Origin: Anaerolineaceae bacterium
GTDB lineage: Bacteria; Chloroflexota; Anaerolineae; Anaerolineales; Anaerolineaceae
Length of the DNA stretch: 64,000 nt
Direction of reading: 5' to 3'
Assembly: GCA_029975475.1 (NCBI GenBank)
Contig: JARKPB010000008.1
Coordinates: 806,001-870,000, forward strand
Positions 1 through 64,000 of the stretch are shown in pieces. Under the pieces are notes generated by a model. The model saw only the letters and a program-made list of their open reading frames with translations, made no database searches and was not told where the DNA came from. Each line of letters opens with the position of its first letter. Within the stretch, counting starts at the first letter, position 1. The translations under genes were made by a program, and so were the position numbers.

Positions 1-847
1 CAACCTCCGCGGAAGATGCCATTCGGCCGGACAGCATCTCCCGGGCTGCTTTTCCCGCCACCAGCCAGTCTCCAATCATCAATACCAGGAATAGGACAAA
101 AAAGAATGGAAGCGCAGAAAGCAAAAACCGCTTTTGCAGGCTGATTTCCGTGATCGTTTCGCTTTGCTCAGATACTGCGCCCATGGAGATGAGATGGGTC
201 ATGGAAAACACCTGAACGATCAGGCCAGCCTGCATCACCTCCACAGCGCGGACTGCAAAAAAAGGCCAGACATTAATCAAAGCGGCATCCAGCCTTTGTG
301 GTAATGACCCGGTAGTAAAAAAGAAGTGCAGAATAATATCCAGCGGAGCAAGACACACAATGACCATCAACGCGGAAGCCAGGGGATGCCTCAATAAGCG
401 ATAGAAGGCGGTCGGGAAATTTTGGTGATTCAGATAACCAAAAGATAAACCGATCAGGCTGTATTCAATTAATGGCAGAAGGGAATGCGCGCCCCAATAG
501 GCAGACACCGCGCCGGTAATCATACCGGTTACAGCTCCCGCCGCCGACCCAAATCTCGCAGCAGCAAACAGCACCGGCAGCGCTTGCAGCACCAGGAAAA
601 CCAACCGCTGCCTTATTGTTCCCGCGGTGATGGTCACCCCAAAAAACAGACTTAAAAACGGCGCAGATAGAAGTACTAAAAGAAGCAGGTTTCGTTGGCC
701 GGTAGAAAGGCTGAGAAAAACCTGACGTTTTCGGATAACATGAATAACGGCAAATAACAACAGCAGCCCGCTCAGGATCCAGCCACCTGCGTCCCGCGGA
801 AGGTCAAGATACGGACGTTGATTAATCAGGGTGATGAACCACTGCAT
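1..847 (-). CDS. Polytopic membrane sensor protein, C-terminus outside window
   Basis: An open frame begins at ATG 847 and stays open to base 1, giving 282 visible residues; the protein is cut by the window edge. Hydrophobic segments are visible near residues 23-39, 53-73, 81-97, 101-118, 122-139, 156-178 and 190-214. A strong helix at 241-264 then leads into a polar stretch with helical character (AREMLSGRMASSAEV). Several helices followed by one anchor entering a probable extracytoplasmic region is the layout of sensory N-termini of histidine kinases, diguanylate cyclases and GAF/PP2C proteins; this assignment is inference, because no output domain is visible. The start lies 8 bases after the stop of the C69 peptidase gene, so it is probably the last visible gene of the long minus-strand operon. 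A weak AGGCG precedes the ATG. Confidence 0.7.
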   Translation of the reverse strand, partial: MQWFITLINQRPYLDLPRDAGGWILSGLLLLFAVIHVIRKRQVFLSLSTGQRNLLLLVLLSAPFLSLFFGVTITAGTIRQRLVFLVLQALPVLFAAARFGSAAGAVTGMITGAVSAYWGAHSLLPLIEYSLIGLSFGYLNHQNFPTAFYRLLRHPLASALMVIVCLAPLDIILHFFFTTGSLPQRLDAALINVWPFFAVRAVEVMQAGLIVQVFSMTHLISMGAVSEQSETITEISLQKRFLLSALPFFFVLFLVLMIGDWLVAGKAAREMLSGRMASSAEV

Positions 848-855
848 AAAAACGC

Positions 856-2163
856 CTAAAAGCCAGCCTTTTTAGACCACCTTTGCCAGGCAGCGCGGTA
901 ATAAAACGCGGTCTTCTGAACGGGCGGTTCAGCCGCTAACCGCTGCTCAAAGCGTTCATCCAGCTGACTGCCGGCCGTGAGGCAAGCGGCGGTAAATTCC
1001 GAATTCGCATTTGCGCTGGCTTTTTCAATCCATTCACGCTCCAAATTTTCGATTTCCACACGCATTAAGTTGCGCCAGTAATCAAAATTATGCAAAATTC
1101 CGCGGTGCAATTTCTCATGCCGCCACCATAACGACTTGGGATCATAGTAAGGACCTGCGGACCATTCATCACCTGCCAAACCAGGGTTGATCCAGACAGG
1201 TTTGAATGTGCTGATGCAGGGAGCCGATGTACCGGTCAACCAGTGGGTATCCAGGTCGCCGGTCAAATGAGAAACCATCGAGCCCACTGTCTGGCTGCCG
1301 CGCACAGGGCCGAATCCGGCGTGCATGCAAACGCTGGCCCCGGTCAACGGCCGGTCAAATCGCATTGGTTTTCCGCCGTAGGTATGATCGCGCAGCATCT
1401 CAAAACCGCTTTTTACGGTCATCGCCCCATTTTTCTGGGCAAGCGCGTTAAGGGTGCAATTCTGGCGCGAGCGGCCGGCGCCAAGGGTTGAGTAAAGAAC
1501 ATCCGAGTAAGCGCTGGCAAAGTGGAACGGTTTGCCGGGTTTATGCCATCCTTGGTCAACCGCGAAATTCACTACATCTTTGCTCGCCAGGTCAAATTTA
1601 TCACCGATTGTATAGGCGTTGGAGATGGATGCGTAGCTCTCGACTTTTAACGCGACCCAGTGTTTTCCGGCCGTTTCCAATACCCAGGCTTCAGCATGGT
1701 CCGCGATAATATAACTGTTGTGGTAATAAAACGGGACTTCATAACCGCAATTGCCGGATTGACCGTAAATATCAAGAAGGTTTGTGATGACTGTTAATGC
1801 CTCACTGGCGGAAATGCTGCGCTCTAGAGCCAGCCTGAGGTAGTCCATACCGATTAAACCTGGTTCGCGCCCGGCAGGCAAGCGCGAGAAAACCGCCTCA
1901 TTACCAATAACCACCCCGTGTTCATTCGCCCCCATTTCCGCTCCCCAGATCCAAAACGGCTTGGCGAGTAAAACCCTGCAGGTATGGGGCACCTGGGGAA
2001 TTTCAATGTAGGTGCACTTAACCATGGAATTTTCTGGATGATCGGCTGACGGTATGATGCAAACTTCATGGGCTTCATTCGGATCCCGGTCAGAATTCTT
2101 TCCAAAGATAACGGATGCATCAGCCGTTGTTTTCGTAATGGCCACAAATGTGTCGCACATCAA
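856..2163 (-). CDS. Secernin-like C69 family peptidase
   Basis: The 435-residue protein begins MMCDTFVAI and continues with a block (KPFWIWGAEMGANEHGVVI, then a GMDYLRLALER-like stretch) that matches secernins, members of peptidase family C69 (Ntn-hydrolase fold). In this family the nucleophile is a cysteine near the N-terminus, here Cys3, exposed by removal of the leading methionines. No signal peptide is seen, so a cytoplasmic dipeptidase or amidohydrolase role is likely; the substrate cannot be told. Length is near that of animal secernins. A short AGGCGGTG lies just before the start. The gene sits 69 bases after cmk, with a TATACT hexamer at 2202-2197 (minus) that could be a weak internal promoter. 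Confidence 0.82.
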   Translation of the reverse strand: MMCDTFVAITKTTADASVIFGKNSDRDPNEAHEVCIIPSADHPENSMVKCTYIEIPQVPHTCRVLLAKPFWIWGAEMGANEHGVVIGNEAVFSRLPAGREPGLIGMDYLRLALERSISASEALTVITNLLDIYGQSGNCGYEVPFYYHNSYIIADHAEAWVLETAGKHWVALKVESYASISNAYTIGDKFDLASKDVVNFAVDQGWHKPGKPFHFASAYSDVLYSTLGAGRSRQNCTLNALAQKNGAMTVKSGFEMLRDHTYGGKPMRFDRPLTGASVCMHAGFGPVRGSQTVGSMVSHLTGDLDTHWLTGTSAPCISTFKPVWINPGLAGDEWSAGPYYDPKSLWWRHEKLHRGILHNFDYWRNLMRVEIENLEREWIEKASANANSEFTAACLTAGSQLDERFEQRLAAEPPVQKTAFYYRAAWQRWSKKAGF

Positions 2164-2232
2164 GCACCGCCTGGCATGGATCAGATTACTAACATAAGTA
2201 TACAGTTATTCCCCCCATTCAATCATACTGGC

Positions 2233-2910
2233 TTACTTATTCAACAAATTCAGAATCTTTTGAAGGACCTGGTCAACCGTTAACCCATCACTGGATATGA
2301 CGACCGCATCTTTTGCTGGCTTTAATGGAGCAATTTCGCGAGTCGAATCGATTCGATCGCGCGCTTTCATATCCTCCAGCACTTCTTGATACCCAATGGT
2401 TTTTCCCCTTTCCTGCAGTTCCTTCGCCCTTCTTTTTGCCCGCTCTTCAACAGACGCATCCAGGAATATTTTTAACCCGGCTTCGGGAAAAACCACCGTC
2501 CCGATATCACGGCCAACCATAATCACTTTGCCGCGGCGGCCAATTTCCCGCTGCTGCTGGGTCATTGCATCCCGAACGCCGCGGTATGCCGAAACCTGAG
2601 ACACATTTTGCTCCACTTCTCGCTTTCTGATTTCCCAGGTCACATCGACACCGTCCAGCAGAACATCGCACATGCGTTGATCCTCCACACTTGGGGGCCG
2701 CACATCAATTTTTATCTCTCTGGCAAGATTGGTGACAGCAGCTTCATCATTCACGGGAATCTGTTTTTGCAACATCGCCAGCGTAACCGCGCGGTACATC
2801 ACACCTGTATCTAAGTAGAGATACCCCAGCCGCCTGGCAAGAAGTTCAGCAACCGTAGATTTGCCAGAAGCGGCCGGCCCATCGATCGCAATAATGTCAG
2901 CATTTACCAT
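2233..2910 (-). CDS. cmk: Cytidylate kinase
   Basis: CMP/dCMP kinase transfers phosphate from ATP to CMP in pyrimidine nucleotide synthesis in the cytoplasm. The 225 residues show the family P-loop GPAASGKST at residues 11-19, followed by the CMP-site stretch LDTGVMYRAVTL, and later the VGRDIGTVVFPEA motif and the FLDASVEERAKRR lid region. Length is typical of bacterial Cmk. AAGGACAGG precedes the ATG as a good ribosome site. It lies 20 bases after a GT39-like membrane protein in the same direction. Cmk makes CDP, and the cluster encodes a probable CDP-sugar epimerase, but cmk is an ordinary housekeeping gene and the link is only positional. Confidence 0.97.
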   Translation of the reverse strand: MVNADIIAIDGPAASGKSTVAELLARRLGYLYLDTGVMYRAVTLAMLQKQIPVNDEAAVTNLAREIKIDVRPPSVEDQRMCDVLLDGVDVTWEIRKREVEQNVSQVSAYRGVRDAMTQQQREIGRRGKVIMVGRDIGTVVFPEAGLKIFLDASVEERAKRRAKELQERGKTIGYQEVLEDMKARDRIDSTREIAPLKPAKDAVVISSDGLTVDQVLQKILNLLNK

Positions 2911-2930
2911 AGCCTGTCCTTAATTTCAAT

Positions 2931-4613
2931 TTATCGACTCGAAAACAAATCCGTTCTGGCCCACAGCAGAATCTTGTCCTCTTCATATTTCATGGTCCGA
3001 AACGCGAGCCACTGCGCCCAGGCAGCCGCATCCATCTGCGACCAATCCTGACGCCGCAGCCAGACAAAATCCTGGCCGCGGTAGGCTGAGGCCAGCTGCG
3101 GGGTAACACCAGAAGTCAGGATAATATCTGGATTGGAAACCGGGTTAAGCGCGGTCGTTTCGACATAATTCTTGTACGTGCGCAAATACCACCGCTGCGA
3201 AAAAGATGTTGTGCCAGCCGATTGAATGGTTAACTCACCCGGCACGCCAAAACGCCTCCAGGATAAATCATCCAGGGTAGCCTGCAACAGGTCAGCGTCC
3301 GCGGGATATGGGCGAGTATTCCACAACTCGGCTTCAGGATTCTTAGAAAGCAATGCAGCATGCCAGGATGTCGAGAGTCCGCTGATCAAGCCGAGCAGCA
3401 CAAGAGTAATTAACGCCCCTCGCTTTGAAATCTGAAAGGACCAGCCCCAGCCAACAAGGATATACGAAATCATCGCTAAAACCGGGGCGGTTAACAATCC
3501 GATCAACGAAAACTGATATTCGACCGTCCCGGGAATCCTTGAAAACAATCCCAAATAATTTAAGTAAGTAAAGATTCCTAAAACCACCCACAAGCCTGAA
3601 AAGGCGAGAACAGGAAAAGATACTTTTTCGGTATGAAGCGCCCGGGCAATCAGATAAGAAGCGCAGAATCCCAGCGGTATACTGAGCAAGACCCAATCGG
3701 TTGATTGGTGTCCAGGATAGAAGAGAACCACCAGCCCGCTGACCAGCAGCCACCGGCCGATGGCCCGCCGCAGCAGAGGCGGTATCAATCCGCCCAGGTA
3801 AGCGGTTGAACCCGCCAGCCCATAGAGGCTTAGATAAGCGATAAAAACCACCAGCATCCGCACCGGGGTCAGATCGCTGCTTTGAAACCAGGCGCTTACA
3901 AATGCAGCCAGGTCCTGAAAGGCCGCCGGAATTCCCGTCGGATAAAGAAAGAAACCAGTTCCGACAATTCCAAGCGTCAACGCCAGCCCGATCCCCAGCG
4001 CGCGAACGTTTCTTGTTCCGAGGAAAGTTTTCAAACTCGCCAGGGCTTCATCATCCGCTGGGGTTGTTAGTGAATAGACAAATCTGGTCACAATGAATAC
4101 CAAGAAAATTAACCATGCCGCCGGTCCGGACAATAGAAAGCCGCCCAGGAAAAAGCCTGCTAATCCTTCTTTTCTCCTGAGGAATAAAAGCGCCGCCGCC
4201 CCCAGGAAAAAGACTGCCATTACCGGGCTCTGCGCTGAAATGGAACTGTAGATCAATGCAGGGTCAAATGTCAGCAGCAAAATAAAGATTCCAGTGATGA
4301 GGGGACCCAGCGTATCCCGAACCAGTAACGGCAAAAACAAGATGAGCGAGCCGCAAAGAAATGGAAGCAATCGGGCGGTGACATCACTGGCTCCAAACAG
4401 CCAGTATGCCGCCAGGGTGAAAAGGCTGTAAAAAGCGTTCGACCAAATTCCAGCCGTGTGACCGCCGTAAAGTTGAAAGATTTGATAGGCGAGTTTCGCC
4501 TCACCCTCATCTAACGGCAGACGGATAAGCCCGGCAGCCCGTATTCCAATACCGGCGGCGATTACCACCGCGGCGAACCAGGGAGAAGATAGGATTTTTG
4601 ATAATTTCATCAT
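2931..4613 (-). CDS. GT39-like polytopic membrane glycosyltransferase
   Basis: The 560-residue protein is hydrophobic along most of its length, with about twelve likely membrane helices and a soluble C-terminal tail from about residue 430. Near the N-terminus it has a short loop with Asp35-Glu36 (RLPLDEGEAK), the place of the acidic catalytic or metal-binding pair of GT-C enzymes such as ArnT and protein mannosyltransferases. The downstream TARLLPFLCG stretch is also typical. It resembles the TIGR03663 (Agl23-like) group that often accompanies DUF2298 proteins, but where that family has an HGP tripeptide this protein reads GGHTAGIW. It overlaps the preceding DUF2298 gene by 4 bases (ATGA), implying translational coupling. 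Predicted role: transfer of sugar from a polyprenyl-phosphate donor outside the membrane; substrate unknown. Confidence 0.72.
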   Translation of the reverse strand: MMKLSKILSSPWFAAVVIAAGIGIRAAGLIRLPLDEGEAKLAYQIFQLYGGHTAGIWSNAFYSLFTLAAYWLFGASDVTARLLPFLCGSLILFLPLLVRDTLGPLITGIFILLLTFDPALIYSSISAQSPVMAVFFLGAAALLFLRRKEGLAGFFLGGFLLSGPAAWLIFLVFIVTRFVYSLTTPADDEALASLKTFLGTRNVRALGIGLALTLGIVGTGFFLYPTGIPAAFQDLAAFVSAWFQSSDLTPVRMLVVFIAYLSLYGLAGSTAYLGGLIPPLLRRAIGRWLLVSGLVVLFYPGHQSTDWVLLSIPLGFCASYLIARALHTEKVSFPVLAFSGLWVVLGIFTYLNYLGLFSRIPGTVEYQFSLIGLLTAPVLAMISYILVGWGWSFQISKRGALITLVLLGLISGLSTSWHAALLSKNPEAELWNTRPYPADADLLQATLDDLSWRRFGVPGELTIQSAGTTSFSQRWYLRTYKNYVETTALNPVSNPDIILTSGVTPQLASAYRGQDFVWLRRQDWSQMDAAAWAQWLAFRTMKYEEDKILLWARTDLFSSR

Positions 4614-7165
4614 GGTTTTCCGCCACTGCCTTGAGCGAGATCGAGCGGAACCTGGTAAATCAGGACGCCGTTTTGATCAAAGATCTTGGTTAAATTTTGG
4701 TCAAATTTTAACAGATTCGGGGCATAGGCACTGTATTCTAATGAGCCCACATATACATACCGGATCGAATACCTTTGTAAGATTTCTCTGGCTTCAGTCC
4801 AGTTGGTTGTCCGATACAGTCTTTCAATATCCGTGCCCCGGCTGCCCATCTCGGTATAGCCGCCTCGCCACTGGCTTTCGTGGCCGGGCCAGCCCAATAC
4901 ATTAGGATAGCCGCTAAACGTCGCGACCCGGGCGTAAGCAGTGTAGCTGCCCCCAACTGCTTCCGCTAATATCCCGAACGGCTGTTGTTTCAGAAAATGT
5001 ATCGCGGCGAATTCGTCAGGGTTATATTCCTTAAAAAAGCTCTGACCATCCAGTGTCCAGCGTTCTGGAGCGCTGAAATTAACCTTGCTGGATGTGATTA
5101 ACAATGGATAGGCTGAGCCCAACAGAAACACCAGGATTGATAGAGAAGAAGCCAGGAGGATCCAGCGCCTCTTTCCGGTCAACCATAATGCGCCCAGGCT
5201 GAAGGCAGCTGCTACCCCCCAGATTTGCCACCCCTGATAATAAAATTTGAAGATGGTATTCATTCGGTTGCCAAAAAAATCCAGCAAATAAAAGAATTCC
5301 GGAAAACCAACCACAGCCATACCAATCAAAACCAGGAATGCAGAAAACTTTACCGGCGTTCTTTTTTCCACTTCGTAAATCGCATGGTCTTCCTCAAGCG
5401 GCGGATCGTTTGGATCAACCGGTATATTTTTGCGCATCAACAGGGAAATTGTCAGCGCACCAAGCGCCATCAAGGAAAGCCAGGTGCCCGGTTCAACCAT
5501 CCGCCGCACCGTGGTTTTTACCAGCAAATCTGCCAGTCCGTCCGCCCCCTGTTTGTTCAAGAACAGATTGGCAGAATCCTTGAGTTTGTTAATGGCTGAA
5601 CTGTTTGGCCCAGCCAGACCCGTGATAAGTGCAGGCAGCGCAGTGATGAGAAACGCTGCCAAATAGGACAGAATCCAAAATGCCGCAATCACAAATCCGA
5701 TTCTGATGAGCGCAGGAAACCAATCGCCTTGTTTGTTCGTTGTCACTGCCTGATAGATAAAATAACCGAATATTGGCAGGAGCAGCGTTGCAAACATAAT
5801 CCAGAAATGGATACCCCGGGTAAAAAAACTTAAGCTGGGTAAAAGACCGCCAGCCTGTGAAGAGAAACCCAAAAAATATGGCAAATATAGAATACCGCCG
5901 CCAACACCGATCAACAGCCCGTATTGAATAAAATCAAGAAAAGCCCGGAAAAATTTTCCGTTCTGTTGATATTTTCTCAGAGCCAGCGCTCCGGCAAACA
6001 GCCCCGCGCTGGTGGGGAAGTCCCAGATATTCAGAAAAGCCATTCCGCCGGCAATCAGCGCAGCTGCCCACAGGTCAGGTTGAGGGAGGATCTTTGACAA
6101 TCCATTTTCAAGGCGAATGGCTGGTTTCTCACGAAAATACAGCCCAGCTGAAAACCCAATCGCCAAAATAAAAAACGGAATTGACAGCACATGCGGATGC
6201 AAATCACCCAGCAGCAATGAGAAATATGGGAATTCGTCAATCACCTCGTGCCATTGTCCGCGTAAATCATAATCCGACAATACCCTGGATGCCCGCCACC
6301 AGACAAGACCGCCGACGCGCTTTGGAAGAAAATCAAACGGCTCAGAGGGCGGGTCGCGCAATTCGCGAATATCCAGGCTGGTCCAAAAATTGGACTGCAG
6401 CCCCCCATCAGGTGCTGGCTGCCAAAATACGCCGCCGGCATGCAGCACCTCCAGAAAGCCCTCCGCGTTTCCCAGCCAGAAAATCAAGATTGGCGCTATC
6501 ACCGCCATTCCCAGCGCTTTTTTTCGGTCTGGGGTTAATTTCTCCAGCAAAGAATAAACGATTCCGTAGGCGCCCAGGCTTCCCATCGCGTACCAGGCAG
6601 CCAGTGAAAGGTTAAACGCGACCGCAGCAGCAGTGCCGGAAATTTTCGCCAGCATCGCCACCATGATGTAACCGAAGTAATAATAGGAAATCGCGTAGCC
6701 GGACAGCCAGGGATCATGGGGTGGGAAAAATTGCGACTGCTGAATGGCATTGATGAACGCCAGTTCCATCGGTTTTTCGGTTCCCTCAATATTGGGATTG
6801 CCAGCCCGAAGAACTGCGGATAGGGCAAAAATCGCTAAAAAGACAACCTCTTCAATAAGGACCAGGCGCCAGTTTTCACGCACCCAGGCAAAGGCCCCCT
6901 TCCAATTGCCGCGGGCGATTAGAAAATAAGTGAGCGCGATGAAAACAGCGACTGAAAAGAGAATCCCCCCTACCGTATTGCTTGAAATCCGCAAAGTGGT
7001 CAACCACCAAAAAAGGAAAGCCCATACCAGGATCCCGACCGCTCTGGAGAGGCTATATCCTTTATCGGCTAAAGATCCCAAAAAACGATAACTTAACGGA
7101 AAAGCGAATAGCCCAATCACCAGGATGATCAGGTACCACTCGAAAATTTGTAAGAAAAGAATCAT
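4610..7165 (-). CDS. DUF2298 (Chlor_Arch_YYY) integral membrane protein
   Basis: The 851-residue protein is strongly hydrophobic and carries the hallmark YYYFG at residues 161-165, within a conserved block that starts GTEKPMELAFINA and continues FPPHDPW. Further shared landmarks are a D-L-H-x-H motif (LLLGDLHPHVLSIP), RMNTIFKFYYQGW in the C-terminal half, and a late soluble segment with GYPNVLGWPGHESQWRGG. The same landmarks occur in the C-terminal half of the neighbouring 1763-residue protein, so the two are paralogues. The DUF2298/TIGR03662 family is known from Chloroflexi, some archaea and a few Clostridia and has no established function. Its length and motif layout suggest a GT-C-like enzyme. 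It starts 3 bases after the fusion gene and overlaps the next gene by 4. Confidence 0.9.
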   Translation of the reverse strand: MILFLQIFEWYLIILVIGLFAFPLSYRFLGSLADKGYSLSRAVGILVWAFLFWWLTTLRISSNTVGGILFSVAVFIALTYFLIARGNWKGAFAWVRENWRLVLIEEVVFLAIFALSAVLRAGNPNIEGTEKPMELAFINAIQQSQFFPPHDPWLSGYAISYYYFGYIMVAMLAKISGTAAAVAFNLSLAAWYAMGSLGAYGIVYSLLEKLTPDRKKALGMAVIAPILIFWLGNAEGFLEVLHAGGVFWQPAPDGGLQSNFWTSLDIRELRDPPSEPFDFLPKRVGGLVWWRASRVLSDYDLRGQWHEVIDEFPYFSLLLGDLHPHVLSIPFFILAIGFSAGLYFREKPAIRLENGLSKILPQPDLWAAALIAGGMAFLNIWDFPTSAGLFAGALALRKYQQNGKFFRAFLDFIQYGLLIGVGGGILYLPYFLGFSSQAGGLLPSLSFFTRGIHFWIMFATLLLPIFGYFIYQAVTTNKQGDWFPALIRIGFVIAAFWILSYLAAFLITALPALITGLAGPNSSAINKLKDSANLFLNKQGADGLADLLVKTTVRRMVEPGTWLSLMALGALTISLLMRKNIPVDPNDPPLEEDHAIYEVEKRTPVKFSAFLVLIGMAVVGFPEFFYLLDFFGNRMNTIFKFYYQGWQIWGVAAAFSLGALWLTGKRRWILLASSLSILVFLLGSAYPLLITSSKVNFSAPERWTLDGQSFFKEYNPDEFAAIHFLKQQPFGILAEAVGGSYTAYARVATFSGYPNVLGWPGHESQWRGGYTEMGSRGTDIERLYRTTNWTEAREILQRYSIRYVYVGSLEYSAYAPNLLKFDQNLTKIFDQNGVLIYQVPLDLAQGSGGKP

Positions 7166-7168
7166 CGC

Positions 7169-10100
7169 TTACCTTCGCAGCACTTCAAAAATCCTGGTAT
7201 CGCCGTCCCGAAAGACCTCTTTCCAGAGGTCTCCCTGCCATTGATCAAACTTTGCCAAACCTTCAGGCGGATAGACAGCCAGTTCTAGCTGACCCAGCAC
7301 GATATAACGAACGTTGTATTTGTTTAAGAATGCTTCAACATCCATTCTATCGTTCGATAGGTAAAAGCGGGTAACCTCTTCAACCCGCGGGCTGACCGGG
7401 TCAACCCCAAACAGAGAGCGCTGCTGCCGCTGATGCCAGTTCCAGCCAACCACACCCGGTAGCCCGGTATAAATGGTGTAACGCGTTCCCCAACGGTATT
7501 CCGGCACATTGGCTTCAACGATCACCGGGGACCCTTTTATCTCCGCCTGCATCCACCGGATTGCCCGGTAATCTTCATCAAGTTTGAAATCCCTGCCATT
7601 CTCTGAGTATCCCGCGAATGCCATATAGGACATGCCGTCAAGCGAGCGCGGTGCGGCGGGCGCAATCCGGTCCTGGATTTTGCTAATTCCGGCTTTGAGC
7701 GGATATAAAAACGCGTTCACCATCAAGAAAGCAAACACGACGCGCCACAGCGAGAGAGAAGCACGGCTTTGAGCAGAATTGCGAATTTTCGGCCAGATCC
7801 AGACCAGAGCGGCAGCCGCGGCCATCCCCAGAAGAACCCAGGATTGCAGGTAGAACTTGAAAACCGTATTCATCCGACCGATATCCCCGCGCAGGGTAAC
7901 AAACTCAACGATCAAGGTTAGTGCCAGACCGCAGCCAGCCAAAAACAGAATGGCCCGTTTGGCATTTTCAAGTCTGGGGCGGAGCAAGAGGATGACGATC
8001 CAAACGCCAGTGGGAAGAACAATCCATGCGATCTGGACACCGATCACCAGAAGAACAATGACCACAAGCAGTAAAGCGACCGCCGCGGCGAACAGGCTGT
8101 TTTTATAAGGCGCAAGCCGCCGCAGGGAAGATGCCGGCGTGGAGGCCATCCAGTCAACACTTTCAACTACCAACCAGGTCCAGAGAATAAATAGGAACAA
8201 CCCCCAGTGGGTCAGGTAAGAGTTAATCGGTGTGTAGGGGCCTTTCCAGATATCAAACGCGTTGTAGCCCTGAGCATACCAGCGCAAATAGGGCAAATAG
8301 GTGCAATAACTGAATAACCCCAGGAGGAGCACAGCCATCACGCCGCCTAAAAAGCGCGCTTTCCATCCGGTGTAACCGAGGAACAATTCCGACTGAAGCG
8401 CGCTCCATATCAACGCTCCGGATGCGATTACGAAGTAGGTCGGCAAATCCCAGGTGTTGATCGGCCGCAAACTGCCAATGACGATCCCGCCAAATATTAT
8501 TGTTACAAGAACGGCGGTCAGGGTTTTCCGATCAAAACGCGGGAGAGGGAAAACGCCCTTGAAATAGATAGATAATGCCCACAAAAACGCCAGGCCGGTC
8601 ACCGGCAAAGCGATCAGGTGAGCGTGCAAATCAGCATACAGGAAAGTAAAAAAGGGGAATTCCGTGATTTCACCAAACGGGATGGCACGGCTTGGGATCC
8701 AGTACCAGTCTCCGGTCGAATAAGGCAAACGCATTCCGCTGAGATACTGACCGATACCCTTAATAAACCAGCCGAATTTATCAATCAGCCCGGATGGTTC
8801 GATCACTCCGCCCGGTGCGCCAAGCCGCAGGATGCCGTCTAACACCATTTTCAGCGTACCTTGATTGCCTGCCAGGTACACAAAAAGCGCGGCAATTATC
8901 CCAGCCAAAACCGACTTGCTTGAGATCAAAGCCCGAATATTCTTCTTGACGCTTACAGAAGAGGACTGGAACAAATTATTAGCAAAGGAATAAACGGTAG
9001 CTGCCCCCAGGCTGAAAAGGGTCGGCAGGATGAAGTTATAGGCAATAGAAGGCACAATGCCCAGCAACTTCACCGGAGTTCCTACCAGGACAAATCCAAA
9101 GTAATAATAATTAATATAACCGCCCGCAAACCATGGGTCGTAAGGAGGAAAAATGGTGCTTTTTAGAACCGCGTTGAAATAGGAAAAATCCATGGGCTTT
9201 TCCCCGCCAAAGGCAGGATGCCAGAGATCACCATTTCCATACCGGATGACCAGATCGAGCAGGAAAAATGCCAGGATGACCAATTCAGCGGTTAAGAACA
9301 CTCCAGATTTATTTCGAATGTCCTCAAGAATTTTCTGACGGGTCAAATAAGCCAGGGCAAGGTTGACGGCTGCGATAACGACCAACACCAGCAATATGTT
9401 GCCTTTGCTGAATGAAAACCCGGTTGAGCCCAGCAGCCAGGAGAAATAAGCCAGCAAGATCAATCCAACCAGGCGGCTGGCGGGATAGGCATAATCACTT
9501 AGCCCATTGAATATGATCCGAGTGGATGGATAAACAAGCCAGCCAAGCAAGGTCAGGAACAGATACCAGTAGAGAACCCCAAGACCGGGGTAGCGGTTAT
9601 ACCATGCGTCGGGATGAAATAATTCCGACCATGTGCCGCCTTCCTGTTGAACGTTCAGCTGCTGGTCGTCCAGAAGAAGTGTCTTTGAAGAATTTTGGTT
9701 ATCGGCAGCGCCTGGATTTTTTATGATGCGGCTGGTATCAACCTGCTCCAGGAGCTGCCGCACCCGGTCAGGATCAAATTTCGCTGTCTTCTTAAAAATC
9801 ATCACTTTTGGATGATCATAAACGCTGAAAGCCTCTTCAGCGTACTGGGTATTAAATTCCCACCTGCCGAGGTTGGGATAAGAGGTAAATACCTGGACCA
9901 ACTCATAACCGAGCTGGCCTGAATACATGCCAGGCACTGCGTTTCGATAACAATTCAACACATTTTCTGAAGCCGGACAGCCAAGCAAGAGTCGGTAATA
10001 TGCGGTTGTCAACGGGTAGCGCTCTGGGACGCGAACAGTGGTACCCCACTGGCGGTTCGAGCTGATATAAATATAATCTGCCTGATCCAACGCCCGGGTA

Positions 10101-12460
10101 ATTCTTTCAACTTTTTCGGGATTATCATCCCAGTACAATTCCAGATTCAAATCTGTGCGGTACGCGCCGCTGGTATAACCGTTCCAGTCAATTCCATACC
10201 GGGAATACGGCAAGGGATCATCCCAGGATGATTCGAAAACCTGTTTCGACGCATGGATTCCAAGCTGACCATCACCGCTGCCCAGGGAGATTGCCAAGGT
10301 TACCGTGCTCCCTTTTTCAATTTGAAGCGGCTGATCAAGCTCGATTGTATAGGCAGCCCCACGGGGGTCGCTCCCCGATGCGCTGAAATTTGAACGAACC
10401 GTCCCCTGAACTTTTTCACCTTGCTGGTTTTCCAGAGAAACTATTAATTCTTTTTCAACGGGATTTCCGCTGCGGTCAACCACACGGTTCAGCAGGATTT
10501 GGCGAACCTCACCCGTCTGAATGGCTGTAAAAGAGGTTGAAAAAGATTTTTGGGCTGTGATCGCCATCACCGGTTCAGGCAGCCAGTCCCAAATTTCCCT
10601 TCCGTTATCGACGAGGGTCAAATTGATCGGCCCGTAAACGTTGATTTGTTTATCTGGCTCAGCCAGCCGGGCGATAAACCGGTATTTTTTTCCAGCTTGT
10701 AGAAAGAGAGCCTGATTGAAAAATACCTCAGCTTTATCTCCGCGCGGATCTCCCCCGCGGTACATAAAATCGGATTGTGTAAAAGCGGTGCCAATGGTCA
10801 AGTTCGAGTCTACATCAACCACATCCAGGAAGAGGCTCTTAATATCCGCGGTCCCGGTCGCGTCGATGGCGTACGTGAAGGTCACCTTTTGCAGTTCAGC
10901 AGATTTTTCAGGCTGATACAGCATATCCATTGGCGCACTGGCACTGATGGTATCCCCCAGTTGATAGGCGACCGGTTGATTTATTAATCCATTCGCGGTC
11001 TCTATTGGCACGGTAATCGCAGCCGGCACATTCTGGTAGATCCAGTCGGAGGCCGCCAGACGGGTTATAGGACGGGTGTAGATACGGGTAAACGCAAACG
11101 CCCAGGCTCCTGTCCCAACCAGGACGATCGCCACGGAAGCGATCGACAGGATTTTCTGCCAGGTAAACGCGCTTTCTTTCTTTCTCCAGGCCCAGCGAAC
11201 CAATTCAGCCAAACCCCAGCCGGCGATAACCGTCAGGGTTGGATAAATTGGTAGCTGATAGCGCATTGCCCTGGTATGGTTTATCGATTGCCACACAAAA
11301 ATCAAAGCTGTCCAACTCCAGGGAATCAGGAGAGTCAGTTCTTTTTTCTTAAAAATGCGATAAGCAATAAATATAAAAGCCAGCCACGCGGCCAGTCCAA
11401 GGGGCAGCCCTAAACCCCAGAACACCATATTTTCAAGCGCAAATGTTATCGGCCGGTTAACCCACTGAAGTGCCGGTGGAAAATCTGCCGAACCGCTGCT
11501 AAGCACAGAGATTTCGCGAAGGTTCGCGACCCAACGTTCATTGATGGAGAGGCCAAAGAATCCCGGGCCCATAAAGGCATAGGGATTCAGAACACGAAAT
11601 GTAACCAGAGAGACGAATGCTGCCAGGATCACCCCGCCGGTTAATGCCCAGATGTAATTACGGCGAGAAGTCTCCGGGATGGATTGATACTTTACCCAGG
11701 CTGCCAGCGGAAGAACGGCAGCGAGAGGAGCGGCAGAAACCTTCGAAGCCACCGCCATACCCAGCGCAATGCCGAAGGCGATGAAGTTAATATAACCCGG
11801 TGCGCTGCGCTTGAGCCAGTGAAGTATTCCGCGGGACGGATTTGAGCCGTCCAGATAATCCATCGGATCGCTGGAAGGACTTTTAACTTGTGATACGGCT
11901 ACCCGCGCGGCGAAGAGCAAACCCAGCGTAATAAAAAATACCAGATTCGAATCAACCGTGTAAAAATGCGCAGATTGAATCGGAAGAACGGCAAACGCAT
12001 AAAGCGCTGCGGAAAGAACCGCCGCGTCCTCCCTCCGCAACAAAGTACGCGCCAGAAAATAAACCAGCAAAATCGTAAGCGTATCAAATAAAGCAGAAAT
12101 CGTCCGGCCAACCATCTCGGTTTCGCCAAACCCAACCTGTCCAATGGCATCACCAACCGCGCGCGTGATAAAAAGCGGCCAGGTACCGTACACAAAGAAA
12201 CCGTGACCAAGATTGTGAGGATTCAGGCTCGATTTGGCTGTATCGAAATACTCCGACAAGCCGGAGACGGGCCGCATATCCGATGTGACCCAGGTGACAA
12301 AACGTTCGTCCGGATGAAGATGGTTGCCCTCTCCCCAATCCAAACCCACGGTTCTGAGAAGCGCGCCGGAGATTAGGACCAGGATCAGGAGGATATCCCA
12401 GCCAAACCGGGAAATTGCATTACTACTCAACTTATGCACGCTGCGATTATTTTCAACCAT
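7169..12460 (-). CDS. Giant GT39-DUF2298 fusion membrane protein
   Basis: At 1763 residues this is the largest protein in the window. Residues 1-460 form a polytopic GT-C-like module: the first loop has HPDERF with Asp51-Glu52, followed by the HGFFVYGTWPLF segment that matches PMT/GT39 proteins. Residues about 465-900 are mostly soluble and beta-rich, begin with the ASDWIYQNVP stretch seen after GT39 helices, and should face outside. Membrane helices resume near 955 and lead into a full DUF2298 module with YYYFG at 1118-1122, DLHAH, RMNTVFKFYLQSW and a final GLPGVVGWNWHQRQQR segment. The reading frame is continuous, so this is a real fusion and not a merged call. Start: ATG 12460 with TTAAGGACT upstream. 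Function is unknown; a two-active-site lipid-sugar processing enzyme is my inference. Confidence 0.88.
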   Translation of the reverse strand: MVENNRSVHKLSSNAISRFGWDILLILVLISGALLRTVGLDWGEGNHLHPDERFVTWVTSDMRPVSGLSEYFDTAKSSLNPHNLGHGFFVYGTWPLFITRAVGDAIGQVGFGETEMVGRTISALFDTLTILLVYFLARTLLRREDAAVLSAALYAFAVLPIQSAHFYTVDSNLVFFITLGLLFAARVAVSQVKSPSSDPMDYLDGSNPSRGILHWLKRSAPGYINFIAFGIALGMAVASKVSAAPLAAVLPLAAWVKYQSIPETSRRNYIWALTGGVILAAFVSLVTFRVLNPYAFMGPGFFGLSINERWVANLREISVLSSGSADFPPALQWVNRPITFALENMVFWGLGLPLGLAAWLAFIFIAYRIFKKKELTLLIPWSWTALIFVWQSINHTRAMRYQLPIYPTLTVIAGWGLAELVRWAWRKKESAFTWQKILSIASVAIVLVGTGAWAFAFTRIYTRPITRLAASDWIYQNVPAAITVPIETANGLINQPVAYQLGDTISASAPMDMLYQPEKSAELQKVTFTYAIDATGTADIKSLFLDVVDVDSNLTIGTAFTQSDFMYRGGDPRGDKAEVFFNQALFLQAGKKYRFIARLAEPDKQINVYGPINLTLVDNGREIWDWLPEPVMAITAQKSFSTSFTAIQTGEVRQILLNRVVDRSGNPVEKELIVSLENQQGEKVQGTVRSNFSASGSDPRGAAYTIELDQPLQIEKGSTVTLAISLGSGDGQLGIHASKQVFESSWDDPLPYSRYGIDWNGYTSGAYRTDLNLELYWDDNPEKVERITRALDQADYIYISSNRQWGTTVRVPERYPLTTAYYRLLLGCPASENVLNCYRNAVPGMYSGQLGYELVQVFTSYPNLGRWEFNTQYAEEAFSVYDHPKVMIFKKTAKFDPDRVRQLLEQVDTSRIIKNPGAADNQNSSKTLLLDDQQLNVQQEGGTWSELFHPDAWYNRYPGLGVLYWYLFLTLLGWLVYPSTRIIFNGLSDYAYPASRLVGLILLAYFSWLLGSTGFSFSKGNILLVLVVIAAVNLALAYLTRQKILEDIRNKSGVFLTAELVILAFFLLDLVIRYGNGDLWHPAFGGEKPMDFSYFNAVLKSTIFPPYDPWFAGGYINYYYFGFVLVGTPVKLLGIVPSIAYNFILPTLFSLGAATVYSFANNLFQSSSVSVKKNIRALISSKSVLAGIIAALFVYLAGNQGTLKMVLDGILRLGAPGGVIEPSGLIDKFGWFIKGIGQYLSGMRLPYSTGDWYWIPSRAIPFGEITEFPFFTFLYADLHAHLIALPVTGLAFLWALSIYFKGVFPLPRFDRKTLTAVLVTIIFGGIVIGSLRPINTWDLPTYFVIASGALIWSALQSELFLGYTGWKARFLGGVMAVLLLGLFSYCTYLPYLRWYAQGYNAFDIWKGPYTPINSYLTHWGLFLFILWTWLVVESVDWMASTPASSLRRLAPYKNSLFAAAVALLLVVIVLLVIGVQIAWIVLPTGVWIVILLLRPRLENAKRAILFLAGCGLALTLIVEFVTLRGDIGRMNTVFKFYLQSWVLLGMAAAAALVWIWPKIRNSAQSRASLSLWRVVFAFLMVNAFLYPLKAGISKIQDRIAPAAPRSLDGMSYMAFAGYSENGRDFKLDEDYRAIRWMQAEIKGSPVIVEANVPEYRWGTRYTIYTGLPGVVGWNWHQRQQRSLFGVDPVSPRVEEVTRFYLSNDRMDVEAFLNKYNVRYIVLGQLELAVYPPEGLAKFDQWQGDLWKEVFRDGDTRIFEVLRR

Positions 12461-12468
12461 ATGAGTCC

Positions 12469-14607
12469 TTAAGGCTGACCTGAAATTGGGACAGATCGAT
12501 CAGGCGGCACAAGAAAAATGAAGTAATCCTTGCCCTCAAGCCGGGCATTGTGATAACTGGTAATTCCATCAGGATACAGATTTTGAAGCTTCTTCAGGCT
12601 TTCAAGATCCTTCTCGTACACAATAAATAATTTTGGCGCAGGAATATCCAGAGTGGTATTAAAATCCTCGGGCCATAGAGCGTAATCTTTTCTTGGAAAG
12701 CCAGCGTTGATGCCCACCAGGCGCGTATCAACCCAGTAGGGGTACGGCACCACGTAGGCGGTTTCAGAGGAACCAATCGTATCCGCGTAAAACCGAATGG
12801 TCTTTCCGATCTCGCTGGTATTCCACGCGCCGGCCATAAATTGTCGGTCAAATGTCGTGAAAACCAGGGAAGCATTTTGAACCATACTGATGATATACAA
12901 CATGAGGCCCGCAAGGATTGCGATGGCTTTCCCGGATTTCCCGCCAAATTTCTCCATGATTGACCGTAAAAATCCTTCTAAGCCAAACGCGGCCACAATG
13001 AAAATCGGGATATATGCCGCAGCGCTGCGGTTCAGGGATGGATTTTCTTCAGGGAACGCCAGCGATAGAATGGATGGCATCATTAATAACGGAATGGACA
13101 AAAGGACCGCCAGGTCTTCCCAGCTTCGCTTTTTATAATACCGAGAAATTAACCCGATGGTCCCCACAAAGTAAAAAGCGGCAGAAACCACGTCCAGGGC
13201 CGGTCTGCCGGGGATGGAATGAACCCAGATTACGCCATTATCCAGGAACGGCATGAGAAGTGACTTCCATAAATTGTTGAGAAAAACCAGGATGACTGAA
13301 CCTTCAACTGCGCGTTCGCTGCCTGTCATCCTGGAAAAAGCGCGATAGCCAAACATATCCGGGTTCTCAGTCCAGTAGCGGGCAAGAGGAAGAAAAATGA
13401 CAAAAGCAGCGAATGCCAGCAGGATAAAATTCATGAGCGCATCCTGCCGATACCCGCGGGACTGGCGGTGAACCAGGAAAACCAGGAAAATAACCGCCAG
13501 CACGATGGGAACAAAACGCATCGGGCTGTACCCATGCAAACCAATGCCCAGGAAAATCCCCGCGAGAATAAAATCATTGCGGTTCATGCTGCGCAGCCCG
13601 CGAATGAGGAAATACAGCGCCGGAGCGGCAAAAAGTGGATAGATGGGAAACCGAAGACCAACCCGCGAAATGACATTCGGCCAGTAAGCGATGCCGCTCA
13701 AAGCCAGCGCTGTAATCCCAACCCAGCGATTGCCGATTTCTTTACCCAGTAAATAGATAAACGGCAGGGTAAAAATCCCGCACAGAACCGTGCCCAATTT
13801 CAGCGACATAAAGCTGATGCCGGTTCCAAAAGCCTGGCTGATAAAAGCCGTCAGGTAAAACTGAAATGCCTCACGGCCAGTGTTTCTGGGAAAGAAAATG
13901 CTGTACTGCCCGTCCAAAACATCCATGACGTCATACAACTTTTCTGCGTGGTCGCTAAACATTTCCCCAAGAACGCTGTCCAGACGGTAAAAACGGAAGA
14001 TCAAAGAAATGGTGACAACTGCAAGGATCAATAAACCAAAGCGGCTGATGGATATGGTCCAGGTTTTCTTTTTAAGATACAAGCCCAGGCGCTGGATAGG
14101 ATGATTCCGCCCGGGGACCCAAAAAGCCCAGAGAAAAGCAGCGATCGCCAGAAACCAGATGGTGACATTCAACAATGTAAAGCGGTTTCCGGAGAATAAA
14201 AAGAAACCCAGAATCAGAAAAATTAAACAGGCTGCCAGAGCCCCGGGGAAGAAACCGGCTGATTGCTCGAGTTTTTGGCGTTCAGGAAGATCCGCGGGCT
14301 GCCACTCGCGCTTTATCATTGCCCAGACCAGCCACATCGCGGATAACAGATAGAGAAATACCGCGGACGTTAAATCCCGCCCGCCTGGCTCTAAAAGCAA
14401 CTGAGCCAGCAAAGCCAGGAAAACAGCAACCGCAGTGCGCCAGGGAAAACGCCGGTTTTCATCTTGCGGTTTCACGGCTGCGTCTGCTGGAAGCGCGTTA
14501 AGGGGCAGCGGGGATTCCGAAGGCGCCTCTTCAGGCGCGGCGAGGTCGATCTTTTTTCTGCCAGGCAGAAGGCTTTTTAAATAATCCAGTACACTGGGTT
14601 CTTCCAT
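12469..14607 (-). CDS. GT39-like membrane glycosyltransferase with cytosolic N-terminal region
   Basis: The 712-residue protein has a polar, Pro/Ala-rich N-terminus (residues 1-55), two to four helices (about 58-100 and 120-165), then from about 190 a GT-C body. The first loop of that body reads RLDSVLGEMFSDHAEK, with Asp219, His220 and Glu222 in the position of the acidic pair of ArnT/PMT enzymes. NTGREAFQFYLTA and the LGKEIGNRWVG helix pair follow, as in GT39 proteins. A soluble C-terminal tail starts near residue 590. It lies 8 bases upstream of the fusion gene and 32 bases after the methyltransferase. No Shine-Dalgarno is obvious before ATG 14607. Likely an inner-membrane transferase using a polyprenyl-linked sugar; acceptor unknown. 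Confidence 0.75.
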   Translation of the reverse strand: MEEPSVLDYLKSLLPGRKKIDLAAPEEAPSESPLPLNALPADAAVKPQDENRRFPWRTAVAVFLALLAQLLLEPGGRDLTSAVFLYLLSAMWLVWAMIKREWQPADLPERQKLEQSAGFFPGALAACLIFLILGFFLFSGNRFTLLNVTIWFLAIAAFLWAFWVPGRNHPIQRLGLYLKKKTWTISISRFGLLILAVVTISLIFRFYRLDSVLGEMFSDHAEKLYDVMDVLDGQYSIFFPRNTGREAFQFYLTAFISQAFGTGISFMSLKLGTVLCGIFTLPFIYLLGKEIGNRWVGITALALSGIAYWPNVISRVGLRFPIYPLFAAPALYFLIRGLRSMNRNDFILAGIFLGIGLHGYSPMRFVPIVLAVIFLVFLVHRQSRGYRQDALMNFILLAFAAFVIFLPLARYWTENPDMFGYRAFSRMTGSERAVEGSVILVFLNNLWKSLLMPFLDNGVIWVHSIPGRPALDVVSAAFYFVGTIGLISRYYKKRSWEDLAVLLSIPLLMMPSILSLAFPEENPSLNRSAAAYIPIFIVAAFGLEGFLRSIMEKFGGKSGKAIAILAGLMLYIISMVQNASLVFTTFDRQFMAGAWNTSEIGKTIRFYADTIGSSETAYVVPYPYWVDTRLVGINAGFPRKDYALWPEDFNTTLDIPAPKLFIVYEKDLESLKKLQNLYPDGITSYHNARLEGKDYFIFLVPPDRSVPISGQP

Positions 14608-14639
14608 TCGGGCTCTACCGGATGATGAAATTTGGTTGA

Positions 14640-15434
14640 TTATACCCGCGCAGCAATATAAAAACTATACGCCCCATTGCTGCAGGGTTTTTCATTTATG
14701 TAAATTTTTCTAAGACTTGGTTCAAGCAGAATGAAATTCCACTTCTTTTCTGCCAGATTCCAGCGGCCGAAAATTTTTCTGGAGAACAAAGAAGGCAGCC
14801 CAAAATAATGCCCCCATTCCAGACAGGCTAACGCTTCAGGGGAAAAATAATCCCACTGATCAACCACTCTTAACCCGGCCGTCTTCAGGCGGTTTTCCCA
14901 GGTCAGGACATCATCCGTATGATAATGGCGCGAGATGCGGTTAAAAAAGGCGCGGTAACCCCTTGCCAGGATGTTCAAACCAATCCGATCCAACCATCTG
15001 GCGAGGGAAAGGTTGGCAGTAAAGCGCTGGTTCGGGACGCAAAAAATAAAGCGCGCTTCCGGTTTCATGACCCGCGCGACTTCCTTGAGAACAGGGTCGA
15101 GATCGGGGATGTGCTCGAGAACCGAATTGCTGATGACCGTGTCCATGCTCTGATCTTCTAATGGCAAAGAGGCTCCCTCCCCCCGAACAGCCAGGCGGTA
15201 AATCCCCCGGCCGGCCGCTTCCCGTAAAGGACCTTTCCATGGATCCAGCCCAATATCAATCGGCCGGGTGAAAGTAGTCGCGGCAAAGTGACCGTCTCCA
15301 CAGCCAAGGTCAAGGATTTTTCCATGAAGCGGCAGGTCATCGTAAAATCGAGCCTCGACGGCGCGCAGCAGAGCGCGGAAATACGGAAGCCCTTTAAGAT
15401 TTATCCAGAGATGATCCGTAGAATTTTCTGCCAT
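14640..15434 (-). CDS. Class I SAM-dependent methyltransferase
   Basis: The 264-residue protein has the SAM-binding motif I ILDLGCGDGHFA near residues 39-50, an acidic end of the second strand (DIGLDPW), the SMDTVISNSVLEHI motif around residue 107, and a post-motif strand FIFCVPNQRF. This is the Methyltransf_11 type common in glycan clusters, where such enzymes O-methylate sugars, cap chains or modify lipid carriers. The C-terminal 80 residues are not recognisable. The start codon shares one base with the stop of the GT4 gene (TGATG), so the two are translationally coupled. Cytoplasmic. The exact acceptor cannot be named. Confidence 0.85.
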   Translation of the reverse strand: MAENSTDHLWINLKGLPYFRALLRAVEARFYDDLPLHGKILDLGCGDGHFAATTFTRPIDIGLDPWKGPLREAAGRGIYRLAVRGEGASLPLEDQSMDTVISNSVLEHIPDLDPVLKEVARVMKPEARFIFCVPNQRFTANLSLARWLDRIGLNILARGYRAFFNRISRHYHTDDVLTWENRLKTAGLRVVDQWDYFSPEALACLEWGHYFGLPSLFSRKIFGRWNLAEKKWNFILLEPSLRKIYINEKPCSNGAYSFYIAARV

Positions 15435-16609
15435 CAGGATTTGTCGCTTTGAGGCTGCGGATGCAGCAGCTCCAGAAACAGAGTTTCATACTGTCGGGCG
15501 ACCGAGTCAGGAGCGTATTCAGCCTGCAGCGCATCTTTAGAAATAACGGGAAAATCGCTTTGCAGAATTTCTACGACAGCCTGAGCCAGAGCCGATGCGC
15601 TGCCAATCGGGATTATTTTTCCCAGACCGTGGCGCAGTACTGGCTGGCGGACGCCCGGTAAATTTGAGGCAACACACGGAATGCCGTTTAACATGGCTTC
15701 GATTTGAACCAGGCCAAATGATTCGGTTGAATTCAATGACGGTAATACCAGCACATCGAGCATGGGATAATAAGCGGCCATCTGTTCGGGGGTGAGGTTG
15801 CCAAGAAATCGCCAGTTTCCTGCTTCAGCCAACCTGTCAATTTGCGGCTTGAGCCGGGCGAAATAGGATTCTTCACCAATAATATTCTGATAAGGCCCGG
15901 CAAACAGCACCAGGGCTTTGGGATACAGCTTCAATATTTTAGGCATGGCATTTATTAATACTTCCACACCCTTTTCGCTGGCAAATCTGGCGGCCATTCC
16001 GATGACCGGCGATTGCTTTCCCGGATTCCATCTTTCCTTGAAGGCCTTTTTATCCGCTTCACTGATGGACGGCAATTCAACCGGTGGTGAAATTACTTTG
16101 ATCTTCTTTAATAATCTACGTAAATACGGCGAGCTCTCAGCATAATCCCGGGTATACGCCACGACGCGGTGGGTAAACAATCCGGCGAGATTATTCATCA
16201 ACAGAATCGCCTGGTTGGCAACCCAGGCTAGAAAGCCCGGGGGCATCTGCAAATCGCAGTGATAGGTAATCACAGTCGGCTTGTTCATGATTCGACCGCG
16301 CAGCGCCAGCCCGGCGGCGTCGAACTGAGGTAGATGCAGGTGGATCACATCTGCCCAGCGCGCCTGGCGAGTCGCCTCGATACCAAACCCGGGCATAATC
16401 ACCCCTTTGCTGATTCGAAAAGCCACAGGAACGCGGATAATCTCAACACCGTCTACGGTTTCGCGTCTGGAAAGCGCGCTGGAATACTGCGATGTGAGGA
16501 TGCGCACAGTGTGGCCTCTGGCAGCCAGCGCTTTTGCCAGGCGTTCAACATAGATGGTCAAACCGCTGGTGTGCGGCCGATAGTACGTGAGCGCAATCAG
16601 AATTTTCAT
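15434..16609 (-). CDS. GT4 family glycosyltransferase
   Basis: I place the start at ATG 16609 (MKILIALTYYRPHTSG), giving 391 residues. The frame is open further upstream, but that part lies inside the epimerase gene, and 16609 makes a 4-base ATGA overlap with its stop. The sequence has the GT-B architecture: the N-terminal Rossmann half with GLTIYVERLAKALAARGH, a hinge, then the nucleotide-sugar half with VIGMAARFASEKGVEVLI and the E-x7-E-like motif NSTESFGLVQIEAMLNG near residue 290. Such enzymes (glycogen-synthase-like GT4) use nucleotide sugars and retain the anomeric configuration. With the adjacent SDR epimerase it probably adds one sugar to a lipid-linked glycan on the cytoplasmic face. 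Confidence 0.9.
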   Translation of the reverse strand: MKILIALTYYRPHTSGLTIYVERLAKALAARGHTVRILTSQYSSALSRRETVDGVEIIRVPVAFRISKGVIMPGFGIEATRQARWADVIHLHLPQFDAAGLALRGRIMNKPTVITYHCDLQMPPGFLAWVANQAILLMNNLAGLFTHRVVAYTRDYAESSPYLRRLLKKIKVISPPVELPSISEADKKAFKERWNPGKQSPVIGMAARFASEKGVEVLINAMPKILKLYPKALVLFAGPYQNIIGEESYFARLKPQIDRLAEAGNWRFLGNLTPEQMAAYYPMLDVLVLPSLNSTESFGLVQIEAMLNGIPCVASNLPGVRQPVLRHGLGKIIPIGSASALAQAVVEILQSDFPVISKDALQAEYAPDSVARQYETLFLELLHPQPQSDKS

Positions 16610-17640
16610 GCAGATCCGAAAAGTTGCCGATTTTTCTCCACCCAGTGAACCAACTGAGTAATGCCGTCCGCGACTTTTATCTGCGGTGCCCATCCCAGTT
16701 TTTCTTTGGCGGACCGGATGTCCGAAATATATACTTTTTGGTCTCCTGGACGCCAGCCGCCGTAACTTACAGTAATTTTTTCCCCGGTGAGCTCCTCTAA
16801 TAACGGCCCAAATTCGTGCCAGATGGATATCGTGTGACCGCTGCCGCCGCCGATATTGAATACCCGCCCGGCGACCTGATCTATTTTTTCGAGCGCAAGA
16901 TCATAAGCATTGAGGAGATCATCCACGTGCAGGATATCCCGCACCTGTTTGCCATCCCCGTAAATTTTAATCGGCCTGCCGGTTAAAGCGGCGATAACAA
17001 ACCAGGCGACCCAGCCCTGATCTTCAATCCCAAACTGCCTGGGCCCGTAGATGCAGCTCTGGCGAAACACAACCGTTGGCAACCCGTAAATACGATAGTA
17101 ATCGCGCACATACTGGTCGCCGCTTCCCTTAGAACAACCATACGGCGAATGAAAGTCGAGCGGCTGCGTCTCGGCTGCCCCGTGTGGTAAATCAGCATAG
17201 GTGTAGCGGGTTTCGAGTTCTTTTACTGCCACATCGTCCATTCCCCCGTAGACTTTATTGGTGGACGCGTAGAGGAGCGCGGGTTTCTTTTTTGACTGCC
17301 GACAGGCTTCCAGGACGTTAAATGTGCCCAGCGCGTTGATTTCAAAATCCTCCCTGGGCCGGGTAACCGAGGTAGTCACCGCCACCTGCGCGGCAAGATG
17401 TACGACTACATCGGCATCCTGCACCGTTTCCGAGACAACCGCGGAATCGCGGACATCCCCTTTGATCAGGGTAAATGATTTTTCACCATAGGTTTCCCGC
17501 AGCCATTCCAGGTTTATTTTCGCGCCTGCGCGGCTCAAATTATCCAGAATGGTCACCTTTTCCCCGCGTTGAAGCAAGCGGGAAACATAATTTGAACCAA
17601 TAAACCCTGCGCCGCCTGTGATCAGGTAATGTGGTTTCAT
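16606..17640 (-). CDS. NAD-dependent SDR epimerase, CDP-tyvelose/paratose 2-epimerase-like
   Basis: The 344-residue protein opens with the NAD-binding GGAGFIG motif (residues 8-14) and has the NLSRAGAKINLEWLR stretch, an STNKVYGG strand, and SPYGCSKGSGDQY with the Tyr-x3-Lys catalytic pair of extended SDRs. The NLSR..NLEWLR and STNKVYG blocks together with FRQSCIYGPRQ are characteristic of RfbE-type CDP-tyvelose 2-epimerases. The other CDP-3,6-dideoxyhexose genes (rfbF, G, H, S types) are not in this window, so the precise substrate remains uncertain; another nucleotide-sugar 2- or 4-epimerase is possible. It starts 6 bases after the flippase-like gene and is coupled to the GT4 gene. Confidence 0.85.
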   Translation of the reverse strand: MKPHYLITGGAGFIGSNYVSRLLQRGEKVTILDNLSRAGAKINLEWLRETYGEKSFTLIKGDVRDSAVVSETVQDADVVVHLAAQVAVTTSVTRPREDFEINALGTFNVLEACRQSKKKPALLYASTNKVYGGMDDVAVKELETRYTYADLPHGAAETQPLDFHSPYGCSKGSGDQYVRDYYRIYGLPTVVFRQSCIYGPRQFGIEDQGWVAWFVIAALTGRPIKIYGDGKQVRDILHVDDLLNAYDLALEKIDQVAGRVFNIGGGSGHTISIWHEFGPLLEELTGEKITVSYGGWRPGDQKVYISDIRSAKEKLGWAPQIKVADGITQLVHWVEKNRQLFGSA

Positions 17641-17646
17641 TAAAAA

Positions 17647-18669
17647 CTACTCCTTTGATCCTTTTTCCCAGCCTGCAAACTCAGAAGCGTTTGAACGGAA
17701 AATGGCAGTAATTTTTTCGCCAGAAAACAATACGCCAGCCAGGCTATAAAATGCGGTTACTGTAAATTGCATAAAGTGCATGAAGATCGCATATGCCAAC
17801 GCTGATGAGGTATCAACGTTCAATATCGCCAGCGCGCCGACAATCGCCCCTTCCCACACGCCAAGAGCAGCCGGGGCGGAAGGTACGGCAACCCCCATCG
17901 CCAGCGCTGCATTCACAAACGCTCCCCACCATAGCGGCGCCCCCGGGGCAATGACCTGTAAAGCCAGATAATACTGCAGAACAGCAATCACCCAGGTGGC
18001 GCCAATTAACCCCAGACAGGCTAAAAACCTGCCAGGGTTTTGCAAAACACTCAACCCGTTGATCAAAGCGTCCAGTTGAGGGACGACAACCCGCTGAAAA
18101 AAGTTCCAGCGCTTCCCAAGCCGCTCAGCCTGAGCTTTCACCCAGATATGATTCCGAGAAATTAAGAATAAGACTAAGAATCCCAAAGCGACCGCAGCCA
18201 GGGTAAATATTGCGATAGGACGGGCTGAGTCCAGCCCTAAAGCCATCGGCAAGGTCGCGAGCATCATCCCTGCGGCGAAGAACAGATCAAATGCGCGCTC
18301 GATGATGACGGTCGAAATGACATGGAAACTGCCAACGCCGCTTCTTTCCCCGACCAGGATGGACTTTCCAATTTCTCCTGCCCGCAGGGGCAAAAGATTA
18401 TTCAAGAGGTAGCCGACATTCAGCCCCCAAAAAGTCAACCGCCAGCGGACGGGCTGATTGATCAACAACTTCCACATAAAAGCGCGGATGGACAACCACA
18501 GCGTGGTCAGCAGAAAAATGGCTGCAAAGATGCCCGGCCGGAATTTCAACAAACTGGTGGATAATGAGTCCCAGTTTGAAAATTTCAGCAGGATGGCAGC
18601 AACCACCAGGGTTATGATAACCCCTGGCAGCCAGTTCCAAATTTTATTCCAACGGGTTGGGGTTGACAA
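17647..18669 (-). CDS. UPF0104 / lysylphosphatidylglycerol synthase TM-region-like membrane protein
   Basis: The 340 residues form about eight membrane helices and carry the family landmarks NNLLPLRAGEIGKSIL near residue 90 and a short ERAFDL motif near 124, then GVWEGAIVGAL near 280. The family (UPF0104, LPG_synthase_TM, AglD-like) includes the flippase-like part of MprF and proteins of archaeal and bacterial glycan loci. It lacks the soluble aminoacyl-transferase domain of MprF. Between lepA (3-base gap) and the epimerase (6-base gap), it could move a lipid-linked sugar or lipid across the membrane. That role is inferred from family and context. Confidence 0.85.
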   Translation of the reverse strand: MSTPTRWNKIWNWLPGVIITLVVAAILLKFSNWDSLSTSLLKFRPGIFAAIFLLTTLWLSIRAFMWKLLINQPVRWRLTFWGLNVGYLLNNLLPLRAGEIGKSILVGERSGVGSFHVISTVIIERAFDLFFAAGMMLATLPMALGLDSARPIAIFTLAAVALGFLVLFLISRNHIWVKAQAERLGKRWNFFQRVVVPQLDALINGLSVLQNPGRFLACLGLIGATWVIAVLQYYLALQVIAPGAPLWWGAFVNAALAMGVAVPSAPAALGVWEGAIVGALAILNVDTSSALAYAIFMHFMQFTVTAFYSLAGVLFSGEKITAIFRSNASEFAGWEKGSKE

Positions 18670-18672
18670 AGC

Positions 18673-20475
18673 CTAGTCTTCCTCTAAACGCAATACCGCC
18701 ATAAAGGCTTCTTGCGGAATTTCCACGCTGCCGACCATCTTCATCCGCCGTTTTCCTTTTTTCTGTTTTTCCAGCAGCTTCTTTTTCCGGGTAATATCAC
18801 CGCCGTAACACTTGGCAAGCACATCTTTGCGCATCGCCCGAACATTGGCGCGAGAGATAATCCTTCCGCCGGAGGCAGCCTGTACCGCGACGTCAAACTG
18901 CTGCCGCGGAATAATATCTTTCAGTTTCGTGACCAGCCGCTGTCCTTTGTGATAAGCATCTTCTTTGTGGACAATGGCAGTCAAAGCGTCCACAGGTTCA
19001 CCGCCCACCATGATCTCCAAACGAACCAGATTCCCGGGACGGTATTCCAGAAACGAATAATCCATGGAAGCGTATCCCTTGGTGCGGCTTTTCAAATCAT
19101 CAAAAAAGTCAACGATCAATTCGGAGAGCGGTATTTCAAAATTCAACTGCACCCGGTTCGGCGCCGGGTATTCCTGGCTTTTATAACTTCCCCGCCTCTT
19201 GGTCACCAGATCCATGACGGTGCCGTAAAATTCGGTTGGGGTGAAGATTTGTAAATTCATCCAGGGTTCGCGGATTTCCTGGATGATGGCTTCATCAGGC
19301 AATTGTGCCGGGGAATCAATCCGGCTGACCGCGCCATCCAAAGTCACCACCTCGTATTCCACCGAAGGCGCGGTAACGATAATGTCCAGGTCGTATTCGC
19401 GTTCCAGCCGTTCCTGGATAATTTCCATATGGAACAAACCTAAAAAACCGCACCGAAAGCCAAAATTTAACGCCTGAGATTTTTCCGGCACAAAAACCAG
19501 TGAAGCATCGTTCAATTGAAGCTTCTCAAGAGCGTCTTTAAGGTCTGAATAATCGTCATTTTCCACAGGGTAGATACCGGCAAACACCATCGGTTTCGGG
19601 TGGCGGTAGCCCGGCAGCGGAGCTTTTGCCGGTGTCGCTGCCGAGGTAAACGTGTCACCGACGCGGCACTCCTGAACTGTTTTCAGCCCGGTGGCCACAT
19701 AGCCGACATCCCCCACCGTTAATCGCTCGGTGGGTTTCATATTTGGCGAGAAAATCCCAATTTCAACAGGCTTGACATCGGTTTGCGCTGCCATTAACCG
19801 CAACGTATCGGCGGCGCGAATCGATCCCTGCATGACCCGAATGTAGGCAACAACCCCTTTGTACGGGTCGTAGTGAGAATCAAAAATCAGGGCGGTTAAG
19901 GGTTCATTTTCATCACCGCGCGGCGGCGGAATATGCCGGACCACCGCTTCTAATACCTGGTCAATGTTTATCCCTTCTTTCGCCGAAATGCGCAGAATTT
20001 CTTCAGGCGGAAAACCGAGCAGGCTGCCAACTTCATCCGCGACCTCGTCCGGTCTGGCAGAGGGTAAATCGATCTTGTTGATTACCGGAAGGACCGTGAG
20101 ATTGGAATCAATCGCCAGATAAAGATTGGCAAGCGTCTGCGCTTCAATCCCCTGGGTGGCATCAACGACCAAAACGGCCCCTTCACAGGCTTCAAGAGCG
20201 CGCGAAACCTCGTAATTAAAATCCACATGCCCCGGAGTATCAATCAGATTGAGTTCGTAAGATTCACCGTCCTTGGCGGAATAAAGCATCCTGACCGCGC
20301 TGGCTTTTATCGTTACCCCTTTCTCGCGCTCCAGATCCATTGAATCCAGGACCTGCTCGGTCATCTCCCGGTCGGAAATTGTGCCGGTCATTTGAAGCAA
20401 GCGGTCAGCGAGAGTCGATTTGCCGTGGTCAATATGTGCAATGATGCAAAAGTTGCGAATCTTGTCAGTTCTCAT
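18673..20475 (-). CDS. lepA: Elongation factor 4 (LepA) GTPase
   Basis: LepA is a ribosome-bound translational GTPase. The 600 residues show G1 AHIDHGKST (about 13-21), the switch region with [14 protein letters not shown]3 [11 protein letters not shown] near residue 79, and G4 NKIDLPSA near 133. The LepA-specific C-terminal domain ends in the basic stretch [16 protein letters not shown]. Length is typical. It is the first gene of the 20-kb minus-strand block and diverges from the lipoprotein gene. A TGGTATACT extended -10 lies at 20495-20487, only 11 bases before the ATG, and no Shine-Dalgarno is visible, so the leader should be only a few bases long. Confidence 0.98.
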
Positions 20476-20486
20476 AAACGGTTTTT

Positions 20487-20495
20487 AGTATACCA
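20487..20495 (-). promoter_or_regulatory. Extended -10 promoter of lepA
   Basis: On the minus strand the bases read TGG TATACT, an extended -10 with a five-of-six match to TATAAT. No convincing -35 lies 16-18 bases upstream. The ATG of lepA starts 11 bases downstream, so transcription would begin about five bases before it. Confidence 0.45.
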
Positions 20496-20545
20496 AATTT
20501 ATTTATCTATCTGGAATGAAATTATCCAAGAATCGCCAGAATGAC

Positions 20546-20551
20546 TATAAT
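20546..20551 (+). promoter_or_regulatory. -10 element (TATAAT) before LppM-like lipoprotein gene
   Basis: A perfect TATAAT sits 30 bases before ATG 20582. The matching -35 position (about 20523-20528) is weak. A strong Shine-Dalgarno GGAGGG at 20572-20577 falls in the expected leader. Confidence 0.5.
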
Positions 20552-20581
20552 AAAAATATCGGCAAACGCCTGGAGGGAAAC

Positions 20582-21346
20582 ATGAAAACAACACGTGTTT
20601 TGGTCATTTCCTTTCTGCTGCTTGTTTTATTGAGCGGATGTGTCGATATCACCCAGGAACTCACGATCAATTCGGACGGCAGCGGTTCAATCTCGATTGA
20701 TCAGGGCATTTCAAAAAGCGTGCTGGATATGGGTGGCGACCAGGGTTCTGTTTTCAATGATCTCAAAAAGCTGGAGACCGACCTGCGCGCTGACAGCACT
20801 TTCAAAAATATCCGGGTGGAAGAATACACCCAGGATGAAATGGTGCACTATAAATTAAGCGCAGATTTCACCAATCTGGACGCGATGATAAAAGCATTTG
20901 GGCAGGCAAATCTCGGTACCCCGGTCTCGCTGGAAAAACTGGACAACGGAAATTACCGCTTCCGCCAGGAAATCTCACCGGCAAATCTTGGCGGTGAAAG
21001 CATGAACGCCAACGACCAGGCTTCCAAAGAAATGGTAAAGTCCCTGTTTAAAGACAGGTTCTGGACCCTTAGGATAACCGTTCCGAACATTGTCAGCACT
21101 AACGGGCAGCGCAATGGGAATCAGGTGGAATGGAAAATCCCCCTGGCCGACTTGATGACCTCCTCAGAGGCTTCGGTAATGGAGCTTGAGTTCTCATTAA
21201 AAAGTGGGGTAAACAACCTGGCGCTGTATCTTTTGATCGGCGGCGGAATTTTTCTGTTGGCGGCTTTAGTACTTCTGATTGTTATCTTAACGCGGAAAAA
21301 ACAACCGCAAGGGTATTACCCACCATCGCCGCCTTATTCCTATTAG
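20582..21346 (+). CDS. LppM/DUF3153-like lipoprotein with C-terminal membrane helix
   Basis: The start is ATG 20582, chosen because GGAGGG sits at 20572-20577 and the protein then begins with a clean lipoprotein signal: MKTTR, a hydrophobic run, and the lipobox LLSGC with Cys20. An ATG at 20516 is in frame but lies upstream of the TATAAT promoter. The mature part (254 residues in all) begins DITQELTINSDGSGS, the repeated strand pattern of LppM-like/DUF3153 domains, and ends with a helix near residues 218-240 followed by a Tyr/Pro-rich cytoplasmic tail. So it is tethered at both ends and faces outward. The function of such proteins is not established. It diverges from lepA and converges on tlyA with an 18-base gap lacking a terminator. 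Confidence 0.75.
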   Translation: MKTTRVLVISFLLLVLLSGCVDITQELTINSDGSGSISIDQGISKSVLDMGGDQGSVFNDLKKLETDLRADSTFKNIRVEEYTQDEMVHYKLSADFTNLDAMIKAFGQANLGTPVSLEKLDNGNYRFRQEISPANLGGESMNANDQASKEMVKSLFKDRFWTLRITVPNIVSTNGQRNGNQVEWKIPLADLMTSSEASVMELEFSLKSGVNNLALYLLIGGGIFLLAALVLLIVILTRKKQPQGYYPPSPPYSY

Positions 21347-21364
21347 TCTGTAATTTGGCTGTAT

Positions 21365-22150
21365 TCATTTCGAAATCAATTGATTAATAATGGAACGGAC
21401 CTCCGCCTGGCTTAGTCCCGCTCGCTTCGCCAGGTGGATGAGAAATTCCTGATTTCCCTTCGGCCCGATGACTGGCGATCGGATGATCCCGAAGACACCA
21501 AAGCCAGTCTCCATGCACATTGCTGCGATTTCGGATAACACCCGCTGATGAACCAGCGGGTCGCGGATAACCCCTTTTCCTGGCGCGGCTTCCTCACGTC
21601 CAGCCTCAAACTGGGGTTTGATCAGGGCAATGACCTGGCCCTCATTTGTGAGCCAGTGGATCACCACTGGCAGCAATAAACCAAGCGAGATAAACGAAGC
21701 GTCAATCGTAATCAGGTCGACGGGTTCCGGCAGCGCTTTCAGGTACCGCGCATTGGTTTTTTCCATCACGATGACCCGGGGATCGCGCCGAATTTTCCAG
21801 CTCAACTGGCCAAAGCCGACATCTATGGCATATACCCGGCGGGCGCCTGCCTGAAGCAGACAATCCGTAAATCCCCCCGTGCTGGCGCCTACATCCGCGC
21901 AGATCAAATCTGAAACGTCACCGCTAAAAAAACGATCGAGGGCCGCCTGCAATTTTTCGCCCCCGCGCGAAACAAATCGACTCTGGGCGACCATTTCAAG
22001 GCGCGCATCAGATGAGACAAGAACGGCCGGTTTATACTCCGGCTGACCGTTCACCAGCACACTGCCAGCCAGAATCAAGCGCTGAGCCTGGCTTCTAGAT
22101 TCGGCTAAACCCCGTTCAACGGCCAACATATCGAGACGAATTTTCGCCAT
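21365..22150 (-). CDS. tlyA: TlyA-type rRNA 2'-O-methyltransferase / hemolysin A family
   Basis: The 261-residue protein has an N-terminal S4 RNA-binding domain (RLDMLAVERGLAESRSQAQR, then GSVLVNGQ), followed by an FtsJ-like methyltransferase with ADVGASTGGFTDCLLQ as the SAM motif, VYAIDVGFGQL next, and LITIDASFISL. TlyA methylates ribose 2'-OH of cytidines in 16S and 23S rRNA in actinobacteria; many Chloroflexi homologues are annotated from sequence only. The ATG at 22150 lies 6 bases after a TAGAAT hexamer on the same strand, which points to leaderless translation. It diverges from the prenyltransferase gene. Confidence 0.93.
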   Translation of the reverse strand: MAKIRLDMLAVERGLAESRSQAQRLILAGSVLVNGQPEYKPAVLVSSDARLEMVAQSRFVSRGGEKLQAALDRFFSGDVSDLICADVGASTGGFTDCLLQAGARRVYAIDVGFGQLSWKIRRDPRVIVMEKTNARYLKALPEPVDLITIDASFISLGLLLPVVIHWLTNEGQVIALIKPQFEAGREEAAPGKGVIRDPLVHQRVLSEIAAMCMETGFGVFGIIRSPVIGPKGNQEFLIHLAKRAGLSQAEVRSIINQLISK

Positions 22151-22156
22151 TACCTT

Positions 22157-22162
22157 ATTCTA
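22157..22162 (-). promoter_or_regulatory. -10-like TAGAAT six bases before tlyA
   Basis: TAGAAT on the minus strand ends 6 bases before the tlyA ATG, so the predicted transcription start falls on or next to the start codon. No -35 or TGn extension is seen. Confidence 0.4.
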
Positions 22163-22180
22163 CCCGCGGAATGGCACTTA

Positions 22181-22189
22181 TGATATGAT
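22181..22189 (+). promoter_or_regulatory. Extended -10 promoter of ubiA-like gene
   Basis: TGA TATGAT ends 6 bases before ATG 22196. With usual initiation 6-7 bases after the -10, the transcript would start at the ATG itself. No Shine-Dalgarno is present between them. Confidence 0.45.
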
Positions 22190-22195
22190 AATTTT

Positions 22196-23089
22196 ATGCT
22201 CAAAGCGCTCATCAAAGCCATGCGTCCTCGCCAGTGGACGAAAAACGCCTTTGTTCTGGCAGCGGTTGTCTTCGACCGTCAGATACCCAATCCTTTTTCA
22301 ACGGAGCCCCACAGCGCCGTCCCGTTTTTGCGCAGCCTGGCAGGAATGGTATTATTCTGTTTCCTCTCCAGCGCCGTTTACCTGATCAATGATTTAATGG
22401 ACATTGACGCGGATCGTCTTCATCCGCAAAAGAGAAATCGTCCCATCGCTTCGGGCCAGCTGCCGGCCGGGGCGGCGGCCGCTGCCGCGCTGGCGCTGGC
22501 AGCATTCAGCCTGATTTGCGCGTACCTGCTCTCCCCAACCTTTCTGATCATCCTGATCGCATATTTCGTCACCAATCTCTTCTACTCAAAATGGTTAAAA
22601 CACATCCCGCTCATTGACGTGCTGTTCATCGCACTGGGATTTGTCCTGCGGGTTGCGGGCGGAGTGTCGCTGATTCAGGTCGAGCGGTTTTCCCCGTGGC
22701 TCTATGTGGTGACCACGCTGCTGGCATTGTATCTCGGGTTTGGTAAGCGCCGGGCTGAACTTGCTCTTCTGTCTGGCGGGGGTTCTTCCACCCGCCGGGT
22801 TCTGGATGGATATACCCTCGGCCTACTCGACCAGCTGATCACGATTGTCTCGGCGACCACGATCGTGGCGTACAGCCTTTACACCTTCTCAGCTCCCAAT
22901 TTACCGGAAAACCACAGCATGATGCTGACCATTCCCTTTGTACTGTTTGGGATCTTTCGTTACTTATATCTAATTCAGGTCAAGGAAGAGGGTGGCGCGC
23001 CGGAAGAATTATTGTTAAAAGATCGCCCCCTGCAAGCTTCCATATTCTTCTGGGGTTTGTCCATTTTTATCATTTTTTATATTTTTTGA
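22196..23089 (+). CDS. UbiA-family prenyltransferase, decaprenyl-phosphate phosphoribosyltransferase-like
   Basis: The 297-residue polytopic protein begins with KAMRPRQWTKNAFVLA and has the first Asp-rich motif NDLMDIDADRLHPQKRNRP near residues 64-82, whose H-P-x-K-x-x-R-P tail is the signature of DPPR synthases. Further matches are the second-motif region YSKWLKHIPLIDVLFIALG, LGFGKRRAEL, and the C-terminal FRYLYLIQ...LLKDRPLQ. Known DPPR synthases attach phosphoribose from PRPP to polyprenyl phosphate in the membrane, the first step to decaprenyl-phosphoryl arabinose. Followed at once by mevalonate kinase and isopentenyl phosphate kinase, it fits a polyprenyl-carrier pathway. The true donor in this organism is inference. 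Confidence 0.85.
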   Translation: MLKALIKAMRPRQWTKNAFVLAAVVFDRQIPNPFSTEPHSAVPFLRSLAGMVLFCFLSSAVYLINDLMDIDADRLHPQKRNRPIASGQLPAGAAAAAALALAAFSLICAYLLSPTFLIILIAYFVTNLFYSKWLKHIPLIDVLFIALGFVLRVAGGVSLIQVERFSPWLYVVTTLLALYLGFGKRRAELALLSGGGSSTRRVLDGYTLGLLDQLITIVSATTIVAYSLYTFSAPNLPENHSMMLTIPFVLFGIFRYLYLIQVKEEGGAPEELLLKDRPLQASIFFWGLSIFIIFYIF

Positions 23090-23090
23090 T

Positions 23091-24041
23091 ATGGTTCAAC
23101 GGCTCACTTCTACGGCAATCGGAAAGATTATCCTCACTGGAGAACATGCGGCCGTCTACGGGTATCCTGCGATTGCGTTACCGGTCAGGCAGGTTGGTGT
23201 TTCCGTCTCCATCAGCCCCAATCAACCCGGAGCCGGCGTTTGGTTAGACGCCCCGCAAATCCGCTTAGCGGGCGCTGTTCAATCCCTGCCGCCCGACAAC
23301 CCCTTGCGAACCGCAGTGCGGATCATCACGACCCGCTATGCGCTTCCGGAATGCCCGGATATAAAGATTCGGATCACCTCAACCATCCCGGTCGCCGCGG
23401 GCATGGGTTCAAGCGCGGCAATCGCCGTGGCGCTTGCCCGGGCGTTTGCCGCTTATTATTCAATTCACGTGGGGGTGGATGAAATATCCGCCACAGCGTA
23501 TGAAATTGAAAAAATTCAACACGGCTCACCTTCGGGGATTGACAACAGCGTGATTAGTTATGAAAGCGCTGTTTATTTCAGGAAGGGGTTCCCGATTGAG
23601 TTTATCAAACCGGGCGGGGAGTTCCATTTTCTAATCGCGAATTCAGGCGTAAGCGCCAGTACCCGCGCGGTGGTGCAATCTGTGCGCGATGAATACGAGA
23701 AATCCCCGGCTTTTTTCCGCTCCCTTTTTGAACAAATTGGCAGGCTCAGCCAGGTGGCCCGGTCCGCTTTTGAAAGCGGTAATGTGCGCGAACTGGGTGA
23801 GACCATGTCCGCCTGCCATGATCGGCTCAAAGATCTGACGGTCAGTTCCCCGGTGCTGGACCGTCTGGTCAAATCGGCGTTGGAATCTAAAGCGCTTGGC
23901 GCGAAACTTTCTGGAGCGGGACGGGGAGGAGCGATCATCGCTCTCGTTTCACAGAATGATCTTGATACGACTGCGATAGCGCTCAAAGCAGCCGGAGCAC
24001 GGGAGGTCCTCAAAATGCAGCTCTCCCCGGAGGTCGGATAA
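23091..24041 (+). CDS. mvk: Mevalonate kinase
   Basis: Mevalonate kinase phosphorylates mevalonate to 5-phosphomevalonate for isoprenoid synthesis. The 316-residue protein is a GHMP kinase: an N-terminal GKIILTGEHAAVYGYPAI segment, the ATP loop TIPVAAGMGSSAAIAVAL near residues 99-116, a GSPSGIDNSVISY stretch carrying the catalytic Asp, and motif 3 GAKLSGAGRGGAIIAL near 265. It begins one base after the prenyltransferase stop, and its TAA is directly followed by the ATG of the isopentenyl phosphate kinase, so all three are co-translated. Most bacteria use the MEP route; this gene indicates a mevalonate route. Confidence 0.95.
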   Translation: MVQRLTSTAIGKIILTGEHAAVYGYPAIALPVRQVGVSVSISPNQPGAGVWLDAPQIRLAGAVQSLPPDNPLRTAVRIITTRYALPECPDIKIRITSTIPVAAGMGSSAAIAVALARAFAAYYSIHVGVDEISATAYEIEKIQHGSPSGIDNSVISYESAVYFRKGFPIEFIKPGGEFHFLIANSGVSASTRAVVQSVRDEYEKSPAFFRSLFEQIGRLSQVARSAFESGNVRELGETMSACHDRLKDLTVSSPVLDRLVKSALESKALGAKLSGAGRGGAIIALVSQNDLDTTAIALKAAGAREVLKMQLSPEVG

Positions 24042-24860
24042 ATGCTGACCCTGCTGAAATTGGGGGGCTCTCTGATCACCGAAAAGAGTAAAGCCTGCGA
24101 AATCAACCAGGATATTTTAGATCGGCTATGCGCAGAAATCGCGCGGTCTAGAAAACAATTTCCCGAGGTCCAGATCATCCTCGGCCACGGTTCTGGATCT
24201 TTTGGCCACATTCCGGCCCAAAAATATCGGACCCGCGAAGGAGTCTCAACCAACCAGCAATGGCTCGGCTTCGCTGAGGTGTATCATCAGGCGCGCGCCC
24301 TGAACAACGCGGTGATAACCGCCCTGCACCGGCACGGCGTTCCGGCTGTGGCGTTCCCGGTTTCATCCAGCGCCTATCGAGATAATTGCGGCAAGGTATC
24401 CTGGGATTTACGGCCGCTTTCTGCTGCCTTAGAACACCATCTTTTACCGGTTGTTTACGGCGACGTCCTTTTTGACGAATCGATTGGCGGGACGATCCTA
24501 TCAACTGAAGAAATTTTTGAAATCCTCGCTCATCGGCTTCCGGTAAATCGAATCCTGATTGCCGGAAAAGAAGCCGGCGTGTTCGCGGATTTTCCTGTTA
24601 ATCATCGCCTCATTCGGTACATTTCAGCCAGAAACCATTCCCCTGAAAAGGTATTGTTGAAGGGTTCTTCTGCAATTGATGTAACCGGCGGGATGGCATC
24701 GAAAGTTCAACTAATGCTTCAAATTGTCACTCGCAATCCCGCGATTATCGCAAGAATCTTTTCTGGATTGGAACCTGGCAGCATCAATAAAGCGCTGGCA
24801 GATGAGGAAACCGGGACGACAATTGCCTGGGAAGAGGAAGGATACCATGATCGTAGATAG
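24042..24860 (+). CDS. ipk: Isopentenyl phosphate kinase
   Basis: This amino-acid-kinase-fold enzyme phosphorylates isopentenyl phosphate to isopentenyl diphosphate, the last step of the alternative (archaeal-type) mevalonate pathway. The 272 residues start LTLLKLGGSLITEK (phosphate loop) and have ILGHGSGSFGHIPA with the family's key histidine, then VYGDVLFD and STEEIFEILA, and a SSAIDVTGGMASKV motif near 210. A glutamate 5-kinase is ruled out by the GHGSGSFGH motif and by the mvk neighbour. The phosphomevalonate decarboxylase that would link Mvk and Ipk is not in this window. The gene overlaps the dGTPase gene by 14 bases. Confidence 0.94.
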   Translation: MLTLLKLGGSLITEKSKACEINQDILDRLCAEIARSRKQFPEVQIILGHGSGSFGHIPAQKYRTREGVSTNQQWLGFAEVYHQARALNNAVITALHRHGVPAVAFPVSSSAYRDNCGKVSWDLRPLSAALEHHLLPVVYGDVLFDESIGGTILSTEEIFEILAHRLPVNRILIAGKEAGVFADFPVNHRLIRYISARNHSPEKVLLKGSSAIDVTGGMASKVQLMLQIVTRNPAIIARIFSGLEPGSINKALADEETGTTIAWEEEGYHDRR

Positions 24861-25995
24861 AAACATGCTGGAGTCAAGAGAAAATGCGCTCGCGCCGTAC
24901 GGTATTCGCAGCCAGAACAGCAAGGGCCGTTTGTACCCGGATCATGAACCGGATTTTCGCACCGCGTTTCAACGCGACCGGGACCGTATTCTACACACCA
25001 CCGCCTTCCGGCGCCTGGAGTACAAAACCCAGGTGTTTATCAACTTTGAGGGAGATTATTACCGCACTCGCCTGACGCACACGCTGGAAGTCACGCAGAT
25101 TGGAAGGACAATTGCCCGCGCCTTGGGCGCAAACGAAGATCTTGTAGAAGCGATTTGCCTTGCCCACGATCTCGGCCACCCGGCGTTTGGCCATTCCGGC
25201 GAGGCGACCCTCGCCAGACTGATGACGGGACACGGCGGTTTTGACCACAACAAACAGTCTTTCCGCATTGTTACTGAACTTGAAAACCGCTATCCCGAAT
25301 ACCCGGGCTTGAATTTAACCTGGGAAGTTCTGGAAGGCATTGTCAAGCACGAGACGGAATACGATGTCGCGGATGCCCAGGACTTCAACCCGCATTTGCG
25401 CGGGCATCTCGAAGCGCAGATAACGAACGTTGCGGATGAACTGGCATATACCGCTCACGATCTGGATGACGGATTGAGATCAGGGATGATCACCGTCGAA
25501 ATGCTGGACGGGTTGGAAATCTGGAAAGAACTCACCCGAAAAGTCGGGTGGAAGGATAAGTACCTGAATGACATCTCGCGCCATCAACTGATCCGCGAAC
25601 TGATTGGGCTGGAAGTCAGCGACCTGATTAATACCACAGCCAAAAATCTTCATGACAGCGGAGTGCAATCCGTAGACGAGTTGCAGCAACTACCGTATAA
25701 TGTTGTTTCCTTTAGCGACAATCTAAAAACGCTTAACCAACCATTAAAGGCGTTTTTGTATGCCAACCTTTACAAACACTATCGCGTCGTCAGAATGCAG
25801 ATGAAAGCCGAACGGATCTTAACCGATTTATTTAACGCCTACTGTTCGCAACCCAGCATACTGCCCCGCCATATTCAGCCGATCGTTGACCAGCGCGGGC
25901 TGGAAAGAACGATCAGCGACTATATCGCAGGGATGACCGATCGCTTCGCGACAGATGAACACCAGCGGCTGTTTGATCCTCAAGTACTGCCGTAA
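24847..25995 (+). CDS. dgt: Deoxyguanosinetriphosphate triphosphohydrolase-like HD protein
   Basis: The start is ATG 24847 (MIVDRNMLESREN): GAGGAAGG lies 5 bases upstream and the 14-base overlap with ipk is ordinary, whereas the longer frame from 24724 would overlap ipk by 137 bases. The 382 residues include the dGTPase block DRDRILHTTAFRRLEYKTQV and the HD metal site RLTHTLEVTQIGRTIA ... CLAHDLGHPAFGHSGE, with the final Asp in AHDLDDG. These enzymes hydrolyse dNTPs, usually dGTP, to deoxynucleoside and triphosphate, and shape dNTP pools. This is the shorter type 2 form, without the E. coli Dgt insertions. Likely co-transcribed with greA, 14 bases downstream. Confidence 0.92.
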   Translation: MIVDRNMLESRENALAPYGIRSQNSKGRLYPDHEPDFRTAFQRDRDRILHTTAFRRLEYKTQVFINFEGDYYRTRLTHTLEVTQIGRTIARALGANEDLVEAICLAHDLGHPAFGHSGEATLARLMTGHGGFDHNKQSFRIVTELENRYPEYPGLNLTWEVLEGIVKHETEYDVADAQDFNPHLRGHLEAQITNVADELAYTAHDLDDGLRSGMITVEMLDGLEIWKELTRKVGWKDKYLNDISRHQLIRELIGLEVSDLINTTAKNLHDSGVQSVDELQQLPYNVVSFSDNLKTLNQPLKAFLYANLYKHYRVVRMQMKAERILTDLFNAYCSQPSILPRHIQPIVDQRGLERTISDYIAGMTDRFATDEHQRLFDPQVLP

Positions 25996-26009
25996 ATCAG
26001 GAGATTTGC

Positions 26010-26495
26010 ATGAACAACGCGCCATCGTACCTCACCAGAGAAGGCGAAAAAAAACTGAGAGAAGAACTGGCACACTTAAAAGGTCCCGCCAGGGAAGAAC
26101 TGGCGGCACGTTTACGCTTCGCAATCCAACAGGGGGACCTATCCGAAAACGCGGATTACTCAGCGGCAAAAGAAGAACAGGCGTTTTTGGAAGGCAGGAT
26201 TCAAGAATTGGAAAGAATCCTGAGCAATGTAATCTTCATCGATGAAGCTGCCCAGGACTTGGATGTGGTTAACATCGGGGCCAATGTAACGGTTCAAGAA
26301 ATCGGGTATCAAGATGAAGATACCTACTTCCTGGTCGGTCCCAAGGAAGCGGATCCTGGCTCAAACCGTATCTCGTATGAATCGCCCTTTGGAAAAGCCC
26401 TGATCGGACATCGGGCTGGCGAAGTGGTTGAAGCGCTGACCCCCGCCGGAACGATAAAACTAAAAATCTTAAAAATTTCGTACGACCACCTGTAA
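26010..26495 (+). CDS. greA: Transcription elongation factor GreA
   Basis: GreA enters the RNA polymerase secondary channel and stimulates cleavage of backtracked RNA. The 161 residues show the N-terminal coiled-coil with YLTREGEKKLREELAHLK, the tip acidic residues in DLSENADYSAAKEEQ (Asp and Glu needed for cleavage), and the C-terminal FKBP-like domain with SPFGKALIGHRAGEVVE. Length is standard. AGGAG lies 8 bases before ATG. A strong hairpin terminator follows the stop by one base. Confidence 0.98.
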   Translation: MNNAPSYLTREGEKKLREELAHLKGPAREELAARLRFAIQQGDLSENADYSAAKEEQAFLEGRIQELERILSNVIFIDEAAQDLDVVNIGANVTVQEIGYQDEDTYFLVGPKEADPGSNRISYESPFGKALIGHRAGEVVEALTPAGTIKLKILKISYDHL

Positions 26496-26496
26496 A

Positions 26497-26530
26497 CAAA
26501 AGAGGCTGGTTTCCACCAGCCTCTTTTGTT
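26497..26530. terminator. Bidirectional rho-independent terminator between greA and a convergent gene
   Basis: A 14-base perfect stem (26497-26510 with 26515-26528) with a TTCC loop has T-rich flanks on both strands. It ends greA on the plus strand and the membrane-protein gene 26531-27619 on the minus strand. Confidence 0.9.
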
Positions 26531-27619
26531 TTACTCCACTTCTGATACACTCAACTCAATTTGCAGCCGTTCAAAATAACTTTCTGGCGGCAAAGGCCCG
26601 CGTCCGTATTCCATGTCAACCGCTTTTGCAGTTAAGCGCAGGCGGGGAGTCTGCAACACAATGAGCTGGTATAAGTCCAGTAGCACGGGTTCGCCGCGCG
26701 AGGCCAGGCGCATGCGAATACTCGGATCATTGTAAGCGTGCGGGCTCATCAGGACCTTCGTGATGGTCATTTTTTCTTCTTTTTCAAAAAGCCAGAGCAA
26801 GAAAGCGGTGACCTTCTTCGGATCGCCAACACCAATGGTTTCAGAAATCTCCACGCCTACCGATCCAATTATCTGCCCGTTGACATCATCAATCGAAAAA
26901 TCGTCGCTGTAAAGATCATCACCAATCACGTAGGTGGTGAATTTATGCATTAATTCCTGCGGATCCCCGTAATCTTCATCAGCGGTGAAAGGTTCAGGAT
27001 AGGGCTGCGCGGCGCGTTTCGCCGGACTGGAAGGCGCTACCGCTCCGCCCTTTCGGTTGCGAAGGAACAAGAAGTACAACAGCGCGCCGCCTACCAGCAA
27101 AGCCGCCAGACATAAAACAACCAACAGAATAATTGGGGAATTGTTTTTTGCGGCCGCAGCCGGAGTCGGAGTCACCCCAACTGGCGGAATAATTCCGCCG
27201 CTTCCAGGCGCTTCGGTCGGGAGCGGAATCTGCCCGCCTGGCTGGTCAGTATTGCCGGGCAGCGGCGGCGTTGTCTTCATTAGCCCCACCAGAAAATCGA
27301 TCATCGCGTTTTCACTGGTGAATTTACAAACACTGATGTCCATGGTTTTCAATGCTTCTGGAGCATTGGCCGGATCGATTCCGGCTGCTTCAAGCCTCGC
27401 CCGGGCAAGGGCGGTATCCTTATTTACTGTGAATGAATCAACCAGCATACAGATGTACTGATTTTTCAAGTCTTCACGCAGCATGCGAGGCTCTGCGTCT
27501 GTCCATTTCACCGGCCAGAGGCCCCATCCCAGCACAGGAAGCCCGATGATCAGGCCAAGCAGGAATCCTGCAGCTCCTGCGATGATCGGACGTTTGAGCA
27601 AATCCAAGACAGCTTTCAT
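26531..27619 (-). CDS. Uncharacterised two-helix membrane protein
   Basis: I do not recognise this 362-residue protein. It starts with a short basic segment and a helix at about residues 13-35, has a soluble extracytoplasmic region (about 40-130, with Cys57 and Cys102), a Pro/Thr/Gly linker (about 130-160), a second helix at about 163-187 ending in FLRNRKG, and then a cytoplasmic C-terminal domain of about 170 residues. The tail contains DDVNGQIIGSVGVEISETIG and VTAFLLWLFEKEEKMTITKVL. It has its own promoter (27682-27654) and a clear AGAGGTG ribosome site, so it is separate from topA. Its position beside topA is not informative about function. Confidence 0.6.
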   Translation of the reverse strand: MKAVLDLLKRPIIAGAAGFLLGLIIGLPVLGWGLWPVKWTDAEPRMLREDLKNQYICMLVDSFTVNKDTALARARLEAAGIDPANAPEALKTMDISVCKFTSENAMIDFLVGLMKTTPPLPGNTDQPGGQIPLPTEAPGSGGIIPPVGVTPTPAAAAKNNSPIILLVVLCLAALLVGGALLYFLFLRNRKGGAVAPSSPAKRAAQPYPEPFTADEDYGDPQELMHKFTTYVIGDDLYSDDFSIDDVNGQIIGSVGVEISETIGVGDPKKVTAFLLWLFEKEEKMTITKVLMSPHAYNDPSIRMRLASRGEPVLLDLYQLIVLQTPRLRLTAKAVDMEYGRGPLPPESYFERLQIELSVSEVE

Positions 27620-27653
27620 TATTCACCTCTGCATGCGTAAACAGGCTTATCCT

Positions 27654-27682
27654 ATTTTAGAACAAAAGTAGCAGAATAGCAA
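27654..27682 (-). promoter_or_regulatory. Sigma-70-like promoter of the membrane-protein gene
   Basis: On the minus strand TTGCTA (27682-27677) and TAAAAT (27659-27654) are 17 bases apart. They lie in the 95-base gap after topA and 34 bases before the ATG, which is preceded by AGAGGTG. Confidence 0.6.
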
Positions 27683-27714
27683 TTGTCCATTTCCAAGGTG
27701 GATTCATGCAAGTT

Positions 27715-30021
27715 TTATGCCGAAACGCCTTCTTCGATGATTTCCTCCTGCAAAAAGACTTCTTCGCATGAAAGGCATTGAACTTCTCGCTTGTTGGCAA
27801 TTACCAGAATACCTCCGCACTTCGGGCAGGGCTTCGCGATCGGTTTCTTCCAGGAGGTAAAGTCGCAATTTGGATAATTCGCGCACCCGTAAAAAATCCT
27901 TCCCTTTCTGGTTTTACGCTCGACGATTTCTCCATGATCTTTTGGACACTGAACCCCGATTTTTTCCAGCCAGGCTGCGGTATACCGGCAATTGGGAAAA
28001 TTACTGCAGCTGATGAATTTCCCATACCGACCCCAGCGTATCACCAGATCGTGACCGCATTCCGGACATGCCTGGCCGACTTTTTCCAGCTCTGCTTTTG
28101 TTTCCGGTATTTCGGTCTGAGCCTTTTTTATCAGAGGTTCAAAGTCTTGATAAAACTCACCCAGCACTTTCGTCCACTCGGCACTACCTTCCGCAATTTT
28201 ATCCAGCTCGCGTTCCATAGAAGAGGTAAAGCCGTAATCAACAATACTGGCGAAATGCTGCACCAGCAGGTCGTTGACCAGAATGCCGGTTTCGGTCGGG
28301 AACAGGCGTTTAGCCTCCCGGTAGACGTAGCCTCTTTCCTGAATGGTGGAAAGAATCGGCGCATAAGTGGAAGGCCGTCCAATTCCATGCTCTTCCAACA
28401 CCTGGACGAGTGAAGCTTCAGAATATCTGGGAGGCGGTTGGGTAAAATGCTGTTCTGGGATTAACTTCACCAGGCGCTGCGGCATGTTTTCTTCCAGTCC
28501 AGCCGGAATTTTTACATCTTCTTCTTCTGCTGCCTTTTTATCCTCATCCTTAGCCTCTTCATAAACGACCAGGAAACCCGGGAATTTTAAAGTTGATCCG
28601 TTCGCCCGCAATTGATAGCGGTGTTCGCGGCCATCTCCCGCTACTTCAACAGTAACGGTATCATAAACCGCCGATTCCATCTGCGAAGCGATAAAACGCT
28701 GCCAGATCAACTGGTAGAGTTTAAATTGCTCGGGAGACAGAAATTCTTTAATTTTATCCGGCGTACGGTTGACCGAAGTTGGCCGAATGGCTTCATGCGC
28801 CTCCTGAGCGCTGACCGCCCTGGTTTTGTACTGCGGTGGTGTGGCCGGCAGAAAATCTCCCCCGAAAACCTCCTTGATATACGCCCGAGTCTCGTTCACC
28901 GCTACTTCAGCGATATTGGTTGAGTCAGTTCGCATATAGGTAATCAGACCCGTATTACCGCCTTCCCCAACATCCAGGCCTTCGTACAGCTGCTGGGCAA
29001 GCGCCATTGCCCGGCGGGCAGTATAGCCCAGTTTTCTGGAGGCTTCCTGCTGCAGGGTGCTGGTGATAAACGGGGCGGACGGCTTTCGGCGGCGTTCGCT
29101 GCGCTTGATTTTTTGAATCACATAGCCGGCGTTTTGCATATCCAAAATCAGCGGATCAACCACAGCCTGACTTCCCAGCTCCGGTTCGCTGTCGTCCACC
29201 TTGACCAGGCGGGTTAAATAGCTTTGCTTTAAATTTTCCTGACGCAGTTCAGCCTGAATTGACCAGTATTCAACCGGGATGAAGGCTTCGATTTCTCTTT
29301 CCCGCTCAACAATCAATCGCAGAGCAACAGACTGAACCCGCCCTGCCGATAACCGGCTGCGGACCTTCTCCCACAACAATGGACTGATGCTGTAACCGAC
29401 CAGCCGATCGAGGATGCGCCGGGCCTGCTGCGCGTTGACCAGCGCCATGTCAATCTCTCTTGGATGAGAAAAAGCTTCATCAATCGCCGGGGCGGTAATT
29501 TCGTGAAATACCACCCGCCGACTCAAGCGGGTATCAATATCCGCAGCCTGGAGCAAATGCCAGGCGATTGCTTCGCCTTCACGGTCAGGGTCGGTTGCAA
29601 GATAAATTTCTTCCGCCTGCTTCGCCAGCGCCTTAAGTTCCTTAACCACAACCCGTTTTTCATTTGGAACCCGGTATTTGGGCGTAAAGTTATTGTTCAC
29701 ATCTACCGATAATTCGGAACGCAGCAAATCACGAACATGACCCACAGAAGCGCGGACCGTATACCCTTTTCCTAAAAATCTACCGACAGTTTTCGCTTTT
29801 GCCGGTGATTCAACAATGACAAGTTTTCCGGAGCGCGGATTTCGTTCGCGTTTTTCGGGTTTGATCAGGCCGTCGTGAGCCTCGGTTTTCCCTATGCGAA
29901 ACACCGAAGTGCCGCACACGCTGCATTTACCCCGAGTCACCGGGGCGCCCGCGGCATTAAAATCCGCAATCGGATCTTGAATTTCTCGCTTTTGACGGCA
30001 CTTGACACAGTAAGCTTCCAT
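27715..30021 (-). CDS. topA: DNA topoisomerase I with N-terminal DUF5679 zinc domain
   Basis: Type IA topoisomerase relaxes negative supercoils by a 5'-phosphotyrosine intermediate. The 768-residue protein has the Toprim start KLVIVESPAKAKTV near residue 66 with DPDREGEAIAWH further on, and the catalytic Tyr362 in GLITYMRTDST. Three C-terminal zinc ribbons follow (CPECG..., CPKDHG..., CPKCGG...), the last two with altered cysteine spacing. Before the Toprim domain lies a separate 40-residue module with Cys5, Cys8, Cys33 and Cys36 (CxxC...CxxC) that matches DUF5679, a domain usually found as a small stand-alone protein. AGGAGGAAGC precedes ATG 30021, so the longer N-terminus is the real one. 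It follows manC by 8 bases. Confidence 0.97.
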   Translation of the reverse strand: MEAYCVKCRQKREIQDPIADFNAAGAPVTRGKCSVCGTSVFRIGKTEAHDGLIKPEKRERNPRSGKLVIVESPAKAKTVGRFLGKGYTVRASVGHVRDLLRSELSVDVNNNFTPKYRVPNEKRVVVKELKALAKQAEEIYLATDPDREGEAIAWHLLQAADIDTRLSRRVVFHEITAPAIDEAFSHPREIDMALVNAQQARRILDRLVGYSISPLLWEKVRSRLSAGRVQSVALRLIVEREREIEAFIPVEYWSIQAELRQENLKQSYLTRLVKVDDSEPELGSQAVVDPLILDMQNAGYVIQKIKRSERRRKPSAPFITSTLQQEASRKLGYTARRAMALAQQLYEGLDVGEGGNTGLITYMRTDSTNIAEVAVNETRAYIKEVFGGDFLPATPPQYKTRAVSAQEAHEAIRPTSVNRTPDKIKEFLSPEQFKLYQLIWQRFIASQMESAVYDTVTVEVAGDGREHRYQLRANGSTLKFPGFLVVYEEAKDEDKKAAEEEDVKIPAGLEENMPQRLVKLIPEQHFTQPPPRYSEASLVQVLEEHGIGRPSTYAPILSTIQERGYVYREAKRLFPTETGILVNDLLVQHFASIVDYGFTSSMERELDKIAEGSAEWTKVLGEFYQDFEPLIKKAQTEIPETKAELEKVGQACPECGHDLVIRWGRYGKFISCSNFPNCRYTAAWLEKIGVQCPKDHGEIVERKTRKGRIFYGCANYPNCDFTSWKKPIAKPCPKCGGILVIANKREVQCLSCEEVFLQEEIIEEGVSA

Positions 30022-30029
30022 GCTTCCTC

Positions 30030-31121
30030 CTAGAGGTATTCATTCAACCCGTTTTCTTTCGCAATATTAATCAACTCTTTTAAATGCTGCGCTTCGTCCT
30101 TTCGGCATACCATCAGGACCTGGTCCGTATCCACAATAATTAAATCTTCAACGCCGAGAAGCGCGATAAGTTTTCTTTCCTTTTCGGAAATGAGAAGATT
30201 ACCCGCAGCGCGGTTAAGGATGACGGGTTTCGACAGGGAGAGATTTCCCTGGGCATCCAGGGGCAAGACTTCGAAGAGCGAGTCCCAACTTCCGACGTCG
30301 TTCCAGCCGAGGTCGAAAGCCGGTAGAACGACCACCTGGTCAGCTTTTTCCATAATCCCGTAATCAATCGTTTCGGGGATGATATCTTTCCACAATGATT
30401 CAATCAGTGCGTCACAACCGGGTTTACCCCAATTCTCTTGGATTTGTTCGAGGGTGTCGTGAAGGTCCGGCATCCACAGGGAAAATTCTTCCAAAATTCG
30501 ATCAACCCGCCAGAAAAACATGCCTGAATTCCACAAATGCCTGCCGTCGGACAGCATCGCCCTGGCACTTTCCAAATCTGGCTTTTCTTTAAATTTTTTT
30601 ACCTTAAAGGCTTCCCGCTGATAAGGTCCCTCTACTTTTTCTCCTCGTTCAATGTATCCATAACCAGTCGCAGGACTGGTTGGATAAATTCCAAGCGTGG
30701 TCAAATAACCGGACCGGGCATACTCCAGAGCAGCCCGGATTAACTGGTGAAATTCGTCTTCATTCCGGATGAAATGATCCGCCGTTAAGACGACCATTGC
30801 CGCCTGGGGATCAACCGTGCTGAGAGCCGCGGCCGCATAACCCACCACAGCGGCAGTACCGCGCGGCATTGGTTCAAGCAAGTAATTCTCAACAGGGATT
30901 TGCGGACAGAGTTTTTGTAATTCCCGCGCCTGCTCGCGAACGGTAACGACAAAAATCTGTTCGGGCAGGAATAGACCATCCAGACGGCCAATCGCAATTT
31001 CAAATAAAGTCTTCTGTTCAAATAGCGCCAGCATCTGTTTTGGCCGATTGGAGCGTGAAAGCGGCCAAAGACGCGTTCCACCGCCTCCAGCCATTATTAC
31101 AGCAAAATCGTGAAGTCCCAT
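30030..31121 (-). CDS. manC: Mannose-1-phosphate guanylyltransferase
   Basis: The enzyme makes GDP-mannose from mannose 1-phosphate and GTP. The 363 residues open with the nucleotidyltransferase signature AGGGGTRLWPLSRSNRPKQ (about 11-29), continue with LLEPMPRGTAAVVGYAA, TADHFI, and the mannose-specific FKEKPDLE and LWNSGMFFW stretches. The C-terminal left-handed helix region ends near EYL. It is the single-domain form, without the isomerase cupin of AlgA-type enzymes. It sits between dprA (1-base gap) and topA, an unusual place for a sugar-nucleotide gene. GDP-mannose could feed the GT cluster at the left of the window, though no direct link is visible. Confidence 0.94.
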   Translation of the reverse strand: MGLHDFAVIMAGGGGTRLWPLSRSNRPKQMLALFEQKTLFEIAIGRLDGLFLPEQIFVVTVREQARELQKLCPQIPVENYLLEPMPRGTAAVVGYAAAALSTVDPQAAMVVLTADHFIRNEDEFHQLIRAALEYARSGYLTTLGIYPTSPATGYGYIERGEKVEGPYQREAFKVKKFKEKPDLESARAMLSDGRHLWNSGMFFWRVDRILEEFSLWMPDLHDTLEQIQENWGKPGCDALIESLWKDIIPETIDYGIMEKADQVVVLPAFDLGWNDVGSWDSLFEVLPLDAQGNLSLSKPVILNRAAGNLLISEKERKLIALLGVEDLIIVDTDQVLMVCRKDEAQHLKELINIAKENGLNEYL

Positions 31122-31122
31122 T

Positions 31123-32232
31123 TCAACCCACCTTATAAATTCCGCCAGATTCTCTGGCCAAGAAATACTGCATCGATCCCGTCTGCCGGATCAATCCTTT
31201 TAATTCCATGACTGCCAGTGTAGCTGATACCTGCGCAATTGGCAAGCTTGTTACGGCACTTATTTCATCTATATGTTGGGGTTCATAGGTTAACACGTCC
31301 AGCAGGCGTTTTTCCATTTCATCAACCGGTATCGCCTGCCTGACCGCCATTTTTTCTTCCTGCTTTTGCATCTGCAAGCAGTCCAGCAAATCATTAAAAT
31401 TGAGGAGCGGTCGGGCGCCCTGTTCAATCAATCGATTGGTTCCCTTGCTGGTCGGCGTCAGGATGTTTCCAGGAACGGCGAAAACTTCTCTGCCTTGTTC
31501 GGCCGCGAAGCTGGCGGTGATTAACGCCCCGCTGGTTTCACCGGCTTCGATGACCACAACGCCAGCCGCAAGCCCGGAAATAATTCGGTTTCGCGGCGGA
31601 AAATTTTTTGAATCCGGCTGTGTTCCGGGAGGATAATCGGAAAGCAGGCACCCATTTTCAATGATTCGCTGGCCCAGGGCGCGGTGTTCTGGCGGATACA
31701 CCAGATCCACCCCGTTTCCAAGCACGGCGATCGTTCGCCCGCCAGCGTTTAGCACGGCCTCATGCGCAAAGCCGTCCACACCGCGCGCCAGACCGCTGAC
31801 AACAGTAATTCCGTTTCGCGCCAGAAAGTCACCCAGATCCTGGGCGATTTGCTTACCGTAAACCGACGCCCTGCGAGTGCCAACCACAGCAATCGCGGCT
31901 TCGTCTTCCAGCCCCAGGCTGCCTCTCAGGTATATCACCGGCGGGCACTGGTCCACTTCCCGTAATCTTCGCGGATATTCCGAATTCTGCCAGGTGAGTA
32001 CTTGGATATTTTTTCTCAGCAGATGATCCCAAACTCGCTCCAGATCCACTTCGGAACGGATTTTAATCCACTGCCCCACTGCATACTGGGGAATGCCTGC
32101 TTCAAGCAATTGGGCTGGCGTTGCATTCCACGCTGTGCTGAGATCACCAAAAACTTCTAACAAAATGCGAAAGCGGACTGCCCCTATCCCCCGGACCAGA
32201 TTAAACCCCACCCAGTAAGCGCGCGGATCCAT
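31123..32232 (-). CDS. dprA: DNA processing protein DprA/Smf
   Basis: DprA binds single-stranded DNA entering by transformation and loads RecA. The 369 residues contain a short N-terminal SAM-like helical region, the Rossmann-like core with AIAVVGTRRASVYG and VVSGLARGVDGFAHEAVL near residue 155, the FPPRNRIISGLAAGVVVIEA stretch, and a C-terminal winged helix (KRLLDVLTYEPQHIDEI). All family landmarks are present, so natural transformation or DNA repair use is possible. It follows rimM by 11 bases in the ffh operon. Confidence 0.96.
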   Translation of the reverse strand: MDPRAYWVGFNLVRGIGAVRFRILLEVFGDLSTAWNATPAQLLEAGIPQYAVGQWIKIRSEVDLERVWDHLLRKNIQVLTWQNSEYPRRLREVDQCPPVIYLRGSLGLEDEAAIAVVGTRRASVYGKQIAQDLGDFLARNGITVVSGLARGVDGFAHEAVLNAGGRTIAVLGNGVDLVYPPEHRALGQRIIENGCLLSDYPPGTQPDSKNFPPRNRIISGLAAGVVVIEAGETSGALITASFAAEQGREVFAVPGNILTPTSKGTNRLIEQGARPLLNFNDLLDCLQMQKQEEKMAVRQAIPVDEMEKRLLDVLTYEPQHIDEISAVTSLPIAQVSATLAVMELKGLIRQTGSMQYFLARESGGIYKVG

Positions 32233-32243
32233 GTCCCCTCAAT

Positions 32244-32804
32244 TTATACCCAGTCCTGCGGTTTCACAATCATCTTCTTTTCTTTGATATTGATATGAAG
32301 AATTACGCTGGGGATCACCGGCAGGAGGAGTTCTTCCCCATCATCAGCAGTAACAACATAGACGTCATTCGCGCCAGTCTCCAGAATTTCAGTCAATACC
32401 CCCAGCCGATCACCATCGGGATTAAACACCAAAATTCCGAGCAGTTCGTGATGGTAATATTCATCCTCTGGCAGGGGCGGCAGGCTGGCGACAGCCACGT
32501 ACGCATATTGATTGGTAAGCAGCTGGGCGGCTTCGCGGGAGGTTATCTGCTCAAACTGCAGGATAAAATCCTGGCCTTTTTCGCGAATTGATTTGATCTT
32601 ATATTCTTGATGAGCTCGACCGACCAGCAGCGTTTTTCCAGCATGCAGACGTTCTGGAAAATCGGTCATCGGCTGGAAAGTGATCTCGCCTTTGACGCCG
32701 TGAGGCCGGCCAAATTTTCCAACAATAATGAAATCAGGCTCGCCCGGATTGGACGAGCCTGAAGCGTAATTTTGCCTGTCGGTCAATGAGTTATCCGGGA
32801 TCAT
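32244..32804 (-). CDS. rimM: 16S rRNA processing protein RimM
   Basis: RimM assists maturation of the 30S head and binds ribosomal protein S19. The 186 residues begin with an 18-residue variable tail, then the RimM N-domain FIIVGKFGRPHGVKGEITFQ and a PRC-barrel C-domain with YHHELLGILVFNPDGDRLGVL and ILETGANDVYVV, ending LPVIPSVILHINIKEKKMIV. The start codon shares one base with the khpA stop (TGATG). The trmD and rplS genes that follow rimM in many bacteria are absent; dprA follows instead. Confidence 0.97.
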   Translation of the reverse strand: MIPDNSLTDRQNYASGSSNPGEPDFIIVGKFGRPHGVKGEITFQPMTDFPERLHAGKTLLVGRAHQEYKIKSIREKGQDFILQFEQITSREAAQLLTNQYAYVAVASLPPLPEDEYYHHELLGILVFNPDGDRLGVLTEILETGANDVYVVTADDGEELLLPVIPSVILHINIKEKKMIVKPQDWV

Positions 32805-33061
32805 CAGCGCGGTTCAACAACGTCCAGGGTAGCCTGCTTATTTTCGCGCGCCGCCGCGACCCTCAGGAGGACCCGAATCGCGTTCGCAACCCGGCCGTTT
32901 TTACCGATGACGCGCCCCATATCTTCTTTGGCGACCTTGAGTTCCAGGCGAACCCGGCTGCCTCCGCGGTCCTGCCAAACCTGAACTTTGGAGGGGTCGT
33001 CGACCAGCGCTCTTGCTATGAATTCAACCAGATCCTTCAAAGTGAATCCTTTCCCTGCCAA
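32804..33061 (-). CDS. khpA: KH-domain RNA-binding protein KhpA (YlqC)
   Basis: The 85-residue protein is a single KH domain with the GxxG loop in DMGRVIGKNGRVANAIRVLL near residues 50-69 and an N-terminal helix LKDLVEFIARALVDDP. KhpA binds RNA, often with KhpB, and affects cell division and small-RNA biology in Gram-positive bacteria. Its place between rpsP and rimM is the conserved one. The gap from rpsP is 19 bases. Confidence 0.96.
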   Translation of the reverse strand: MAGKGFTLKDLVEFIARALVDDPSKVQVWQDRGGSRVRLELKVAKEDMGRVIGKNGRVANAIRVLLRVAAARENKQATLDVVEPR

Positions 33062-33080
33062 TGGATTGTTATTGCAAACC

Positions 33081-33422
33081 TTACTTGCCGGTCTTTACAG
33101 ATTTTACCCGCGCAGCAGCAGCTGTTTTGGCATCTTCAAGAACCTTTTCCATTGGTTCCCCGCCCTTAACCCGGGCGAAGCGGTCCATCAGGCCAATCGT
33201 CTTGAAAATTTGCAAGGTCGATTCACTCGGCTGAGCACCTTTCAACATCCAGTCATAGACGCGGTCTTCCTGGACTTCAATCGTCGCCGGATTGGTGCGC
33301 GGATTGTAAAAACCAAGGATTTCCAGGAAACGACCATCTCGCGGGCTTTCTTTTTCTGCCGCGACAATTCGGTAGGTAGGCTGTCCTTTTAACCCGACTC
33401 TGCGTAAACGAATTCGAACCAT
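33081..33422 (-). CDS. rpsP: 30S ribosomal protein bS16
   Basis: The 113-residue protein starts MVRIRLRRVGLKGQPTYRIV and has the family core EILGFYNPRTNP and a WMLKGAQPSESTLQIF stretch. A 30-residue Lys/Ala-rich tail extends beyond the usual bS16 core. TTAGGAG lies 8 bases before ATG. It is 91 bases after ffh, in the classical ffh-rpsP-khpA-rimM order. Confidence 0.98.
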   Translation of the reverse strand: MVRIRLRRVGLKGQPTYRIVAAEKESPRDGRFLEILGFYNPRTNPATIEVQEDRVYDWMLKGAQPSESTLQIFKTIGLMDRFARVKGGEPMEKVLEDAKTAAAARVKSVKTGK

Positions 33423-33513
33423 CGAATCTTTCTCCTAATCTTCTAAATGTTGTTGTTTTCCTGCCGGGCAGTGTGAGGGACGCGGAAGGGCGCGTGCGTT
33501 TCTGCCGAATAGG

Positions 33514-34836
33514 TTATCCAAATAAACGCGGCAATCCGCGGCCGCCCGATTTCTGCATGGTCTTTAACAACCTTTGGGTATCGCGGAATTGCTTTATCAG
33601 TCGATTGACATCCTGGACTTCGGTGCCGGAACCCCTGGCGATTCGCCTCCGCCGGCTGGCATTCAACACATCCGGATTGCGCCGTTCTTCCACAGTCATC
33701 GAACTGATAATCGCTTCTGTCAATTTTAACTGCTTTTCTGCATCTTGTGGAGATACAGATTTCACCATCTGCCCCATACCGCCCGGAAGCATTTCCAGGA
33801 TTTGCGCGAGCGGTCCCATTTTCTTAATCTGGCGCAGCTGGTTGAGAAAATCCTCCAGGTTTATCTGTCCTGAAGCCAGTCGTTTCGCCTGCTCTTTGGC
33901 GGTTTTTTCATCGAACGAGGCTTCCGCTTTTTCAATCAGGCCGAGGATATCCCCCATACCAAGAATGCGCAAGGCTAACCGACCGGGATCGTAGCGCTCA
34001 AGCGCGTCAATCCCTTCGCCAACGCTTAAGAACTTAATTGGAACACCGGTAACGCTGCGAATGGAAATCGCCGCACCGCCGCGCGCGTCGCCATCCATTT
34101 TCGCCATCACCAAACCGGTAATCTGAAGCGCGTCCCGAAAACCTTCGGCGATATGCAGCGCTTCCTGCCCAATCATCGCGTCAACCACCAGCAAGGTTTC
34201 ACTGACCGGGATGCGGGCAACTATCGCGCGCAATTCTTCCATCAATTGATCATCTAACTGCGAGCGGCCCGCCGTATCCACAATCAGGACAGAATAACCG
34301 CCTTTTGCAGCCTGATCAAACGCGTGTTTTGCCAGAACGGGAGGAGGCGTTTTATCCTCATAGACAACCGGGACATTGATCCGCTCGCCGAGCGTCTGCA
34401 GCTGCTTTACCGCCGCAGGCCGGTAAGGGTCACCGGCGACCAGCATGACCCGCTCACCCTGGCTGCGCAAATGGCTGGCGATTTTTGCGGACACGGTGGT
34501 TTTCCCCGCGCCTTGAAGCCCAACGAGCAGGATCACCCAGGGTTTTGGTCCGGTTAAATTCAGCCGGCCGGGTTCCCCAAGCGTAGCGATCAACTCCTCG
34601 TTGACAATTTTGATCACCTGCTGGGCAGGGTTTAACGCGCGCGAAACCTCCGCGCCAACCGCCCTGGTTTTAACCCGGGAGATGAAGTCTTTTACAACTG
34701 TGAAATGGACGTCCGCTTCCAGCAGCGCCAGGCGGACTTCTCGCATCGCGGAATCAACATCCGCTTCGCTCAGCTTGCCGCGGCGGCGAAGCTGCTGAAA
34801 AACCTGATCCAGCCTCTGGGAGAGATTTTCGAACAC
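33514..34836 (-). CDS. ffh: Signal recognition particle protein Ffh
   Basis: Ffh binds 4.5S RNA and signal sequences of nascent membrane proteins and targets them to FtsY. The 440 residues have the N helical domain, the GTPase domain with P-loop GLQGAGKTT (106-114), VDTAGR and AKMDGDARGG motifs, and the methionine-rich M domain with LPGGMGQM and GSGTEVQDVNRLIKQF. The start codon is GTG at 34836, with ACGAGG upstream; MFENLSQRLDQVF is the expected N-terminus. It has a strong promoter and a hairpin in its leader. Confidence 0.98.
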   Translation of the reverse strand: MFENLSQRLDQVFQQLRRRGKLSEADVDSAMREVRLALLEADVHFTVVKDFISRVKTRAVGAEVSRALNPAQQVIKIVNEELIATLGEPGRLNLTGPKPWVILLVGLQGAGKTTVSAKIASHLRSQGERVMLVAGDPYRPAAVKQLQTLGERINVPVVYEDKTPPPVLAKHAFDQAAKGGYSVLIVDTAGRSQLDDQLMEELRAIVARIPVSETLLVVDAMIGQEALHIAEGFRDALQITGLVMAKMDGDARGGAAISIRSVTGVPIKFLSVGEGIDALERYDPGRLALRILGMGDILGLIEKAEASFDEKTAKEQAKRLASGQINLEDFLNQLRQIKKMGPLAQILEMLPGGMGQMVKSVSPQDAEKQLKLTEAIISSMTVEERRNPDVLNASRRRRIARGSGTEVQDVNRLIKQFRDTQRLLKTMQKSGGRGLPRLFG

Positions 34837-34858
34837 TGTTGCCTCGTTAAAATAATCC

Positions 34859-34878
34859 GCCTTTCCTGCCGGAAAGGC
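34859..34878 (-). promoter_or_regulatory. Hairpin in the 5' leader of ffh
   Basis: A perfect 8-base stem (34859-34866 with 34871-34878) with a four-base loop lies at the very start of the predicted ffh transcript, 22 bases before the GTG start codon. It has no T-run after it, so it is not a terminator. It may protect the 5' end or bind a regulator. Confidence 0.5.
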
Positions 34879-34886
34879 ACAAACAA

Positions 34887-34915
34887 ATTCTATCTGTTTT
34901 ATCCTGGCCGGTCAA
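34887..34915 (-). promoter_or_regulatory. Sigma-70-like promoter of the ffh operon
   Basis: On the minus strand TTGACC (34915-34910) and TAGAAT (34892-34887) are separated by exactly 17 bases, five matches of six each. This is the clearest two-part promoter in the window. It would drive ffh-rpsP-khpA-rimM-dprA-manC-topA. Confidence 0.75.
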
Positions 34916-35012
34916 GTGAAAATTCCCGGAGGTAAACGGTCATAAATGCAACTTTTTTTACCTTTTCGGGTTATCTTAATCAGCATAACCCTATGATTAG
35001 GAGTAAATCTGT

Positions 35013-35873
35013 ATGTCAAAAGTTGCAGTGGTTACTGACTCTACCGCCGGCATCCCGAACGACCGTCTGAAGGGTCTGCCAGTTAAAATCGCTCCGCTGC
35101 AGGTCATCTGGGATAACCAGACGTTCCTGGATAATGTGGATATCACGCCCGCGCAATTCTACGAGCGGCTGAAAAATTCGCCAACCATGCCCACAACCTC
35201 CCAGACGACCCCTGCGGCGTTTGAATCAATTTATCAATCCCTGCTGGATGAAGGATATGATGTTCTGAGTATTCACATTTCAGGAAAGTTGTCCGGGACC
35301 ATGGATTCGGCCATTCAGGCGAAGGCGGCTCTTAAAACCAACCGGATTGAAATTGTGGACAGCGAAACGACCGGGATGTCTCTGGGCTTTGCCGCCCTGA
35401 ACATCGCCAAAGCAGCGGTTCAGGGCGCGAGCCTGGCTGAATGCAAAGCCCTGGCCGAGCAGTCAAGAAACCACGTCGGGGTTTATTTTCTGGTAAGCAC
35501 CCTGGAGTTTTTACATCGCGGCGGAAGAATCGGCGGAGCTGCGGCTTTCTTGGGAACCGTGCTCAATCTTAAACCGATTTTAACCGTCAGCGGAGGCAGG
35601 ATTGAAGCGGTTGAGCGCGTGCGCACCATGAACAAAGCCATCGATCGGCTGCTGGACCTGGTTGAAGCGGAAGTGACAAAACGCCACACCCCAATTCGCC
35701 TCTCAGCCCTGCATGCCAACAGCCCGAAAGAAGCTGAAGAACTCCTGGGACGTGCCCGCCAGCGTTTTGGCGTCTCGGAAGTCGAAGATGCAGTTGTGGC
35801 TGATGTCAGCCCGGTTCTTGGCACGCACACAGGCCCCGGAGCGCTGGGGTTTGCCTACATGGCTGGCCTGTAA
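35013..35873 (+). CDS. DegV family fatty-acid-binding protein
   Basis: The 286 residues form a complete DegV protein: VAVVTDSTAGIPN at the N-terminus, MPTTSQTTPAAFESIYQ (the conserved T-S-Q-P-like head-group loop), ISGKLSGTMDSA, EIVDSETTGMSLGF, and FLHRGGRIGGAAAF. DegV/FakB proteins bind a fatty acid and present it to the kinase FakA. This copy is alone; the FakA-like gene is 22 kb away, beside a second DegV protein. TAGGAG lies 9 bases before ATG. A terminator follows at 35892, so it is a single-gene unit diverging from ffh. Confidence 0.92.
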   Translation: MSKVAVVTDSTAGIPNDRLKGLPVKIAPLQVIWDNQTFLDNVDITPAQFYERLKNSPTMPTTSQTTPAAFESIYQSLLDEGYDVLSIHISGKLSGTMDSAIQAKAALKTNRIEIVDSETTGMSLGFAALNIAKAAVQGASLAECKALAEQSRNHVGVYFLVSTLEFLHRGGRIGGAAAFLGTVLNLKPILTVSGGRIEAVERVRTMNKAIDRLLDLVEAEVTKRHTPIRLSALHANSPKEAEELLGRARQRFGVSEVEDAVVADVSPVLGTHTGPGALGFAYMAGL

Positions 35874-35891
35874 TTTATTTTTACGATGCTT

Positions 35892-35924
35892 AAAACAACC
35901 GGTGGCAATACCGGTTGTTTTTTT
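35892..35924 (+). terminator. Rho-independent terminator after degV-like gene
   Basis: A 12-base stem (35892-35903 with 35910-35921), six-base loop, then a T-run. It lies 19 bases after the DegV stop codon. Confidence 0.9.
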
Positions 35925-35993
35925 GCCGCTTATCACCGCTTTTACAGATAAACATCCTGAACCGCCAAAATCCATTTCCATGCCAGGTGAAAA

Positions 35994-36002
35994 TGGTAGA
36001 AT
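35994..36002 (+). promoter_or_regulatory. Extended -10 promoter of the DUF1015 gene
   Basis: TGG TAGAAT lies 35 bases before ATG 36038, after the DegV terminator. The leader then carries TTTCGGAG as ribosome site. No clear -35. Confidence 0.45.
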
Positions 36003-36037
36003 TTACCCGACGCAAATTTCACCTTTCGGAGACACCT

Positions 36038-37354
36038 ATGCGAAATTACCCGTCAATTGGTTTACAGGCTGCCGATATCCTCTTACCGCGCCCCGGGATT
36101 GATCTGCACAAATGGGCGGTTATCGCCTGTGATCAATTCACCTCCGAGCCAGAATACTGGCAAAAAGTGGCTGCACTGGTTCAGGATTCTCCGTCGACTT
36201 ATCACCTCACACTGCCCGAAGTCTTTCTGGGTACTGCGGAAGAAGACCGCCGCATCCAATCAACTCAGTTAACCATGCAGAAGTATCTGGCAGAGGGCAT
36301 CTTCCGGGAATTCGAGGGCTTGATTTACGTGGAGCGAACTGTAGGTGGAAAAACAAGGCGCGGATTAATGGCCGCGCTCGACCTGGAACAGTACGATTTT
36401 TCCAAAGGCTCCACATCCCTGATCCGGGCAACCGAAGGGACCATCCTGGACCGTCTTCCGCCGCGAATCCGGATCCGCGAACATGCGACAATTGAATTTC
36501 CGCACATCCTGGTGCTGATTGATGATCCCGAGCGCACCGTGATCGAACCGTTGGCGCAGGCAAAAGCGGGCATGGAACGTCTCTACGACTTCGACCTGAT
36601 GGCTGGCAGCGGGCACCTGTCTGGCTATGCGGTAAACTCCCTGGAAGAAGAAAGGCGGATTGTCCGCGCGCTCGAAAACCTGGCAACGCCAGAGATGATG
36701 GCGAATAAGTACCAGAGTCGAAAAGACGCCGGCATCTTGCTGTATGCAGTTGGCGACGGTAACCATTCGCTGGCAACCGCGAAATCCATCTGGGAAAAGA
36801 TGAAACACCAGGTTGGCCCTGACCACCCAGCCCGGTTCGCGCTGGTTGAGATTGAAAATATCCACGATGAAGGCCTGGTTTTTGAACCCATTCATCGGGT
36901 TTTGTTTCATGTCGCCTCTGATCCCGCTGCCGCGCCGAAAAAAGCATTTGGCAGGCGCCTCACAATTTCCGCCTGCCAGGACCAAACGGAGATGATCAGG
37001 ATGGTCGAAAGCCAGACTGGCGGCTCTCATCGGGTCGGCATGGTTGCTCCCGACGGAGTGTTTGTCCTCACCATCGAACAGCCCGAATACAACCTGCCGG
37101 TGGGTACATTACAAAAATTCCTGGATGAATGGCTTAAAGAAAACCCCGAGATGAAGATTGACTATGTTCACGGCTCGGAAGTGCTTTGCCGGCTGGGAAC
37201 AGCCAACCAGAATCTGGGTTTTTATTTGCCGGCGATGCCTAAAGGAGATTTATTCAAGACGGTTTTGCTCGACGGCGCTTTGCCGCGAAAAACCTTTTCG
37301 ATGGGCGAAGCCCACGAGAAGCGATTTTATCTCGAAGGTCGAAAAATCCAGTAA
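36038..37354 (+). CDS. DUF1015 family protein
   Basis: The start is ATG 36038 (MRNYPSIGLQAADILLPRPG), preceded by CGGAG at a good distance; the frame is open back to 35915, but that part overlaps the DegV terminator and the promoter. The 438-residue protein is DUF1015-like: WAVIACDQFTSEPEYW near the N-terminus and the motif AVGDGNHSLATAKSIWE near residues 236-252, which is the D-G-N/H-H-S/R signature of the family. The family is widespread and has no generally accepted activity, although the GDGNHS motif suggests a phosphate- or metal-binding active site. No signal peptide. It ends at a strong terminator and appears monocistronic. Confidence 0.85.
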   Translation: MRNYPSIGLQAADILLPRPGIDLHKWAVIACDQFTSEPEYWQKVAALVQDSPSTYHLTLPEVFLGTAEEDRRIQSTQLTMQKYLAEGIFREFEGLIYVERTVGGKTRRGLMAALDLEQYDFSKGSTSLIRATEGTILDRLPPRIRIREHATIEFPHILVLIDDPERTVIEPLAQAKAGMERLYDFDLMAGSGHLSGYAVNSLEEERRIVRALENLATPEMMANKYQSRKDAGILLYAVGDGNHSLATAKSIWEKMKHQVGPDHPARFALVEIENIHDEGLVFEPIHRVLFHVASDPAAAPKKAFGRRLTISACQDQTEMIRMVESQTGGSHRVGMVAPDGVFVLTIEQPEYNLPVGTLQKFLDEWLKENPEMKIDYVHGSEVLCRLGTANQNLGFYLPAMPKGDLFKTVLLDGALPRKTFSMGEAHEKRFYLEGRKIQ

Positions 37355-37360
37355 CCGCTC

Positions 37361-37389
37361 TGACCCCGGCGCTGCCGGGGTCAATTTTT
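37361..37389 (+). terminator. Rho-independent terminator after DUF1015 gene
   Basis: A GC-rich 10-base stem (37361-37370 with 37374-37383) with a GCT loop, followed by five T. It starts 7 bases after the stop codon. Confidence 0.9.
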
Positions 37390-37395
37390 GTAATG

Positions 37396-37401
37396 TATAA
37401 T
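37396..37401 (+). promoter_or_regulatory. -10 element (TATAAT) of the surface-protein genes
   Basis: A perfect TATAAT lies directly after the DUF1015 terminator and 18 bases before ATG 37420. The -35 position would fall in the terminator stem and is not recognisable. Confidence 0.45.
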
Positions 37402-37419
37402 CAGCGATACGAGAGACCC

Positions 37420-37764
37420 ATGACCAATTATTTTTTTGGGAAAAATCCCGACCCAGATGCCCGCGATCCAGAAGATACCCGGATTAACGCTGTACGTGTC
37501 GAACCCTTTGAAGATGGTTTGCGGTACAAAATATTAATTGACCTCACTCCATTTAAGCGCCCGCCCAATCTTGAGGTGATCCTTGCTCCACAGGGTCGTC
37601 TGGCCGAGCCGCTTTCGCGGGTCAACATCATTGAAGCCGTGAACCATCAGTTGACCTTCGTGATGCATTTGCGCCAGCCGTATCCCGGTCCGATGGCTGT
37701 GAAAGCCAGCCTGGACTACCAGGATATCGGCACGGTGGACAGTTTTGAAAGTGAATTAGGATAA
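37420..37764 (+). CDS. Small uncharacterised beta-rich protein
   Basis: I start this at ATG 37420 (MTNYFFGKNPDPDARDPED) because the TATAAT at 37396 leaves no room for the upstream ATG at 37393, and GAGAG precedes 37420. The 114 residues have no signal peptide. After an acidic head the pattern alternates short hydrophobic strands (VRVEPFEDGLRYKILIDL, PPNLEVILAP), like a small Ig or beta-sandwich fold. I do not recognise the family. It lies 6 bases before an M23 lipoprotein gene and is probably co-transcribed with it. Confidence 0.65.
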   Translation: MTNYFFGKNPDPDARDPEDTRINAVRVEPFEDGLRYKILIDLTPFKRPPNLEVILAPQGRLAEPLSRVNIIEAVNHQLTFVMHLRQPYPGPMAVKASLDYQDIGTVDSFESELG

Positions 37765-37770
37765 GTCCGC

Positions 37771-38610
37771 TTGAAAGCAAATTTATTTTTCAAACTACTG
37801 ATTCTTCCAGTTTTGCTGCTGTCATTTACTGGTTGTACCCTGCCTCTCCCGCCCGCAGCGACCGAAACACCGGCGCCCACCCAGACCGAGAGCCCAACAC
37901 CCAGTCTAACGCCCAGCCCCTCACCCATCCCTCCCACGCCCAGCCCAACGCCGTTTGAAATTTGCTCCCCTTTAGAAAACGTGACCAGAGACGAGCTGGA
38001 TGATGTTGAAATCTTTAAGAATCCGCTGATCACCCCGGTGCCGGGCACGGATGACGGCCACCACGGGGTTGATTTCGCCTACTACCGCTGGAAAGGGCGC
38101 GACCAGATGCTGGGGCTGCCCGTCTACGCGGTTGTCTCCGGTAAGGTTGTGACTGTCCTTGAAGATAAATACCCCTACGGAAATGCTGTGATCATCGAAA
38201 CCAGTCTGGATCAAATCCCTGCGGACCTTCAAGAAAAGCTGGCGGTGCCAACCCCGATGGCCGCACCGCTCGCTTCAACCCGACTGCTCTGTCCGCCCTA
38301 TCCTGATTTTCCGATCGATAACTACAGTCGATCGCTTTACACCCTGTACGCACATTTTGACCAGCTGCCAATCGTAAAAAAAGGAGATCAAGTCACCTGC
38401 GGGCAGCAAATTGGTGTGGTCGGAACAACCGGTTATTCTTCCCAGCCGCATCTTCACCTGGAAATGCGCATCGGGCCGCGGGATTACCCGATCTCTTCCA
38501 TGCAGCACTACACAACCCTCTCCACACCGGATGAGCTCGCGATGTATTGTTTCTGGAGGGTCAGCGGTGTCTTTCAGCTTGTCGATCCCATGCGTCTATT
38601 GATCCCCTGA
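37771..38610 (+). CDS. M23 family metallopeptidase lipoprotein
   Basis: The start codon is TTG at 37771, with AGGA a few bases upstream. The 279-residue product begins with a lipoprotein signal and lipobox SFTGC (Cys22), then a Thr/Pro/Ser-rich linker of about 40 residues. The M23 (LytM) domain carries the zinc ligands in HHGVDF near residue 92 and HLHLEMRIG near 228. Both motifs are intact, so an active peptidoglycan endopeptidase is expected on the outer face of the membrane. An insertion of about 50 residues rich in Pro lies between the two motifs. A second M23 lipoprotein is encoded at 40599. Confidence 0.88.
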   Translation: MKANLFFKLLILPVLLLSFTGCTLPLPPAATETPAPTQTESPTPSLTPSPSPIPPTPSPTPFEICSPLENVTRDELDDVEIFKNPLITPVPGTDDGHHGVDFAYYRWKGRDQMLGLPVYAVVSGKVVTVLEDKYPYGNAVIIETSLDQIPADLQEKLAVPTPMAAPLASTRLLCPPYPDFPIDNYSRSLYTLYAHFDQLPIVKKGDQVTCGQQIGVVGTTGYSSQPHLHLEMRIGPRDYPISSMQHYTTLSTPDELAMYCFWRVSGVFQLVDPMRLLIP

Positions 38611-38649
38611 AGCTGTAAGGCAAATGACAGGAAGCGCCGTTCTGTTTGA

Positions 38650-38658
38650 TGCTAGAAT
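38650..38658 (+). promoter_or_regulatory. Extended -10 promoter of TolB-like gene
   Basis: TGC TAGAAT ends 6 bases before ATG 38665, so the transcript should start at or next to the ATG. No Shine-Dalgarno lies in between and no -35 is placed correctly. Confidence 0.45.
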
Positions 38659-38664
38659 AACCCT

Positions 38665-40602
38665 ATGACAGAACAGGATAAACCGCCCTTCCAGGCAGAA
38701 CCAATATCCGATCCTTCCGAAGCGATTGAACCAACCAGGAAATGGGAGAAAAAATGGGTTTTCGCTGCGGCAGGATTTCTTTTTATCCTTTTTGTTCTGG
38801 CTGGTTACCGCTTTGTTTTTCCGCTCCTGGTTTCGAATACCGGCACGCCAGCGCTAATAACCATAAATCCTCCTCCAAAAACGGCCGCTTTACCCGCTGA
38901 TCTTGTGCCTGGCGGTCAACAAACCGCTGTCCCGTTGAACGACAAAACCGCCGGCGAATCGCGATTAATCCTCGCCATGCGAGACGGCACGAACATCCAT
39001 CTTTTTGCGCTGGATCTTCAGGAGCAGATTTTTCACAGGTTAACAGACAAGCCCTGGGACGATATTGATCCTGCCGTCAGCCCTGACGGCCGCCGGTTGG
39101 CTTACGCGTCGCGAAAAAATGGTTACTGGGATATCTACATCTTAGACCTGATTACCTTGCAGACAACCCAGATCACTGACACCCCGCAGTATGACGGTTC
39201 TCCCTCCTGGTCACCCGATGGTCAGTGGATTGCCTATGAAAGTTATAACCAGAATAATCTGGATATTTTTTTACAAAACATCAATGATCTTGCCCAACCC
39301 CCGATCCAGCTCACCGATGATTCTGCCGCGGATTATTCTCCGCAATGGAGCCCGGCGGGCAGAATCATCGCCTTCGTTTCCACCCGCAGCGGTTCACAGG
39401 ACATCTGGACCGCGTCACTGGATCGGGTAGATGACCGCTTTACCAACATTTCGCAGACCGCCAACGCAGCCGAAGACCACCCCCGCTGGTCACCAGATGG
39501 GAGCCAGCTGGCATGGGGAAGAAATGCGGAAGGACTTTATTCCATCCGGATCTGGAATACCGGCGAACCTGCTGGAAAAGCCAGCGAGTCAGGCCCGGGT
39601 TACTGGCCAATCTGGAGCCGCGACGGGAAGCAGATCTTCAGCCTGCAAAAGACCCCGGATCACTCCGTCTTAACCTACCTTGTGCCTGGTTCAGGTGCAT
39701 CCTGGCTGCCCGGGATAACCATGCCCGCGGAGGTTTACGGACTGGATTTGGCTTTGACCGCAGATTTAGAGAAATTGCTAGAAAAGGCGGGATCATCCCC
39801 GGCGGTGATGCCAACGCTGTGGAATCCGGTCCTGACGGTCACGCCGCCGCCCAACGGGAGAGCGGGGATTGTTGAGATTCCCAGTGTCAACGCCCCTTAT
39901 CCCTATCTGCAAGATGAAGTGGATGAGGCTTTTATCGCCCTGCGCAACGAAGTGGCTCAAGAAACTGGCTGGGACTTTTTAGACACGCTGGAATCGGCAT
40001 ATTTACCCATTACTGAACCCCCACTCCCCGGGCAGCCCGAAAACTGGTTATATACCGGCAGAGCGGTTGCTGTAAATCCAATGCCTCTGTATGCCAACTG
40101 GATGACCCTCGTCCGCGAAGACATCGGCGGCGAGATTTACTGGCGCATTTATCTGCGTGCCAGATACCAGGATGGGTCTCAGGGAACACCGCTTAAATCC
40201 TCTCCCTGGGACCTGGATGCCCGCCACTCCGGCGATCCGGAAGCCTATGAAAACGGCGGGAAGTATGGAGCCATTCCAGATGGCTACTGGGTTGATTTCA
40301 CCGAACTGGCGTCGCGCTTTGGCTGGCGCCGGCTGCCCGCGCTGCCGAACTGGAAAACTTATTACCAGGGAACCAGATACAACCTGCTGGTCCACAATTC
40401 CGGTCCTGACTGGTTGACCGCTATGGAAGCGCTGTATCCGCCTGAAGCGCTGTGGACATTCACCCCCGTTCCCACGCGAACCCCGACCGCTTCTCCGACG
40501 CCAAGAGGTACGCGCACCATTTTGCCGACCAAAACCTCGACTCCAACCGCCGCGCCGACGTTCACATCAACCTATCGGCCGACCCTCACGCCTCTGCCAT
40601 GA
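38665..40602 (+). CDS. Membrane-anchored TolB-like beta-propeller protein
   Basis: The 645-residue protein has a cytoplasmic N-terminus of about 28 residues, a helix at about 30-52, and then an extracytoplasmic region. Residues 90-330 contain at least five PD40/TolB blades, visible as repeats of the type DIDPAVSPDGRRLAYAS, SPSWSPDGQWIAYES, YSPQWSPAGRIIAFVS and HPRWSPDGSQLAWGR. A second domain (about 400-600) is not recognised. The tail is a Thr/Pro-rich run such as PTRTPTASPTPRGT. Such propellers bind proteins or glycans; no enzyme motif is seen. Its stop overlaps the next start (ATGA), so it is coupled to the M23 lipoprotein. Confidence 0.8.
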   Translation: MTEQDKPPFQAEPISDPSEAIEPTRKWEKKWVFAAAGFLFILFVLAGYRFVFPLLVSNTGTPALITINPPPKTAALPADLVPGGQQTAVPLNDKTAGESRLILAMRDGTNIHLFALDLQEQIFHRLTDKPWDDIDPAVSPDGRRLAYASRKNGYWDIYILDLITLQTTQITDTPQYDGSPSWSPDGQWIAYESYNQNNLDIFLQNINDLAQPPIQLTDDSAADYSPQWSPAGRIIAFVSTRSGSQDIWTASLDRVDDRFTNISQTANAAEDHPRWSPDGSQLAWGRNAEGLYSIRIWNTGEPAGKASESGPGYWPIWSRDGKQIFSLQKTPDHSVLTYLVPGSGASWLPGITMPAEVYGLDLALTADLEKLLEKAGSSPAVMPTLWNPVLTVTPPPNGRAGIVEIPSVNAPYPYLQDEVDEAFIALRNEVAQETGWDFLDTLESAYLPITEPPLPGQPENWLYTGRAVAVNPMPLYANWMTLVREDIGGEIYWRIYLRARYQDGSQGTPLKSSPWDLDARHSGDPEAYENGGKYGAIPDGYWVDFTELASRFGWRRLPALPNWKTYYQGTRYNLLVHNSGPDWLTAMEALYPPEALWTFTPVPTRTPTASPTPRGTRTILPTKTSTPTAAPTFTSTYRPTLTPLP

Positions 40603-41678
40603 ATTATCGTTACGCTGTACTGCTCATTTTTATTTTGCTTCTAACAGCCTGCCAGACTGTTCTGGAAGAGGATCGACCGCTTTCTACAACACCAGAAAGC
40701 CAGATACCCGCCGCCCAAAGTCAGACCCAACCCGCTCAAAAGGACCCGTTGCTGCCAGTTATTATCGAGAAAGCCAGTCAGCCTCTTAAAATCACCTTTC
40801 CGACTCCGTTACCAGAAAAGGTCTCGATCTGGAGGCCGCCGCTGTATGATGTTCCATTCGCCCTGGGGCCGCACGATCATTTTTATTTCATCCGGCCGAT
40901 TGCGGTTAATGAGGTAAACTGGCCGCTCGCAGATTACCGCTACGGAGATTTTTTCCCCGGCCGCGATATCATTCACACCGGAATTGATATTGACGCGCCG
41001 CTTGGATCTCCAGTTCTGGCAGTTGGTCCGGGCAGGGTGATCTGGGCGGGGTATGGCTTTTCTCAGGGTATTGAGGATCTGAATGACCCTTACGGGCAGG
41101 CTGTGGCAATTAAGCATGATTTCGGCTACAACGGCCGCCAGTTAACGACCGTTTACGGCCATCTTGACCGCGTTGATGTTGTTCCCGGTCAGCGCGTGCA
41201 AGCCGGTGATGTGATCGGCGCGGTGGGCAACACCGGACATTCAACCGGGCCTCACTTGCATCTGGAAGTGCGGATAGAGGACACAAAACGATTTTTTTCA
41301 ACCCGGAATCCGGAGCTGTGGCTGGCTCCCCCGGTCGGCTGGGGCGTTTTGGCAGGTCGCGCATTTAAGACAGACGGAAACCCGATAATAGGACAGGTTA
41401 TTACCGCGAAAAACATTGAAACAGGCAAACGCTATTCAGCCAGAACGTATGCGGGCTCGGTGGTTGTCAGTGATGATTATTACCGTGAAAATTTTGTGAT
41501 CGCTGATCTGCCTTCCGGCCAGTATGAAGTTACGATTGATTACGAAGAGAACCGATATACAACCCTGGTTGAAATCCATCCCGGCGCGATCAGTTTCCTG
41601 GTGTTTCAAGGTGAAAAAGGATTCCGCTTTGAACCGCCGGTGAAATATAACCCAAAATTATGGCTGGGAAATAATTAA
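40599..41678 (+). CDS. M23 family metallopeptidase lipoprotein with C-terminal beta domain
   Basis: I use ATG 40599, which overlaps the preceding stop by 4 bases and gives a lipoprotein signal MNYRYAVLLIFILLLTAC (Cys18). The 359-residue protein has an M23 domain with HTGIDIDAPLGSPVLAVGPG near residue 126 and GNTGHSTGPHLHLEVRI near 210; all zinc-binding residues are present. The C-terminal 100 residues (AGRAFKTDGNPIIGQVITA...) look like a carboxypeptidase-regulatory or SpaA-type beta domain. It probably cleaves or remodels peptidoglycan. The upstream propeller may be its partner, which is inference from coupling. Confidence 0.88.
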   Translation: MNYRYAVLLIFILLLTACQTVLEEDRPLSTTPESQIPAAQSQTQPAQKDPLLPVIIEKASQPLKITFPTPLPEKVSIWRPPLYDVPFALGPHDHFYFIRPIAVNEVNWPLADYRYGDFFPGRDIIHTGIDIDAPLGSPVLAVGPGRVIWAGYGFSQGIEDLNDPYGQAVAIKHDFGYNGRQLTTVYGHLDRVDVVPGQRVQAGDVIGAVGNTGHSTGPHLHLEVRIEDTKRFFSTRNPELWLAPPVGWGVLAGRAFKTDGNPIIGQVITAKNIETGKRYSARTYAGSVVVSDDYYRENFVIADLPSGQYEVTIDYEENRYTTLVEIHPGAISFLVFQGEKGFRFEPPVKYNPKLWLGNN

Positions 41679-41697
41679 GCATCCACTTAACTTTCCC

Positions 41698-41756
41698 TTG
41701 ACAAAGCCTCGTGGTGGATTGACAATTGCAGTTTGTCTGCAATCTTGAGGTACAAT
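41698..41756 (+). promoter_or_regulatory. Promoter region with inverted repeat before NBR1-Ig lipoprotein
   Basis: Two TTGACA hexamers (41698-41703 and 41719-41724) and a TACAAT (41751-41756) are present. The first TTGACA is 17 bases from GACAAT (41721-41726). An inverted repeat ATTGCAG-N5-CTGCAAT lies at 41725-41743, overlapping or adjoining these elements, as an operator would. Confidence 0.5.
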
Positions 41757-41777
41757 CCCTGACAGGAGATCGCGTTT

Positions 41778-42410
41778 ATGAAACGAAGCCTTACCGTCCT
41801 GGTAATTTTAATCAGCGCAGTGAGTATATTCTTGAGCGGCTGCGGCGCGCGAGTCGCACCAACCCCAACGATTGATCCGAATCAGAAAAAAACTGAAATC
41901 GCTCAGACTGTTGCCGCGGAGCTCACCCGCGTGGTCGCGTTGACGCCGTCCGCCACCATCACCCCTTCGCCCACCATGACGCAAACACCGACGGTTACCC
42001 CTTCCCCGACCCTGGAAGGCGGCGCGACCGCTACGGTCGCCGTCCCCACCCTGGCTTTTACCCTTGCTCCAACAGCCAGCGCAGATAATTACGCGCTTGT
42101 GGATGAAGACCCCAAAGATGATAAAACTTATAAGCCTGGTGAAACGGTCAAGAAAAAATGGGTGATTAAAAATACCGGATCAACTACCTGGAACAAATTC
42201 TACAAATTAATTTATCTGGAAGGGCCATTAGGAAAGGCGAATGAAATCGCGATCGGCCAAGACGTCAAACCGAACGAAACAATCGAATTGTTCATGGAAT
42301 TTACCGCCCCGAACGCTCCCGGCACATCCCGGAGCTACTGGAAGATGATGAACGATCAGGGGCGTCTGTTTGGTGAATCGGTCTGGATTGAATTCCGGGT
42401 CAGCCAGTAA
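41778..42410 (+). CDS. NBR1-type Ig-like domain lipoprotein
   Basis: The 210-residue protein begins with a lipoprotein signal ending IFLSGCG (Cys22), then a helical stretch (KKTEIAQTVAAELTRVVA), a Thr/Pro linker rich in TPSPT-like units, and from about residue 100 an NBR1-like Ig domain. The features are DDKTYKPGETVKKKWVIKNTG, TTWNKFYKLIY, and TAPNAPGTSRSYWKM. This domain, first described in the eukaryotic NBR1 protein, is frequent in exported Chloroflexi proteins; its ligand is unknown. AGGAG lies 11 bases before ATG. The upstream region has promoter elements with an inverted repeat. queG follows after 9 bases. Confidence 0.85.
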   Translation: MKRSLTVLVILISAVSIFLSGCGARVAPTPTIDPNQKKTEIAQTVAAELTRVVALTPSATITPSPTMTQTPTVTPSPTLEGGATATVAVPTLAFTLAPTASADNYALVDEDPKDDKTYKPGETVKKKWVIKNTGSTTWNKFYKLIYLEGPLGKANEIAIGQDVKPNETIELFMEFTAPNAPGTSRSYWKMMNDQGRLFGESVWIEFRVSQ

Positions 42411-42419
42411 CATCACGCC

Positions 42420-43463
42420 ATGGATCTGGCGCAGGCTCAGAGGATCAAAGATGCAGTAAAAGCCGAGGCAGCGGGTCTCGGCTTTTTGCTAGCCGGGATA
42501 AGCGCGCCGGATGAGCCCCTGCATTTTGATCGCTTTGCCCGCTGGATCGAGTCCGGCTATCATGCCGAGATGGCCTACCTCGCGGCTGAAAAAGCGCTCG
42601 CGCTGCGAAAAAACCCCGCCAGGTTGATGGAAAATTGCCGTTCCATTCTGGTTTTAGGTTATCCCTACCGTCCGCATGTTTTCGCTGCGCATGTTCCTGC
42701 CAGTGAGGGCCGCATCGCCGCCTACGCGCTGCAGGAGGACTATCACCGGCTGCTGCCGGAACGTTGCAGCCAGTTAATGAACCGAGTTCAGCAAACGCAG
42801 AACGTATCTTTTGCCTATAAAATTTTCACAGACAGCAGTCCCATCCTGGAGCGGGAAATCGCCGCCCGAGCAGGTTTGGGTTGGATCGGTAAGAACGGCT
42901 GCCTCATCCACCCTCAATGGGGTTCGTTCTTTTTACTGGTTGAGGTTTTCATGGACATCTGGCTGCCTCCAGATCAGCCATTGCTGTTCGACCGCTGCGG
43001 AACCTGTCAGCGATGCGTCCAAGCCTGCCCGGGCGAGTGCATTCTGCCTGACCGGACGCTGGACTCGTCCCGCTGTCTTGCATACCTGACGATCGAAAAA
43101 CGTGGAGAAATCCCGATCGCTTTGAGAGAGCGGCTCGGAAACTGGGTCTTCGGATGCGACATTTGCCAGATTGTCTGTCCGTGGAACCGAAAAACAGCCG
43201 AAATGGTCTCGCAATCGTTAAGGCTGCCTCAAAGCCTGCCTTTGCGCGAACTGCTTCAACTGACCCCCGAAGTGTTCAAGCAGCGGTTTAAACCCACCCC
43301 GGTTGAACGGGCAAGACTGCGCGGGCTGCTGCGCAACGCAATAACCGCAGCGGGCAATTCGTCAGACGTCAGTTTAATCCCGTTGTTGATGTCTTTTGAA
43401 CAAGACCCGGATGAAACCCTCTCCAGTCACGCCCGCTGGGCTGTAAAAAAACTTAGCGCGTAA
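42420..43463 (+). CDS. queG: Epoxyqueuosine reductase QueG
   Basis: QueG reduces epoxyqueuosine to queuosine in tRNA with cobalamin and two [4Fe-4S] clusters. The 347 residues contain the cobalamin-binding N-part with LENCRSILVLGYPY-like sequence, FTDSSPILEREIAARAGLGW near 137, and two ferredoxin-like Cys sets: CGTCQRCVQACPG near 195 and CDICQIVCPWN near 245. A C-terminal HEAT-like helical tail follows. All cluster cysteines are present. It is read with the upstream lipoprotein gene. Its stop directly abuts the stop of a convergent gene. Confidence 0.96.
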   Translation: MDLAQAQRIKDAVKAEAAGLGFLLAGISAPDEPLHFDRFARWIESGYHAEMAYLAAEKALALRKNPARLMENCRSILVLGYPYRPHVFAAHVPASEGRIAAYALQEDYHRLLPERCSQLMNRVQQTQNVSFAYKIFTDSSPILEREIAARAGLGWIGKNGCLIHPQWGSFFLLVEVFMDIWLPPDQPLLFDRCGTCQRCVQACPGECILPDRTLDSSRCLAYLTIEKRGEIPIALRERLGNWVFGCDICQIVCPWNRKTAEMVSQSLRLPQSLPLRELLQLTPEVFKQRFKPTPVERARLRGLLRNAITAAGNSSDVSLIPLLMSFEQDPDETLSSHARWAVKKLSA

Positions 43464-44816
43464 TCAGGGAAGCCAGGTGGGGAAACCCGCGCTGGTCGCA
43501 ATGACCTTTTCCTGACCGGTCGCCAGATCCCATACCACCACCTCGGGTTTATTCTCTGCGCTGCCCAGTTTGTAGCGCTGATACACCAGCGCGCTTCCAT
43601 CCGGAGCCCATGAATACCAGCCGTGAGTGTAAGTAAAATCGGCGGTTACGGCTTTCTGCTGGCGGCCCTCCAGGTCGAAAAGCCAGAGCTGATAAACCGG
43701 CGGTCCTTCTACCAGCCGAACGCCAGCGGCCAGCAAATCTCCTTTGGGTGATATTACGGGCGTCCCGAGGTCAAAAGCGCGGTCCATATGTTCGCCAATT
43801 ACCGATGGCTGGGATTTATCCAGGCGGCCTCGAATAAAGACTTCGACGGGAAGTTGCTCCGCTGTATCCTGATCACTGTAAAAAAACTCGCTCGCGTCCG
43901 GCATCCATGCCATAGCGGTGGGCTGACTGGTCGCCAGAAAGAATTGTTCCCCGTTGATAAGCTTGATAATGTGGATCCCAGAACGAACATGATCATAAAA
44001 AGACAATGCGCTGTTGTCTGGCGCCCACTGCGGGTTCACACCCAGAATGCCCGGCGATTGATATAAAGCCGCGGTTTCCTTAGAAACTGTATTAACCGTC
44101 CAGATTTCGCCAATGCCGGTGTTTCCAGAAAATTGCACCTGGTCCATCCGCGTATAAGCCACCCAGCGGTCTGTGGGATTAAAAGCCGGGTTGATGCACA
44201 CCTCTTGCCCGCAATCGACCAGCAGCGCAGGTTGGTTTTCGCCTTTTTTATCAAGGTTTATCATCCAGAGATCGTATCCGCCCTGCGCATTGATGCGGCT
44301 GTACACAATTCGCCCGCCGTCCGTGGAAACATCAAAATCATACAAACCGCCGCCTTCAGTCAGCGGGGTTATCGTGGAACCAGCCTGGTCAGTGACCAGC
44401 AGATTCAGGTCTTGATTTTCAATTCGTAAAAATGCTATCCGGGAAGGTCGGACAGAAAATTCCCGCTGCACGGCGGCATTCAAACGCTCCCCGTTTACCC
44501 CAATTTGACCGGGAGCAATATCCAGCCGGTAAGTTTCGCCCACCCGGAAACCATTAACAGGCAAGAAATAAGCACTTCCATCTTCAATGATCCAGCGGAA
44601 AGAAACTTCCGGTTGGATGGTGGTTTTTTCTGCCAGCAGGATCGGATCGGGATTAAACCCAAACTGAAAAACGACCGGGCCGCCAGATCCAATTTGATCC
44701 GGTGAGGAATTCCTTTCAGCGTTTGAACGTAAAAGAAGATAGATAACGAAGACGAACAGCAGGGCGGCCAGCAAAACCACCACCGGCCAGAAGCGTTTGA
44801 GAAAACTTTGCACCAT
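43464..44816 (-). CDS. Membrane-anchored TolB-like propeller protein
   Basis: The 450-residue protein has a signal-anchor helix at about residues 9-29. An Ig-like domain (about 45-130, with TTIQPEVSFRWIIEDGSAY) is followed by a six-bladed TolB-type propeller. The blades are visible as DFDVSTDGGRIVYSR, INPAFNPTDRWVAYTR, NPQWAPDNSALSFYD and WYSWAPDGSALVYQR. It is extracytoplasmic with no catalytic motif. It lies 49 bases after the LysM gene, separated by a hairpin, and AAGGTG precedes ATG. Paralogous in style to the protein at 38665 but of different domain order. Confidence 0.8.
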   Translation of the reverse strand: MVQSFLKRFWPVVVLLAALLFVFVIYLLLRSNAERNSSPDQIGSGGPVVFQFGFNPDPILLAEKTTIQPEVSFRWIIEDGSAYFLPVNGFRVGETYRLDIAPGQIGVNGERLNAAVQREFSVRPSRIAFLRIENQDLNLLVTDQAGSTITPLTEGGGLYDFDVSTDGGRIVYSRINAQGGYDLWMINLDKKGENQPALLVDCGQEVCINPAFNPTDRWVAYTRMDQVQFSGNTGIGEIWTVNTVSKETAALYQSPGILGVNPQWAPDNSALSFYDHVRSGIHIIKLINGEQFFLATSQPTAMAWMPDASEFFYSDQDTAEQLPVEVFIRGRLDKSQPSVIGEHMDRAFDLGTPVISPKGDLLAAGVRLVEGPPVYQLWLFDLEGRQQKAVTADFTYTHGWYSWAPDGSALVYQRYKLGSAENKPEVVVWDLATGQEKVIATSAGFPTWLP

Positions 44817-44833
44817 GGTTCACCTTGAAAAGT

Positions 44834-44858
44834 AATCCCCGAGGACACCCCGGGGATT
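44834..44858. other. Hairpin between LysM gene and TolB-like gene
   Basis: An 8-base stem (44834-44841 with 44851-44858), loop of nine. The T-run follows on the plus strand, where no gene ends. On the minus strand only ACTTTTC follows, so it may be a weak attenuator between the two minus-strand genes. Confidence 0.35.
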
Positions 44859-44865
44859 TTTTCGT

Positions 44866-45609
44866 TTACGGCGTTGCTGTGGCTGTGGCCGGCGCTGGGG
44901 TTGAAGTGGGACCACTTGGGGTCGAAGTATTGGCGCGCGTCGGTGTCGGGGTAACCAGGTTAACAGGAACTACCAGTTCGATGCCGACATAGAGGATATC
45001 GTTCTTGGTCTTAATCTTGGTCGGATTGGCCGCCAGGATCGCATCCACAGTGGAATTAAACTTTTGGGCGATCAGGTCCAGGCTGTCACCCGATTGAACG
45101 GTGTAGGTTATGCGGGTGCCGCGCGGCAGGTTTGTGGGTAATTCTGTCGGCGTGGGCAACTTTTGCCCAGGGGCAGGGATTAATATTTTGTCTCCGGGCT
45201 TGATGGGACACTGCCCGGCAGGGAAATTATTTAACTTTAATAACACCTGGAGATCCGCGTTGTATTTTGCCGCCAGATCGAAACAGGTATCACCGCTCTT
45301 AATTTCCACTTCAAAAGGACCAGACGGCGTGTTGGTGGCGCTGGGCGTGGGCGTATCGGTAATGGTCGGGGTAAGCGAAGGCGTATGGGTTGGCGGTACT
45401 GGAGAAGGAGTAAAGGTAACCGTTGGCGTCGGTGTGCGTGTGGCAAAAATTCCGCTGAGCGGTCCGTTGGAACCTGTCAGCCAGATTACCAGAATGATGA
45501 CCCCTACCAGTACCAGCAGTCCGGCCAATCCCCAGATGATCATCGGCATCATCTTTTGCCGGCGGTTATAGGCTTCAATAACATTTTGCGCAGATTTCTT
45601 TCCGCTCAT
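44866..45609 (-). CDS. Membrane-anchored protein with two LysM domains
   Basis: I use ATG 45609 (MSGKKSAQNVIE), preceded by AAGGATACT; an in-frame ATG 12 bases upstream has no ribosome site. The 247-residue protein has a cytoplasmic head of about 25 residues and a helix at about 26-46. A Thr/Pro/Ser linker follows, then LysM 1 (EVEIKSGDTCFDLAAKYN, about 99-145) and LysM 2 (YTVQSGDSLDLIAQKFN, about 166-215), and another Thr/Pro tail. LysM domains bind peptidoglycan or chitin-like glycans. It may link membrane and wall. It diverges from panB. Confidence 0.88.
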   Translation of the reverse strand: MSGKKSAQNVIEAYNRRQKMMPMIIWGLAGLLVLVGVIILVIWLTGSNGPLSGIFATRTPTPTVTFTPSPVPPTHTPSLTPTITDTPTPSATNTPSGPFEVEIKSGDTCFDLAAKYNADLQVLLKLNNFPAGQCPIKPGDKILIPAPGQKLPTPTELPTNLPRGTRITYTVQSGDSLDLIAQKFNSTVDAILAANPTKIKTKNDILYVGIELVVPVNLVTPTPTRANTSTPSGPTSTPAPATATATP

Positions 45610-45707
45610 AGTATCCTTCATGGAATGGGGCGGCGAATGAGCGCCAGTGCTGGATAACAGTTTATCTCGCCCCGGGTTTTAAGTTCATTGAAGAGGCGGC
45701 TCATTTA

Positions 45708-45716
45708 TGAGATAAT
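45708..45716 (+). promoter_or_regulatory. Extended -10 promoter of panB
   Basis: TGA GATAAT lies 18 bases before ATG 45735. The short leader contains AGGT near the start codon. No -35 is evident. Confidence 0.45.
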
Positions 45717-45734
45717 ACCACAAACAGGTAGAAT

Positions 45735-46601
45735 ATGTCCACAGCACCAAACCAGAGCAAAAAAAACACAATAGTATCTATCCAGAAAAAAGCGGACAGT
45801 CAGATCCCCATCACCATGTTAACCGCCTACGACGCTTCTTCAGCTGCGCTGACGGACGCGGCCGGGGTTGACATGATTTTAGTTGGCGATTCCCTTGGCA
45901 TGGTGATGCTGGGATACCAGACCACCCTGCCGGTGACGATGGAGGATATGCTCTTACACTGTCGTTCGGTCGCAAGGTCAGTTGAAACCGCCCTGCTCGT
46001 TGGCGACCTGCCTTTTATGTCCTATCAGATTTCTAAAGAGCAGGCTTTAACCAACGCCGGCAGGTTGATCCAGGAAGGCGGAATGGACGCGGTCAAACTA
46101 GAAGGCGGCCGTCAGCGCGCCGAGTCAATCCGCGCCATTGTGGAAGCCGGCATCCCTGTGATGGGACATATCGGTTTGACTCCACAGAGCGTGAACCAGC
46201 TGGGCGGTTTTCGCCTTCAGGGAAAATCAGCCGCCGCAGCCCGCCAGCTGCTTGAGGATGCCCTGATATTGGAGGACAGCGGCTGTTTCAGCATTGTTCT
46301 TGAAATGGTTCCCGCGCAGCTCGCCGGTTATATTTCAGACCGGCTTAAAATCCCGACCATCGGAATTGGGGCCGGCGCCGGATGTGATGGACAGGTTCTG
46401 GTCTATCATGATTTGCTCGGGCTTTTCAATCGACCCAAATTGAAATTTGTGAAAAAATATCTCGATCTCTATCCGCTTATTTTGCAGGCATTACAGGAAT
46501 ATATCAACGATGTCCGCGGCGGTACATTCCCGGCCGCAGAAAATGCCACCTCGATGCCTGAAGAAGAATGGCAGGCATTTCTGAGCCTGATGAATGAATA
46601 A
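45735..46601 (+). CDS. panB: 3-methyl-2-oxobutanoate hydroxymethyltransferase
   Basis: PanB makes ketopantoate from 2-oxoisovalerate and methylene-tetrahydrofolate, the first step to pantothenate and CoA. The 288 residues show ITMLTAYDASSAALTDAAGVD, LVGDSLGMVMLGY (metal-binding Asp), EGGMDAVKLEGG, and MGHIGLTPQSVNQLGGF with GIGAGAGCDGQVLV. All are family landmarks. First gene of a panB-panE-panC operon; it overlaps panE by 8 bases. Confidence 0.97.
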   Translation: MSTAPNQSKKNTIVSIQKKADSQIPITMLTAYDASSAALTDAAGVDMILVGDSLGMVMLGYQTTLPVTMEDMLLHCRSVARSVETALLVGDLPFMSYQISKEQALTNAGRLIQEGGMDAVKLEGGRQRAESIRAIVEAGIPVMGHIGLTPQSVNQLGGFRLQGKSAAAARQLLEDALILEDSGCFSIVLEMVPAQLAGYISDRLKIPTIGIGAGAGCDGQVLVYHDLLGLFNRPKLKFVKKYLDLYPLILQALQEYINDVRGGTFPAAENATSMPEEEWQAFLSLMNE

Positions 46602-47514
46602 TCCAACGGTCTTAATCGCCGGTGCCGGGGCGCTGGGCAGCCTGTTCGCTGTGCTGCTGAACCGCGCCGGCGGTATGGTTTATTTGCTTGAGGACTGGCC
46701 GGCGGCGGTCGACCGCATCAGGTCAAAAGGTGTTACCCTACTGATCGATGAGAACGCTTCGACCTCGATAGAGGTCCCGGTCTTTACACTCCAGGAAGAT
46801 CCTCCCCCGTTTGATTACTGCCTGATCCTGGTGAAGAGCTGGCAAACCGAAGCGTACGCCAGAGCCATTGCCCGGCTTGCCCCAGCCCGTCAGGGGTATC
46901 TGACACTGCAAAACGGGCTGGGCAATCTAGAAATCCTTTCCTCCCTCCTGAAAGGAGCCCCATGCAGCGCCGGGGTATGTCTGACAGGCGCAACCCTGCA
47001 GTCTGCCGCGGTGGTTTCCCGGTCAGGTCCGGGACGGGTAATTTTTCCGGAAGTGGAATGGCTCAAACCGCTTGCCAGTTTGATGACCAAAAGCGGCATC
47101 CAGGTTGAATGGGAAGTGAATCTTCCGGGATTGCTGTGGCAAAAAGCGATCGTCAATGCCGCGATTAATCCGCTCACCGCGCTGCTGAAAGTTCCCAACG
47201 GTGCCCTGAAGGACAATCTCGCGGTCGGGGAAATCATCAAGCAGGTTGTCAAGGAAGGTGAATCAGCAGCCCGGGCAGCGCACATCCAGCTGCCCGATAA
47301 AGATATACAGGGACTGATCGAGGAAATCTGCACCGCCACCTCCGAAAACCGCTCGTCCATGCTGCAAGACCTGGACCGCGGCCGCAGGACAGAAATTGAC
47401 GCGATCAATGGGTATCTGGTGCGAATTGGCAAATCGCTGGGAGTCGAGATGCACTATAATCGCCTTTTATGGCAGCTAATCCAGGCTGCTGTTAATTTCC
47501 AGCAAAGAGGTTAA
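46594..47514 (+). CDS. panE: 2-dehydropantoate 2-reductase
   Basis: PanE reduces ketopantoate to pantoate with NADPH. The 306 residues have the Rossmann motif VLIAGAGALGSLFAVLLNRAG, the LILVKSWQTEAY strand, TLQNGLGNLE, and the catalytic-lysine helix LLWQKAIVNAAINPLTALL near residue 184. The order between panB and panC confirms the function. It overlaps panB by 8 bases and is 1 base from panC. Confidence 0.95.
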   Translation: MNNPTVLIAGAGALGSLFAVLLNRAGGMVYLLEDWPAAVDRIRSKGVTLLIDENASTSIEVPVFTLQEDPPPFDYCLILVKSWQTEAYARAIARLAPARQGYLTLQNGLGNLEILSSLLKGAPCSAGVCLTGATLQSAAVVSRSGPGRVIFPEVEWLKPLASLMTKSGIQVEWEVNLPGLLWQKAIVNAAINPLTALLKVPNGALKDNLAVGEIIKQVVKEGESAARAAHIQLPDKDIQGLIEEICTATSENRSSMLQDLDRGRRTEIDAINGYLVRIGKSLGVEMHYNRLLWQLIQAAVNFQQRG

Positions 47515-47515
47515 C

Positions 47516-48364
47516 ATGCAGGTAATTAAAGACATTTCAACCCTGAGAGAAGCGGTTCGGGAACTTCCCCGCCCTGTCGGTTTTGTTCCGACCATGGGAT
47601 ATCTTCATGAAGGCCATTTGTCGCTCGCCCGGGCAGCGAGACAGGCTTGCGCATCCGTTGTAGTGAGTATTTTCGTCAATCCATCCCAGTTTGGCCCCAA
47701 CGAAGATTTTTCCCGCTACCCGCGCGACCTAGAACGTGATCAACGGTTTCTATCCGAGGTGCCGGTTGATATCATCTGGACTCCGGATAATCTGACCATG
47801 TACCCGGAGGATTACCAAACCTGGATTTCGGTCGAAAAAGTTGCTGCCCCGTTAGAAGGAAAAATGCGCCCCGGGCATTTCCGCGGTGTCGCCACCATCG
47901 TGGCGAAATTATTTAATTGCGTTCAACCAGACCGGGTTTATTTTGGGCAAAAAGATGCCCAGCAGGTGCGTGTTATTCAGCAGATGATTCGTGATTTAAA
48001 CTTTCCACTGGATATGATCGTCTGCCCCACAGCGCGTGAGAGCGACGGGCTGGCAATGTCCAGCAGAAATGTGTATCTCAACGCTGAAGAGCGAAAAGCC
48101 GCGCCGGTGCTATACCGCGCGCTGCAGAATGCGCGCAGGCGATTCGACGAAGGCGAGCGTAACGCGGACATCCTTCGCAAACAAATTGAAACTGAAATCC
48201 AGACGGAACCGCTTGCCTCGATACAATATGTTTCAATTGCCGATGCGGATACCTTAGAAGAATTAAGGGTCATCAAGAAGGATGCCCTGATTTCCCTGGC
48301 AGTATTTTTTGGGAAAACTCGTTTAATTGATAATATCCGTTTGGAAATAGCGCCAAGGAAATAA
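47516..48364 (+). CDS. panC: Pantothenate synthetase
   Basis: PanC condenses pantoate and beta-alanine with ATP. The 282 residues include GFVPTMGYLHEGHLSLARAA (HIGH-like motif), VVSIFVNPSQFGPNEDF, YFGQKDAQQVRVIQQM and the AMSSRNVYL KMSKS-like region. GAGG before ATG. panD, the source of beta-alanine, is not in this window. A promoter for the next module lies after the stop. Confidence 0.98.
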   Translation: MQVIKDISTLREAVRELPRPVGFVPTMGYLHEGHLSLARAARQACASVVVSIFVNPSQFGPNEDFSRYPRDLERDQRFLSEVPVDIIWTPDNLTMYPEDYQTWISVEKVAAPLEGKMRPGHFRGVATIVAKLFNCVQPDRVYFGQKDAQQVRVIQQMIRDLNFPLDMIVCPTARESDGLAMSSRNVYLNAEERKAAPVLYRALQNARRRFDEGERNADILRKQIETEIQTEPLASIQYVSIADADTLEELRVIKKDALISLAVFFGKTRLIDNIRLEIAPRK

Positions 48365-48397
48365 TTCAGCTGGCTAAAGAACCAACTCTGGTGTGCG

Positions 48398-48406
48398 TGA
48401 TATAAT
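48398..48406 (+). promoter_or_regulatory. Extended -10 promoter of the partner-switching module
   Basis: TGA TATAAT, a perfect extended -10, lies 39 bases before ATG 48446. The leader carries the strong ribosome site GGGAGGAG. Confidence 0.6.
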
Positions 48407-48445
48407 AAATCGTCCCTCGAATCAACCCTTTTGGGAGGAGAAACC

Positions 48446-48781
48446 ATGGAAATCTCAACCGTTCAATACAAACGCTGTTACCTGATTAAACCAAAAGGCA
48501 GGTTAGACAGCGCTGCAGCTCCTCAATTCGCAGATGCCTTGAACAAAATAATGGACGAAGGGCATTACCGCCTGGTCATTGATATGAGCGAACTTGAATT
48601 TATGTCCAGCGCCGGTTTACGCGTCCTGATCTCAGCCCAGAAAAATTGCAAACGCTACAACCGCGGGGAAGTATATCTGGCAGCGCTGCCAAAAAATATT
48701 CTGGCTGCACTGGAACTGGCCGGTTTCACGGAATTATTTGAAATTTACGAAGACGTTTTAACAGCCGTCGGAAATTTCTAG
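48446..48781 (+). CDS. STAS-domain anti-sigma factor antagonist
   Basis: The start is ATG 48446 (MEISTVQYKR), with GGGAGGAG immediately upstream. The 111 residues form one STAS domain: GRLDSAAAPQFADAL, LVIDMSELEFMSSAGLRVL (the Ser-Ser pair holds the usual phosphorylation site, followed by AGL), and GEVYLAALPKNILAALELAG. In partner switching the unphosphorylated form binds the anti-sigma kinase. Kinase and phosphatase genes follow within 15 and 3 bases. Confidence 0.93.
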   Translation: MEISTVQYKRCYLIKPKGRLDSAAAPQFADALNKIMDEGHYRLVIDMSELEFMSSAGLRVLISAQKNCKRYNRGEVYLAALPKNILAALELAGFTELFEIYEDVLTAVGNF

Positions 48782-48793
48782 CATCACGAGATT

Positions 48794-49204
48794 ATGCCCA
48801 CAACGGTTTTTCCTGGTAGCTACGACAGCCTGCAAAAAATTGCCGCGCTGGTCCGAAAAATCGCTGCGGAAACCGGTTTTGACGATTGCGAAATCTATAA
48901 GATTGAGACTTCCATCGACGAAGCGTGTTCCAATATCATCGAACATGCCTATGGCGGTGAAAATCGCGGTGAAATTGAGTTCACCTATCAGATAGAACCT
49001 GACCGCCTGACCATCATCCTGCGAGATAATGGTCAGGTTTTTAATCCCACAAAGGTTGCGAAACCGAATACCAAAGCGCCGCTTTCGAAAAGAGCAGCGC
49101 ATGGACTGGGTCTATTTATCATGCAAAAATGGATGGATGAAGTCGAATTTACCATCCAGGACAACATGAACCAGGTGAAACTGGTTAAGTATTTGGCGAA
49201 ATAA
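48794..49204 (+). CDS. RsbW/SpoIIAB-like serine kinase (anti-sigma factor type)
   Basis: The 136-residue protein is a HATPase_c_2 domain with the N box SIDEACSNIIEHAYGG near residues 41-56, the G1 box ILRDNGQVFNP, and the G2 box AHGLGLFIMQKWMDEV. It should bind ATP, phosphorylate the adjacent STAS protein, and in its free state sequester a sigma factor or other target. No sigma factor gene lies next to it. It is 2 bases from the phosphatase gene. Confidence 0.92.
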   Translation: MPTTVFPGSYDSLQKIAALVRKIAAETGFDDCEIYKIETSIDEACSNIIEHAYGGENRGEIEFTYQIEPDRLTIILRDNGQVFNPTKVAKPNTKAPLSKRAAHGLGLFIMQKWMDEVEFTIQDNMNQVKLVKYLAK

Positions 49205-49206
49205 AT

Positions 49207-52200
49207 ATGCGACTGGCACATCTGGCAGCCGAACCGGATTGGAAACAATATATTCGACTTGGAGAGCAGCTGCTTTCACAACCCAACGCGGCTGCCCAGG
49301 TCGCATTAATCAGCCAGACCATCCAGCAACTCCTTGGCGCGGATGTTCGCGCCTGGCTAAAGAGCCCGTTTTTCCCTTTGCCGGGTGAACCTGCCGTCGA
49401 TCTGCTGTCGCAGCCGGATGTACCCGCTCTTGCTCAGGCGGCCGCTGTCAACCGGAAGGTTGAAATGGAGCGCGTGGAGAATCAGGTGCGCTGCGCTGTT
49501 TTCCCAATGGTTACCCAGGATTTTCTTTTAGGGGTTTTACAGGTAAGCCGGCCGGAAGGTCCGCCATTCGATAAAGATGAAATCACATTCCTGGAGGGGC
49601 TGGCTGCTCACGCCGCGCTCGCCTTACAGATCAACCGCCAGGTGGCTTTGAAAAACTGGCGCTATGAACAACTGCTGCTGGTTCGAACAGTCAGTTCCCA
49701 GATCGCCAACGAAGTTGATATTGACAAGCTGGCTTACCGAGTGACGGGGCTGATTCAAAAATCATTTAACTATTATTATGTCGCTTTGTTCACCTGGGAG
49801 AATGAAGCCGCAGATCTTCATTTTCGCGCCAGCGCGGATTCGTACCAGCGGCAAAAGACGGTGGCGAGTTACCGGGTATCACCAGGCCAGGGAATTATTG
49901 GGAAGGCTGCCCTGAGCGGGGAAGAACACCTATCCCAGAATGTTATCAGCGACCCGGATTTTCGACCGCTGCCGGATTTGCCTGACACAAAAGCGGAAAT
50001 CGCCATTCCCCTGAAAGTCGAAAATCGAGTCCTGGGCGTTCTGGATGTGCAATCCGACCAAAATGACGGTTTCCACGAAAATGATCTGCTGGTCCTCCGA
50101 TCCTTAGCCGACACGATCGCGCTTGCGGTTGAAGGCACCCGGTTATATTCAGACCTGGCTCGAAAGGCAGATCAAATCCGCGCTGTCTACGAAGTCAGCC
50201 GCAAGGTCAATTCGATCCTCGAAATCGATCCGCTTCTTTCTGAAGTGGTCAATGTCATTCACCGACAATTTGGTTTTCCGTATGTTCATCTGTTTACCGT
50301 CCACGCGGGCCGTCGGAAGATTTTTTACCGCGCGGGCTGCGGCATCGAAGACCAGCGGTTCTATCAGGCGCAGGTGGCTTTTGAACTGGATGCGCCCCGC
50401 GGAATTGTCGCTTATGTAGGGCGAGAAGGAAAAACATATCTTGCCAATGACGTCAGCAACGACCCATATTATCAATCGGACAATTTACCACCCGATGATA
50501 CGCGCTCTGAGCTGGCGATCCCGCTCGTATTTGGTAATGAAATTCAAGGGGTGCTGGATATCCAAAGCACACAGATTAATGCGTTCAGTCACAATGATGT
50601 GGATCTTCTGGAAGCCTTGAGCGCGTCCATCGCGGTGGCGATGCACAATGCCAGTATGTATACCTCCGAGCTGTGGCGCAGGCAGGTCGCGGAATCCTTC
50701 CGCGACGTGGCCACGCAAATCTCCGCCAACGTCCCGCTGGACACGCTCCTGGATATGATTTTGCAGCAGCTGGAAAAGAACCTTCCCTGCGAGATTTCAG
50801 CCATCTGGCTGCTGGATCAACCCTTAGAGAAAGGTCAGCGCGGCGATCAATCCCTGCGGCTGGCTGCAGCGCGCGGCGCAAAAAGCGACAAGGTTATTCA
50901 GGCGCGCAGCGAGTTCCCCCTGGCGCGCGACTGGCTTGAAGAAGCTCTGTATTCTGACGAACCAGTCATCCGGCAGCCGGGCGACCCGGTAGGGCCTCTA
51001 GGGATCGCCGGCAATTTTCCGGAGGATTATTCTTCACTGGCAGCTCCTTTAAGAGCCGGCGACCAGGTCTTAGGCGCCATCACCCTCGCCCACTCCACAC
51101 CAGGCCGCTACGGCTCAGAGGCAAAACGCATGACCGCCACATTTGCCTCCTACGCGGCGGTCGCCATCCAGAACGCGCGCCTGTACGCTGAAGCCCAGCA
51201 GGAAGCCTGGACTTCGGCCGTTCTGCTGCAGGTCGCGGAAGCCAGCCAGTCCACCTCGAATATTGAAGATCTGCTGGCCACCATGGCCAGAATCACCCCG
51301 TTATTAATCGGGGTGAAAAAATGCGCCATTTTTCTATGCGATGAAGCTGCCCGGGAATTTACCATCCAGGCCGTGTACGGTCTGCCAGCCCCGCTGACCG
51401 GCACCACCTACCTGCGGGCACGATCAAGGGCTTTTGAGCTCTTAACCCAGTTGAAATCACCCATCCTGGTTAACGATCCCGAATCAGAACTGGGGCTGCC
51501 TGAAGCCTGCATGGATGGTGTGCGCCCCGGCACGGTGATCCTCCTCCCGCTCGCCGCCCGCGGTGAACTGCTTGGGGCGATGCTGGTAGGGCACCAGGAT
51601 GACGGCCCCATTTCGAATAACTCTGGATTTACCGAGCAAACGCTATCAATCCTGCAGGGCATCGCTCATCAAACCGCGATCGCAGTTGAGAACATCAAAC
51701 TACTCGAAGCCAGGCAGGAAGACGCGTATGTGACAGCCGTGCTCTTGCAGGTGGCTCAAGCTGTTGTCAGCCAGAAAGAACTCGATGATATCCTTGACAC
51801 CATTGTGAATTTAATGCCCATCCTGGTGGGCATTGACACTTGCATCATTTACCTGCTGGACAGCGGAAAAAATATTTATTCACCGGTCAAGGCGTATTGC
51901 GGTTCACGCGCTATCGAAAACGAGATTCTTTCCATGACCTTCAGCCATGGGGAATTTGAGCTTCTGGACAATATCACAACCCGGGATCAAGCCCTGATTT
52001 GCGAATCGATAACTCAAATTCCGGCTCGCTTCCTGACCATTTTGAATGACATTGAAAGAAATCGGGTCACTGAAAGCGCGCAAAGCGGGGAGATCATGGG
52101 TTTCCCGTTATCCGTAAAAGGCGAGGTCTTCGGTGTGCTGGTAACCCGGGAAAGCGGGGTGAATCCCGAATTTCGCGACCGCCGGATCGAAATCATGACC

Positions 52201-53004
52201 GGTGTCGCCCAGCAGATCGCGCTTGCCATCCAGAACGAAAAATTAAACCAGGAAATGGTTGGACGGGAAAGGCTGGAAAAAGAATTCCAACTAGCCAGGG
52301 AAATCCAGCGCACCTTTCTCCCAAAGAAACTGCCCGATTATTCCGGCTGGGCAATTGATATTCGCTGGCAGACAGCCAGGGAGGTGGGCGGAGATTTTTA
52401 CGATGTGTTCCCGGTTGATAAAGATTACATCGGTGTTGCCATCGCGGACGTGTCAGATAAGGGAATGCCCGCCGCGCTTTATATGACCGTGACCCGCACC
52501 CTGCTGCGCTCTGTAGCAGCAGCAAACAAATCTCCCAGCCGGGTGCTGAACCGGGTCAATCACGCGCTGATTTTTGATGAGCAAAACACCATGTTTGTAA
52601 CCCTCTTTTACGGGGTAATTCGTCTATCGACCGGAGAAATGGTTTTTGCCAACGCAGGGCACAACCGGCCATATCTATACCGCGCCGACCAGAAAAATAT
52701 TGAGAAACTAGACAGGGGAGGGATGGCGCTGGGTGTCATGGAGCGCATCACCCTTCAAGACGATAAAACAACCCTGCGTCCGGGTGATTTATTGCTGTTG
52801 TACACAGATGGCGTCACCGAAAGTTTTTCGCCTAAAAACGACACCTTCGGAGACGAACGTCTGGCGCAAATTATTAAGAAGAACGGCAGCAAAGGCGTTT
52901 GCAGGCTTCTTGAAATTCTCGAAAAAAATTTAGATGAATTCCGGGCCGGAGAGCCGCCATCCGATGACTTGACCATCCTGGCGATTCAACGATTAACGGA
53001 TTAG
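49207..53004 (+). CDS. Multi-GAF RsbU/SpoIIE-type PP2C phosphatase
   Basis: The 1265-residue protein is soluble, with no membrane helix. By eye it has up to six GAF-type units: about 60-145, 160-310, 325-480, 495-660, 680-835 and 850-1010. Each ends in a helix of the type LALQIN or VAIQNARLYAEA; residues 230-300 and 400-470 are the clearest. A linker helix with EFQLAREIQRTFLPK leads to the PP2C domain (about 1040-1265). That domain has EVGGDFYD with Asp1063, IADVSDKGMPAALYM, FANAGHNRPYL, LLYTDGVTES and PSDDLTILA. The Asp residues for metals are all there. It should dephosphorylate the STAS antagonist when GAF ligands bind. Confidence 0.93.
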   Translation: MRLAHLAAEPDWKQYIRLGEQLLSQPNAAAQVALISQTIQQLLGADVRAWLKSPFFPLPGEPAVDLLSQPDVPALAQAAAVNRKVEMERVENQVRCAVFPMVTQDFLLGVLQVSRPEGPPFDKDEITFLEGLAAHAALALQINRQVALKNWRYEQLLLVRTVSSQIANEVDIDKLAYRVTGLIQKSFNYYYVALFTWENEAADLHFRASADSYQRQKTVASYRVSPGQGIIGKAALSGEEHLSQNVISDPDFRPLPDLPDTKAEIAIPLKVENRVLGVLDVQSDQNDGFHENDLLVLRSLADTIALAVEGTRLYSDLARKADQIRAVYEVSRKVNSILEIDPLLSEVVNVIHRQFGFPYVHLFTVHAGRRKIFYRAGCGIEDQRFYQAQVAFELDAPRGIVAYVGREGKTYLANDVSNDPYYQSDNLPPDDTRSELAIPLVFGNEIQGVLDIQSTQINAFSHNDVDLLEALSASIAVAMHNASMYTSELWRRQVAESFRDVATQISANVPLDTLLDMILQQLEKNLPCEISAIWLLDQPLEKGQRGDQSLRLAAARGAKSDKVIQARSEFPLARDWLEEALYSDEPVIRQPGDPVGPLGIAGNFPEDYSSLAAPLRAGDQVLGAITLAHSTPGRYGSEAKRMTATFASYAAVAIQNARLYAEAQQEAWTSAVLLQVAEASQSTSNIEDLLATMARITPLLIGVKKCAIFLCDEAAREFTIQAVYGLPAPLTGTTYLRARSRAFELLTQLKSPILVNDPESELGLPEACMDGVRPGTVILLPLAARGELLGAMLVGHQDDGPISNNSGFTEQTLSILQGIAHQTAIAVENIKLLEARQEDAYVTAVLLQVAQAVVSQKELDDILDTIVNLMPILVGIDTCIIYLLDSGKNIYSPVKAYCGSRAIENEILSMTFSHGEFELLDNITTRDQALICESITQIPARFLTILNDIERNRVTESAQSGEIMGFPLSVKGEVFGVLVTRESGVNPEFRDRRIEIMTGVAQQIALAIQNEKLNQEMVGRERLEKEFQLAREIQRTFLPKKLPDYSGWAIDIRWQTAREVGGDFYDVFPVDKDYIGVAIADVSDKGMPAALYMTVTRTLLRSVAAANKSPSRVLNRVNHALIFDEQNTMFVTLFYGVIRLSTGEMVFANAGHNRPYLYRADQKNIEKLDRGGMALGVMERITLQDDKTTLRPGDLLLLYTDGVTESFSPKNDTFGDERLAQIIKKNGSKGVCRLLEILEKNLDEFRAGEPPSDDLTILAIQRLTD

Positions 53005-53005
53005 A

Positions 53006-53347
53006 TTAAGTACCCTGACAATGCGCGCAGGGACAAAGTTTCCTCAGGTAACTCCAGGTATAGATACCGTAACGGTGGCCGTCCTGCCATTCAATATTGA
53101 CCGCATATCCCCCAACCTGTTCAATCCGCGCCATCTGGTTGGTTTGGTTTTCATCCCGCGGGGCATTGAAGACCGCCGGGTCTGGTTCGGGGCTCATCTT
53201 TTCGTGCCCGCCACGGCAGGAGGCGCACGGACAGGCAGCGCGAAGCAGCCAGAAAGGATATTCGCTCAAATGACCGTCGTTCCACGAGATGGATACAAGG
53301 CGCAAATTTCGATTTGCACTGATCTTCAGAGGTCTTAATGAGTCCAT
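53006..53347 (-). CDS. DUF971 domain protein
   Basis: I start at ATG 53347 (MDSLRPLKISANRNL), preceded by GAGAGAAG and 8 bases after the SH3b gene; the ATG 51 bases upstream would overlap that gene. The 113-residue protein has DUF971 features (N-terminal domain of gamma-butyrobetaine hydroxylase type): SEYPFWLLRAACPCASCRGG and YGIYTWSYLRKLCPC. Two Cys-rich motifs (CPCASC and CPCAHC) likely bind zinc. DUF971 proteins appear in iron-sulfur contexts in other bacteria, but the role here is unknown. One base separates its stop from the phosphatase stop. Confidence 0.85.
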   Translation of the reverse strand: MDSLRPLKISANRNLRLVSISWNDGHLSEYPFWLLRAACPCASCRGGHEKMSPEPDPAVFNAPRDENQTNQMARIEQVGGYAVNIEWQDGHRYGIYTWSYLRKLCPCAHCQGT

Positions 53348-53355
53348 ACTTCTCT

Positions 53356-53823
53356 CTATTGATTCGAAATGATGCTCAAGAAATTTGATGCAGCCCACCC
53401 GTTGCGGTTTTTATCATACGGTGCTACCAGCAGCCACCAATAATAGCCGTCCGCTTCTATCGGCCCGTCCGTGACCAGAAACACTTCCGCGTCCAGCCCC
53501 ACAAAATTTGGTGAATAATTCACCCCGGCGCCTGAACGTATGTTCAACCCGCTACCGTCTGTGCCTTTAATCTGGACGTAATCGCCGATTTTTATCCCGC
53601 TCGGGTCAACCACAGATGTGCCGGGAGTCGGGGTCACCAGTGGATTGGGCGTAGGCGTCGCGGTCGGGGCGGGCAATATTACCAAAACCGCTGTTGGACG
53701 CTCCTGGCTGAAATCTTTTCCACCTGACAGGATCACAAGGAAAACCGCGAAATACGCGCTAAGAAGGATAAAGATTATCCCGGCCCCTATTAAAACCCTT
53801 CGATCTCGAAAAAATTGGTTCAT
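53356..53823 (-). CDS. Membrane-anchored SH3b-domain protein
   Basis: The 155-residue protein has a helix at about 11-33, a short linker with TATPTPNPLVTPTPG, and an extracytoplasmic bacterial SH3 domain from about 75: YVQIKGTDGSGLNIRSGAG, then VFLVTDGP and YYWWLLVAP, ending NGWAASNFLSI. SH3b domains often bind peptidoglycan or partner proteins. It follows the exchanger gene by 6 bases, in one minus-strand unit. Confidence 0.82.
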   Translation of the reverse strand: MNQFFRDRRVLIGAGIIFILLSAYFAVFLVILSGGKDFSQERPTAVLVILPAPTATPTPNPLVTPTPGTSVVDPSGIKIGDYVQIKGTDGSGLNIRSGAGVNYSPNFVGLDAEVFLVTDGPIEADGYYWWLLVAPYDKNRNGWAASNFLSIISNQ

Positions 53824-53829
53824 AGATCC

Positions 53830-54915
53830 CTACGCAGGCAGCAAGAAAAACGCCAGCCCAAAGATCAGGTAGACTGTCAGCAACGCCGCACCCTCTAACC
53901 AGTTCGATTCACCATCCAGCGAGACAAGAACAGCGATAAGGATGCTGGCGCCCAGGGCGATTAACTCAAATGAGTTGAAAATCAGTGTTAGCGGGTTACC
54001 CATGAACAGGCTGATGAAAACCAGGAGCGGGGCAACAAACAGCGCGATTTGCAAACTGGAGGAAACAGCAATTTCAACGGATAAATCCATTTGATTTCTT
54101 CTGGCGACCTGAACTGCTACCAGATGCTCGGCGACATTTCCAATCACGGGGATCAGGATTATCCCGAGGAAAAATTCAGACAATCCCAGCCCGGCAACGA
54201 CCTGCTCCACTTCTCCAACCAGTAATTCGCTCAACCACACCACACCCGCCGTGGAAACCGCCAGAAGCGCAATTGCGCCTTTGACAGACATCGCCTGGTG
54301 TCCACTCTTGCCAACCGGGTGGGGAGAATATCCCAGCGGAGAACTTTGATGTTTGATGCTGTAGAGGATTCCCAGCGCGTACAAAAGGATCATGACCCCG
54401 GCGACGCCCAGGCTCAACGACTCGACCCCGATCGAGTGTTCCGGCCCAATCGATTTGCTAAAAATCGTTGGAACCACCAGCGCCAGGACAGAAATGGTCA
54501 ATAAGATCGAGTGATTTGACGCCTGTTTTTGGTCAAACTTTTGAACCCCATTTTTAACGCCCCCGAGCAGCATGGAAAAACCCATCACCAGCAGCAAATT
54601 TCCGATGATGGATCCGGTAATAGACGCCTTCACCAGATCAAGCAGCCCTTCCCGAATGGCGACCAGAGTAATGATTAATTCCGCCGCGTTCCCAAGAGTG
54701 GCATTCAACAAACCGCCAAGTTTTGGCCCCAGATAACCAGCCAGAGCTTCGGTCGCCTGACCAATCAGGCCAGCCAGGGGGATTAAAGCCAGGCAGGAAA
54801 AAATAAAAATTAATAACGACGGCCCCCCGACAAGCTGGGTCGCCAGCGCCGCTGGGATAAACGCCAGCAGCACATACAGCGGATTGTTTTTCAGCGTTTT
54901 ATGGATAGTTTTCAT
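53830..54915 (-). CDS. Calcium/proton exchanger (CAX family)
   Basis: The 361-residue protein has about eleven helices and two alpha repeats with the CaCA signatures: GNAAELIITLVAIREGLLDL followed by SITGSIIGNLLLVMG near residue 70, and GNVAEHLVAVQVARRNQMDL with SVEIAVSSSLQIALFVAP near 255. The paired Glu residues (GNAAE, GNVAE) coordinate the cation. It should export calcium in exchange for protons at the cytoplasmic membrane. A perfect extended -10 lies upstream, and GGGAG precedes ATG. Confidence 0.94.
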   Translation of the reverse strand: MKTIHKTLKNNPLYVLLAFIPAALATQLVGGPSLLIFIFSCLALIPLAGLIGQATEALAGYLGPKLGGLLNATLGNAAELIITLVAIREGLLDLVKASITGSIIGNLLLVMGFSMLLGGVKNGVQKFDQKQASNHSILLTISVLALVVPTIFSKSIGPEHSIGVESLSLGVAGVMILLYALGILYSIKHQSSPLGYSPHPVGKSGHQAMSVKGAIALLAVSTAGVVWLSELLVGEVEQVVAGLGLSEFFLGIILIPVIGNVAEHLVAVQVARRNQMDLSVEIAVSSSLQIALFVAPLLVFISLFMGNPLTLIFNSFELIALGASILIAVLVSLDGESNWLEGAALLTVYLIFGLAFFLLPA

Positions 54916-54933
54916 CGCTCAGGCTCCCGGGTA

Positions 54934-54942
54934 ATTATATCA
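54934..54942 (-). promoter_or_regulatory. Extended -10 promoter of cax gene
   Basis: On the minus strand TGA TATAAT (54942-54934) lies 18 bases before ATG 54915. GGGAG in the leader is the ribosome site. Confidence 0.6.
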
Positions 54943-54982
54943 AGGGTTCCTCTTTCCAGTACCCGGGCAGAAAGTACGCCTA

Positions 54983-54991
54983 TGTTATAAT
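54983..54991 (+). promoter_or_regulatory. Extended -10 promoter of Ser/Thr kinase gene
   Basis: TGT TATAAT ends 8 bases before ATG 55000. Transcription would start one or two bases upstream of the ATG, so the kinase message should be leaderless or nearly so. Confidence 0.6.
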
Positions 54992-54999
54992 TTTCTTGC

Positions 55000-56094
55000 A
55001 TGGAAACAAATCATTCCGCGACCATCCTTGGAAAAAGGTATCAAATTCTGCAAACCCTGGGCAGCGGCGGAATGGCCCTGGTTTTTCGGGCAAGGGACAT
55101 TCTGCTGGAACGCTCGGTGGCTGTTAAAGTACTGCGGCAGAATTATTCCCAAAATGTGGATTTCCGCGAGCGTTTTCGACAGGAAGCCCTGGCAGCCGCC
55201 AACCTGTCGCACCCGAATATTGTTACCGTGCATGATTTCGGATACGATGACGGCAAGCTCTTCATCGTGATGGAGTATATTCCCGGTACTGACCTTAAAA
55301 CCATACTCAAGAAAAAAGGGGCGATGACGCTGGATGAAGCCATTCCGCTTATCGTCCAGGCCTGTGCTGGAATTGGCTACGCGCATCGCGCGGGCCTGAT
55401 CCACTGCGATGTCAAACCCCATAACATGCTGGTCACGCCGGACTCACGCCTAAAAGTCACCGATTTCGGTATCGCCCGGGCTCTTTCGACCATTCAACCT
55501 GAAGAACAGCACGAAGTCGTCTGGGGATCACCGCAGTATTTTGCCCCGGAAATTGCTTCAGGTGCAGCGCCTTCCCAGGCTTCTGATGTTTATTCGCTGG
55601 GAGTCATCCTTTATGAAATGCTCACCGGTCAGCTTCCCTTCACATCCACAGATCCGGTTGAATTAGCCAGATGCCACCGGGATGTGATGCCGATTCCGCC
55701 GCGCCAGTTAAACCCCGCGATTCCGCCCGCTTTGGAACAAATCATGCTCAAAGTGCTGCGGAAAGAACCCGGCGCTCGCTACCGAACCGCCGATCAACTG
55801 GGACGGGTACTGGTAAGCTTCAGCCAGATCGCGGATGCTTACAGTTCCAACATCCCGCCCCTTGGCCCGGTTCTTCCGCAGCGCACCGAACCCCAGCCGG
55901 TAAAAACCAAACCTGCTGTCCGGGCAGATGCGATTCCGCCGGCAGCCGCACCCACCCTTTTACCAGAAAGCGCTGAAGAGCCGGTGCCATCTATGGACTG
56001 GAAAACGATCACCCTGGCATTAATCGCCACCCTTGCGGTCGGCGGTCTCATCCCCTTCTGGCTGTATGTCGGATTTTCACTGTTAGGCAGATGA
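55000..56094 (+). CDS. Membrane-tethered Hanks-type Ser/Thr protein kinase, non-RD
   Basis: The 364-residue protein has a kinase domain at 12-275: G-loop GSGGMA (21-26), Lys43 in AVKVL, the catalytic loop HCDVKPHN (135-142), the DFG at 155-157 and APE at 182-184. The loop residue before the catalytic Asp137 is Cys, not Arg, so it is a non-RD kinase. A Pro/Ala-rich juxtamembrane region follows, then one helix near 338-360 that ends at the C-terminus. There are no PASTA repeats outside. It shares 4 bases (ATGA) with rpe. No PP2C partner gene lies next to it, unlike Bacillus prpC-prkC. Confidence 0.93.
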   Translation: METNHSATILGKRYQILQTLGSGGMALVFRARDILLERSVAVKVLRQNYSQNVDFRERFRQEALAAANLSHPNIVTVHDFGYDDGKLFIVMEYIPGTDLKTILKKKGAMTLDEAIPLIVQACAGIGYAHRAGLIHCDVKPHNMLVTPDSRLKVTDFGIARALSTIQPEEQHEVVWGSPQYFAPEIASGAAPSQASDVYSLGVILYEMLTGQLPFTSTDPVELARCHRDVMPIPPRQLNPAIPPALEQIMLKVLRKEPGARYRTADQLGRVLVSFSQIADAYSSNIPPLGPVLPQRTEPQPVKTKPAVRADAIPPAAAPTLLPESAEEPVPSMDWKTITLALIATLAVGGLIPFWLYVGFSLLGR

Positions 56095-56759
56095 AAACCT
56101 CGAAACGTTTTTTCCTCTCGGTCTCCATCCTTTCCGCGAATTTTGCAAATCTGGAAAGAGAGATCCGCGCGGTTGAAGACGCCGGCGGAGACTGGATCCA
56201 CGTGGATGTAATGGACGGACACTTTGTCCCCAACATCACCATGGGCCCGTTTATCGTGGAAACGGTCCGAAAATTAACCACCCTGCCGTTGGATTGCCAT
56301 CTGATGATTGAGAAACCAGAGCGCTACATTCGGGATTTTATTCAAGCTGGCGCTGACTGGATCTCCGTCCACATCGAAGGCAACCCCAATATTCACCGCA
56401 CCCTGCAGTCCATTCAAGCATCCAATGTAAAAGCCGGAATTGTCCTTAATCCAGGCACGGCAGTATCAGCCATCGAAGCAGTGATACCGACGATTGATTT
56501 CGCGCTGGTGATGAGTGTAAACCCCGGCTTTTCAGGCCAGAATTTTATTCCGCAAACGCCGGGCCGCATTCAATCCATTCGCGAGATGTGCGCAAAGTTC
56601 AATGTCCAGCCATTGATCGAGGTAGACGGCGGCATCAGCGCTGACACGCTTCCAGCCTGCGCAGAAGCCGGCGCGAATTGTTTTGTTGCGGCGACATCCG
56701 TATTCAAGCACCCTGGCGGAATTGCCGCGGGTATTCAGGCACTGCGAAACGCCTGGTAA
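56091..56759 (+). CDS. rpe: Ribulose-phosphate 3-epimerase
   Basis: Rpe interconverts ribulose 5-phosphate and xylulose 5-phosphate in the pentose phosphate pathway. The 222-residue TIM barrel has LSVSILSANFANLEREIRA, WIHVDVMDGHFVPNITMGP, LDCHLMIEKPERYI, VLVMSVNPGFSGQNFIP-like and EVDGGISADT stretches, with metal-binding His and Asp intact. It overlaps the kinase gene by 4 bases, as prkC and rpe are neighbours in Firmicutes. Confidence 0.97.
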   Translation: MKTSKRFFLSVSILSANFANLEREIRAVEDAGGDWIHVDVMDGHFVPNITMGPFIVETVRKLTTLPLDCHLMIEKPERYIRDFIQAGADWISVHIEGNPNIHRTLQSIQASNVKAGIVLNPGTAVSAIEAVIPTIDFALVMSVNPGFSGQNFIPQTPGRIQSIREMCAKFNVQPLIEVDGGISADTLPACAEAGANCFVAATSVFKHPGGIAAGIQALRNAW

Positions 56760-56788
56760 AAAAAGAAAACCGCAGGTTTTTCCTGCGG
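56758..56788 (-). terminator. Rho-independent terminator of rpmB
   Basis: A 7-base stem (56770-56776 with 56782-56788) with a five-base loop. On the minus strand it is followed by TTTTCTTTTTTT. It lies 27 bases after the rpmB stop and touches the rpe stop codon. Confidence 0.85.
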
Positions 56789-56815
56789 CTCTGGTTACAA
56801 GGTCCGGGGATTGAA

Positions 56816-56998
56816 TCAGGCAGTCTTTGCCATTGTACGGATGCATTTTGCGCAAAGCACCTTCTGAACTTTACGACCGTTCACCATAATAGAAACTTTC
56901 TGCAGGTTCGGCCGGAACACGCGGTTGGTCGCGCGCATGGAGAAGCTGACATTATGCCCAAAAGTGGTCGATTTTCCGCAAAATTCACATTTCGCCAT
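56816..56998 (-). CDS. rpmB: 50S ribosomal protein bL28
   Basis: The 60-residue protein begins MAKCEFCGKSTTFGHNVS and has TNRVFRPNLQKVSI and VLCAKCIRTMAK. The paired CxxC motifs mark the zinc-binding form of bL28. Strong AAAGGAA before ATG. It is transcribed against its neighbours and diverges from the Asp23 gene. Confidence 0.98.
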   Translation of the reverse strand: MAKCEFCGKSTTFGHNVSFSMRATNRVFRPNLQKVSIMVNGRKVQKVLCAKCIRTMAKTA

Positions 56999-57017
56999 TG
57001 TAGTATTTCCTTTCCCG

Positions 57018-57048
57018 ACTATAATTACGCAAGCCGTAGCAATTTCAA
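57018..57048 (-). promoter_or_regulatory. Putative promoter of rpmB
   Basis: On the minus strand TTGAAA (57048-57043) and TATAGT (57023-57018) are separated by 19 bases, a little long. GGAAAGG follows in the leader. Confidence 0.4.
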
Positions 57049-57138
57049 TTCAGGCTTTCAAGCAACAGCGAAAGATTTTACCACAGAGCGTATCTTTTTT
57101 CAAGAAGAGACGTTTTAACTAAGAAGGACGGGATCGCA

Positions 57139-57495
57139 ATGACTGAAACGCAAAATTCCATTGGAAATATTTATATCTCGCACCGCGCAATCGCAACCAT
57201 CGCCTACCAGGCGACGCTGGAATCCTACGGAGTGGTCGGTCTGGCAGCCAAAAACCTGGCAGAAGGGATTTCACAGGTTCTGGTTAAAGACCCAATGCTC
57301 GGGGTTGATGTCAGCTTCGATAAGGGTAAATTGAATATTGACCTGCACATCATCGTTGAGTACGGAGTCCGAATCAAATCGGTCTCATCCAGTGTCGCTG
57401 ACAATGTCCGTTATAAAGTTGAAAAATCCATCGGGTTGCCAGTGAACAGCGTGAACATCCACGTTCGCGGACTGCGCATCAGCGATCCAGATTAA
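57139..57495 (+). CDS. Asp23/Gls24 family envelope stress protein (YloU-like)
   Basis: The 118-residue protein shows the DUF322 pattern: GNIYISHRAIATIAYQATLE, GVVGLAAKN, a variable loop, then LNIDLHIIVEYGVRIKSVSSSVADNVRYKVEKS and SVNIHVRGLRI. Family members attach near the membrane and affect envelope stress and fatty-acid kinase regulation; YloU is next to YloV in Bacillus. AAGGACGGG lies before ATG. The FakA-like gene begins 18 bases downstream. Confidence 0.93.
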   Translation: MTETQNSIGNIYISHRAIATIAYQATLESYGVVGLAAKNLAEGISQVLVKDPMLGVDVSFDKGKLNIDLHIIVEYGVRIKSVSSSVADNVRYKVEKSIGLPVNSVNIHVRGLRISDPD

Positions 57496-57513
57496 ACGTC
57501 ATTTTGGAGCCCA

Positions 57514-59199
57514 ATGAGTAACGACATGTTATTTTCCACATCCATTGATCGAGAAAAGGTTTTTCAGGGGAATCAACTTGACGGACAGGGATTCAAAGCG
57601 CTGATCGAAGCAAGTCTGGCCTGGCTAAAAACCAACCAGCAAATCGTCAATTCCTTAAACGTTTTTCCCGTTCCAGACGGCGACACCGGCACAAACATGC
57701 TGCTCACCTTACAGGCAGCCTATAACGAAATAGCCCAGTCCGGTGAGAGAAACATTGGAAAAATGGCTCACGGCATTGCCCAGGGAGCGCTGATGGGCGC
57801 CCGCGGGAATTCCGGCGTGATCCTCTCGCAGCTATGGCGCGGCTTTTCCCGCGCGCTGGATAATCTCGAGACAATTGACACGACCCTGTTTGCGCACGCG
57901 CTGACAGAAGCGAAAAACACCGCATACAAAGGTGTTGTGCGCCCGGTTGAAGGCACAATTTTGACGGTTGCCAAAGATCTCGCGGCCGCTGCTGAAGAAG
58001 CCGTCCGCGCGCCTCAGAATTTTGAAAGTTTGCTGGAAGTTGTGGTCAACGCGGCGGATGAATCGGTCAAACATACCCCGGAATTATTGCCCATCCTCAA
58101 ACAGGCCGGTGTGGTCGATTCTGGCGGCAAGGGTTTATTTATCATCTTTGAGGGAATGCTGCGTTACATTAAAGGCCAATCGCTGGAGACCGCGGTCGCG
58201 GCGGTTCAGCCGCTTTCCATGATGAACCTTGAAGAAACCATGGAAGCGGTCGAAGAAGGACAGGATTACGAAGTCGTGGTCGATTTTCGTCCAAGCGAAC
58301 CGCTGAATCTGGAAAGTTTTTATGAAGAATTGACCAAAATGGGGACTTCGATTCAAGTCGGCGAAGGCGACGGTATGTACCGCATGCATATTCATGTTCC
58401 GACCGAAAACCGGTATTTGCCCATTGATTACACCATGTCTTTAGGGACAATTACCAAAGTCCAAATTGAAAACCTGATCGCTCAGATGGAAGACATCGAA
58501 GGTGCTAAGGGCGGAAAAATTCAACTCCCCCCGGTCGAACCCGGACAGGTCGCGGTGGTGGCTGTCTCGCCTGGCAGTGGGATTTCGAGAATATTTGCCA
58601 GCCTGAATGCAAACGCGATCGTTGAAGGCGGTCAAACCATGAACCCATCAACCGAGGAAATTCTCAACGCATTTGAGAATTTACCCACGGATAAGGTCAT
58701 CATTCTGCCGAACAATAAAAACATCGTCCTGGCAGCCCAGACCGCTAAATCGCTGACCGTAAAAAACGTAGTGGTGATTCCATCTACATCGGTGCCTCAA
58801 GGTCTTTCGGCCATGCTGCGCCTCGATCCCACCGCCGATCTTGAAGTCCTTGAAGAGGAAATGAATGAGGCTTTGACTGAAGTGGACACCGGCGAAATCA
58901 CCATCGCTACCCGCAGCGTGGAAATCAACGGTGTGAACGTCCATGAAGGAGAGGTCATCGCTCTTCTGAACGGAAAGCTGGTAAGCGCTTCCACATCTCT
59001 GGAGGAAGCCTGCTTAAATCTGCTGGATAAAGCTGAGACCGAAGATAAAGAAAGAATCACTATCTTTTACGGGAACAACATTCACAAAAACGAAGTCAAC
59101 CGGATTGTCGATAAAATTCGAGAAGCCTATCCCAATCACGAAATTGAATTACACGAAGGCGGCCAACCGCATTATCAGTTTATTTTCTCAATTGAATAA
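57514..59199 (+). CDS. fakA: DAK2-domain protein, fatty acid kinase FakA-like (YloV)
   Basis: The 561-residue protein has an N-terminal DhaL/DAK2 kinase domain (about 20-215) with NVFPVPDGDTGTNMLLT (metal-binding Asp residues), ARGNSGVILSQLWRGF and RPVEGTILTVAKD. A middle domain and a DegV-like C-terminal region follow, with SPGSGISRIFASL, GGQTMNPSTEEILNA and LPNNKNIVLAAQ. This architecture is that of FakA, which phosphorylates fatty acids bound to FakB. The next gene is a DegV/FakB-like protein at 3 bases, which supports the assignment. Confidence 0.92.
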   Translation: MSNDMLFSTSIDREKVFQGNQLDGQGFKALIEASLAWLKTNQQIVNSLNVFPVPDGDTGTNMLLTLQAAYNEIAQSGERNIGKMAHGIAQGALMGARGNSGVILSQLWRGFSRALDNLETIDTTLFAHALTEAKNTAYKGVVRPVEGTILTVAKDLAAAAEEAVRAPQNFESLLEVVVNAADESVKHTPELLPILKQAGVVDSGGKGLFIIFEGMLRYIKGQSLETAVAAVQPLSMMNLEETMEAVEEGQDYEVVVDFRPSEPLNLESFYEELTKMGTSIQVGEGDGMYRMHIHVPTENRYLPIDYTMSLGTITKVQIENLIAQMEDIEGAKGGKIQLPPVEPGQVAVVAVSPGSGISRIFASLNANAIVEGGQTMNPSTEEILNAFENLPTDKVIILPNNKNIVLAAQTAKSLTVKNVVVIPSTSVPQGLSAMLRLDPTADLEVLEEEMNEALTEVDTGEITIATRSVEINGVNVHEGEVIALLNGKLVSASTSLEEACLNLLDKAETEDKERITIFYGNNIHKNEVNRIVDKIREAYPNHEIELHEGGQPHYQFIFSIE

Positions 59200-59202
59200 C
59201 CA

Positions 59203-60057
59203 ATGCAACCGGTTTGTATCGTCACAGACAGCTCTGTTCAATTTACCAAACCCAACTTCCCCGGGCGGGATGTGATTCGTTTAATTCCGTTTGACATTAT
59301 CCTCGGCGATGAAGTTTTCCAGGAGGGCATCGGGGCAAAACCAAACTGCCTGCCGCCGAGCATCAATCCCCGACAACTCCCGCGCCTGCATATTCCTGAT
59401 CAAGATTCTTTGCAAAGTATATTACTAACATTTCTGCAGCAGTTTGACCAGGTAATCATCCTGACATTATCAAACAGCCTCTGCCCGCTCTTTCAAGAAA
59501 TCCAGACCGCCACCCTGGCAACAAAAAGCCAATCGAGAATTCACCTGATCGACTCATTGACCACCGGTGCGGGCCTGGGGCATCTGGTGCAAAAGGCGGC
59601 CAGATGGGTCTTGCAGGGATTACCCACTTCGGATATCGAACGAAATATCCGCAGTCAGATTGCGCATATTTACACTCTTTTTTGCCCGCTGTCATTAAGC
59701 TATCTGTATAACTCCGGTTTTCTTGACCGCGGGCAGGCAATGGTCGGGGAAATGCTCAACCTGTACCCGATTTTCACCCTCGAAGAAGGGCGATTATCCC
59801 CAATCGAGAAGCAGCGCAACCTCCGCGGGACGGTTGAATTCTTCCTGGAATTCCTTGATGAATTTGAAGCGATTGAACATATATCATTAATACAGTCCTG
59901 CCCACCAACCAATTTGGAATCCAGGATTTTGAAACAACATATTGATGAATTTTTTCCCGATTCTGGATACAGCGAACACGCGATCAACTCACCGGTAGCC
60001 GCGCTTCTGGGACCGCGGACCATCAGCCTGACGGTTGTGGAGATGATGTCTGGTTGA
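59203..60057 (+). CDS. DegV/FakB-like fatty-acid-binding protein
   Basis: The 284-residue protein has the DegV opening VCIVTDSSVQF and PFDIILGDEVFQEGI. The next landmark is weaker than usual: instead of the T-S-Q-P loop it has LHIPDQDSLQSILLTF. ILTLSNSLCPLFQEIQTA and SLTTGAGLGHLVQKA follow, then YLYNSGFLDRGQ where FLxxGGRIG is typical. So it is a divergent DegV, perhaps with other lipid specificity. It is co-transcribed with the FakA-like gene. The gap to recG is 25 bases. Confidence 0.82.
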   Translation: MQPVCIVTDSSVQFTKPNFPGRDVIRLIPFDIILGDEVFQEGIGAKPNCLPPSINPRQLPRLHIPDQDSLQSILLTFLQQFDQVIILTLSNSLCPLFQEIQTATLATKSQSRIHLIDSLTTGAGLGHLVQKAARWVLQGLPTSDIERNIRSQIAHIYTLFCPLSLSYLYNSGFLDRGQAMVGEMLNLYPIFTLEEGRLSPIEKQRNLRGTVEFFLEFLDEFEAIEHISLIQSCPPTNLESRILKQHIDEFFPDSGYSEHAINSPVAALLGPRTISLTVVEMMSG

Positions 60058-60070
60058 GGGCAAGATAGGG

Positions 60071-60076
60071 TAAAAT
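60071..60076 (+). promoter_or_regulatory. -10-like TAAAAT six bases before recG
   Basis: TAAAAT ends 6 bases before ATG 60083, inside the short degV-recG gap. No TGn or -35 is seen. If active it gives a leaderless recG transcript in addition to read-through. Confidence 0.35.
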
Positions 60077-60082
60077 ACTTGC

Positions 60083-62539
60083 ATGCCAGCTCCAAAAGAA
60101 AAATTATTAAAATTCCTCGCCCTTGAAGCAGAAAGAAACTTTGATAACAAGGCTGTTGTTGGCGGCCTGGAACGAGTTCAGCAGTTATGGGAAATGGATG
60201 CCCGGGAAGCGCGTCTGCCTGAGGATTTAATCGGAAAAATATCTGACCGGCTCGTAACATACAAAACCCTCTCGCCCGAAGAGCGAGCAGCGGCAGTGGA
60301 AGAAATGATGACCCTACTGGGTCATTCGCAGCAGCCGCTTCGAAACAATAAGCCATCCGTTTCCGGCAAATCCGCCCCGTACCCACCACCTGCGCCTCAG
60401 CCGAAGCATTCCGTCCAGCACGGGCTTGCCCCACAGCGCGAACAGACCAGTTCAGGTGCACCTGCCGCCCTCTCCGCGCCGCTGACGGTGTTGAAAGGCA
60501 TCGGCGAGGCAACAGCGTCAACATTTAAAAGCTTGGGGATCGAGACGCTCGGCGATTTGCTTTATTACTTCCCACGCCGTTATGATGATTACTCTGCGCT
60601 AAAACCTATCCACCGGGTTCAATATGGTGAAACCCTGACAGTGATTGGAACCGTGATGAGCGCTTCTGCCCGCGAAGCGCGCGGGGGAAAATTAAAAATC
60701 ACCGAACTGATCGTCAGTGACAGCACGGATTATTTAAGGGTAAATTTCTACAACAATCCTTATATCATTCGCCAATACCCGCCAGGTTCCCAGGTGGTGC
60801 TGTCCGGAAAAATCGAACAATATCTTGGCCGCAAGGTGATGAACCATCCCGCCATTGAAAGCCTGGAACGGGAACACCTGAACACCAACCGGATCGTCCC
60901 TGTTTATCCGCTCAAACCCGGAGTCACCCAGCAAACGCTGCGGAAAGCCATTCATCAGGTTGTCTCCTTTTGGTCGCCAAGAGTACAGGATTATCTGCCG
61001 GCTGAACTCCGGCAGGAAGCCGGTCTGGTTGAACTGCGAACCGCACTGCAACAGATTCATTTCGCCGATTCCAACATCCGGTTAAGTGAAGCCAAAGAAC
61101 GGCTGGCGTTCGATGAACTTTTCTTACTTCAAATGGGGGTCCTGCGCCAGAAGCGAAACTGGGAAGCGAGTCAGGCACGGAGCGTGGTCATTTCCGATGA
61201 ATGGCTTGAGTCGGTTGTGCAACGCTTTCCGTTTGAATTGACCAATGCCCAGAAAAAAGTAATCGCTGAGATTCGCGCCGATTTTGCATCCGGTAAAGCC
61301 ATGAACCGCCTGCTGCAAGGCGATGTAGGCTCAGGAAAAACCGCTGTAGCCGCTCTTGCCGCGATGATGGTGATCCAATCCGGTGCGCAGGCCGCTGTCC
61401 TCGCTCCGACCTCAATTCTTGCAGAGCAGCACTATCAAAACCTGACCCGGCTCTTGACCGCCGGCGACCAGCCGCTCTTGACCCCCGACCAGCTTCGCCT
61501 CTTAATTGGAGATACAGGGCTGAAGGAAAAAGAGCAAATTCGACAGGATCTGGCATCCGGGACCATAAAACTCATAATTGGCACGCACGCGCTGCTTGAA
61601 GAACCGGTCCAGTTTTCTGATTTACAGCTCGCAGTGATTGATGAACAGCACCGATTTGGCGTTAAGCAAAGAGCCGCCCTGCGCGCGAAAGGGGATAACC
61701 CGCATTTGCTTGTCATGACGGCCACACCAATTCCGCGGTCGCTGGCGTTAACCCTATACGGCGATCTGGACTTATCCGTTCTGGATGAAATGCCGGCCGG
61801 GCGCAAACCGATCGAGACCATGCTTCTCCATCCACTCGACCGAGAAAAAGCCTACCGCCTGATCGAAAAACAGGTTAATCTCGGACGCCAGGCATTTATT
61901 ATTTATCCGCAAATTGAGCAAGTGGACGAAGAAGACGACGGTTCAAAAGCCGCTGTAAACGAACACCGCCGGCTGCAATCTGAAGTCTTCCCGCACTTTA
62001 AACTGGGATTATTGCACGGTAGAATGAAGGCGAACGATAAAGAACGCGAGATGTCAGCTTTCCGCGATGGGCAGTATCAGATTATGGTTTCAACATCGGT
62101 TGTAGAAGTTGGCGTGGATATTCCCAACGCAACCGTCATGTTGATTGAAAGCGCGGACCACTTCGGTCTCGCCCAGCTTCACCAATTCCGCGGGCGGGTT
62201 GGCCGCGGCGGTGATGCGTCTTACTGCCTGTTGATTCCAAGCGCAGACAACGCGATTGAAAATGAACGCCTGGCGACGATGGTGGAAACGAATGACGGAT
62301 TTTTGCTGGCTGAAAAAGATTTACAGCAGCGCGGAGCCGGAGATTTTATTGGCACCCGCCAATCTGGCATTCCGCAGCTCTATCTTGCCAGCCTGATGGA
62401 CGCGCGATTAATCGAAAAAGCCCGCAAGCTCGCCCAGAAAATTTTTGCCGTGGACCCAGAACTAAGCGCGCCTGAACATCAACGCCTGGCAGAGATGATG
62501 GAACGCTTCTGGAAAGATGGGAAAGGGGATATCAGTTAA
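60083..62539 (+). CDS. recG: ATP-dependent DNA helicase RecG
   Basis: RecG reverses stalled forks and migrates branched DNA. The 818 residues include an N-terminal extra region of about 135 residues with a Pro-rich stretch (60340-60480), the OB-fold wedge domain with LLYYFPRRYDDYS and VIGTVMSASAREARGGK, then the helicase core: P-loop GDVGSGKT at 413-420, the AVIDEQHRFGVKQR box, MTATPIPRSLALTLYGDLD, and VVEVGVDIPNATVMLIESAD with QFRGRVGRGG. The C-terminal LATMVETNDGFLLAEKDLQQRG is family-specific. The N-terminal region is longer than in E. coli RecG. Confidence 0.97.
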   Translation: MPAPKEKLLKFLALEAERNFDNKAVVGGLERVQQLWEMDAREARLPEDLIGKISDRLVTYKTLSPEERAAAVEEMMTLLGHSQQPLRNNKPSVSGKSAPYPPPAPQPKHSVQHGLAPQREQTSSGAPAALSAPLTVLKGIGEATASTFKSLGIETLGDLLYYFPRRYDDYSALKPIHRVQYGETLTVIGTVMSASAREARGGKLKITELIVSDSTDYLRVNFYNNPYIIRQYPPGSQVVLSGKIEQYLGRKVMNHPAIESLEREHLNTNRIVPVYPLKPGVTQQTLRKAIHQVVSFWSPRVQDYLPAELRQEAGLVELRTALQQIHFADSNIRLSEAKERLAFDELFLLQMGVLRQKRNWEASQARSVVISDEWLESVVQRFPFELTNAQKKVIAEIRADFASGKAMNRLLQGDVGSGKTAVAALAAMMVIQSGAQAAVLAPTSILAEQHYQNLTRLLTAGDQPLLTPDQLRLLIGDTGLKEKEQIRQDLASGTIKLIIGTHALLEEPVQFSDLQLAVIDEQHRFGVKQRAALRAKGDNPHLLVMTATPIPRSLALTLYGDLDLSVLDEMPAGRKPIETMLLHPLDREKAYRLIEKQVNLGRQAFIIYPQIEQVDEEDDGSKAAVNEHRRLQSEVFPHFKLGLLHGRMKANDKEREMSAFRDGQYQIMVSTSVVEVGVDIPNATVMLIESADHFGLAQLHQFRGRVGRGGDASYCLLIPSADNAIENERLATMVETNDGFLLAEKDLQQRGAGDFIGTRQSGIPQLYLASLMDARLIEKARKLAQKIFAVDPELSAPEHQRLAEMMERFWKDGKGDIS

Positions 62540-62541
62540 CT

Positions 62542-63066
62542 ATGGTAAAAGCAGTCTTCCCGGGAACCTTTGACCCGATCCATTACGGGCATATCGATAT
62601 CGCCCGGCGGGCATCGCGATTGTTCGATGAATTGATCATCGCCGTGTATGACAAACCGCTAAAAAACTTGATCTTTTCCCCAGAAGAGCGTATTTCGCTG
62701 GTGAAGAAAACCTTTGAAAACGAGCCAAAAATCCGGGTGGTGGGATACAGCGGTCTGACGGTGAGTTACTGCAAGCAAATCGGCGCCCAGGTGATCGTGC
62801 GCGGGCTGCGCGTTTTCTCTGATTTTGAGCATGAATTTCGGATGGCGCTCGCCAATCACCGCCTGGAGCCGGATGTCGAAATCATCGCGCTGATTACCAG
62901 TGAAGAACACACCTTCCTGTCTTCCACGACCGTGCGTGAAATTGCCTCGCTGAATGGAAATATCGAAACCATGGTGCCCCCACACGTGGCAAAAGCCCTG
63001 CGGCAGCGGTTGAATGAACTGGGCGAAGGACAAACTGTAGTGCCAATCACCTCACTCAGAGATTAA
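62542..63066 (+). CDS. coaD: Phosphopantetheine adenylyltransferase
   Basis: CoaD transfers AMP to 4'-phosphopantetheine, the penultimate step of CoA synthesis. The 174 residues contain AVFPGTFDPIHYGHIDIARR (T-x-G-H motif), KNLIFSPEERISLVKKTF, VIVRGLRVFSDFEHEFRMA and EEHTFLSSTTVREIA. Two bases after recG. Together with panB-panE-panC elsewhere in the window, much of the CoA route is represented. Confidence 0.97.
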   Translation: MVKAVFPGTFDPIHYGHIDIARRASRLFDELIIAVYDKPLKNLIFSPEERISLVKKTFENEPKIRVVGYSGLTVSYCKQIGAQVIVRGLRVFSDFEHEFRMALANHRLEPDVEIIALITSEEHTFLSSTTVREIASLNGNIETMVPPHVAKALRQRLNELGEGQTVVPITSLRD

Positions 63067-63071
63067 ATCCT

Positions 63072-63080
63072 TGTTATACT
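63072..63080 (+). promoter_or_regulatory. Extended -10 promoter of coiled-coil gene
   Basis: TGT TATACT lies 39 bases before ATG 63120. AAGGGAGG sits in the leader. No clear -35. Confidence 0.55.
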
Positions 63081-63119
63081 AGAATTGGCAGTGCTGACCA
63101 GCAACAAAGGGAGGCAGAT

Positions 63120-63611
63120 ATGGATATCCTGCACTTGATTGACCGCCTTGAAGAACTGTTCAATGAAAGTCGTCCGATCTGGTTTACCCACAGCGTGATT
63201 GTTGATGAAGATAAAATGCTGGATATGATTGACCAGATGCGCGTATCGGTGCCGGAAGAAATCAAGAAAGCGCAGCAGATCATCGCCCAGCGCGACCGCC
63301 TGCTGGCTCAGGCTCAGGAAGAGGCGAACCGCACCATCGCGCTGGCCAGAGAACGGGGAGAGAAAATCATTGACCAGAACCAGATTGTTCAGGCAGCCCA
63401 GGCGCGCGCCGAGCAAATTATTAATCAAGCCCGCCAGGAAGCAGAAATCATCCGTCAAGAAGCCGATCAATATTCACTGGAAAGTCTGCAGCGGCTTGAA
63501 AACGAAATGAATATCATCCTTAACCAGGTCAGAAATGGGATTGCCACCCTGCAACGCCCGGTCATGAAAGCGCCTCCCTCAGAAGCTCCTTCGCTTGAAG
63601 ACATGCAATAA
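63120..63611 (+). CDS. Coiled-coil protein, DivIVA/SepIVA-like
   Basis: The 163-residue protein begins DILHLIDRLEELFNES, then a short stretch SVIVDEDKMLDMIDQMRVSVPEEI, and a long Ala/Glu/Gln-rich helix (about 58-150) with heptad-like repeats. That composition also resembles ATP synthase subunit b, but there is no membrane helix. A coiled-coil DivIVA-like gene follows coaD in actinobacteria, so a role in cell-division or growth-site organisation is plausible. AAGGGAGG before ATG. A terminator follows. Confidence 0.7.
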   Translation: MDILHLIDRLEELFNESRPIWFTHSVIVDEDKMLDMIDQMRVSVPEEIKKAQQIIAQRDRLLAQAQEEANRTIALARERGEKIIDQNQIVQAAQARAEQIINQARQEAEIIRQEADQYSLESLQRLENEMNIILNQVRNGIATLQRPVMKAPPSEAPSLEDMQ

Positions 63612-63615
63612 AACC

Positions 63616-63650
63616 CAAAAGGCCGCCTGCTGCGGCCTTTTGTTTTGAAC
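63616..63650. terminator. Rho-independent terminator between coiled-coil gene and lon
   Basis: An 11-base stem (63616-63626 with 63632-63642) with a CTGCT loop and a T-rich tail on the plus strand. On the minus strand it lies past the lon stop at 63659 and is followed by TGGG and then TTTTATTG, so it could serve both convergent genes. Confidence 0.85.
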
Positions 63651-63658
63651 GCTTGGGT

Positions 63659-64000
63659 TTATTTTTCTTCCGCTTCCGTGCGGCTTTCTTCTGCTTTTTC
63701 AGTTTTTACGGATTTTCTGCGCCGGGGCGGTTTTTCCGGCGCGGGATAGAGAGCGATCTCCAGTACCTGATCCATGTGATTGACCGGATGAATCTTCAAA
63801 TCCGTCAGCACCTTCTTGGGCACATCCACCAGGTCTTTCATATTTCGTTCTGGCAGGATTATTGTGCGTAAACCAGCCCGATGAGCGGCCAGGACTTTTT
63901 CTCGAACCCCGCCCACAGGCAGTACTTTGCCGCGCAGGGTGATTTCGCCGGTCATCGCCACTTCTTTGCGTGCCTTACGTTCGGTAAATGCTGAGATCAG
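63659..64000 (-). CDS. lon: ATP-dependent Lon protease, C-terminal part
   Basis: The frame is open to the window edge, so only the last 113 residues are present. They read ISAFTERKARKEVAMTGEIT, then LRGKVLPVGGVREKVLAAHRAG, which holds the catalytic Lys of the Ser-Lys dyad, and IILPERNMKDLVDVP. The Ser motif is outside the window. The tail (PAPEKPPRRRKSVKTEKAEE) is a charged extension of about 28 residues beyond the usual Lon end. A GTG in VAMTG is not a start; it is an internal Val. Confidence 0.95.
   Translation of the reverse strand: MISAFTERKARKEVAMTGEITLRGKVLPVGGVREKVLAAHRAGLRTIILPERNMKDLVDVPKKVLTDLKIHPVNHMDQVLEIALYPAPEKPPRRRKSVKTEKAEESRTEAEEK

Follow-up and report, generated by a model that had tools for sequence, protein, structure and literature searches.

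Several described systems resemble the locus reported here. Its DUF2298 module and the GT39-like half of its fusion protein share their predicted fold with the GT-C superfamily (STT3/AglB/PglB, PMT/GT39, ArnT, DPY19, ALG and Emb/Aft proteins), of which the mycobacterial Emb/Aft enzymes use decaprenyl-phosphate-arabinose. The DUF2298 family (PF10060, Chlor_Arch_YYY) presumably sits in the Pfam GT-C clan already, and our literature search found no activity demonstrated for any DUF2298. PMC6801728 gives acidic residues following a transmembrane helix as the hallmark of GT-C enzymes. According to another report, purified Haloarcula Agl23, a TIGR03663 protein, moved lipid-linked oligosaccharide across liposomes (PMC11182771). 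Since Agl23 is described as a flippase, transferase activity does not necessarily follow from a GT-C-like fold.

We read the locus as a putative extracytoplasmic glycan-assembly operon in which the DUF2298 proteins would be GT-C glycosyltransferases acting on polyprenyl-linked sugars at the outer face of the membrane, and we give this reading a probability of roughly 0.7. The predicted GT-C fold, the two ancient paralogous forms with active-site-like residues and the fusion of one form to a second GT-C module would turn a family without assigned function into glycosyltransferases that can be put to the test. Bellilinea caldifistulae (L145) and Ornatilinea apprima (L094) are cultured relatives, and surface glycans are therefore open to direct examination.

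Gene content of the locus

The window, by which we mean the whole 64,000-nucleotide stretch that was analysed, carries eight co-directional minus-strand genes between positions 2931 and 18669; all eight genes listed in the earlier note are present. From the GTa gene upwards, the spacings are an overlap of 4 bases, gaps of 3, 8 and 32 bases (the largest), overlaps of 1 and 88 bases and a gap of 6 bases. The 88-base overlap shrinks to 4 bases if the GT4 gene begins at the internal ATG at 16609, which is the likelier start. The same note had taken 2931 and 18669 as the borders, and these are not natural ends: the run continues on the minus strand into 18673–20475, 3 bases upstream of the UPF0104 gene, and into 2233–2910, 20 bases downstream of the GTa gene. 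From their sequence, we take these flanking genes to encode a putative lepA-type translation factor and a putative cmk-type kinase, respectively. Given this framing, operon membership alone is no proof of shared function. The eight-gene order itself is not a matter of chance, because it recurs in 20 regions from the same family and largely in the taxonomic order as well.

Both DUF2298 modules are members of TIGR03662 (480.6 and 494.3 bits; curated cut-off 300.25). One is the standalone protein of 851 aa (4610–7165, minus strand), which scores 339.3 bits against PF10060 (cut-off 27.8), and the other occupies residues 1002–1544 (7829–9457, minus strand; 364.9 bits) of a GT39-DUF2298 fusion of 1763 aa (7169–12460, minus strand). 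The GT39-like half of the fusion, about residues 1–930 (9671–12460, minus strand), matches the PMT profile PF02366 (41.5 bits, cut-off 22.7) and contains a beta-rich insert, seen as DSSP strands, at about residues 482–742 (10235–11017, minus strand). Two further GT-C candidates are found on the same strand. GTb (712 aa, 12469–14607) is of the PMT_2 type (31.2 bits, cut-off 26.1) and has an acidic DxxE motif at residues 219 and 222, with D219 and E222 each kept in 63 of 64 cases. GTa (560 aa, 2931–4613) gave no Pfam match at E 0.01, and its single NCBIfam match is TIGR03663 at 33.8 bits, under the cut-off of 126.25, so that GTa is ruled out as Agl23 itself and is a weak relative of the haloarchaeal Agl23/TIGR03663 proteins. 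It has a [DE]xE motif at residues 36 and 38, where position 36 is D or E in 56 of 62 relatives and position 38 is E or D in 60 of 62.

The remaining minus-strand genes encode a class I SAM-dependent methyltransferase (14640–15434; Methyltransf_11, 59.1 bits), a GT4-family cytoplasmic glycosyltransferase (15434–16693; Glycos_transf_1, 97.9 bits) whose best solved chain is PimA 4n9w (E 5.9e-15), a nucleotide-sugar SDR (16606–17640) and a UPF0104 flippase-like membrane protein (17647–18669; PF03706, 125.6 bits, cut-off 33.4; TIGR00374, 53 bits, cut-off 43.2). CDP-tyvelose (paratose) 2-epimerases are by far the closest solved relatives of the SDR (9rl0, E 3.3e-101; 1orr, E 5.4e-88), and the substrate match is putative. 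Two other identities were rejected for this protein: dTDP-glucose 4,6-dehydratase, since the TIGR01181 score of 213.8 bits is under the curated cut-off of 365.1, and GalE, which is also under its cut-off and less near than CDP-tyvelose 2-epimerase.

Predicted fold, conserved residues and ancient pairing

The standalone DUF2298 was modelled with a pLDDT of 93.7 and a pTM of 0.94. In a structural second look against the PDB, all 33 top-scoring entries are GT-C enzymes or complexes containing one, at Z 8.3–14.2, with the VIA caution that Z below about 13 can reflect an arrangement common among helical folds; the row after these entries has a Z of 4.6. The matched proteins are ALG12, STT3/AglB/PglB, AftA, DPY19, ArnT, Emb and AftD, the STT3 chain being assigned from title or aligned range in 8b6l, 6ftg and 9n9j. 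The AftA match is among those of widest coverage (492 residues, 5.2 Å, Z 12.2), and residues 710–840, which form a C-terminal globular domain (4646–5038, minus strand), match the C-terminal domain of archaeal AglB (3vu0) over 112 residues at 2.8 Å and Z 9.4. Foldseek alone returned just three matches at E≤0.001, with TM-scores of 0.32–0.42 and an rmsd of about 13 Å, and no sequence-level match of DUF2298 to a solved GT-C protein was found. Overall, the model comparison agrees with the GT-C fold that the earlier note had expected, and it suggests that the DUF2298 module has a predicted GT-C membrane fold, which is weak by Foldseek alone. Residues 1–90 fall outside most matched ranges; compared with other GT-C proteins, DUF2298 has about 90 additional N-terminal residues with membrane helices, and the motifs DLHxH, RxNT and GWxxH are its own.

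Position 130 (window numbering) is Glu in 129 of 130 standalone proteins, with one Asp, and in all 106 fused domains, while position 134 is acidic in 129 of 130 and 104 of 106, respectively; these counts cover 236 sequences and include near-identical and identical rows (e.g. L049 and L145). Both positions come after a predicted helix at 99–121. An acidic pair thus follows a membrane helix as in the GT-C superfamily, although the ExxxE/D spacing is wider than the classical DxD. Furthermore, D151, D321-H323-H325, R634, N636 and K640 are conserved in both standalone and fused forms, and the DUF2298 proteins of Halarchaeum and Pseudobutyrivibrio keep the conserved positions save single changes.

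The N-terminal half of the fusion combines the PMT profile with a DE motif in the first outer loop, and H49-P50-D51-E52 is invariant in 46 aligned sequences. The fold alignment drew on the best 80 of 522 relatives, 77 of which entered after a filter on length and contig edges. Structure comparison of this half gave AglB at Z 30.9, ArnT at Z 27.4 and Pmt4 at Z 27.1. On its model, this half is a GT39/ArnT/STT3-like GT-C module, and the fusion would therefore carry two GT-C modules on one polypeptide; some relatives have three. In a tree of 118 rows, standalone and fused DUF2298 domains lie on opposite sides of a single branch with support 100. These rows were taken from 239 domains (60 regions, the window and six named loci), and the tree was built by a quick method with a midpoint root, 25 rows having unusual composition. 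The fusion is retained across the phylum. The computation shows that DUF2298 comprises two ancient paralogous subfamilies, one of them fused to GT39, and that their pairing is vertical, a subdivision that we add to TIGR03662/PF10060.

For the scheme that follows, we infer enzymatic activity, membrane side, donor type, joint working and division of labour. The conserved set of membrane enzymes probably makes a sugar structure outside the cell, and a lipid-linked glycan is a plausible product of the locus. The core of the operon would be the ancient DUF2298 pair with its GT39-type fusion partner. DUF2298 would take a sugar at the outer face from a polyprenyl-phosphate or -diphosphate carrier, and E130/E134 may serve in catalysis or metal binding. 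Outside the cell, sugars would be added by five GT-C modules spread over four polypeptides, namely GTa, GTb, the standalone DUF2298 and the fusion with its two halves. Inside, the CDP-tyvelose-epimerase-like SDR, GT4 and methyltransferase would make and modify the precursor, whose crossing of the membrane the UPF0104 protein might aid.

Distribution and alternative functions

Of 284 high-quality Chloroflexota genomes sampled, 182 contain DUF2298, as do 2 of 14 control genomes, both archaea. Its reported co-occurrence with TIGR03663/Agl23 was borne out: among 400 genomes, 244 have both and 14 are discordant, at best E values of ≤1e-30 for DUF2298 and the phosphoribosyltransferase discussed below and ≤1e-25 for TIGR03663, on the assumption that all four phylum searches sampled one set of 400 genomes, whose handles agree, and with phylogenetic dependence ignored. 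True TIGR03663 members adjoin DUF2298 genes in six scanned regions. In this genome, the true TIGR03663 protein has an NHL-like C-terminal part and is encoded on a different contig from the locus, C13.

This nearly one-to-one pattern, together with the liposome activity described in PMC11182771, favours a role for DUF2298 in moving lipid-linked sugars, as an Agl23-like transporter or scramblase whose fold derives from GT-C enzymes, and not as a transferase. However, the conserved polar positions, with E130/E134 following a transmembrane helix, match what a GT-C active site should show, and a scramblase would have no obvious need of an AglB-like C-terminal globular domain, so that we regard this role as unlikely.

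We consider it equally doubtful that the donor of the GT-C proteins is a polyprenyl-phosphate-pentofuranose supplied by the decaprenyl-phosphate phosphoribosyltransferase encoded at 22196–23089 on the plus strand. This protein matches NF008977 at 256.8 bits, over the curated cut-off of 234. At the thresholds above, 233 of the 400 genomes have both DUF2298 and the transferase, 20 have DUF2298 only, 10 the transferase only and 137 neither, and in nine genomes, chosen by eye, the two genes are within about 10–21 kb of each other. The nearby gene and the AftA match, among the structural neighbours of widest coverage, recall mycobacterial arabinan assembly. Unlike that system, this genome has no DprE1-type ALO domain, and the transferase is not required for DUF2298 presence, as the 20 DUF2298 genomes without a strong transferase match all keep TIGR03663 (20/20); for these two reasons we retain the pentose donor as a rival only. 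In addition, the transferase was not found within the 20-kb regions in 40 of 40 cases outside the family, the two genes are more than 200 kb apart in G151 and G192, and the presence pattern tracks phylogeny. The transferase may, at a weak level of support, belong to the system as maker of a polyprenyl-phosphate-pentose donor.

Returning to DUF2298 as glycosyltransferase, a bolder version, which we think improbable, is that in most Chloroflexota the DUF2298 pair is the phylum's own counterpart of STT3: it would transfer lipid-linked glycans to a surface polymer or to protein, and the fused GT39 and DUF2298 sites would pass the growing chain from one to the other. If true, the pair would represent a new transferase class, and we know of no earlier multi-GT-C assembly line on one chain. 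STT3 (PF02516) has no match in the whole genome of this bacterium, and strong matches (E≤1e-15) occur in 1 of 253 DUF2298-positive genomes versus 8 of 147 others; 48 of the 400 genomes have some match over a loose cut-off. DUF2298 and STT3 coexist in the control archaea Haloferax volcanii and Methanosarcina acetivorans, and replacement of STT3 is therefore not general. The resemblance of the DUF2298 C-terminal domain to that of AglB is a hint in which the fold is shared and the function is putative.

Conservation of the neighbourhood

We compared 60 hand-chosen regions, mostly centred on fusion matches, which biases the count of fusions. The ORF caller missed the DUF2298 reading frame in L060 and perhaps in further regions, and presence was therefore scored from tblastn counts (E≤1e-5), which are free of ORF calling. 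The query proteins came from the window only, which lowers the count of distant relatives: L063:5019-6794, for instance, reaches 63.8 bits against TIGR03663 but was unlabelled in the ORF-based count.

In the 20 same-family regions, matches were found to GT4 in 20, UPF0104 in 18, the methyltransferase in 18, the SDR in 17, lepA in 20 and cmk in 19. In the seven regions from the rest of the order, lepA was not found by tblastn and cmk was found in 5, and the fusion-standalone pair and the GTb/GT4/methyltransferase block remain together. Seven regions from the same class outside the order gave GT4 in 1, the SDR in 0, UPF0104 in 2 and the methyltransferase in 3, and 26 regions from the rest of the phylum gave 3, 1, 5 and 4, respectively. 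The proposed linkage of DUF2298 to GT4, epimerase, methyltransferase and UPF0104 genes is thus strong in the family and partial in the order, but rare beyond and not general. The cytoplasmic partners (GT4, SDR and methyltransferase) are lineage-specific, and the widely kept unit is the fusion with the standalone DUF2298, often accompanied by TIGR03663-type proteins. That the eight are merely adjacent housekeeping and glycan genes with no shared pathway, linked through slow rearrangement, is the least likely explanation of all: lepA and cmk do frame the run on the same strand with tiny gaps, but the pair and the block are still linked in the order, whose seven regions gave no lepA match, and the fusion is retained across the phylum.

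The earlier note had looked to Chloroflexota and archaea for the same neighbourhood; the Chloroflexota part stands within the family, whereas the archaeal comparison covers a single region, on a Halarchaeum plasmid, with no glycan genes around DUF2298. The Halarchaeum gene spans the record start and is absent from the PLSDB table annotation. The Pseudobutyrivibrio DUF2298 gene sits in a polysaccharide-type locus.

Predicted folds and conserved residues of DUF2298

In profile searches, both DUF2298 modules, the standalone protein (4610-7165, minus strand) and the second part of the fusion (7169-12460, minus strand), were full members of PF10060 and TIGR03662, and sequence profiles found no solved GT-C relative of DUF2298. 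We modelled the standalone protein from 78 aligned sequences of its own kind, standalone DUF2298 (pLDDT 93.7, pTM 0.94). Foldseek alone placed DPY19 (E 2.9e-5) and AftA (E 1.6e-3) at the top with low TM-scores. In a second look with VIA, entries 1-33 (Z 8.3 to 14.2) were GT-C enzymes or GT-C-containing complexes, after which Z fell to 4.6; the predicted model is thus GT-C-like, as the earlier note had anticipated. The C-terminal domain of the model (residues 710-840) also superposed on the C-terminal domain of AglB (Z 9.4, 2.8 Å, 112 residues). The first half of the fusion matched the PMT profile, and its predicted model (pLDDT 87.0) matched AglB (Z 30.9), ArnT (Z 27.4) and Pmt4 (Z 27.1). Since DUF2298 and the GT39 half both matched GT-C folds, the models indicate that one fusion chain carries two GT-C modules. 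Chains with one GT39 part and two DUF2298 parts occur at three other loci, L067 (2498 aa), L092 (2681 aa) and L064 (2353 aa).

Conservation of residues resembling an active site was counted over 130 standalone and 106 fused domains, in the numbering of the standalone protein. Position 130 is Glu in 129/130 standalone (Asp in one) and 106/106 fused domains, position 134 is acidic in 129/130 and 104/106, and position 151 is Asp in 129/130 and 101/106. His323 is invariant, and Asp321, His325, Arg634, Asn636 and Lys640 are retained in all or almost all domains. In the model a membrane helix (99-121) precedes the acidic positions; PMC6801728 places the essential acidic motif of GT-C enzymes after a membrane helix. 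Acidic pairs near the start of the GT-C part are also present in GTa (2931-4613), GTb (12469-14607) and the GT39 half. Most of the conserved positions are common to one Halarchaeum and one Pseudobutyrivibrio protein. The Pseudobutyrivibrio xylanivorans gene (L174:9926-12181) keeps the conserved motifs and lies within a polysaccharide-type locus on a plasmid; the Halarchaeum gene (L173/L186, NZ_CP054708.1) spans the start of a circular plasmid record and is absent from the PLSDB gene table.

Position 766 tells the two forms apart (Trp in 125/130 standalone, Gln in 106/106 fused). A single branch (support 100) of the 118-domain tree split all 53 standalone rows from all 65 fused rows, from which we infer that duplication and fusion predate the sampled Chloroflexota lineages. 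One region (L086, genome G307) held two standalone forms, and no fusion was found in it.

Distribution and gene neighbourhoods

DUF2298 was found in 142/147 genomes of the same family (64/64 of good quality) and 263/400 of the phylum (182/284 of good quality). At strong thresholds, 244 of the 400 genomes carried both DUF2298 and TIGR03663, 14 carried one alone (DUF2298 in 9, TIGR03663 in 5) and 142 neither, which bears out the stated co-occurrence. For DUF2298 and the phosphoribosyltransferase, 233 genomes had both, 20 DUF2298 alone, 10 the transferase alone and 137 neither. Both sets of counts track phylogeny and lack independence. No STT3 match was found in the source genome; among the 400, 109 had some match, 48 one over the cut-off and 9 one at E<=1e-15, with DUF2298 in 1 of those 9.

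Neighbours were counted by tblastn (E<=1e-5) in 60 hand-picked regions, which carried a DUF2298 signal in 60/60 and the GT39 half in 55/60, having been picked for these. Matches to GT4, SDR, UPF0104 and the methyltransferase were found in 20, 17, 18 and 18 of the 20 family regions; the corresponding numbers were 6, 4, 2 and 6 among the 7 regions of the order, 1, 0, 2 and 3 among the 7 of the class, and 3, 1, 5 and 4 among the 26 from elsewhere in the phylum. The suggested link of DUF2298 to these genes therefore holds within the family (17-20/20) and in part within the order (2-6/7), but not as a general property (0-3/7 in the class, 1-5/26 beyond). Among the named loci, 46 of the 55 with enough sequence had the fusion upstream of the standalone gene and co-directional with it; GTa lay downstream in 43/59 and cmk downstream in 37/59.

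GTa is a weak relative of TIGR03663 (Agl23), scoring under the family cut-off. Seven of ten scanned proteins passed the TIGR03663 cut-off, six of them in DUF2298 regions (L063, L069, L071, L077, L079, L086) and the seventh in the source genome itself, on a different contig from the window (L182:9889-13338, contig C13); L063:5019-6794 fell under it, and two of the ten are ClpB-like. The C-terminal part of the source genome's protein matches NHL-type ScyF/ScyE models under cut-off, an arrangement with TIGR03663 that is also present in L063, L069, L071, L077 and L079. Two wider-phylum DUF2298 regions contain ClpB-like ATPases (L070:15503-17977, L084:6216-8711; best model TIGR03346, under cut-off).

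The gene run and its possible role

The window occupies G000:C18:806001-870000 of a 3.15-Mb Chloroflexota genome. The eight adjacent minus-strand genes described in it from 2931 to 18669 are present as claimed, and neighbours either overlap or stand no more than 32 bases apart. These positions are not the limits of the run: the genes recognised as lepA (3 bases upstream) and cmk (20 bases downstream) share the strand, and thus the run is longer. Two same-family genomes gave rows identical to the Bellilinea caldifistulae and Ornatilinea apprima loci.

The best reading of the sequence comparisons and models is that DUF2298 is a GT-C glycosyltransferase family that would act in an outer-face glycan pathway as a phylum-wide partner of Agl23-type proteins. 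In PMC11182771, Haloarcula hispanica Agl23 translocated lipid-linked oligosaccharide in liposomes and is termed a putative flippase for hexose-phosphate-dolichol. A family-specific version of the pathway may be shaped by the cytoplasmic genes: the SDR (16606-17640), whose nearest solved proteins are CDP-tyvelose 2-epimerases (E 3.3e-101), GT4 (15434-16693), a distant relative of PimA (E 5.9e-15), and the methyltransferase (14640-15434). GTb matched PMT_2, and the UPF0104 product (17647-18669) matched PF03706 and flippase-like TIGR00374.

Text searches for DUF2298 yielded two papers; PMC8756737, one of them, names it together with two PMT2-type proteins of a Chloroflexi genome. The searches, with most subscription journals outside their coverage, found no literature under other names of DUF2298 and, for multi-module GT-C wording, no title on fusions. 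In the light of this literature, the proposed assignment combines a known superfamily, an uncharacterised family and an unusual covalent pairing.

Elsewhere in the window, a decaprenyl-phosphate phosphoribosyltransferase gene is followed by mevalonate kinase and archaeal-type isopentenyl phosphate kinase genes (22196-24860; all over curated cut-offs). A mannose-1-phosphate guanylyltransferase-like gene (30030-31121; TIGR01479 288.2 bits, under the cut-off of 372.95) is a possible GDP-mannose source. Several neighbouring ORFs on the plus strand at G000:C18:554001-574000 (L184), each about 450-535 aa long, resemble multi-spanning GT39-type proteins, and one of them has a weak PMT match.
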